Below are positions 1 through 21,991 of a stretch of DNA of 21,991 nucleotides, one piece after another. Numbering within the stretch: the stretch's first letter is position 1; the number at the start of each line of letters is the position of its first letter. The stretch lies in IMG/VR virus record IMGVR_UViG_3300042402_000831, positions 1 through 21,991 of that record. One strand, 5' to 3'. The position numbers were made by a program, and so were the translations under genes. Origin of the DNA: a virus. The notes beneath the pieces are model-generated. The model ran no database searches and was not told the DNA's origin. It saw only the letters and a list, made by a program, of their open reading frames with translations.

Positions 1-407
1 GCACTGCCACTATCATTTAGTTTCCCATTCTTTAAGTTATCCAGGATGAATAACATTTTGTCTATTTCTCTTTTTGACATATTAGATGTATCTAATGGCT
101 GTCCAGTTTCTGGCTTTACCTTTCCATCAACTGCTTCACCCACATAAAAAATATTGTTTGATATCCAATATGCTTTTTGATCTAATATTACAACCTTAGT
201 TGTTTGCTTCTCTCTCCATATCTTGGATTGAGATGTAAAAACCTTTTCGTTGTCTATATCTTTAAAGAAAAAATCTTTTAGTATATTGTGCATATCGCTT
301 TGCCTATATACAATCTTATTAAAAGATTTCTTTTCTTTTTTAGTTATTACTATAATTATAGAGCAAAAGACAATCAATGTCAAGCCCATAACTAGGACAT
401 ACTCCAT
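1..407 (-). CDS. Small membrane-anchored phage protein, cut by the window edge
   Basis: An open frame reads from ATG at 407 to the left edge without a stop, giving 135 codons; the C-terminus lies outside the window. Residues 4-22 are strongly hydrophobic (VLVMGLTLIVFCSIIIVI) and are followed by a lysine-rich stretch (TKKEKK), which fits one N-terminal transmembrane helix with the rest in the cytoplasm. The remainder is polar, with a segment like VVILDQKAYWISNNIFYVGEA and then KPETGQPLDTSNMSKREI. An AAGGGG Shine-Dalgarno sequence sits six bases before the ATG and overlaps the end of the preceding gene, whose stop is 2 bases away, so the two are probably translated together. I do not recognise a family. 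Reading frame and start are well supported; function is unknown. Confidence 0.8.
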   Translation of the reverse strand, partial: MEYVLVMGLTLIVFCSIIIVITKKEKKSFNKIVYRQSDMHNILKDFFFKDIDNEKVFTSQSKIWREKQTTKVVILDQKAYWISNNIFYVGEAVDGKVKPETGQPLDTSNMSKREIDKMLFILDNLKNGKLNDSGS

Positions 408-409
408 AA

Positions 410-778
410 TTACCCCTTAAAACTAAATGGGCTTCCTTGCCACGCCTTTTCTGTTTTATTCTTTTCACGCTCAACAATAGAACGACTCCATGCAAACCCT
501 GCGTCTCCACCCCATGCATCCCACATTATGCGACCATTAGATGGAAATTCAGGACCATCAAAAAAACCTTTGCCTTTTTTATCTACTTCATGACGAGAAA
601 AAAATGAATACATTCTCTTAACTGTATCAAGAGACATTGATGCACCATTTACGATATCAGTTGCTCTTCCCCAACCTACAGGAGTTCCTGCACCAGTTGC
701 CTTGCCATCTTCTTTCCACTTTAAAGCACGACGTGCTGCAGCCTTCATGCCAGCATTAGGTGTATACGTATCTGCCAT
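410..778 (-). CDS. Conserved phage protein with RMYSFFSRHE / PSNGRI.WDAWGGDAG motifs
   Basis: A 122-aa soluble protein. Its body is a recognisable small domain found in many tailed-phage proteins, sometimes fused to head-maturation or other structural proteins: an Ala/Lys/Arg-rich helix near residues 10-22, then VKRMYSFFSRHEVDKKGKG around 53-71, and PSNGRIMWDAWGGDAGFAWS around 79-98. The role of this domain is unknown to me. The start ATG overlaps the TAA of the 44-aa gene by one base (TAATG), with AAGGAC as ribosome site inside that gene, so translation is likely coupled. Position in a run of small genes next to a protein with other head-region phage domains suggests, by inference, a link to virion assembly. 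There is no signal peptide or membrane segment. Confidence 0.85.
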   Translation of the reverse strand: MADTYTPNAGMKAAARRALKWKEDGKATGAGTPVGWGRATDIVNGASMSLDTVKRMYSFFSRHEVDKKGKGFFDGPEFPSNGRIMWDAWGGDAGFAWSRSIVEREKNKTEKAWQGSPFSFKG

Positions 779-912
779 TACTTGTCCTTCTTTGGATGCT
801 TTACTTCGTATGGACCAATAATAGATTTAACTGTACCGTTTTTATTCATACGTACAATCTTTCCATCTTTGATTTGTGTTGCATTAAATGATTGTGCTTT
901 TTTCTTTGGCAT
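778..912 (-). CDS. 44-aa basic hypothetical protein
   Basis: A very short gene of 44 codons, MPKKKAQSFNATQIKDGK and onward, ending HPKKDK. It is supported by context rather than homology. Its ATG overlaps the TAA of the 257-aa gene by one base, its TAA overlaps the next ATG by one base, and an AGAGG ribosome site lies at the right distance. It fills the only gap between two tightly packed genes. The protein is rich in lysine, with a central IVRMNKNGTVKSIIGPY segment that could form a small beta hairpin. No family is recognised. It may be a translational linker peptide or a small DNA- or RNA-contacting protein; neither can be shown. Confidence 0.7.
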   Translation of the reverse strand: MPKKKAQSFNATQIKDGKIVRMNKNGTVKSIIGPYEVKHPKKDK

Positions 913-1685
913 TACAAACCTCTAGGATCAAACGATCCATTCCAAATAGACTTATTAGACTTATACGTTCCACCACGGCGCTTGTACTCTGCAACTATCC
1001 AAGCATTAGCAACGGCAGATGGATAAACATCAAACTTTGATCTTGCTTCTTGCTTAATTCTGTTGTATAGTTCCATATTTGATGGCTCTGAATCTCCAGG
1101 ACGATCTAACATGTCTGCATAGTTTGGCTTCTTTGCCTTGCCAATTGATGAGTCATACATCGCCATAGCAACTTCTGGAGTGTATTCTGGAATACCAGAA
1201 CCACTTGAACCCATTTCAACAACTAGATCTACTGCTACAGAAAGTGAATCAATCTTTACAACTTCAGACATTCTTTGGTACACAACTTCTTCAGTTTCTT
1301 CCCAAGTGCCATCTTCTTCTTCATATAATCTTACAATAATTGGCTTGTCATCTTCGGCATATTCTAATGCATACTCTGATCCTTCAAGTCCAAGCATTCC
1401 TGGATTTGTCATTACATACTCAACACGTCCAACTTGAATCTCTTCTTCTCCAGAAAACATAACAAAGTCACCCTCTGTTACCATAGACTTTTCTACATTA
1501 GAAACAAACTTCTTAGCAGTGCTTGCCCAAATAGCACGAGCCTGTGCCTGTGCTTTAGCCTTTGTTGGGTGACATCCGTGCACAGTTCCATCTGCACTTA
1601 CAGTTGGAAAACCACTACATCCATAACTTCCCTTACCCCCAGCACGATATCCTCCTGCTGGCTTTCCGCCTCCGCCTACTGGCAT
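912..1685 (-). CDS. Multi-module phage protein (CGCH motif, SH3/Tudor-like, C-terminal YPSAVANAW module)
   Basis: A 257-aa protein made of three parts. Residues 1-53 are Gly-rich and contain C23 and C38-H39 in the pattern CSGFPTVSADGTVHGCHPTKAKAQAQ, a motif I associate with phage head-region proteins. Residues 65-145 look like a small beta barrel (EGDFVMFSGEEEIQVGRVEYVM), acidic and SH3- or Tudor-like. Residues 200-245 (MELYNRIKQEARSKFDVYPS, then ANAWIVAEYKRRGG) resemble the C-terminal module of several phage and viral proteins, possibly DUF5872-like. These modules are often next to or fused with prohead protease or portal proteins, so a structural or scaffold-linked role is inferred. The ATG at 1685 has an excellent AGGAGG ribosome site and its own promoter just upstream. 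Function is not established. Confidence 0.85.
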   Translation of the reverse strand: MPVGGGGKPAGGYRAGGKGSYGCSGFPTVSADGTVHGCHPTKAKAQAQARAIWASTAKKFVSNVEKSMVTEGDFVMFSGEEEIQVGRVEYVMTNPGMLGLEGSEYALEYAEDDKPIIVRLYEEEDGTWEETEEVVYQRMSEVVKIDSLSVAVDLVVEMGSSGSGIPEYTPEVAMAMYDSSIGKAKKPNYADMLDRPGDSEPSNMELYNRIKQEARSKFDVYPSAVANAWIVAEYKRRGGTYKSNKSIWNGSFDPRGL

Positions 1686-1710
1686 AACAAACCTCCTAGT
1701 TTATATACTG

Positions 1711-1719
1711 ATTATATCA
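1711..1719 (-). promoter_or_regulatory. Extended -10 promoter for the 257-aa gene
   Basis: On the minus strand this reads TGATATAAT: a perfect TATAAT with the TGn extension. No good -35 box lies 16-18 bp upstream. It falls at the very end of the upstream gene, about 25 bases before the start codon, with AGGAGG between. The same TGATATAAT occurs before the Hsp20 gene and before the PA14 protein gene. Confidence 0.55.
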
Positions 1720-1723
1720 GAGT

Positions 1724-2053
1724 TTACTTTATCAACAGTCTCTTTATTTCTTCAAATGCCCATATTTCTTGCTTAGATAGTTTGGCAACCTCTTTTTTAT
1801 CCAGCCCTTTTTCAGAGATTGTAACCATAGGCTCTTCATCTAAAAAGTTAATATTTACGTAACCTTTTTCCCATAGATTTAGAATATCTTTATTTACCTG
1901 TGTTAGATGGTCCTCATACATGTCTGGCATAAACTCTTGCATTTTTGGAGTGATTGTATAAAGCAACTCACCATTTTCACTATCAACTCCAGCAACCTCT
2001 AGGGCACCCTCAAGTATTAGATTTTTAATTAATTCATCTTCATTGTTGGTCAT
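1724..2053 (-). CDS. Small acidic phage protein, full-length paralogue of the 2300-2524 gene
   Basis: A 109-aa acidic, mostly helical protein. Its first 60 residues align by eye with the protein encoded at 2300-2524: both have LI..LI..GA, then a (V/I)DS.NGE..Y.IT.K.QE..P..Y pattern. After this it continues with NLWEKGYVNINFLDEEPMV and a predicted helix-turn-helix-like tail, suggesting a compact winged-helix fold, but no DNA-binding residues can be assigned. The ATG at 2053 overlaps the thioredoxin gene by 14 bases and has AGGAG about ten bases upstream; the in-frame reading does not support a later start. The gene ends the operon that begins at the endolysin promoter. Function unknown. Confidence 0.8.
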   Translation of the reverse strand: MTNNEDELIKNLILEGALEVAGVDSENGELLYTITPKMQEFMPDMYEDHLTQVNKDILNLWEKGYVNINFLDEEPMVTISEKGLDKKEVAKLSKQEIWAFEEIKRLLIK

Positions 2054-2303
2054 ATCTAATCAACTCCTCTAACTGTTGCCTTGTTTGTGCTCCAGTTACA
2101 CGATGAATCTCTTTATTATCCTTTATAACTACAAAGGTTGGAACTGATCTAATCTCAAAGTCTTTTGTTCTTTCAATATCAGAGTCTACATCAATAATAA
2201 AAAACTTTGCCATTATTTGCTCAGTATTTAACTGCTCAACAATAGGCCTAGTTTTTTTACATGGATTACACCACTCTGCAGTAAAGTAAAGAATTGACTT
2301 CAT
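2040..2303 (-). CDS. Thioredoxin-like protein
   Basis: An 87-aa compact thioredoxin-fold protein, shorter than the roughly 105-aa cellular thioredoxins. The active site is WCNPCK with C12 and C15, after a first beta strand ILYFTAEW. The conserved cis-proline loop SVPTFVVI is at about residues 53-60. These residues are those needed for dithiol-disulfide exchange in the cytoplasm; there is no signal peptide. Phage thioredoxins can supply electrons to a ribonucleotide reductase, assist a polymerase as in T7, or keep proteins reduced. No reductase gene is in view, so the partner is unknown. Its ATG overlaps the previous stop by four bases (ATGA), and its end overlaps the next gene. It sits between two paralogous small proteins, which suggests a functional trio. 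Confidence 0.9.
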   Translation of the reverse strand: MKSILYFTAEWCNPCKKTRPIVEQLNTEQIMAKFFIIDVDSDIERTKDFEIRSVPTFVVIKDNKEIHRVTGAQTRQQLEELIRYDQQ

Positions 2304-2524
2304 TTAGTTCTTATTCTCCAATTCATGATCTTTGGACCCTGATCTATCATCTCAAACATGTTATATTCAAACTCATCTCTAAGTTCTAGATATAGTTCTG
2401 GATGAACCTCTTGCAGTTTATCAGTAATAGAATAAACAATCTCTCCATTGCTATCAATATCTGATATTTGAATGGCACCCTGATTAATTAAATGATCAAG
2501 AAGTGCTTGACTTTTTGCATCCAT
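2300..2524 (-). CDS. Truncated paralogue of the 1724-2053 protein
   Basis: A 74-aa protein, MDAKSQALLDHLINQGAIQI onward. It matches the first 60 residues of the protein encoded at 1724-2053 (GA, IDSNGEIVYSITDKLQEVHPELY) but stops after NMFEMIDQGPKIMNWRIRTK and lacks the last 40 residues. I checked the other two frames past that point; both hit stops quickly, so a simple recent frameshift does not restore a full copy. It starts with ATG overlapping the nuclease TAA by one base (TAATG), with AGGTAAG upstream, and ends with ATGA overlapping the thioredoxin start. It therefore appears to be expressed. Function unknown; a shortened partner or regulator of its paralogue is possible. Confidence 0.75.
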   Translation of the reverse strand: MDAKSQALLDHLINQGAIQISDIDSNGEIVYSITDKLQEVHPELYLELRDEFEYNMFEMIDQGPKIMNWRIRTK

Positions 2525-2931
2525 TACTTACCTGACTTTGCTCTAGCCTTCTTCAATGCGTCAAAATCTTTGACCTTTGTATCCCCAAGGTATCCCCATG
2601 CATAACCATCATTAATCATCATGTCATTAAGAGAAACTGTATCATCATTGACATAGATCCATCCTAAAATGCGACCATACTTCTCAGATGAATCCATCTT
2701 CTCAGTCTTAATTACAACAGACTTAGCATCCTTTAGAGCCTTCTTTAAGTACTCTTTTGACTCAAGACCAAGAGCCTTTTCTCTAAGGTCTTTTGTGCGA
2801 GACTCAGGGGTATCAATACCAGCCAATCTCACACGTGATGCAAACAGAATATCAAACCCTAAATCAATAAGAACGTCAATAGTATCTCCATCTACTACGC
2901 CTTCTACTTTTCTTACATAATATTCATACAT
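2524..2931 (-). CDS. Staphylococcal-type nuclease (SNase-like, cytoplasmic)
   Basis: A 135-aa protein that is essentially one SNase domain (OB-fold, calcium-dependent endonuclease acting on DNA and RNA). The calcium and catalytic residues are present: D16 in VVDGDTIDV, R35-D40-T41-E43 in RVRLAGIDTPE, and R87 in KYGRILGWIYV. Residue numbers for R35, D40, E43 and R87 coincide with those of the classical enzyme. There is no signal peptide or lipobox, so it should act inside the infected cell, for example in host nucleic-acid breakdown or in trimming phage DNA; which of these is inference. The gene is coupled by TAATG overlaps at both ends, between a zinc protein and the small paralogue gene. Confidence 0.92.
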   Translation of the reverse strand: MYEYYVRKVEGVVDGDTIDVLIDLGFDILFASRVRLAGIDTPESRTKDLREKALGLESKEYLKKALKDAKSVVIKTEKMDSSEKYGRILGWIYVNDDTVSLNDMMINDGYAWGYLGDTKVKDFDALKKARAKSGK

Positions 2932-3182
2932 TAGTAGTCTTCCCCCTTTGATTTATTCTCAATAAGTTTATGTCTTTCATCAAGTACTGTTATTGCAAAA
3001 GAAACCATCTTCTTATATCCTTCAGGATTATCCATAACCTTATTGTAGTGATGACCACAAAATAGCAATTCTCCGCTTAGCCCAGTAACCTTTACAAGCG
3101 CTTCTGCACTGCATCTGTCACATCGATCATGAGGTGATAGTTGCCATTCCTGCTTTACTTCATCTTTAATCATCGTAAACAT
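2931..3182 (-). CDS. Small zinc-binding protein, DUF7455-like
   Basis: An 83-aa protein from the preferred ATG at 3182. The core DRCDRCSAEALVKVTGLSG followed by GELLFCGHHYN matches the pattern of DUF7455 proteins, which are widespread in Actinobacteria and their phages: C21 and C24, then C42 with H44/H45 as likely zinc ligands. A longer reading from GTG at 3221 is possible, but it has no ribosome site and would overlap the preceding gene by 32 bases; from 3182 there is an AGAAAG about ten bases upstream and no overlap. The role of the family is unknown to me. The gene is in the endolysin operon and ends in TAATG with the nuclease. Its presence is one of the reasons to suspect an actinobacterial host. 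Confidence 0.82.
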   Translation of the reverse strand: MFTMIKDEVKQEWQLSPHDRCDRCSAEALVKVTGLSGELLFCGHHYNKVMDNPEGYKKMVSFAITVLDERHKLIENKSKGEDY

Positions 3183-3189
3183 TATACTA

Positions 3190-3375
3190 CTACTTTCTGT
3201 TATCAGTGGAATAGAATCCACTACCGTTGAATACTGCTGTTACATTAGAGTATACACGTTCCAGTGGTAGAGTGCAAGTTTCACACTCATACCCTGGATC
3301 GCTTTCCTTAATTGATCTTTGTTTAACTATAATGTCCTGACAAGTTCCAGTACATTTATATTCATAAACTGGCAT
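3190..3375 (-). CDS. FmdB-type zinc ribbon protein
   Basis: A 61-aa protein starting MPVYEYKCTGTC. This N-terminus and the ending GSGFYSTDNRK are typical of the FmdB/CxxC-CxxC small zinc-ribbon family. Ligands are C8 and C12 (here separated by three residues rather than two) and C31 and C34 in YECETC. Family members are proposed regulators, but their function is poorly known. The ATG overlaps the endolysin TAA (TAATG), so it is translated with the lysin. Three more small cysteine-rich proteins occur elsewhere in the window, which suggests the phage uses many single-zinc-ribbon adaptors. Confidence 0.88.
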   Translation of the reverse strand: MPVYEYKCTGTCQDIIVKQRSIKESDPGYECETCTLPLERVYSNVTAVFNGSGFYSTDNRK

Positions 3376-4169
3376 TACTTCAAGATTGCCTTATATGTTT
3401 TAATATCTACAACTCCAGTTACTGGTAGTTTAGCCTTAGCCTGAAAATCTTTAACTGCCTTTTCAGTTCCTGGACCAAATGATCCATCTGCTTTTAGATT
3501 AAGCGCTTCTTGAATCTTTTTTACAGATGAACCTTTTGCACCAATCTTAAACTGCTTAAACTCTTTCTTTGCAGGAGCGACAGGTGTAGCAGATGGTGCA
3601 GAGGCTTGCTTGACTGGAACATCAGATGAACCAACCTTTGAAAGCAGTGGAACATTTTCTTCACCAGCATAGACTGGACGACCCCAACCAACAACAGCGT
3701 TTACCAACTTCTGCTTGTTATTCTTGACATATCCACGAGTCTTCTCTACACACATTCCACCATTTCTCTGGTCTCCCTTTGAAGTTCCTGATGTGTTTCC
3801 TTCAATAACTTGAATAGTTCCATCACCATTGTTCTTAATGCAAAGACCAACATGTGAAATACGATTTACGCCATCTTCTGGGAAATCAAAATAAATCCAG
3901 TCTCCTGGTGTTGGATCGTCATTACGAGCATCTGCCCAACGACCCTCCTTCTTAAACTGATCTGATGCTGCTACTGTTGATGCAGACTTTGGAAACTTTG
4001 CAACCCCCGCAGTGAATGCACACCATGAAACGAACGATTGGCACCATGGTTGGAAGTTGACCTTCATCCATGCACCATACTTTGTTTCGTTATCTTTAGG
4101 ACCTTCAATAGTTCCTAGTTCTGCCTTCGCAACCTCAATGATTGCTTCTAAACTTCCTTTTGCTGCCAT
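3375..4169 (-). CDS. Endolysin: CHAP amidase/peptidase with C-terminal peptidoglycan-binding domain
   Basis: A 264-aa protein that should cut host peptidoglycan at lysis. Residues 5-165 form a CHAP domain: the catalytic Cys is C43 in FQPWCQSFVSWC, the His is H106 in RISHVGLCI, and E123 in QVIEGN is the likely third residue. Residues 170-205 are a Pro/Ala/Ser-rich linker. Residues 206-264 are a PG_binding_1-type domain with IGAKGSSVKKIQEALN, DGSFGPGTEKAVKDFQ and a closing TGVVDIKTYKAIL. No signal peptide is present, so export would need a holin. The start at 4169 has AGGAGA upstream and follows a clear promoter. Oddly, the two holin candidates lie nearly 4 kb away, with proteases, tRNAs and Hsp20 between. 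Confidence 0.94.
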   Translation of the reverse strand: MAAKGSLEAIIEVAKAELGTIEGPKDNETKYGAWMKVNFQPWCQSFVSWCAFTAGVAKFPKSASTVAASDQFKKEGRWADARNDDPTPGDWIYFDFPEDGVNRISHVGLCIKNNGDGTIQVIEGNTSGTSKGDQRNGGMCVEKTRGYVKNNKQKLVNAVVGWGRPVYAGEENVPLLSKVGSSDVPVKQASAPSATPVAPAKKEFKQFKIGAKGSSVKKIQEALNLKADGSFGPGTEKAVKDFQAKAKLPVTGVVDIKTYKAILK

Positions 4170-4224
4170 TTTTATCTCCTAATATTAAGGGGCAGTTTAA
4201 AGACATACCTAGGTCTCTTATATA

Positions 4225-4253
4225 ATTATAGCCTATTTACTACTTTTTAGCAA
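4225..4253 (-). promoter_or_regulatory. Sigma70-type promoter for the endolysin operon
   Basis: On the minus strand TTGCTA (4253-4248), a 17-bp spacer and a perfect TATAAT (4230-4225). It overlaps the last codons of the Hsp20 gene. Predicted transcription start is near 4218, leaving a leader of about 48 bases with an AGGAGA ribosome site. It would let the lysin be expressed separately from the heat-shock gene. Confidence 0.65.
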
Positions 4254-4668
4254 GTTTGATTTCAATAGTCTTTGGCTTTTTATCTTCAGGAATAATACGA
4301 TCTACATTAATATTTAACATACCATCCTTCATTTCTGCACCAGTTACTTCCATATATTCTCCAAGAGCAAATGATCGTGTAAACTTACGACCAGCAATTC
4401 CCTTGTGAACAACTTCAGCATCTGTTACTTCTACAATCTCACCCTTAATAATTAATGTTCCATTGTCTACTGATACATTAATATTTTCCTTAGAAAATCC
4501 AGCAACGGCTATAGAAATTCTGTATGTATCTTCATCTAATTTAAGAAGATCATATGGAGGGTAGGATTGTGAATTTGTTTTATGTGCTGTGTTCAAACGG
4601 CTTAACTCTCTGTTAAAGCCAATAAAAAAAGGATCATTGAATAGATCCATTGCATGTGTTACTACCAT
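4240..4668 (-). CDS. Small heat-shock protein (Hsp20/alpha-crystallin)
   Basis: A 142-aa ATP-independent holdase chaperone of the Hsp20 family, close in style to IbpA-like class A proteins. The N-terminal arm has a short FNRELSRL helix; the alpha-crystallin domain spans about residues 37-133, with YPPYDLLKLDEDTYRISIAV at its start and the conserved HKGIAGRKFTRSF and DGMLNINV strands. The C-terminal IEI at 136-138 is the I-x-I motif that docks neighbouring subunits. Such genes occur in several groups of aquatic phages. AAAGGGG six bases before ATG 4668 fixes the start. It has its own extended -10 promoter and a striking inverted repeat at the predicted transcript start. It likely protects phage or host proteins during infection. 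Confidence 0.93.
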   Translation of the reverse strand: MVVTHAMDLFNDPFFIGFNRELSRLNTAHKTNSQSYPPYDLLKLDEDTYRISIAVAGFSKENINVSVDNGTLIIKGEIVEVTDAEVVHKGIAGRKFTRSFALGEYMEVTGAEMKDGMLNINVDRIIPEDKKPKTIEIKLAKK

Positions 4669-4696
4669 TTTATTCCCCTTTCAAGCGAATAAGTTA

Positions 4697-4721
4697 ATGT
4701 ACTTCCATTTGGCAAGTACAT
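4697..4721. promoter_or_regulatory. 8-bp inverted repeat with 9-nt spacer before Hsp20 (operator or leader hairpin)
   Basis: Plus-strand arms ATGTACTT and AAGTACAT, a perfect 8-bp inverted repeat separated by nine bases (CCATTTGGC). It starts about where the Hsp20 transcript should begin (near 4719) and lies entirely between the -10 and the ribosome site. CC/GG inside the spacer could extend the RNA hairpin past a bulge. The 9-nt spacing is that of the CIRCE element bound by HrcA, but the arm sequence is different. It has no following T-run, so it is not a terminator. Confidence 0.6.
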
Positions 4722-4725
4722 ATAT

Positions 4726-4734
4726 ATTATATCA
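4726..4734 (-). promoter_or_regulatory. Extended -10 promoter for the Hsp20 gene
   Basis: Minus strand TGATATAAT inside TTTGATATAATATAT, a perfect -10 with TGn extension. The region where a -35 box would be is the 3' end of tRNA-Glu and does not match. The predicted start near 4719 falls on the edge of the inverted repeat at 4697-4721. The 11-base string TTTGATATAAT is repeated before the PA14 protein gene. Confidence 0.6.
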
Positions 4735-4742
4735 AACTTTTG

Positions 4743-4814
4743 TAGCCCCACAGGGACTTGAACCCTGTTCACCAAGATGAAAGCCTGGTATCCTAACCCA
4801 TGGACGATGGGGCC
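4743..4814 (-). tRNA. tRNA-Glu (anticodon TTC)
   Basis: Minus strand, 72 bases to the discriminator A. Acceptor GGCCCCA pairs with TGGGGCT (one G-T at the end), D stem GTCC/GGAT, anticodon stem CCAGG/CTTGG with loop CTTTCAT, giving anticodon TTC. The T arm is CAGGG-TTCAAGT-CCCTG. No CCA is encoded (ACAA follows). It reads GAA/GAG, and GAA is common in these genes. It is the last of three tandem tRNAs, one base after tRNA-Gly. Confidence 0.95.
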
Positions 4815-4815
4815 T

Positions 4816-4889
4816 TGGAGCGAGTGACCAGAATCGAACTGGCACAGCCAACTTGGAAGGATGGTGCACTACCATTATGCAACACTCGC
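4816..4889 (-). tRNA. tRNA-Gly (anticodon TCC), CCA encoded
   Basis: Minus strand. Acceptor GCGAGTG pairs perfectly with CACTCGC, then T73 and an encoded CCA (4818-4816). Anticodon arm CCATC-CTTCCAA-GTTGG gives anticodon TCC; the fourth stem pair is a T-T mismatch (CCATC against GTTGG). T arm GCCAG-TTCGATT-CTGGT, with one weak pair. It reads GGA and GGG. It is the only one of the three with CCA in the DNA. Confidence 0.94.
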
Positions 4890-4894
4890 TTTTG

Positions 4895-4967
4895 CTGGTC
4901 TGGCAGGCTACGATCCTGCGACTTCCGAATTAACAGTTCGGCACTCTACCAACTGAGTTACAGACCA
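4895..4967 (-). tRNA. tRNA-Asn (anticodon GTT)
   Basis: Minus strand, 73 bases. Acceptor TGGTCTG/CAGACCA is perfect, with discriminator G73 as usual for Asn. Anticodon arm CCGAA-CTGTTAA-TTCGG is fully paired, giving anticodon GTT. T arm GCAGG-ATCGTAG-CCTGC has ATCGTAG in place of the usual TTCRANT loop. No CCA encoded. It lies 7 bases after the subtilase stop codon and is probably processed out of that transcript. Confidence 0.95.
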
Positions 4968-4974
4968 AAACCAA

Positions 4975-5856
4975 TTAACCTAAAAGACTTACAAGCCTAT
5001 TAGTTGTTGTTGTTCTTCCTACTGCTGACTTAGATACTGATACAAAATAATCATATGTTGATTGATATGTACCCTTGTAATTTTTAGCCCAGTATGCAGA
5101 AAATGCAGCGGTAGCAGCAGATGTTCCAACTGATCTACCAATCTGAGTATTAAATGCTCCAAGAGAATAGAAGTCTACCTCTGGTGCAGCATTTGAGTAT
5201 GGAGCCATAGCATTATCTTCTGTTGCTCCACCGATTGCAACTGCTTGTGGAATACATGCTGGGAAATGAATTCTTGAGTAATCTCTATTATTTCCAGCAG
5301 CAAAAAATGTAGCAACACCTAATGATGACAATCTGTCAATGTTTCCAATAAGTGTAGCGTGAGTTGCTCTGATTGGGCAATAGTTTGTTCCAGTTCTAAG
5401 TCCAGAATTAGTTCCCTGTGAAGCAGAAACCGAAACAATATTATACTTTTGCTTATTAGCAACTACCCATGTAAGAGCCTTTTCTACTTCAGTAATACTA
5501 TATGTATCCATTGTTCCACGCTTAGTTAGTCCTGCAATACGAATAAAGATAATGTCAGCATCTGGATTAACTTGATTAGCAATTAGAGCCATAATTGTTC
5601 CGTGCTCAAATCCACCATTTAGTGCAACTGAAGATGGAAGAGTTGCTGCTCCAGGACCTTCCTGGAATCGTTGACCATTTGGACAAACCATGCTTCCAAG
5701 AATACAAACCTCTTGTACAAGTTTTGCCTTTAGTTGTGGAATAGATGAATCAATTGCTGTATCAATAATAACAATTGATTTATTTGGTTGTGCTTGTACT
5801 GGTTGTAGCAATACTAAACTAAGTACTGCAATAATTCCCACTGCGATTTTTTTCAT
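4975..5856 (-). CDS. Exported subtilisin-like serine protease (S8 family)
   Basis: A 293-aa protein with a clear signal peptide (MKK, a hydrophobic core to about residue 19, and cleavage near VQAQ at 20-23). The mature part has the full S8 set: D32 in IVIIDTAID, H85 in GGFEHGTIMALI, oxyanion N189 in FFAAGNN and S246 in GRSVGTSAATAAF. GTSAA replaces the more common GTSMA. C51/C58 and C160/C201 could form disulfides, fitting an extracytoplasmic site. There is no pro-domain of normal length between signal and catalytic Asp, so maturation would be unusual. Secreted subtilases are rare in phages; it may act on envelope or surface proteins or on another exported phage protein. AAGGAG ribosome site four bases from ATG. 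It shares an 18-base leader with the surface-protein gene. Confidence 0.9.
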   Translation of the reverse strand: MKKIAVGIIAVLSLVLLQPVQAQPNKSIVIIDTAIDSSIPQLKAKLVQEVCILGSMVCPNGQRFQEGPGAATLPSSVALNGGFEHGTIMALIANQVNPDADIIFIRIAGLTKRGTMDTYSITEVEKALTWVVANKQKYNIVSVSASQGTNSGLRTGTNYCPIRATHATLIGNIDRLSSLGVATFFAAGNNRDYSRIHFPACIPQAVAIGGATEDNAMAPYSNAAPEVDFYSLGAFNTQIGRSVGTSAATAAFSAYWAKNYKGTYQSTYDYFVSVSKSAVGRTTTTNRLVSLLG

Positions 5857-5857
5857 T

Positions 5858-5875
5858 TTTCTCCTTGTTAGTTTT
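5858..5875 (-). repeat. 18-base leader repeat, copy 1 (before subtilase)
   Basis: Minus strand AAAACTAACAAGGAGAAA. The same 18 bases occur at 11453-11470 before the surface-protein gene, with nearly the same distance to the start codon (one versus two bases). It contains the AAGGAG ribosome site, and here also the TAA stop of the preceding gene. Confidence 0.8.
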
Positions 5876-6089
5876 CTTTGATTTTAATTACTACCTGGCA
5901 AGGGTCTCCGCCCTCTTCCCACTCTTGCTGTTCTTCTTCATTCATATAGGGATCACCCTCATGAGTATTACAGAACGGTTCAGTTACCCATCCCCGCTCA
6001 ATTCCGTTTTTAAGCCAAATCTCAAACTCATTAAAATCTGACTCCACGCTTTGTATATCTTTTAGAATCTCTTCAAATTCTTCGTTCAT
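5868..6089 (-). CDS. Small acidic conserved phage protein, probably leaderless mRNA
   Basis: A 73-aa very acidic protein, with an N-terminal helix and then the recognisable block GWVTEPFCNTHEGDPYMN, EEEQQEWEEGG, DPCQVVIKI. Proteins with this GW-EPFC-TH-GDP-GGDPC pattern are frequent in actinobacteriophages; their function is unknown to me. C39, H42 and C63 could bind metal. The start codon is decided by the promoter: the -10 hexamer ends seven bases before the A of ATG 6089, so transcription should start at or next to the start codon, and no ribosome site precedes it. It is followed 11 bases later by the subtilase, so it may lead that gene's transcript. Confidence 0.85.
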   Translation of the reverse strand: MNEEFEEILKDIQSVESDFNEFEIWLKNGIERGWVTEPFCNTHEGDPYMNEEEQQEWEEGGDPCQVVIKIKEN

Positions 6090-6095
6090 ATATAA

Positions 6096-6124
6096 AGTAT
6101 AACAGTTATCAAAAAATAAGTCAA
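6096..6124 (-). promoter_or_regulatory. Strong promoter giving a leaderless transcript
   Basis: Minus strand TTGACT (6124-6119), 17-bp spacer, TATACT (6101-6096) preceded by TGT (extended -10). Each hexamer differs from consensus at one base. The expected start, seven bases after the -10, is position 6089, the A of the ATG of the acidic protein. It likely drives that gene, the subtilase and the tRNAs. Confidence 0.75.
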
Positions 6125-6131
6125 CCCCATT

Positions 6132-6911
6132 TTATTGATTTTTAGGTAGTTGATGATCTTTAAATTTATTTCCACGCACATCTTTTCCAGTATAGTATAG
6201 TTTGTCTGGACCTAAATTTTTAAAATTACTTTCATATCTTAAAGAGCCATGTTCGAAAACAGTATTTAATTCATCTTCTATAATATCTTTTGGAAAAATA
6301 TCGGTTGCATTTTTTAATTCAAAAGAATCACAAAAATATCTTGGTATTGGGATTATGCCAATAATAGGAGAGTCTTTTACTACTGTAATTTTTACATTTG
6401 GAATGTCTATTTTTATATTAAATGTAAATGTAAATCTAATATTGTCTGATTCAACAACTCCAGTCATAGGGCTCATCCCAGGCAATGGAAAATTTGGTGG
6501 AGCAATTGTCATTAAATTTACACCTATAGGAGTTTTTAACTGTATTGGGATATGTATTGTTAATATCCCATGACCAAATTCTGATGATAAAGTAACATAA
6601 TTTTTATTTTTAAACTTATCATCGTGCATATATGATTGTATTGATAAGTCTTCTACAGAGTTACCACCATTCCAAACAACATCAAAAGAATATGGAACAC
6701 TTATAGCAAATCCCTGCATATTTCCTATTGACAACGGTAAACACCTATAAAAGTCTTTGGTGAACCATCCTCTTTTATGGTCAGAGTTTAATGGTCTTAA
6801 AAAAGAACTATAATTCATGTCAAAAGGCTCTAGTCCAGAATGTGGTGTGAGTGGAAAAATAGCAATAGTTTTTTCTGGAACAAATAATCCATCATCTTGA
6901 TTTATAATCAT
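6132..6911 (-). CDS. DUF6065-like protein
   Basis: A 259-aa protein from ATG 6911, chosen because AAGGAA lies at the right distance and because the longer frame from 6953 would overlap the preceding gene. It resembles the DUF6065 family: early RPLNSDHKRGWFTKDFYRCL, then LPLSIGNMQGFAISVP, FDVVWNGG, and a later block of beta strands rich in Pro/Ile (TPIGVNLMTIAPPNFPLPG, then KDSPIIGIIPIPRYF). The function of the family is not known to me. No signal peptide, transmembrane helix or catalytic motif stands out; the repeated Trp/Gly/Pro and beta pattern suggests a cupin-like or jelly-roll fold, but that is a guess. It starts eight bases after the proteasome-like gene and should share its promoter, which suggests a functional pair. 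Confidence 0.8.
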   Translation of the reverse strand: MIINQDDGLFVPEKTIAIFPLTPHSGLEPFDMNYSSFLRPLNSDHKRGWFTKDFYRCLPLSIGNMQGFAISVPYSFDVVWNGGNSVEDLSIQSYMHDDKFKNKNYVTLSSEFGHGILTIHIPIQLKTPIGVNLMTIAPPNFPLPGMSPMTGVVESDNIRFTFTFNIKIDIPNVKITVVKDSPIIGIIPIPRYFCDSFELKNATDIFPKDIIEDELNTVFEHGSLRYESNFKNLGPDKLYYTGKDVRGNKFKDHQLPKNQ

Positions 6912-6919
6912 AAAATTCC

Positions 6920-7444
6920 TTAAATGCTTACCACATCGACTGGACCCATGCAAGATGGATTAAATTTAATTGCTGAAGCAACGGCTTGGTTAACTCTGTT
7001 TCTAGCATTTTTTTGTTTATCTGTTGCATATAAAACACCGTATGCATATTCTGAACCAGAACCAATAGCAAGATATGGCAATGAGTATTTAGATAGTGAC
7101 ATATCTCCTGAACTATGCTCATAGATTTCACCACGGATACCAATTATTAGACTAAGATCTCCTTCTTTAGAAGTGTCAACCCAAAACTCGTTATAAAATT
7201 CACGAAGTTCTTTTACAAACCTTGTTTGCATAAACTTATCTGTATCTTTAATATTGGGTGCAGTTGGTTTAAAGTTATGCTTCATTCTTTCGCCATCCAT
7301 AGATCCTGCGTACCCAATTAAATAAGGTCCTGTCTTCCAAACCTTTGGGGAATTTAGTGAAAGAATAACTCCATCATCTGATGCTCCACGATCTCCAGCC
7401 ATATAAACTTTATCTTCATGGCGCAGAGCAACAATACAAGTCAT
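6920..7444 (-). CDS. Proteasome beta / HslV-like Ntn hydrolase
   Basis: A 174-aa protein from ATG 7444. After removal of Met, the mature N-terminus is TCIVALRHEDKVYMAGDRG; T1, D17 (in AGDRGAS) and K33 (in NSPKVWK) fall at exactly the positions of the proteasome catalytic triad. GYAGSMDGE matches the conserved glycine segment of the family, and AIGSGSEYAYGVLYA matches the later GSG region. The family cuts peptides inside a barrel-shaped assembly; subunits without a propeptide, as here, resemble HslV. No ATPase partner or alpha subunit is in the window. The frame extends to 7504, but the GGGAGGGG ribosome site and the catalytic Thr fix the start. It has a near-consensus promoter with a palindrome and is followed by the DUF6065-like gene. 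Confidence 0.9.
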   Translation of the reverse strand: MTCIVALRHEDKVYMAGDRGASDDGVILSLNSPKVWKTGPYLIGYAGSMDGERMKHNFKPTAPNIKDTDKFMQTRFVKELREFYNEFWVDTSKEGDLSLIIGIRGEIYEHSSGDMSLSKYSLPYLAIGSGSEYAYGVLYATDKQKNARNRVNQAVASAIKFNPSCMGPVDVVSI

Positions 7445-7464
7445 GACAAACCCCTCCCAAGTTT

Positions 7465-7484
7465 TGGTATATTTAAGTATACCA
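7465..7484. promoter_or_regulatory. 20-bp near-palindrome on the -10 of the Ntn hydrolase promoter (operator candidate)
   Basis: TGGTATATTTAAGTATACCA: 7-bp perfect arms TGGTATA/TATACCA and a nearly symmetric core, with one mismatched pair overall. It covers the -10 hexamer and the expected transcription start near 7469, the usual place for a repressor site. Confidence 0.5.
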
Positions 7485-7504
7485 TTGCCCAGGAGGGGTG
7501 TCAA
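7476..7504 (-). promoter_or_regulatory. Near-consensus sigma70-type promoter for the Ntn hydrolase / DUF6065 pair
   Basis: Minus strand TTGACA (7504-7499, perfect), 17-bp spacer, TATACT (7481-7476) preceded by TGG (extended -10). It is the best promoter in the window. Predicted start about 7469, leader about 25 bases with GGGAGGGG before ATG 7444. Confidence 0.8.
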
Positions 7505-7514
7505 GCAAGGTCTA

Positions 7515-7826
7515 TTATGACTGCTTATCTACTTTAGCAAATGCCGCATTAATTTCAGCAGCACTCAACTTGCCATCATCCAAAAATGCACGAGCAAGTC
7601 TTTCAATTACTGTCGCTACTCCAAGCAATCCAGCCATTGTGACGGCTGTTACTGTAGAAATACCAACAACTGCACCTGCACCAATGACTGATAGTCCTGA
7701 TGCAGCAAATACAGCAACAATTCTAAGGAAAATATTCCAAATATTTGTTACCGCTGATGATCCAAGAACCTCTTCACCTGTAGATGGGTCTACTACTGTT
7801 AGGTCTATATCTTTCTTTTTTGCCAT
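7515..7826 (-). CDS. Two-helix membrane protein, holin candidate
   Basis: A 103-aa protein. A charged 25-residue N-terminal segment (MAKKKDIDLTVVDPSTGEEV) is followed by two close hydrophobic segments, about residues 32-54 and 56-74, separated by a small Gly-rich turn. The C-terminal tail LARAFLDDGKLSAAEINAAF has an EF-hand-like DDGKLS.AE pattern. Size and topology fit a phage holin or a partner of one, and the neighbouring gene is a second small membrane protein, as in holin/antiholin pairs. This role is inference: there is no lysin beside it, the endolysin being nearly 4 kb further along. AAGGAAG ribosome site; the gene ends before the strong Ntn promoter. Confidence 0.82.
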   Translation of the reverse strand: MAKKKDIDLTVVDPSTGEEVLGSSAVTNIWNIFLRIVAVFAASGLSVIGAGAVVGISTVTAVTMAGLLGVATVIERLARAFLDDGKLSAAEINAAFAKVDKQS

Positions 7827-7827
7827 T

Positions 7828-8034
7828 TTAATCTTCCTTTCTTAGTGGTATTGTGATTAGCCAAATAACTGTGGTTGCAAGTACTGCAATACCAACAATA
7901 TCTCTTGCTGATCCTGTTAGTGTTAACCATGCAATAAAGAAGCCAAGGAGAGTAAAGGCTTGTGCTATTACTTCAACTCCAGCATCTTTCAGCCATGTGA
8001 AGAATCCCTTCACAACTTTTTTGATGATTTTCAT
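7828..8034 (-). CDS. 68-aa two-helix membrane protein, holin or antiholin candidate
   Basis: A 68-aa protein with a Lys-rich amphipathic start (MKIIKKVVKGFFTWLKDAG), two hydrophobic segments at about residues 22-40 and 45-62, and a charged end PLRKED. Starts three bases after the last codon of the 716-aa gene (TAATATG); the AGGAGA that codes the final Arg-Arg of that protein is also its ribosome site, so it is expected to be translated from the same transcript. Length and topology fit class II holins. The tight tie to an exported PA14 protein leaves another option: a membrane partner for that protein. No specific family is recognised. Confidence 0.82.
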   Translation of the reverse strand: MKIIKKVVKGFFTWLKDAGVEVIAQAFTLLGFFIAWLTLTGSARDIVGIAVLATTVIWLITIPLRKED

Positions 8035-8035
8035 A

Positions 8036-10186
8036 TTATCTCCTCATCCCAATCATTACATTAGCAATCTGTGAAACAATGATTACTGGAATAATGACTT
8101 CTTGGGCCTTCTCTCTCTGATCGTCTGTCATATCCATACCTAATTCAGAGAAATTAGATAGGAGTTCTGTAACATCCACTTCAAATACTGCTCCAAGTGG
8201 GTCTGCTAAGAATGCTTCTGTTTGTACTTCTGTTACTGCATCTGCTAATGTAAAGGGCATTGGTGTCTCCCCTGCAGTTTCTGCTCTGTCTGTGAACTCA
8301 ACGAATGCTTCTGCAAGTGCTGGGTTAGACTTCATCTGCTCAGCAATCTGTGCAACTTCTGAAGGCTTGATACCAAGGTCTTCTGCAACCTCTTGTTTTG
8401 CTTCTTGTGTCAATGCTTTGAGTGTTTGACTTACTGCTGTAATCTGTTCAGGGGAAAGAGTAACTAACTTATTATCCTTACTTGTAAGATTAGCAATAAC
8501 TCCAGATAGATCTTCTGATGTACCAGTTCCCTTTTCAGGAATGAGGGCTGCTAAAATCTCATCAGTGATTTCTGTATCTGGCTCAGTCCAAGGGTTCTCT
8601 TCAGTTTCTGGATCTGGTCCAGGTTCTGGTGAAGGCTCTGGAGTAGGCTCTTCAGTAGGCTCTACAACTGGCTCTTCAGTTGGTTCTGGATCTGGTGTGA
8701 CCTCTGGGGTAGGCTCAGGTGTAGGCTCATCCGTAGGGTCTACTGTAGGCTCTGGAGATGGCTCTGGAGTAGGGTCAGGTGTTGGTTCACCTGTTGGCTC
8801 ATCAGTTGGGTCTGGTGAAGGCTCTTGGCTTGGTTCTTCAGTTGGCTCTTCAGTTGGTTCTGGAGAAGGTTCTGGTGTGGGTTCTGGGGTAGGCTGGTTG
8901 GCTGCAGCATTGGCTGCTGCTTGAGCAATAGCAGCATTAAGTTCTCTCTGTGCCTGCTCATAATAATATTCCCATGCATCATCTATTGCAAAATTCATAT
9001 CTGCAATTGCTTGATCGTATGTTGCTATAGCATTATTTTTTGCAGTCAACTTGTTTGATGTATTTGTTACTGCAGAATTATGTGCATTAGTCTTAGTTGT
9101 TAATGTTTGATTATATGTAGTAAGTTTATTATTTTCCTGTGTATAAATAGTGGACTTATCATTGTATACTGCCAACTTATTATTATAATTTGTTTGTGCT
9201 GTAGCCCTTGCTGCAATTGCATCATCATATGCGTCTATCTGTGCTTGAGTTGGTCCTGATCCAGAAGAAAATGTATTAAGATTACAACTAAAATTTTGTC
9301 CCCATACTCTTGGATTTCCAGCATAGTCACATCCTGCACCAGTCCATCCACCAGGAATTGCCCATCCAAGATGATAGGATCCTGGGCCTCCACCGTTGTA
9401 CCACCAGATTTCTACATTAAGTGTTTTGTCTTGGCTGACATCGTATACTGGAGAATATAGACTCCACTCTACACCTTGTTCTACCCAGTTATCAACAGCA
9501 AGTTGTTCATCAACATACATTCTAAATCCATCATCTGTTTCACCAGCAAAATATGTTGATGTAAACCATGATGGAACAGTTATTTTTCCAGTAAACTTAA
9601 CTATAAAGTTTTCATACCTACCGCAAACTGGGAGATTCATAGAGTTTGAATTCCATATTCCATTGCATATAACAGAGCCTGGAACTGCTACGTTTCCGTT
9701 TCTTAATAAGTTATATACAGTAAACTGAAGACCTTGTGCAGAAGCGGATTGAAGGTTTGATTGTGTGGTTTGAACATTTATATTTGCTATGTTAAGAGCA
9801 TTTTGAGCATTATTTTTATCTGTAAGGGCATTATTTTTATTTTGAAGTGCTGTGCCCACTATGATTGTTTGACTATCTACATTTGATTGAGCAAGGTTCT
9901 TTTCTTCTAAGGCTGTGGCTTCTGCTTCTACCGCATCTTCATGGGCATCGTAGGCATCATCTCTAAGTTCCATCGCATTTGTGGCATAGGCAAACTTATT
10001 TTCTGCTATGTCTATAAGATCTATAAAGTCATCCTGATAAACTAAATTGCTTACTTTACTGTTAAGTTCTTGTATTTCTTGAGATGCAACAGTTAAAGGA
10101 TCGTCAGAATGAGCCTCTGTAGGGGCTATTAGAAGCCAAGCAAAGGCAAGGGTAGAAACTGTAAATATACGCAAGAGTTTTTTCAA
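8036..10186 (-). CDS. Exported PA14-domain protein with coiled coils, Pro/Glu repeat and C-terminal hydrophobic end
   Basis: A 716-aa protein, TTG start with GAGGAG upstream. Signal peptide 1-27 (MKKLLRIF, hydrophobic core, TEAHS). Residues 30-150 are helical, Asn/Ala/Gln-rich, coiled-coil-like. Residues 150-282 form a PA14-like beta domain with the signature GETDDGFRMYVD (D218, D219), WWYNGGGPGSYHLGW and cysteines C174/C188 and C286/C301. A second helical stretch is at 315-430. Residues 431-535 are a Pro-Glu/Asp-Pro repeat (PTPEPTPEPSPEPTEEP), a typical cell-wall-spanning spacer, and 536-716 is a helical domain ending VIIPVIIVSQIANVMIGMRR, which could anchor in the membrane. PA14 domains bind carbohydrate or surface ligands in known proteins. 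Export before lysis suggests a surface-displayed phage protein that alters adhesion or blocks other phages; this is inference. Confidence 0.88.
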   Translation of the reverse strand: MKKLLRIFTVSTLAFAWLLIAPTEAHSDDPLTVASQEIQELNSKVSNLVYQDDFIDLIDIAENKFAYATNAMELRDDAYDAHEDAVEAEATALEEKNLAQSNVDSQTIIVGTALQNKNNALTDKNNAQNALNIANINVQTTQSNLQSASAQGLQFTVYNLLRNGNVAVPGSVICNGIWNSNSMNLPVCGRYENFIVKFTGKITVPSWFTSTYFAGETDDGFRMYVDEQLAVDNWVEQGVEWSLYSPVYDVSQDKTLNVEIWWYNGGGPGSYHLGWAIPGGWTGAGCDYAGNPRVWGQNFSCNLNTFSSGSGPTQAQIDAYDDAIAARATAQTNYNNKLAVYNDKSTIYTQENNKLTTYNQTLTTKTNAHNSAVTNTSNKLTAKNNAIATYDQAIADMNFAIDDAWEYYYEQAQRELNAAIAQAAANAAANQPTPEPTPEPSPEPTEEPTEEPSQEPSPDPTDEPTGEPTPDPTPEPSPEPTVDPTDEPTPEPTPEVTPDPEPTEEPVVEPTEEPTPEPSPEPGPDPETEENPWTEPDTEITDEILAALIPEKGTGTSEDLSGVIANLTSKDNKLVTLSPEQITAVSQTLKALTQEAKQEVAEDLGIKPSEVAQIAEQMKSNPALAEAFVEFTDRAETAGETPMPFTLADAVTEVQTEAFLADPLGAVFEVDVTELLSNFSELGMDMTDDQREKAQEVIIPVIIVSQIANVMIGMRR
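8582..8896 (-). repeat. Pro/Glu-coding tandem repeat within the PA14 protein gene
   Basis: About 315 bases coding for a degenerate P-T/S-P/E-E-P repeat (residues 431-535). At DNA level short units such as GGCTCTGGAGTAGGCTC recur on the plus strand with point variation. It is likely to vary in length between related phages through slippage or recombination. Confidence 0.85.
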
Positions 10187-10208
10187 GTGGTGGACTCTCC
10201 TCTTGCCT

Positions 10209-10217
10209 ATTATATCA
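10209..10217 (-). promoter_or_regulatory. Extended -10 promoter for the PA14 protein operon
   Basis: Minus strand TGATATAAT within TTTGATATAAT, a perfect -10 with TGn, no convincing -35. It follows the terminator at 10242-10272 by about 25 bases, so it re-starts transcription after the surface-protein unit. Predicted start near 10202, before the GAGGAG ribosome site. Confidence 0.6.
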
Positions 10218-10241
10218 AATTATTCAATTAGACATGCAGAC

Positions 10242-10272
10242 AAAAAGAAAGGGAGCCAGTTTCCTGACTCCC
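10242..10272 (-). terminator. Intrinsic terminator after the surface-protein gene
   Basis: Minus strand stem GGGAGTCAG / CTGGCTCCC (9 bp with one T-G pair), GAAA tetraloop, then TTTCTTTTT. It lies 18 bases past the stop codon of the 386-aa gene. It is the only strong intrinsic terminator I found. Confidence 0.93.
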
Positions 10273-10289
10273 AAACTTTTAAGTATTGA

Positions 10290-11450
10290 TTACTTAACTA
10301 GAGTAACCTTAGCCTTTGGATTCTTTGCATTCCATTGGCGAGCCAACTTGTTGAAAGCATCCTTAAGTGACTTGATTGCTGCAGCATTATCTGCTGTCAA
10401 CTTAGCAATCTGTGCATCCTTAGCAGCAAGAGCAGCATCTGATGCTACCTTAGCAGCAGCAGCCTTATCTGTCTCTACCTTAACTGCTGCAGCAAGTGCT
10501 GCATCTGCAGCAACCTTTGCATCAGCAAGTGCCTTATCTGAAGCAGCCTTAGCAGCAACTGCATCTGCAGCAGCCTTTACAACTGCAGCATCTGCTACAG
10601 CCTTAGCAGCAATCGCTGCATCCTTTGCAGCCTTCTCAGCAGCAAGTTCTGATACTAGATCACGAACTGCGATTTCTGCAAATGGTGCTAGTGTGCGAGC
10701 AGTTAGACCAACTACGTCAGCAGTTGATGCATCGCCAGCAGTTGTTGGAGCAAACATAATAAGTGAACGATTTCCAGTTGCTGGAAGTGTTGCCTTAAAT
10801 GTTGCTACTCCAAAGTCTGAAAGTGTAGCACCAGTTGTTGCTGTTGCTGTATCCATGACTGCTGTTGCAGCAAATACTGTTGCAGTAAGTGACTTACCAG
10901 AAACCTTGTTTCCAAATACGTCTGTTGCTGTAACTAGAATATCCTGCTTTGTGCCAGCAGCGCCAGTTGCAGGTGCTGATACTGTTAGGTTATTAATCTT
11001 ACCAGGCTCACCCTGTACATAGTATGTGAAAGTAGTTCCTTGGTTAGTAACTGTAACTGTACCAATTGCTGTTGTCTTTGTGTAGACAAAAAATGTTGCA
11101 GTTGTTCCAGTACCTGTTGCGATTGTCAAAGATGATGATCCTGACGATGCTCCAATTGGTGCTGCATCTGAGTGTAGAGCAGACACGATTGTTGCGTTGG
11201 TTGCTGATACAGTAACTGCTGTTCCTGTGTCAACAGTTGCAACAAATCTAAGTGCATCTGTTGCATCAATCTTGTTGTCTGATGGTACTGGCAATGCAGC
11301 AGGTGTAGCAATAGCGGAATTTGTTGTATTTGCAGTTCCGTTTAGCGTTACAGCCACTGTCATTACGGCAGCACTTGCAGGTGTTGCTACGATTGTGCCC
11401 AAAGTCATGGCTGCAACCATGGCAAGAGCGATCTTCTTAAATGAATTCAT
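10290..11450 (-). CDS. Exported Ig-like/coiled-coil surface protein
   Basis: A 386-aa protein. Signal peptide 1-27 (MNSFKKIALAMVAAMTLGTI, cleavage after ATPASA). Residues 28-255 are Thr/Ala/Val-rich beta sequence, with a segment like VQGEPGKINNLTVSAP, DILVTATDVFGNKVSGKSL, which is typical of Ig-like (invasin/BIG-type) domains. Residues 262-360 are a long Ala/Lys coiled coil (KAVADAAVVKAAADAVAAKA), and the end LARQWNAKNPKAKVTLVK is basic. There are no cysteines. Layout resembles cell-surface or S-layer-like proteins of actinobacteria rather than a phage virion protein. It lies just after TerL and has its own terminator. G+C and Ala codon content are visibly above its neighbours. It may be host-derived and could mask or remodel the infected surface; alternatively it is an unusual decoration protein. 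Confidence 0.87.
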   Translation of the reverse strand: MNSFKKIALAMVAAMTLGTIVATPASAAVMTVAVTLNGTANTTNSAIATPAALPVPSDNKIDATDALRFVATVDTGTAVTVSATNATIVSALHSDAAPIGASSGSSSLTIATGTGTTATFFVYTKTTAIGTVTVTNQGTTFTYYVQGEPGKINNLTVSAPATGAAGTKQDILVTATDVFGNKVSGKSLTATVFAATAVMDTATATTGATLSDFGVATFKATLPATGNRSLIMFAPTTAGDASTADVVGLTARTLAPFAEIAVRDLVSELAAEKAAKDAAIAAKAVADAAVVKAAADAVAAKAASDKALADAKVAADAALAAAVKVETDKAAAAKVASDAALAAKDAQIAKLTADNAAAIKSLKDAFNKLARQWNAKNPKAKVTLVK

Positions 11451-11452
11451 TC

Positions 11453-11470
11453 TTTCTCCTTGTTAGTTTT
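11453..11470 (-). repeat. 18-base leader repeat, copy 2 (before surface protein)
   Basis: Minus strand AAAACTAACAAGGAGAAA, identical to 5858-5875 before the subtilase gene. It holds the AAGGAG ribosome site, five bases from ATG 11450. Confidence 0.8.
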
Positions 11471-11471
11471 A

Positions 11472-11489
11472 TCTGATCCCACGATCAGA
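11472..11489 (-). promoter_or_regulatory. Leader hairpin before the surface-protein gene
   Basis: Minus strand TCTGATC-GTGG-GATCAGA, a 7-bp perfect stem with a 4-base loop in the 42-base gap between the TerL stop and the surface-protein start. No T-run follows, so it is not a terminator. It could be a stabilising or processing hairpin that separates expression of the two genes, or an operator. Confidence 0.5.
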
Positions 11490-11492
11490 ATG

Positions 11493-13268
11493 TTAAATTA
11501 AGTTAAATCCGTCAAGAAAGTCCTTAACGTCGTCAGGCATTTCTCGATTATCTAATTTTACCATACCCTGCTCTCTTTCTGCAAGTCGTGCTGAAGAGGA
11601 CCAAGTATGGACATCTATCTCAGTATTATTACTCTTTGGTGTATGAGAAATAGCACCAAATACAGCGCCCGTCACGGCATCTGCTAAGTCCTTAGACTTC
11701 TTTCTTGGGTGATCTACACGATTACCCTTCATAATTTTAAGTTCTGACATTTCCTCTAATAGTATAGGTATTCTTGGAATAGCAACACGCTCTTCATAAA
11801 TCATCATAGCAAGATCTTCATAGTGTTTCTTTGCTACAGATACAGTCTCAGTTCTAATTCCAACAGCCTGTAGTTCGTTCTGAATATCAAATGACTGCCA
11901 ACGGTCAAATGAAACCATGCCAATATTAAACCCCTGTCTTCTTAAATTAATAATCCACTGCTTTACCTCAGACAGATTTACTGGTCCCTCTGCTCTTGGC
12001 TCCCACCAGGCTACAGCATCTACTATTACGATAGGTGCTACTTGTTCATAGTCTTTAATTACCTGGATATTTACCCACTTATCTACGTGAGCAATTGCTA
12101 CCGCACACTTATCGTGCTTTTGTGCAAGGTCAGCATGAATATAGTAGGTCTTATCTGGATCAGGCACAAACGTTTCGTCAAACCTTCTAAATGAATCTAG
12201 TGGGTTTCTAGTGCTCATGCACTTTTCAACCTTATCAATTTGTTTAAAGAAAGCATCTGATGAGTATGTTGGCATGCAGGCAAAACGCATCATTGCATCT
12301 CCAAGGTCAGTAAAAAATGCTAACTTAAAGTCTTCTATCTTACGGGTAGGATTTACTTCCCATGTAGGTCTTTTGAATGCAAATACCCTTGGAATTTTAT
12401 ACTGAAGAATTGTATCTTCATCCCATGAAATTTCAAACTGGTTTCCTGGATCTGTATGTGGCAAATCTTCGTTCATAATAAAAGTATGTCTGCGTTCAAT
12501 GGTTTCTTTTTCAGCAATCACTGACTCATATCGTTGAGAAATAAAGTCACCTTGATATCGTGGGAAAGAAAGCAAAACTACCTTGCCAAGGTCAGGGAAA
12601 CGAGAATCTACTGTTCCACGAAATGCCTTATAGATATTATCAGCAGTCTTTCCTTGTTCGTTTCCAGTTCCAACCTCTGTTGCAAAACCAGAAATCTCAT
12701 CAAGGACTGCCATTAAAAGGTTTAAACCCTCATGTGATTCTCTTTCTGAGTGTCCAGAGTAGACAGTAATTGACTTATCAAACTCAATTGAGTCTGCCTT
12801 TGCATTAAACTTTCCTGCAAACCATGGGGATCTTTCAATCTTAGTCTTAAATCCTTTAAAGAAAACGTTCTTAGCCTGCTGAGCGTTAACAGCAACGTTA
12901 ATAATATCAATAGCATCTCCTGCAGGCTTACCAAAATAAATTGCTGGATCTTTAAGGCATAGAAGTTTATATACTACATATGCACAGGCTACTGTTGAGA
13001 TAAAGTCTTTACCGCTACCCTTGCCAAGTTGAAGGATTAGTTCGTTCTTTGTATATTTATTAAAATGACTTAAACCTTCTGCAGGCCCCATAATATCAAT
13101 AAGATCTTCTTTACGATAGATCTGGCTCATAGCCTCAACAATTTCGTATTGAATATCAGATAAAAGTGGTTGACCAAGATAGTCAGGTGACTGGACAAAT
13201 GTCTTTACGTCAACTGGTGTTTCAACAAAGTGATTCTCCTTTAATACTTCAAGAAAATCATTGAACAT
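11493..13268 (-). CDS. terL: Terminase large subunit
   Basis: A 591-aa DNA-packaging motor. The ATPase half has Walker A LGKGSGKD (G82-D88) and Walker B LLMAVLDE (D190, E191). The nuclease half has the RNase H-like acidic set: D380 in IHADLAQ, D455 in VSFDRWQ, and D530 in KDLADAVTGA. It pumps genome into proheads and cuts it at the portal. The frame extends to TTG at 13277, but ATG at 13268 is the better start; no strong ribosome site is seen, and the overlap of 11 bases with the upstream gene suggests translational coupling. The upstream gene is a small-terminase candidate. Downstream, instead of portal and head genes, come the surface-protein gene and a large accessory block. Confidence 0.95.
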   Translation of the reverse strand: MFNDFLEVLKENHFVETPVDVKTFVQSPDYLGQPLLSDIQYEIVEAMSQIYRKEDLIDIMGPAEGLSHFNKYTKNELILQLGKGSGKDFISTVACAYVVYKLLCLKDPAIYFGKPAGDAIDIINVAVNAQQAKNVFFKGFKTKIERSPWFAGKFNAKADSIEFDKSITVYSGHSERESHEGLNLLMAVLDEISGFATEVGTGNEQGKTADNIYKAFRGTVDSRFPDLGKVVLLSFPRYQGDFISQRYESVIAEKETIERRHTFIMNEDLPHTDPGNQFEISWDEDTILQYKIPRVFAFKRPTWEVNPTRKIEDFKLAFFTDLGDAMMRFACMPTYSSDAFFKQIDKVEKCMSTRNPLDSFRRFDETFVPDPDKTYYIHADLAQKHDKCAVAIAHVDKWVNIQVIKDYEQVAPIVIVDAVAWWEPRAEGPVNLSEVKQWIINLRRQGFNIGMVSFDRWQSFDIQNELQAVGIRTETVSVAKKHYEDLAMMIYEERVAIPRIPILLEEMSELKIMKGNRVDHPRKKSKDLADAVTGAVFGAISHTPKSNNTEIDVHTWSSSARLAEREQGMVKLDNREMPDDVKDFLDGFNLI

Positions 13269-13794
13269 CGTGGACAACAGTAATCACTTCTCCTTCTTTT
13301 GCAATAGCGGATAAGCGCTGCATAATAATATCTCTTACCTCTGGATGCTCTGAGGCGATATCTCTTAAGATTCCTACAAGCACTTCTTGCTTTCTTTCAA
13401 TCTCAATCATTTCTTCTGCAAGTTCTTTATTCTCAAGAAGTCCTGCTTTTTGTAGCATATCAATTCTTCTTGACTCAATATCTAATACTAATTTAATACC
13501 AGCAGTTTTTGCTGTAAGGTTTGTTGATAGACTTGCCTCATCAATAACTTCGTATGCTTTTGTGATTAACTTTGTATAGTGTGTATCTGCACCAACCAGG
13601 GCTTCCTTAGCACGAGCACGGATAGCATCATTAGCAGATGCCATAACCTTCCACTCATTAATTAATGAAACAACACGGGTACGGGGAATATCTAACTCTT
13701 TAGAAATAACAGTTGGATCATTGCCCTTAAGGTATTCAGTAACTACTTGATTTACTTCATCAAGATGATTAATTAATTCTGACTCAGTTGACAT
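13258..13794 (-). CDS. Probable terminase small subunit
   Basis: A 178-aa all-helical protein. Residues 10-50 include a helix-turn-helix-like segment (VVTEYLKGNDPTVISKELDI, PRTRVVSLINEW), the remainder is long charged helices (ESRRIDMLQKAGLLENKELA, EEMIEIERKQEVL) suited to ring assembly. Its position directly before TerL, with an 11-base overlap, its size and HTH + coiled-coil layout are what is expected for TerS, which recognises phage DNA for packaging. The sequence itself does not prove it. AGAGGG ribosome site before ATG 13794, overlapping the end of the DUF3310 gene. Confidence 0.78.
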   Translation of the reverse strand: MSTESELINHLDEVNQVVTEYLKGNDPTVISKELDIPRTRVVSLINEWKVMASANDAIRARAKEALVGADTHYTKLITKAYEVIDEASLSTNLTAKTAGIKLVLDIESRRIDMLQKAGLLENKELAEEMIEIERKQEVLVGILRDIASEHPEVRDIIMQRLSAIAKEGEVITVVHDVQ

Positions 13795-14026
13795 ATTTTC
13801 CCTCTAATCTATTTATCTCATCTTTGATATAGAAGATTGCCTTTTCTAAATCTTGAATTGTCTTTGCTTCATCTTTAAGTCCTGCTCTCCAAAGGTATTT
13901 AAAGGCATTTCCAATATTAAAATTACGATGACGAGTAATTTGTATGCACTCAACTCCAGATGGATCTGAAGTGTAATGTAGTGGATGATTTACTTGATCA
14001 ACTGTAATATGAAGGTTGTCGCTCAT
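13784..14026 (-). CDS. DUF3310 protein
   Basis: An 80-aa protein with the clear DUF3310 pattern: VNHPLHYTSDPSGVECIQIT, RHRNFNIGNAFKYLWRAG, and a C-terminal DLEKAIFYIKDEINRLEG helix. The family is common in tailed phages and is sometimes labelled nucleotide kinase-like, but no kinase motif is present here and its function is unknown. Start ATG 14026 overlaps the stop of the preceding small zinc gene (ATGA), with AGAGGTGA as ribosome site. Confidence 0.92.
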   Translation of the reverse strand: MSDNLHITVDQVNHPLHYTSDPSGVECIQITRHRNFNIGNAFKYLWRAGLKDEAKTIQDLEKAIFYIKDEINRLEGKYVN

Positions 14027-14184
14027 TTAGTCACCTCTACATTTAATCTCTTAAAACAATTTAAACATGTTGTGTATGTTCTACCAGTAAACGGGCAAGA
14101 CGATATTGAAGACTCATTGTGCTTACATAATATTCTTTGTGTAAGTGCCCTTCCAACATCTACAAAGTGCTTAATAACTCTCAT
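14023..14184 (-). CDS. 53-aa cysteine-rich (zinc-ribbon-like) protein
   Basis: A short gene that fills the space between its neighbours. Preferred start ATG 14184 (an ATG two codons earlier at 14190 touches the AGAGGAAG ribosome site, so the later one has correct spacing). Protein MRVIKHFVDVGRALTQRILC and onward has C20, H22, C30, C40 and C43 (in TTCLNCFKRL), a likely zinc ribbon. It begins with an amphipathic helix. Its ATGA overlap with the DUF3310 gene and 14-base overlap with the preceding gene argue that it is real. Similar short phage proteins with CKH and CLNC are familiar, but function is unknown. Confidence 0.75.
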   Translation of the reverse strand: MRVIKHFVDVGRALTQRILCKHNESSISSCPFTGRTYTTCLNCFKRLNVEVTK

Positions 14185-14308
14185 CTTCATCTTCCTCTAG
14201 GTTCCAGTCAAATGCCTCTGGAATATTTTTTAATGCAACAATAGTATATGTTAGTCCTGCTGCAGCAGCCAATGATAGTATAAATATAATCTTTTTTATC
14301 TTATTCAT
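14171..14308 (-). CDS. 45-aa single-pass membrane protein
   Basis: MNKIKKIIFILSLAAAAGLT, one hydrophobic helix at about residues 7-26, then a conserved-looking ALKNIPEAFDWNLEED tail that is acidic. Positive N-terminus and acidic C-terminus suggest inner-membrane insertion. The start ATG overlaps the stop of the HTH gene by four bases (ATGA) and its coding DNA contains the ribosome site of the next gene. Small phage membrane proteins ending in IPE.FDW are familiar from actinobacteriophages, but no function is known to me. Confidence 0.75.
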   Translation of the reverse strand: MNKIKKIIFILSLAAAAGLTYTIVALKNIPEAFDWNLEEDEDESY

Positions 14309-14460
14309 CTTTTAGATTTCCTTAATCCAAATTTAGCAAGGTACACGTAGATAGTCTCAACACTGGCTCCGCACTCCTTTGCAATCTCTTCTGGAGTCTT
14401 TTTATCCATAAGATAGCGCTTACGCATATAGACTTCTGATGTATATAGTTTAGCAGGCAT
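14305..14460 (-). CDS. 51-aa helix-turn-helix protein
   Basis: From ATG 14460: MPAKLYTSEVYMRKRYLMDK, then TPEEIAKECGASVETIYVYL, AKFGLRKSKR. The second block is a canonical helix-turn-helix (EEIAKECGAS-VETIYVYLAKFG) of the homeodomain-like or resolvase C-terminal type, with a basic tail for DNA contact. It could be a small transcription regulator, or a DNA-binding adaptor. The upstream frame to 14535 overlaps the previous gene and has no homology-like character, so I take the later start, four bases after that gene's stop. No strong ribosome site is visible; translation may be coupled. Confidence 0.8.
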   Translation of the reverse strand: MPAKLYTSEVYMRKRYLMDKKTPEEIAKECGASVETIYVYLAKFGLRKSKR

Positions 14461-14464
14461 GGCG

Positions 14465-15109
14465 TTATTTGTCAACCTCTGTGTCAATAACCTCATAGTC
14501 GTAGGCGTTTGAGTCTTCAAGCATCCACTTGTCATAACTTTCTACGTCCCACTTATTTGTATTAATGAGTCTTTGTATAACTAGATCATTTTTTGTTACA
14601 AATGAGGGTTCCTTTAGCCTTACCCGATTATTAGGCTGAATAGCAAAATTTCCATCATCTCTTTGAATTACATGTCCACATTTATGCTGCCCTGGATTTT
14701 CAGAGTATCCATCATCCAGTATATTTGTTTCTGGATTATGCCAGTCAATAGTAAATAAATATGTTCCAGGAATGCTTGTTTTTGTTCTGTCAATGTATGA
14801 CATTCTCATATTGCTTAAGTTCTCAAACTTTGTAACAGAAACGTATGGGCTAAAAGAATTCCACAAAACAAGATTATGAATTGGCTCTTCTGGAACTCCT
14901 GGCTTAGTGCAAAAGGCATTGATTGGCATTCGCCACCAAATTCCTCCATCTTCCATTAGAAAATGAAACAGTGGGCTTCTACTCTTAATGCTTGAAACAC
15001 CAAATATAACGCATGGAAAATATTTGTCATGACTATCTTCTTGATCTCTTAAAAAGTTACCACGCACATAGCATTCAATTGGTGGTATGTTTGCATTTAA
15101 CTCTGGCAT
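14465..15109 (-). CDS. Conserved phage protein of unknown function
   Basis: A 214-aa soluble protein. The central part has a distinctive pattern shared by proteins of many tailed phages: VIFGVSSIKSRSPLFHFLME, DGGIWWRMPINAFC, VLWNSFSPYVSVTKFE, and TYLFTIDWHNPE, followed by PGQHKCGHVIQRDDGNFAIQ and PNNRVRLKEPSFV. Alternating beta strands suggest a compact domain; the late CGHVIQRDDG block and the closing acidic tail are notable. I know of no assigned function. It is placed among recombination genes, coupled by TAATG to the RuvC-like gene, so a role in DNA metabolism is possible but only by association. Confidence 0.85.
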   Translation of the reverse strand: MPELNANIPPIECYVRGNFLRDQEDSHDKYFPCVIFGVSSIKSRSPLFHFLMEDGGIWWRMPINAFCTKPGVPEEPIHNLVLWNSFSPYVSVTKFENLSNMRMSYIDRTKTSIPGTYLFTIDWHNPETNILDDGYSENPGQHKCGHVIQRDDGNFAIQPNNRVRLKEPSFVTKNDLVIQRLINTNKWDVESYDKWMLEDSNAYDYEVIDTEVDK

Positions 15110-15699
15110 TACTTATTTTCCCCTATCGCTTTATCCCAATTTTTTACAGCCCAATGACCAATACCGCAAGCATCTGCAACATCGTTGTCTGTAATTGTTC
15201 TGTCATAATTAATATTAATAAAATTAATAGTTCTTTCTTTGCGAAGCATTCTTTCATAAGCCTTATACCAAGATACAGATTTGCCAGGGTTTTGTGCACG
15301 AATAAGTAATTGCTCTTCTTTAGATATTTTTTTATTACCTATAAAGTTTTGCCAAGTAATTGGGGAAACTCTACCAATAACTTTAGTACCTGACTGTCCT
15401 GCTGAGCCAAGAATAGCCCCTTGTACTAGTGCAAGATCTGCAGCAGTCTTAGGGCTATTCATGAATACAGTGTGCTCAATAACTATTGCTTCAAACCCAC
15501 CATATATATCAAAAAATGCTTTTACTTTTTTACCAGCATCCATAACTTTTTCATAAATGTTGCTTCCATCAAAATGAATCTTTCCAATACTGCTAAGGTC
15601 ATTATCAACAAACAAAGCAAAAGCAAGACTATTAGTACTAGCATCAATAGCACAAATGGTTTTTGGCTGTGCCTCTGCTCCCCACTTAGTCTTGCTCAT
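15109..15699 (-). CDS. RuvC-like Holliday junction resolvase
   Basis: A 196-aa RNase H-fold nuclease from ATG 15699 (AAAGGGG upstream; the TTG at 15705 is too close to it). Acidic catalytic residues are visible: D19 in CAIDASTNSLAFAL, E75 in AIVIEHTVF, and D173/D176 in TITDNDVADACGIGHWA. This is the layout of RuvC, which cuts four-way DNA junctions as a dimer; phage versions resolve branched DNA before packaging. It belongs with RecA, the Cas4-like exonuclease and the PD-(D/E)XK nuclease in this region. The DNDVADA block is characteristic of RuvC-type phage resolvases. Confidence 0.88.
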   Translation of the reverse strand: MSKTKWGAEAQPKTICAIDASTNSLAFALFVDNDLSSIGKIHFDGSNIYEKVMDAGKKVKAFFDIYGGFEAIVIEHTVFMNSPKTAADLALVQGAILGSAGQSGTKVIGRVSPITWQNFIGNKKISKEEQLLIRAQNPGKSVSWYKAYERMLRKERTINFININYDRTITDNDVADACGIGHWAVKNWDKAIGENK

Positions 15700-15976
15700 A
15701 ATCAATAAACCCCTTTAACTCTTTTAACATTTTATCAACTGCTTTTTTACTAACATTACAGTTTGAGCAAAAGCCAGAGTCATTGTAGATGGAAAGTTCT
15801 TGATTACATCCACCAAGGCATAGCCTCTTTTTACCCTTACGCTTTTGCCTTTTGCTATAGTTATATCTTTCTACAATTTTTTCTTTTGTTGCAATATCTC
15901 TGCAGTTTTTGCTGCAGTAAATCTGATAAGTAACTTTAGGCGTAAACCCAGTATCACAAACCTTACATAGTTTCAC
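15686..15976 (-). CDS. Double zinc-finger protein
   Basis: A 96-aa basic protein, GTG start at 15976 with GGAG seven bases upstream. Two cysteine clusters: C4/C7 with C21/C25 (CKVCDTGFTP...YCSKNC) and C53/C57 with C70/C73 (CLGGC...FCSNC), separated by a very basic linker (YNYSKRQKRKGKKR). Both clusters look like small zinc ribbons, the first typical of phage HNH-like or recombination-associated zinc fingers, but the HNH residues are absent. The basic linker suggests nucleic-acid binding. It overlaps both the exonuclease and the resolvase genes by 14 bases, so the three are translated together and it may be an accessory factor to them. Confidence 0.82.
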   Translation of the reverse strand: MKLCKVCDTGFTPKVTYQIYCSKNCRDIATKEKIVERYNYSKRQKRKGKKRLCLGGCNQELSIYNDSGFCSNCNVSKKAVDKMLKELKGFIDYEQD

Positions 15977-16772
15977 TCAGTTGCTCCATAGATGCTATTT
16001 TAACAACACCTTCGCCAGCATCAGCACAAGCCTTTTGAATTGGGCATGTCTTACATATCTTTGAGTTAGATCTATAGTTCTTTGTAGGAAGTTTTCTCTC
16101 TACCCAGGTTTTTCTAACATCTCTCATCCACTGGAAAGTATTATCAATCCATTGACGATAGTGGTCTGTCACCTCTACTGGAATAATTAATAACTCATGA
16201 TTATTTTTATTTTCGTAGATTAATACACCCTTTGACTTCTTAAGAATCTTCATGTAGATTAATAGTTGAATAAGGTGTCCAGTCTTTGGCTTTAATGTCT
16301 TTTTACGATACTCAAAGCCCTCATTGAGCATAGTCTTAATTTCACCAACAATTTCTTCACCTTCCCAATCAATCATGGCATCTCCATAGCCAAAGATTGG
16401 TGGATCATTATTAATAATCTTAAACTCTGTTGTTGGACCTTCATCTGACTCAAATATCTTTGCAATTCCAGAGTCCATCATAGCCTGCTGAATTCTTTCA
16501 TGAGACTTAGTTCCAGCAGTCATGTTGGCTGCACCATAAGCATCTGCATTATCTTCAAATGTTTGACCATCAAAGGCTAGGTACCAATATCTTGGACACT
16601 CACCATGGCTATAAGCAATTGTAGATGGAGCAAATGTCTTCTTTTGTGTATGCTTTGCCACACGGTTAATGGTATATCCTGACTGAATCTTCTCAATCAT
16701 TGCCTTGGTATCTACAATTTCAACTGGAGTTGGTTCTTTAATCATTATTTGCTGTAGTAAATTTTTAGTCAT
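15963..16772 (-). CDS. Cas4/RecB-like PD-(D/E)XK exonuclease with iron-sulfur cysteines
   Basis: A 269-aa protein from ATG 16772. It has the Cas4/AddB-type layout: C59 in GECPRYWY, H91, D131 in FGYGDAMID, E144-x-K146 in VGEIKTM, Q169/Y173 (QLLIYMKIL), then C240, C243 and C249 in ICKTCPIQKAC. The four cysteines should hold a 4Fe-4S cluster and the D-E-K set the metal ion for DNA cleavage. Members resect DNA ends 5' to 3' or act as RecB-type nucleases; here it is probably for phage recombination with RecA. There is no CRISPR array or cas1 in view. AAGGGA ribosome site; an upstream ATG at 16778 would be too close to it. Confidence 0.9.
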   Translation of the reverse strand: MTKNLLQQIMIKEPTPVEIVDTKAMIEKIQSGYTINRVAKHTQKKTFAPSTIAYSHGECPRYWYLAFDGQTFEDNADAYGAANMTAGTKSHERIQQAMMDSGIAKIFESDEGPTTEFKIINNDPPIFGYGDAMIDWEGEEIVGEIKTMLNEGFEYRKKTLKPKTGHLIQLLIYMKILKKSKGVLIYENKNNHELLIIPVEVTDHYRQWIDNTFQWMRDVRKTWVERKLPTKNYRSNSKICKTCPIQKACADAGEGVVKIASMEQLSETM

Positions 16773-16793
16773 TATCATCCCTTGTTTTATATA

Positions 16794-16802
16794 AGTATAG
16801 CA
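16794..16802 (-). promoter_or_regulatory. Extended -10 promoter for the exonuclease/resolvase operon
   Basis: Minus strand TGCTATACT, a 5/6 -10 with TGn, at the junction between the small helical gene and the exonuclease. The -35 region is not recognisable. The predicted start near 16787 leaves a leader of about 15 bases containing AAGGGA. Confidence 0.5.
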
Positions 16803-16804
16803 GG

Positions 16805-17119
16805 TTAGCGCATAATGTATTTAAGTGCTGATACTAAATCATTGATTGATTCCGCTGCGGTATAGTAAATATTCTTCTTTGCCCTGTCACTTTTATCAAC
16901 GTTTGCCATCCATGTAGCCTTTAAAGCCATCTTTGCTGCGATAGCCTGAAGTCTAACGATCTCAAGGCTTGCTACTTGAATGGGGATATCTGGCTTAATG
17001 ATTATTTTAGCAATCATAGTAAGAGCAGTGGTTAACTCTTCATCGTCCATGTATTCAGCAATCTCTGCCAAACCATTAACTTGCTCTAGTGTTGTTTTCT
17101 GTGGACCTTCATTTGTCAT
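16805..17119 (-). CDS. Small helical phage protein
   Basis: A 104-aa, all-helical protein: MTNEGPQKTTLEQVNGLAEI, acidic YMDDEELTTALTM, then long helices VASLEIVRLQAIAAKMALKA and TAAESINDLVSALKYIMR. There is no motif that I can assign. GGAGA six bases before ATG 17119 lies inside the end of the nuclease gene (11-base overlap), so they are co-translated. The helical hairpin character would suit a partner protein, such as a DNA-binding or clamp-like accessory of the replication machinery. This is association only. Confidence 0.8.
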   Translation of the reverse strand: MTNEGPQKTTLEQVNGLAEIAEYMDDEELTTALTMIAKIIIKPDIPIQVASLEIVRLQAIAAKMALKATWMANVDKSDRAKKNIYYTAAESINDLVSALKYIMR

Positions 17120-17405
17120 TATTGTTCTCCTCTACTAACTGTTCTAACATATCTAACTCAATTATAGCAAGCCTTACCTTCTGTGTACCCTCTCCAAGAA
17201 CGATAACAAGTGCGGGATCCATACTTTTCTTTAGTGCATCTGTTGTGACTTTAGCCCATACATCTTGATTTAATGTAAAGGACTTAGAACATTCTTTAAA
17301 ATCTAATACAAAGTTGTTCCATGAGGCATCTCCCTTGGTGTTATTTCTACCAGAGTTCTTATGCTGCTTTGCCCCTAGTCTTTTAGACTCTGACCTTTCA
17401 CTCAT
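17109..17405 (-). CDS. Small PD-(D/E)XK nuclease (resolvase-like)
   Basis: A 98-aa protein from ATG 17405, with AAGGAC upstream (the TTG two codons earlier is less likely). The block NSGRNNTKGDASWNNFVLD, FKECSKSFTL has the nuclease layout: D26 in KGDA, then D35-x-K37 in LDFKE. The preceding E6-S-K and GAKQHKNSGR are also conserved-looking, and the final strand LAIIELD closes the fold. It resembles archaeal/phage Holliday junction resolvase-like or VRR-type single-domain nucleases. Its exact substrate is unknown. It joins RuvC-like and Cas4-like enzymes as a third recombination or repair nuclease, and overlaps genes on each side. Confidence 0.75.
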   Translation of the reverse strand: MSERSESKRLGAKQHKNSGRNNTKGDASWNNFVLDFKECSKSFTLNQDVWAKVTTDALKKSMDPALVIVLGEGTQKVRLAIIELDMLEQLVEENNNDK

Positions 17406-17583
17406 CCTCAAAGTCCTTTTTCTTTTTCTTTTGTGGAATTAAAGAAACCTTAGACATATGCTTTGATGAGCACATCCAAGTAGCATCTCCAGATGTAGAC
17501 CAAAGTCTTAAAGAAGAAACCTCTTCGTTACACTTCTTACATGGAAACTTTCCAGTATAGATACTAAAATCTTTTTCAGCCAT
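17398..17583 (-). CDS. 61-aa zinc-ribbon protein
   Basis: A short protein, KFPCKKCNEEVSSLRLW then GDATWMCSSKHMSKVSLIP and a KKKKKDFEDE tail. C15 and C18, with C38 and H42, make a likely zinc site. Short proteins with this FPCK.C....SLRLW...GDATWMCS pattern are familiar in phages, but no function is known to me. The gene overlaps the RecA end by 8 bases and the next gene by 8 bases, so it is part of the replication operon. The basic tail hints at DNA or RNA contact. Confidence 0.82.
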   Translation of the reverse strand: MAEKDFSIYTGKFPCKKCNEEVSSLRLWSTSGDATWMCSSKHMSKVSLIPQKKKKKDFEDE

Positions 17584-18589
17584 TGGCCAGTTTATCTCTT
17601 AGACTTTGCTGTAAGTCAAGGTCTTCTCTTACACGATTAATAAAACCATCTCTACCTTGAACCTTTGTGCCATCGTCCAACTGATACCAAGCACCAGTAC
17701 GATTAACTAATCCTACTGACTCTGCTGTATCAACCAAATCGCCAATGGCATCAATACCAATATCGTCACCTCTAAAATAAAAATCATACTCACCAGACTG
17801 GAACCCTGGAGAGGTTTTAGAGAATTGTAGTTCCCAGCGAATCTTTCTTCCAATCTTTTCTTCAATTAGTTTATCTCCTACTTTAATCTTTCCTTTAAGC
17901 GCTTGATTATCTGACTCTGAACTAAACAGTTTGATAACGCACGACGAATAAAACTTAGTAGCCTGACCACCTGAAGGCTGCTGGCTAGTATACATAGCAT
18001 TAATATTATTACGAGATTGAGAGATAAGAACAAGAAGAGTTGGCTTAACTTTATTGTTAGCATAATTAAGCATCTTCCACGCATTGCTAAAGTCACGAGA
18101 CTCTGCTCCAATCTGTTTTGTATTTTCTAAAGCCTTCATATCGTCTGTATCTTTTTCAAAGTAAATTGCAGGAAGCATTGAGGTAATTGAGTCTATAACA
18201 ATTAAATCTACTCCAGCATTGATAAGTCCAACACCAACATCTACCATGTCACTAATTGTTCTTGCCTGTGAGTATATTAACTTTGTTGGGTCTACCCCAA
18301 GTTTTACTGCCCAGTCTTCTGAGTATGACATTTCTGAGTCAATCCATGCACAGACCTTGCCTTCTTTTTGTGCCATAGCAATCATCTGAAGGCACATAGA
18401 GGACTTTGCAGAAGACTTTGATCCCCAGATAAGGACCTGTCTACCATAAGGTAGCCCACCGCCAAGTGCACGGTTTAATCCAAAACTTGGTGTTGGCTGA
18501 TATTCAAAGTTAACCCCAACCCCATTGCCTAAACGCTTTCTTAGTTTAGGATCTAACTGTGCTAATACATCATCTACTGTAACTGTCAT
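17576..18589 (-). CDS. recA: RecA-family recombinase with altered P-loop
   Basis: A 337-aa protein aligned over its length with bacterial RecA and phage UvsX-type recombinases. The P-loop is GSKSSAKS (G56-S63) where RecA has GPESSGKT: the conserved Gly before Lys is Ala. T4 UvsX also departs from Gly at this place. E86 (in WIDSEMSYS) is the likely catalytic Glu, Walker B is VDLIVIDSITS with D133, and LLVLISQSRNN carries the Gln sensor. The C-terminal domain with GAWYQLDDGTKVQGRDGF is RecA-like. It drives strand exchange in repair and concatemer formation. Start ATG 18589 overlaps the MazG stop (TAATG). Confidence 0.92.
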   Translation of the reverse strand: MTVTVDDVLAQLDPKLRKRLGNGVGVNFEYQPTPSFGLNRALGGGLPYGRQVLIWGSKSSAKSSMCLQMIAMAQKEGKVCAWIDSEMSYSEDWAVKLGVDPTKLIYSQARTISDMVDVGVGLINAGVDLIVIDSITSMLPAIYFEKDTDDMKALENTKQIGAESRDFSNAWKMLNYANNKVKPTLLVLISQSRNNINAMYTSQQPSGGQATKFYSSCVIKLFSSESDNQALKGKIKVGDKLIEEKIGRKIRWELQFSKTSPGFQSGEYDFYFRGDDIGIDAIGDLVDTAESVGLVNRTGAWYQLDDGTKVQGRDGFINRVREDLDLQQSLRDKLANG

Positions 18590-18906
18590 TAAAATCTTAC
18601 CCCATGCTTCTCTGGTCTAGTCTTGTTAAACTTTGTTTTTTCATCAAACGCATAATCAAGTGATATCTTAGTATACCCTGCTTCAACCATTCCTGCATAA
18701 AGATCAAGGGTACGAATAATAATATCTGCAAACTCTTTGGCAATTTCTTCCTCTCCCTTGTCTTTTCTTACTGCCTCTAGGACCTCTACTACCTCAGAAA
18801 CAATCATCATTAGTTGTTTAGATACAAATATATCATCAACCTCTTGATCCCAAAACCCTTTTTCTACTGCTACTTCATGCAACTTGATTGCTAAATCATC
18901 AAACAC
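18589..18906 (-). CDS. MazG-like nucleotide pyrophosphohydrolase
   Basis: A 105-aa single-domain all-alpha protein, GTG start at 18906 with GGAGG six bases upstream. The metal-binding set of the all-alpha NTP pyrophosphatase family is present: E38-x-x-E41 in VSEVVEVLEAVR and E58-x-x-D61 in KEFADIIIR. It hydrolyses (d)NTPs or related nucleotides to monophosphates; phage versions may clear damaged nucleotides or lower (p)ppGpp. Both the stop (TAATG with RecA) and start (8-base overlap with the polymerase gene) tie it to the replication operon. Confidence 0.88.
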   Translation of the reverse strand: MFDDLAIKLHEVAVEKGFWDQEVDDIFVSKQLMMIVSEVVEVLEAVRKDKGEEEIAKEFADIIIRTLDLYAGMVEAGYTKISLDYAFDEKTKFNKTRPEKHGVRF

Positions 18907-21900
18907 TTATATCCTCCAGCGTAACTGTTCCATCCTTTGTCTTACCAAAACTAAACTTATAAGCCTTACCTTCTTCAATATGCATGTATGCTTTAGGAAA
19001 TGCTGTAGGAAATACTGTAACAGAGTGTAACTCTCTACTCGTATCTGCTAAAGTAAGTGATGCCATTTTCTTTCCAGCCTTTGTCATTCTTGGTCTAAAT
19101 GAAACAACAAATAGTTCTTCATCCTTATATGGCAATTGCTTATAACTTAAAAACTTTACAAGAGCGTTAGAAGATCCTTTTATCTCGTCAACAGGTATTG
19201 CAGATACAATCCTATTATCATTTGCAAGAACAAGATAAGTACGGCCAGTCTCAATAGTCGTAGACTCTTCATCAAATATACCAACACTGCCAGTCTTGTC
19301 CAAAATTTCAATTCGTGACCACCCTGTTCCTCTTTTAATTGCTTTAACCATTCCCATAAGAATAAAAGAACCCTTTTCTTCAAATGAATCTACATCTTGA
19401 ATAAATGCATAATAATGTGAAGGAATTGTAATGTTAAACTCTGGTAAGTTTAAGTATTCGTATAAGTTTTCTTTAATCTCAGCATCATTGCGTGGTTGAT
19501 CTGGAAATGTTGCTGCGCCAATAACACGCAAAGCATTTAGTGCACGACTGTTTACTCCATTGCCTTTGGTAAATGTAAACTCTTCAAGTTCTTTATATGA
19601 CTTAAATGGTCTAGCAGCAATATACTTTTCAGCAATGTTAGTTGAAATAAACTTAATACCAGTTAATCCAAACCGAATACCCTTACCCTCAATTTTAAAG
19701 TCAAAGTCAGAGTCATTAATATGTGGCAACTTAATAGGAATACCCATACGCTTTGCCTCAATTAGATATTCTGTACGACCATCTTTATCTTTTTCATTCT
19801 TAAGAAGGGCAAACATGAACTCAAGAGGATAGTAATACTTTAACCACGCCGTCCAATACGAGAGCGTAGAGTAAGCAACCGCATGAGACTTGTTGAACGA
19901 GTATCCCGCATGCGCTTCAAAGTCGTGCCATAGATCAAGAGCCTGATTGGGAGTAATATAGGCAGAAGCACCAGAAACGAAACGGTCTTTAAAGATATCA
20001 AACTCTTTAGCATCCTTTTTCTTTCCAATGATCTTTCTAACTTTATCTGCTTCCGACATGGACATACCGCCAAGGTGTACGCATGCTTGCATAACTTGTT
20101 CTTGGTATAAAACGCAACCATAAGTGTCTCCTGTAAACTCTTTCATAATTTGATGAATATATGATACATTTTGCTTGCCGTGTTTGCGAGCAATATAATC
20201 TTTACCAATAGTATTCATTGCACCTGGACGAACAAGAGCATTAGATGCTGCAAGTTCATCAAAGTTTTTTACACCCATTTTTACTAATAGGTTTGTATAT
20301 GGTGTTGCTTCACACTGAAATACACCCTTTGTGTACCCGTCAGAAAGCATTTCATATACTTTTGCATCAGCCAAGTCTAAAGAGTGTAGATCAATATCCT
20401 TATAGTGATTCTCTTTAATCATAGCAACAGCATCCTGAATAACACTTAATGTTTTAAGACCAAGTGCATCAATTTTTATAAGGCCGATGCGTTCAGCCTC
20501 TTCCATGTCGACACCAACCACAGGTATACGTTCATCAGACCCAGGAGCAGATCTTGTCTCCATCGGCGCATACCTAAAAATCGGATCTTTGCTAGTGACC
20601 ACACCAGCAGCGTGTATACCAGTACCACGAATACGACCACGAAGTTGTTCACCATATACCTCCACCTCTGGATACTTTTCTCTAAACCATGCAGTAGTTT
20701 TTGAACTGCAGTATTCATCCCAAGTATCAACTAGTTTTAAAACCTTATTAACATCTGTTAATGGAATATCTAAGACACGAGCAACATCTCGTACAACACC
20801 TTTATCTTTGAACTCCAAGAAAGTAGCAATAGATGCAACGTGTCTATACTGTCTAACTAAATAGTCCTTAACTTCATCACGACGAGTATCTTGAATGTCA
20901 GTATCAATATCAGGGAAGTCATTACGTTCTGGATTAATAAAACGGAAGAACAATAGACCATACTTAATTGGATCAACATCTGTAATTCCTAAAGCATAAC
21001 AAACTAAAGATCCAGCAGCAGATCCTCTGCCAGGACCTACCATGATGCCCTCCTTCTTAGCCCAAGCAATCATGCTTTGTACTACAAGGAAGTATGGTGC
21101 AAACTTCTTGTCTTTAATGATTTGAAGTTCTTCGTTAAGTCTATCAATATATTCCTGATTATCAGATAAACCTTTTAGTTCTAGACCTTCTAAAGATATC
21201 TTAGCAAGTTCCTTATCAGGACTCTTATACTGTACTGGAAGAAGGTTTAATCCATCTTGAATGCCGTAGTCTCCTACTGTTTCTGCTAATAGGAGTGTGT
21301 TTGAGTAGATATCTGGTCTATCAATACCCTGCGATTCCATGGCTGCTTTAATCTCTTCATAAGAGAGCAAGTGAATGTCAAACTTATTAAATGTTATCTG
21401 ACGGTCTTCGCCATAAAGATAGTCAAGGCGTTCCATCATGTCAGCCTTCTTCTTGGCCTTTTCGTATGTTGCTTCTTTGTTTACCTTACCATGTGTATTA
21501 AGAATTAACTTAAATTCCTGAACCTCTTTTTGGGATGGATCAACATGGTGACAGTCTGGTGTAACAATAACCTTGATATTAAATTCGTCAGCAAGTTCAA
21601 TTAAATACTTATTAATGTGTGCTTCATTATGTGGCATAACTTCAATATAGTAGTCATCTCCAAATCTTTCTTTAAACCAGGAGATATACTTCTTAGCAAG
21701 AGCAAACTCTTCTTCTTCTAATGCTTTTACGAGTACGCTACTTGGGCAAGCAGAAGAAACAATAATTCCCTCTTTATACTTTTCCAAAATAGCAAAATCA
21801 AATCTTGGCTTCTTGAAAAACCCATCTGTCCAAGATAGTTCACTAATCTTGTTTAGGTTTTCTAGACCAATTTGATTCTTGGCTAGAAGGATAATGTGAT

Positions 21901-21991
21901 TGTAGACAAGATCTTGTTGACCTTCTCTTTCAGACTTATCTCGTGTATCAGATATGTCTGCACACATGTATCCTTCTAGACCTAGAATTGG
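18899..21991 (-). CDS. dnaE: DNA polymerase III alpha subunit (C-family), 5' end outside window
   Basis: At least 1030 residues; the frame is open to the right window edge (PILGLEGYMCADI...), so the true start is further on and the first Met seen is internal. The N-terminal part is the remains of the PHP domain (GIIVSSACPSSVL, VTPDCHHVDP). Counting from the visible Met, the palm has GPGRGSAAGS (311-320) and catalytic PDIDTDI (D353, D355) and D500 in IGLIKIDALGLK. The helix-hairpin-helix region and a C-terminal OB-like domain (FILMGMVKAIKRGTGWSRIE) follow. No intein is seen. It is the phage replicase, like those found in several large actinobacterial and other phages. No beta clamp or helicase is visible in the window. 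Confidence 0.95.
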   Translation of the reverse strand, partial: PILGLEGYMCADISDTRDKSEREGQQDLVYNHIILLAKNQIGLENLNKISELSWTDGFFKKPRFDFAILEKYKEGIIVSSACPSSVLVKALEEEEFALAKKYISWFKERFGDDYYIEVMPHNEAHINKYLIELADEFNIKVIVTPDCHHVDPSQKEVQEFKLILNTHGKVNKEATYEKAKKKADMMERLDYLYGEDRQITFNKFDIHLLSYEEIKAAMESQGIDRPDIYSNTLLLAETVGDYGIQDGLNLLPVQYKSPDKELAKISLEGLELKGLSDNQEYIDRLNEELQIIKDKKFAPYFLVVQSMIAWAKKEGIMVGPGRGSAAGSLVCYALGITDVDPIKYGLLFFRFINPERNDFPDIDTDIQDTRRDEVKDYLVRQYRHVASIATFLEFKDKGVVRDVARVLDIPLTDVNKVLKLVDTWDEYCSSKTTAWFREKYPEVEVYGEQLRGRIRGTGIHAAGVVTSKDPIFRYAPMETRSAPGSDERIPVVGVDMEEAERIGLIKIDALGLKTLSVIQDAVAMIKENHYKDIDLHSLDLADAKVYEMLSDGYTKGVFQCEATPYTNLLVKMGVKNFDELAASNALVRPGAMNTIGKDYIARKHGKQNVSYIHQIMKEFTGDTYGCVLYQEQVMQACVHLGGMSMSEADKVRKIIGKKKDAKEFDIFKDRFVSGASAYITPNQALDLWHDFEAHAGYSFNKSHAVAYSTLSYWTAWLKYYYPLEFMFALLKNEKDKDGRTEYLIEAKRMGIPIKLPHINDSDFDFKIEGKGIRFGLTGIKFISTNIAEKYIAARPFKSYKELEEFTFTKGNGVNSRALNALRVIGAATFPDQPRNDAEIKENLYEYLNLPEFNITIPSHYYAFIQDVDSFEEKGSFILMGMVKAIKRGTGWSRIEILDKTGSVGIFDEESTTIETGRTYLVLANDNRIVSAIPVDEIKGSSNALVKFLSYKQLPYKDEELFVVSFRPRMTKAGKKMASLTLADTSRELHSVTVFPTAFPKAYMHIEEGKAYKFSFGKTKDGTVTLEDISV

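Follow-up and report, generated by a model that had tools for sequence, protein, structure and literature searches.

The window analysed here is the whole 21,991-nt stretch of the IMG/VR record IMGVR_UViG_3300042402_000831, from an uncultivated group of phages whose hosts are probably actinobacteria. The genes, promoters and repeats given with their own coordinates below lie on the minus strand, and protein families in the window were called with the curated Pfam cut-offs. The genes listed in a preliminary description of this DNA are all present: a proteasome-like Ntn hydrolase (positions 6920–7444, 174 residues; Proteasome PF00227, 27.8 bits against a cut-off of 22.4), a DUF6065 protein (6132–6911, most likely starting at ATG 6911; 117.5 against 26.6 bits), an exported subtilase (4975–5856; Peptidase_S8, 51.3 against 21.8 bits), three tRNAs (Asn, Gly and Glu; 4742–4967), an Hsp20/alpha-crystallin protein (4240–4668; domain score 66 against 20.8 bits) and a thioredoxin (64.6 against 23.5 bits). 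The DUF6065 gene is inserted between the Ntn gene and g5868 (5868–6089), which encodes an acidic protein of 73 residues with a conserved C/H/C motif, a net charge of −16 and no signal-peptide-like start.

An endolysin with CHAP and PG_binding_1 domains (3375–4169; promoter-like site at 4225–4253) and two small proteins (7515–7826 and 7828–8034) adjoin this set and had been given no weight. Each small protein has two TM-like segments, and its resemblance to a holin is limited to position and topology; PHROG 26427 labels the family of the first one 'nuclease'. Upstream of them lie a large protein with a signal-peptide-like N-terminus, a PA14 domain and a Pro/Thr-rich repeat (8036–10186), a second protein with such an N-terminus and no family match (10290–11450) and the large terminase subunit (11493–13277), which was used as a comparison anchor. 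The 'head-side genes' reported beside the set could not be recovered, as no capsid or head protein was named at 410–2931 (compared with Pfam only) or at 2931–4169 (Pfam and PHROGs). The sole 'head and packaging' label in the latter region is phrog_1224, an endolysin family matched by the endolysin.

The comparison sample consisted of 441 related IMG/VR loci, many of them overlapping and all from one phage group. Some loci are common to several anchors and pooled counts overlap; figures per cluster are given where they were made. Across the relatives, the genes for Ntn, g5868 and an exported protein follow one another and form the core unit; in most cases the endolysin gene either immediately precedes them or lies no more than 3 kb downstream. 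Among 66 Ntn-anchored loci, g5868 was found in all and S8 in 61, and 71 loci of a more distant Ntn type are looser (g5868 in 60, S8 in 19). Ntn lies upstream of S8 in all 59 S8-anchored loci having 2 kb of upstream sequence. The two are also adjacent in all 14 long records that contain S8, four of which were reached through S8, and a scan for distant S8 proteins gave only seven loci, each of which has the three genes Ntn, g5868 and S8 one after another. The endolysin is directly upstream of Ntn in 59/59 loci of the more distant type with 1.2 kb upstream. For the window's type 58 clusters were counted: in 40 the endolysin is directly upstream or at most 3 kb downstream, in 12 it is 3–9 kb downstream, and in six it was not seen.

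The set had been described as a 'proteostasis island', with Ntn, DUF6065, S8 and Hsp20 concentrated within about 3 kb. Across the 441 loci it is not one conserved unit. The co-occurrence that this implied holds for Ntn and the exported protease and fails for DUF6065, which is sporadic (2/66 Ntn-anchored loci, 15/71 of the more distant type) and adjoins Ntn in just 21 of 42 DUF6065-anchored loci; it was rejected as a core partner. No paper naming DUF6065 was found in a literature search. Hsp20 does accompany Ntn: of 21 long records with Ntn, 20 carry it, and it is at most 10 kb downstream in 13/13 terminase-anchored loci. It is not a close neighbour, however, lying within 6 kb of Ntn in 13 of these 20 records and 10–25 kb away in seven. 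It lies within 2.6 kb in 15 of the 66 Ntn-anchored loci and is present in 44 of the 71 more distant ones. With a distance varying from 1 to 25 kb, Hsp20 was discarded as a fixed neighbour of Ntn.

The start of the Ntn gene, previously placed at TTG 7504, was corrected to ATG 7444 as the most likely one, with GGGAGGGG just 5' of the ATG. Thr directly follows Met without a propeptide, both residues (M1, T2) being invariant in 44 aligned proteins, and Thr2 would become Thr1 upon predicted Met removal. K34 and G47, which correspond to the catalytic-core residues Lys33 and Gly47, are also invariant in the 44 proteins. The Asp17 position is occupied by D18 in the window and in the other members shown, and by Glu in one sublineage (L188, L266, L268, L282). 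An AlphaFold2 model (pLDDT 93.4) displays four helices, numbered by their order in the model (50–57, 68–87, 131–140 and 147–161). Structure searches with this model retrieved BPH (5ovt, E 5.6e-12, TM 0.79; 5ovs, Z 19.2, rmsd 2.6, 165 aligned residues), and HslV (6kr1) was level at Z 19.1. In the alignments to BPH and HslV, the first aligned positions are residue 2 of the model and residue 1 (or an equivalent) of the matched chain. According to the model, the Ntn protein is proteasome-like with BPH and HslV as closest folds; it remains below the NCBIfam cut-offs for the HslV equivalog (22.8 against 157.75 bits) and for proteasome beta. An identity as PPH was rejected because the protein has four helices (and 174 residues), whereas PPH has about 140 residues and lacks the second helix. 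A cellular origin of Ntn or S8 was also discarded, as no relative was present in genome contigs searched with narrow patterns.

Many bacteria and phages possess proteasome-like homologs, and 22 new ones have been catalogued without a genomic context suggestive of function and with no Actinobacteria-specific phages carrying AAH (Fuchs et al., 2021; PMC8665760). The phage Ntn shares with the group I homologs of that study (HslV, BPH, AAH, CPH, PPH) the compact four-helix fold as well as Thr1, Lys33 and Gly47, with the position of Asp17 varying as described above. As reported there for the new homologs, no AAA+ partner, HslU-type or other, was seen in the phage: none of 21 long records, possibly incomplete, gave AAA_2 or any other AAA+ match above cut-off, and a host unfoldase is possible. 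Unlike those homologs, the Ntn gene described here sits in a fixed genomic context; it also has a conserved partner gene, and its predicted regulatory structure is open to testing.

The S8 protease of the window has a signal-peptide-like start followed by the catalytic domain (D32, H85, N189, S246), and no propeptide family was matched in it. The catalytic Asp/His/Asn/Ser is kept in 54/54 aligned rows, 53 of them distinct, in an alignment that left out seven same-slot proteins which are not S8-like. Identity among relatives goes down to 29%, and because of this divergence the Pfam S8 model matches just 9 of 40 records. The content of the slot was counted in 132 clusters, excluding S8- and DUF6065-anchored loci: S8 in 82, an HExxH protein in 15, a trypsin-like protein in 1 (one contig found twice, L124 and L240), an exported non-protease in 24 and others in 10. 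The HExxH motif is present in 27/27 members (16 unique) of its slot family against 0/262 other plus-strand ORFs of 300–520 aa; the metalloprotease assignment is based on this motif, the Pfam matches being below curated cut-offs. In 34/132 clusters no protease was recognised in the slot. Of such loci, 46 could be read over at least 4 kb, and none of the 46 has a motif of the S8, HExxH or trypsin type within 5 kb; among 16 loci with less sequence left, one has S8 further on. The occupation of one slot by unrelated protease types hints strongly at a function under selection, and it can be argued from these sequences that exported proteolysis is what selection keeps there.

Both Ntn and g5868 have promoters of their own. 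The one of g5868 (TTGACT-17-TATACT, 6096–6124) is found at the same position in 65/70 non-redundant relatives, and insertions between Ntn and g5868 leave it intact. Its −10 element ends 6 nt 5' of the ATG and a leaderless mRNA is therefore predicted. The Ntn promoter (TTGACA-17-TATACT, 7476–7504) agrees with the consensus in 11 of 12 bases and is within three mismatches of TTGACA/TATACT in 69/74 non-redundant relatives. It ranks first of 35 promoter-like sites in 1700–13400, the total number of sites being at shuffle level.

The inverted repeats noted earlier upstream of the Ntn gene were confirmed and together build one nested structure (7450–7499), with an inner palindrome around the −10 element and outer arms at 7488–7499 and 7450–7461. 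The 5' outer arm sits in the promoter spacer and the 3' one contains the Ntn Shine-Dalgarno sequence. A strong stem (score of 18 or more) was obtained in 33 of 69 non-redundant Ntn upstream regions, including that of the window's own phage; shuffled sequences reached this score in 2.1% of cases and arms exchanged across lineages in 14.1%. The stem is absent in the other 36 regions. In these 33 stems, with the register fixed by Watson–Crick pairs alone, 76 G-U stand against 3 A-C. This disfavours an inverted repeat acting only as DNA operator, though the arm composition itself favours G-U (15.0% against 4.1% A-C in swaps). By RNA folding of the 33, the Shine-Dalgarno sequence is unpaired at 0.03 on read-through RNA and at 0.54 on promoter-started RNA, a contrast which is partly by construction because the 33 were chosen by stem score. 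The RNAalifold consensus of 30 hairpin sequences of mixed register is weak (−1.39 kcal/mol, six pairs, each with two-sided changes), and the hairpin was judged by the per-sequence test instead. Altogether, a hairpin that would mask the Ntn ribosome site on read-through mRNA only is predicted for the window and for about half of its relatives. Its presence follows the position of the endolysin, but also the clade. The idea of a lock shifting to whichever gene heads the lysis unit is unsupported, such a stem being found at the endolysin's own start in just 5/78.

Two reports on T4 genes e, soc, 49 and I-TevI (PMC3014915, PMC2988022) describe a similar lock, in which the Shine-Dalgarno sequence is paired on read-through mRNA and own-promoter transcripts do not contain the 5' arm. 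The same pattern is predicted here in the 33 of 69 regions. The lysozyme gene e is a precedent for such a lock on a lysis gene (PMC3014915). T4 uses a late promoter and gene e is a lysozyme gene, whereas here the promoter is of the −35/−10 type and the lock, predicted in about half of the relatives, would guard a proteasome-like gene rather than the endolysin.

Taken together, the locus is tentatively regarded, with rather less than even confidence, as a protease module of actinobacteriophages that is timed, associated with lysis and active in two compartments. The hairpin would prevent early Ntn production, since read-through mRNA would mask the ribosome site and own-promoter mRNA would expose it. 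In the late phase of infection the exported protease may cut cell-surface or wall-associated proteins, and so help the endolysin to open the cell, or free virions. Meanwhile, in the cytoplasm, the Ntn enzyme might degrade host or phage proteins that are unfolded, with no need of an unfoldase from the phage; g5868 could restrain or direct it. The fuller version, a lysis programme with two protease arms flanking the membrane, is on the doubtful side; one arm would be the locked proteasome-like enzyme and the other an exported protease, with lineages exchanging one catalytic type for another (subtilase, trypsin-like, metzincin-like, gluzincin-like) while the leaderless acidic protein stays as the fixed link. 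If the exported protease aids lysis, these phages would possess a proteolytic factor for lysis in addition to the endolysin. In Listeria, a phage-derived secreted metzincin/TIMP-like pair raises the sensitivity to phage lysis (PMC8235301), and there, too, a phage-derived protease that is exported is connected with phage lysis; that protease cleaves a lipoprotein, whereas g5868 bears no signal-peptide-like start.

A somewhat improbable alternative is that the slot serves the cell surface in general: its products would remodel the infected cell, for example against superinfection, or process the proteins encoded at 8036–10186 and 10290–11450, with proteases as one of several solutions. The 24 clusters with exported non-proteases and the two signal-peptide-like proteins just upstream are in line with this, as are a Trp halogenase, a carbamoyltransferase and a 2OG oxygenase at variable positions nearby in some relatives; but proteases of several unrelated types in 98/132 clusters exceed what is expected of a general export slot. 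Fairly unlikely is the view that Ntn has no functional link with the g5868-protease unit, the two being independent and staying side by side through descent. As every locus comes from a single phage group, the adjacency may be inherited, and synteny alone would not establish a functional link; the two separate conserved promoters, the insertions sparing the second one, and five other phages without S8 or Hsp20 annotated within 5 kb of Ntn point the same way. Against it, S8 stays beside Ntn in every S8-anchored locus and long S8 record scored above, despite the low identity and gene flux. The folding and turnover programme proposed initially, in which Ntn, Hsp20, thioredoxin and subtilase would act during replication, draws on the regular presence of Hsp20 and is very improbable given its shifting position, the sporadic DUF6065, the lack of AAA+ matches in the long records and an exported protease that would not act on cytoplasmic folding. 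The initial interpretation as a whole is partly supported, by the co-occurrence of Ntn and the exported protease; a lysis or envelope role fits better than folding and turnover because the endolysin is the usual context and the slot accepts unrelated proteases.

Outside the sample, 19.8 kb of Genie2 (MK359332; Stanwilliamsviridae, Streptomyces phages) contain no annotated Ntn, Hsp20 or subtilase, many genes there being 'hypothetical'. Genie2 has the same order of DnaE polymerase, RecA-like protein, resolvase, Cas4-like exonuclease, RuvC and terminase, the latter 54% identical to that of the window and followed by a tRNA array. In three of the five other phages, a small sample without control, a cell-wall enzyme is annotated within about 5 kb of Ntn: a cell wall hydrolase together with a putative metallopeptidase in AAS21, a D-Ala-D-Ala carboxypeptidase in Vibrio phage 1.101.O and an endolysin in Aeromonas phage 2L372X.

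Nearly all genes of the window (21,991 b, a separate IMG/VR record) are carried by the minus strand. They were identified, in order, as DNA polymerase III alpha, UvsX/RecA-like, resolvases, exonuclease and terminase, then two large proteins whose N-termini resemble signal peptides, two small ones with paired TM-like segments, the Ntn hydrolase (6920..7444), DUF6065, the 73-aa acidic protein g5868 (5868..6089), an S8 protease, three tRNAs, Hsp20, endolysin, zinc ribbon, DUF7455, nuclease and thioredoxin. The two large proteins with signal-peptide-like starts are encoded at 8036-11450, flanked by terminase and the small membrane genes; PA14 and a Pro/Thr repeat occur in one of them. The genes listed for L002, a 40-kb IMG/VR record, are 100% identical to the window in unchanged order. 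Gene order also agrees with Stanwilliamsviridae Streptomyces phages such as Genie2 (terminase identity 54%), and WhiB, suggested in PMC10202952 as a key indicator of actinophages, was above cut-off in 21/21 long relatives. Taken together, these features point to an actinobacterium as the probable host.

Several different genes served as anchors in order to limit bias; each scan covered the best 80 loci at most, although up to 600 or more could match, and the counts therefore apply to near relatives. With the terminase as anchor, 13 of the best 80 loci had at least 8.5 kb downstream and were scored: all 13 had Ntn, g5868 and, no more than 10 kb away, Hsp20; endolysin was found in 12, S8 in 7 and DUF6065 in 3. 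For the window-type Ntn, 66 of the best 80 loci had at least 2.6 kb downstream and gave g5868 in 66, S8 in 61, Hsp20 within 2.6 kb in 15 and DUF6065 in 2. Among the best loci (80 at most) of each remaining anchor, g5868 had Ntn upstream in 65/66 and S8 at most 400 b downstream in 45/76, S8 had Ntn upstream in 59/59 with g5868 within 400 b in 57, and DUF6065 was adjoined by Ntn in 21/42. The more distant L040-type Ntn (71 loci) was accompanied by g5868 in 60, Hsp20 in 44, S8 in 19 and DUF6065 in 15, and endolysin was immediately upstream in 59/59 loci with enough upstream DNA. With one locus per cluster, endolysin was directly upstream in 44/46 for the L040 type; for the window type (n=58) it was directly upstream in 2, at most 3 kb downstream in 38, at 3-6 kb in 6, beyond 6 kb in 6, and not seen in 6.

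Pfam models over 40 records, many of them fragments, detected Hsp20 in 29, S8 in 9 and DUF6065 in 17 (10 above cut-off). Among 24 long records, Ntn was present in 21 and S8 in 14, counts which depend on the route by which the records were found, the 21 being exactly those obtained via Ntn, S8 or g5868 scans and the other 3 coming from terminase or DUF6065 scans. S8 was at most 1.6 kb from the Ntn start in 14/14 records with S8; Hsp20 was present in 20, at most 6 kb away in 13 and farther in 7. DUF6065 appears to be a gene gained repeatedly. The window copy is at 6132-6911; the record of L002 (G001) gave three matches, one above cut-off and two weak, and in other records the matches sit elsewhere. 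Genes at variable positions around the cassette encode a tryptophan halogenase (L006:12757-14349), a carbamoyltransferase (L107:9738-11378), a 2OG-Fe(II) oxygenase (L102:1133-1696) and a glutathione-peroxidase-like protein (L143:1789-2577).

The slot directly after g5868, in the window an exported S8 protease (4975..5856, minus strand), was scored as one ORF per locus, the longest frame of at least 60 aa starting at most 130 nt from the g5868 stop. Among 317 loci with 1 kb readable, it held S8 in 215 (214 by model, L385 by eye), an HExxH family in 27 and a trypsin-like protein in 2; the remaining slots are exported without protease motif, or not exported. Export was called by a crude home-made rule, which failed to recognise the N-terminus in 18 S8 and 23/27 HExxH proteins; among the proteins so missed, the N-termini inspected are hydrophobic by eye. 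Leaving out S8- and DUF6065-anchored loci (n=227) gave S8 136, HExxH 27, trypsin-like 2, exported non-protease 47 and other 15. When loci were clustered at 97% DNA identity across half of the shorter locus and one was kept from each cluster (n=132), the counts became 82, 15, 1, 24 and 10, respectively. The mix varies by anchor, the L040-type clusters (n=40) showing exported non-protease 20, S8 11, HExxH 7 and other 2. Exported proteins without Pfam match, such as L053:17273-17938 and relatives, stand in for the protease in a linked group of 57 loci, many with an 'NIIVC' motif by eye.

The trypsin-like protein comes from a single contig seen twice (L124, L240). It is above the Pfam cut-off (35.8 vs 20.6 bits), with TAAHC present and ADSGIP at the GDSGGP position. 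The HExxH set includes two subgroups of eight unique sequences each, one with HEFGHAxAxPH then D(I/L)M, the other with HExxH and a downstream EGxA. They are putatively metzincin-like and gluzincin-like, respectively, assignments made by motif because all matches to Pfam M66, M6, M9 and M61 were below cut-off, L389 had no Pfam peptidase match and L301 matched no solved structure. HExxH occurred in 0/262 other plus-strand ORFs of 300-520 aa.

The Ntn promoter (TTGACA-17/18-TATACT, at most 3 mismatches) was found in 69/74 non-redundant relatives, with 0 mismatches in 44. In the window it is overlapped, together with the Ntn Shine-Dalgarno, by a nested inverted repeat (7450..7499, minus strand). 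An arm in the promoter spacer is predicted to pair strongly with the Shine-Dalgarno in 33/69 non-redundant loci, in one subgroup covering the ATG as well. Arm sequences differ from lineage to lineage, and the hairpin score was reached by 2.1% of shuffles and 14.1% of between-lineage swaps. Transcription was assumed to begin 6 nt downstream of the -10, and the 33 loci had been preselected by stem. In these loci the Shine-Dalgarno was predicted to be unpaired with a probability of 0.03 on read-through transcripts and of 0.54 on those started at the promoter; the corresponding values for the 36 others were 0.38 and 0.53. According to PMC3014915 (also PMC2988022), the ribosome site of T4 gene e is hidden in long early transcripts, and late-promoter transcripts are devoid of the 5' part; hiding on long transcripts is common to both systems, as a prediction in the case of Ntn. 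The endolysin was downstream in 120 hairpin loci, directly upstream in 0 and of unknown position in 30; without hairpin it was directly upstream in 129, downstream in 25 and unknown in 21, and 11 loci lacked such a promoter. Removal of redundancy left 26 down and 0 up with hairpin, and 5 down and 30 up without. The pattern tracks clade as well as arrangement.

The g5868 promoter (6096-6124) has its -35 beginning 35 nt before the ATG, a spacing of 17 and a -10 ending 6 nt before the ATG in 65/70 non-redundant relatives; an equally good site at that place occurred in 0.19% of shuffles. It is retained despite intervening DUF6065 (9/10) or other DNA (7/8). In most of the insertion-free relatives inspected, the -35 lies inside the last Ntn codons, so that protein and promoter share sequence. 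A general promoter scan of the region gave no excess (35 sites vs 36.4 in shuffles), and the promoter case therefore rests on conservation. So short a distance between -10 and ATG predicts a leaderless g5868 mRNA. Leaderless mRNAs are common in actinobacteria.

All 44 diverse Ntn relatives compared share T2, K34 and G47; D18 (catalytic-site Asp17) is replaced by Glu in one sublineage (L188, L266, L268, L282). An AlphaFold2 model (pLDDT 93.4) matched best, among solved structures, BPH (5ovt, E 5.6e-12, TM 0.79) and HslV, which were tied by VIA Z (BPH 5ovs 19.2, rmsd 2.6, 165 aligned; HslV 6kr1 19.1, rmsd 2.9, 163 aligned). A profile search of the PDB gave BPH of Cupriavidus on top (5ovu, E 7e-7), and Ntn fell below both the HslV and the proteasome equivalog cut-offs. 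In 21 long records, AAA_2 was not matched, and the three weak matches to AAA all stayed below cut-off. Group I proteasome homologs were described by Fuchs et al. 2021 (PMC8665760), who state that H2 is missing from PPH and report that they found neither an Actinobacteria-specific phage with AAH nor a telling context. A Gordonia phage Daredevil protein likewise matches Ntn by fold; the window's phage is therefore not the first actinophage with this fold.

What is demonstrated for the module is its gene order, its catalytic residues, a predicted fold, the swapping of proteins in the slot and the conservation of two promoters. From its neighbour genes, the predicted gene e-like lock and the precedent of a lysis-linked protease in Listeria (PMC8235301), we infer that it may serve lysis. 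The weakest points are that a quarter of clusters have no recognised protease, that some relatives have a distant endolysin, and that a single phage group is involved.

Searched against 50,697 named phage records, g5868 had no match with a limit of E 0.01; relaxing the limit to E 10 brought up a protein of Mycobacterium phage Aminay (E 4) that has the C/H/C pattern in common by eye. S8 gave two weak matches. Ntn matched 152 records, every one below 60% identity; phages of Salmonella, Escherichia, Vibrio and Aeromonas account for 131. The surroundings of the Ntn-like gene were viewed in five named phages, and three of these (L361, L363, L364) have a cell-wall enzyme annotated about 5 kb or less from it.
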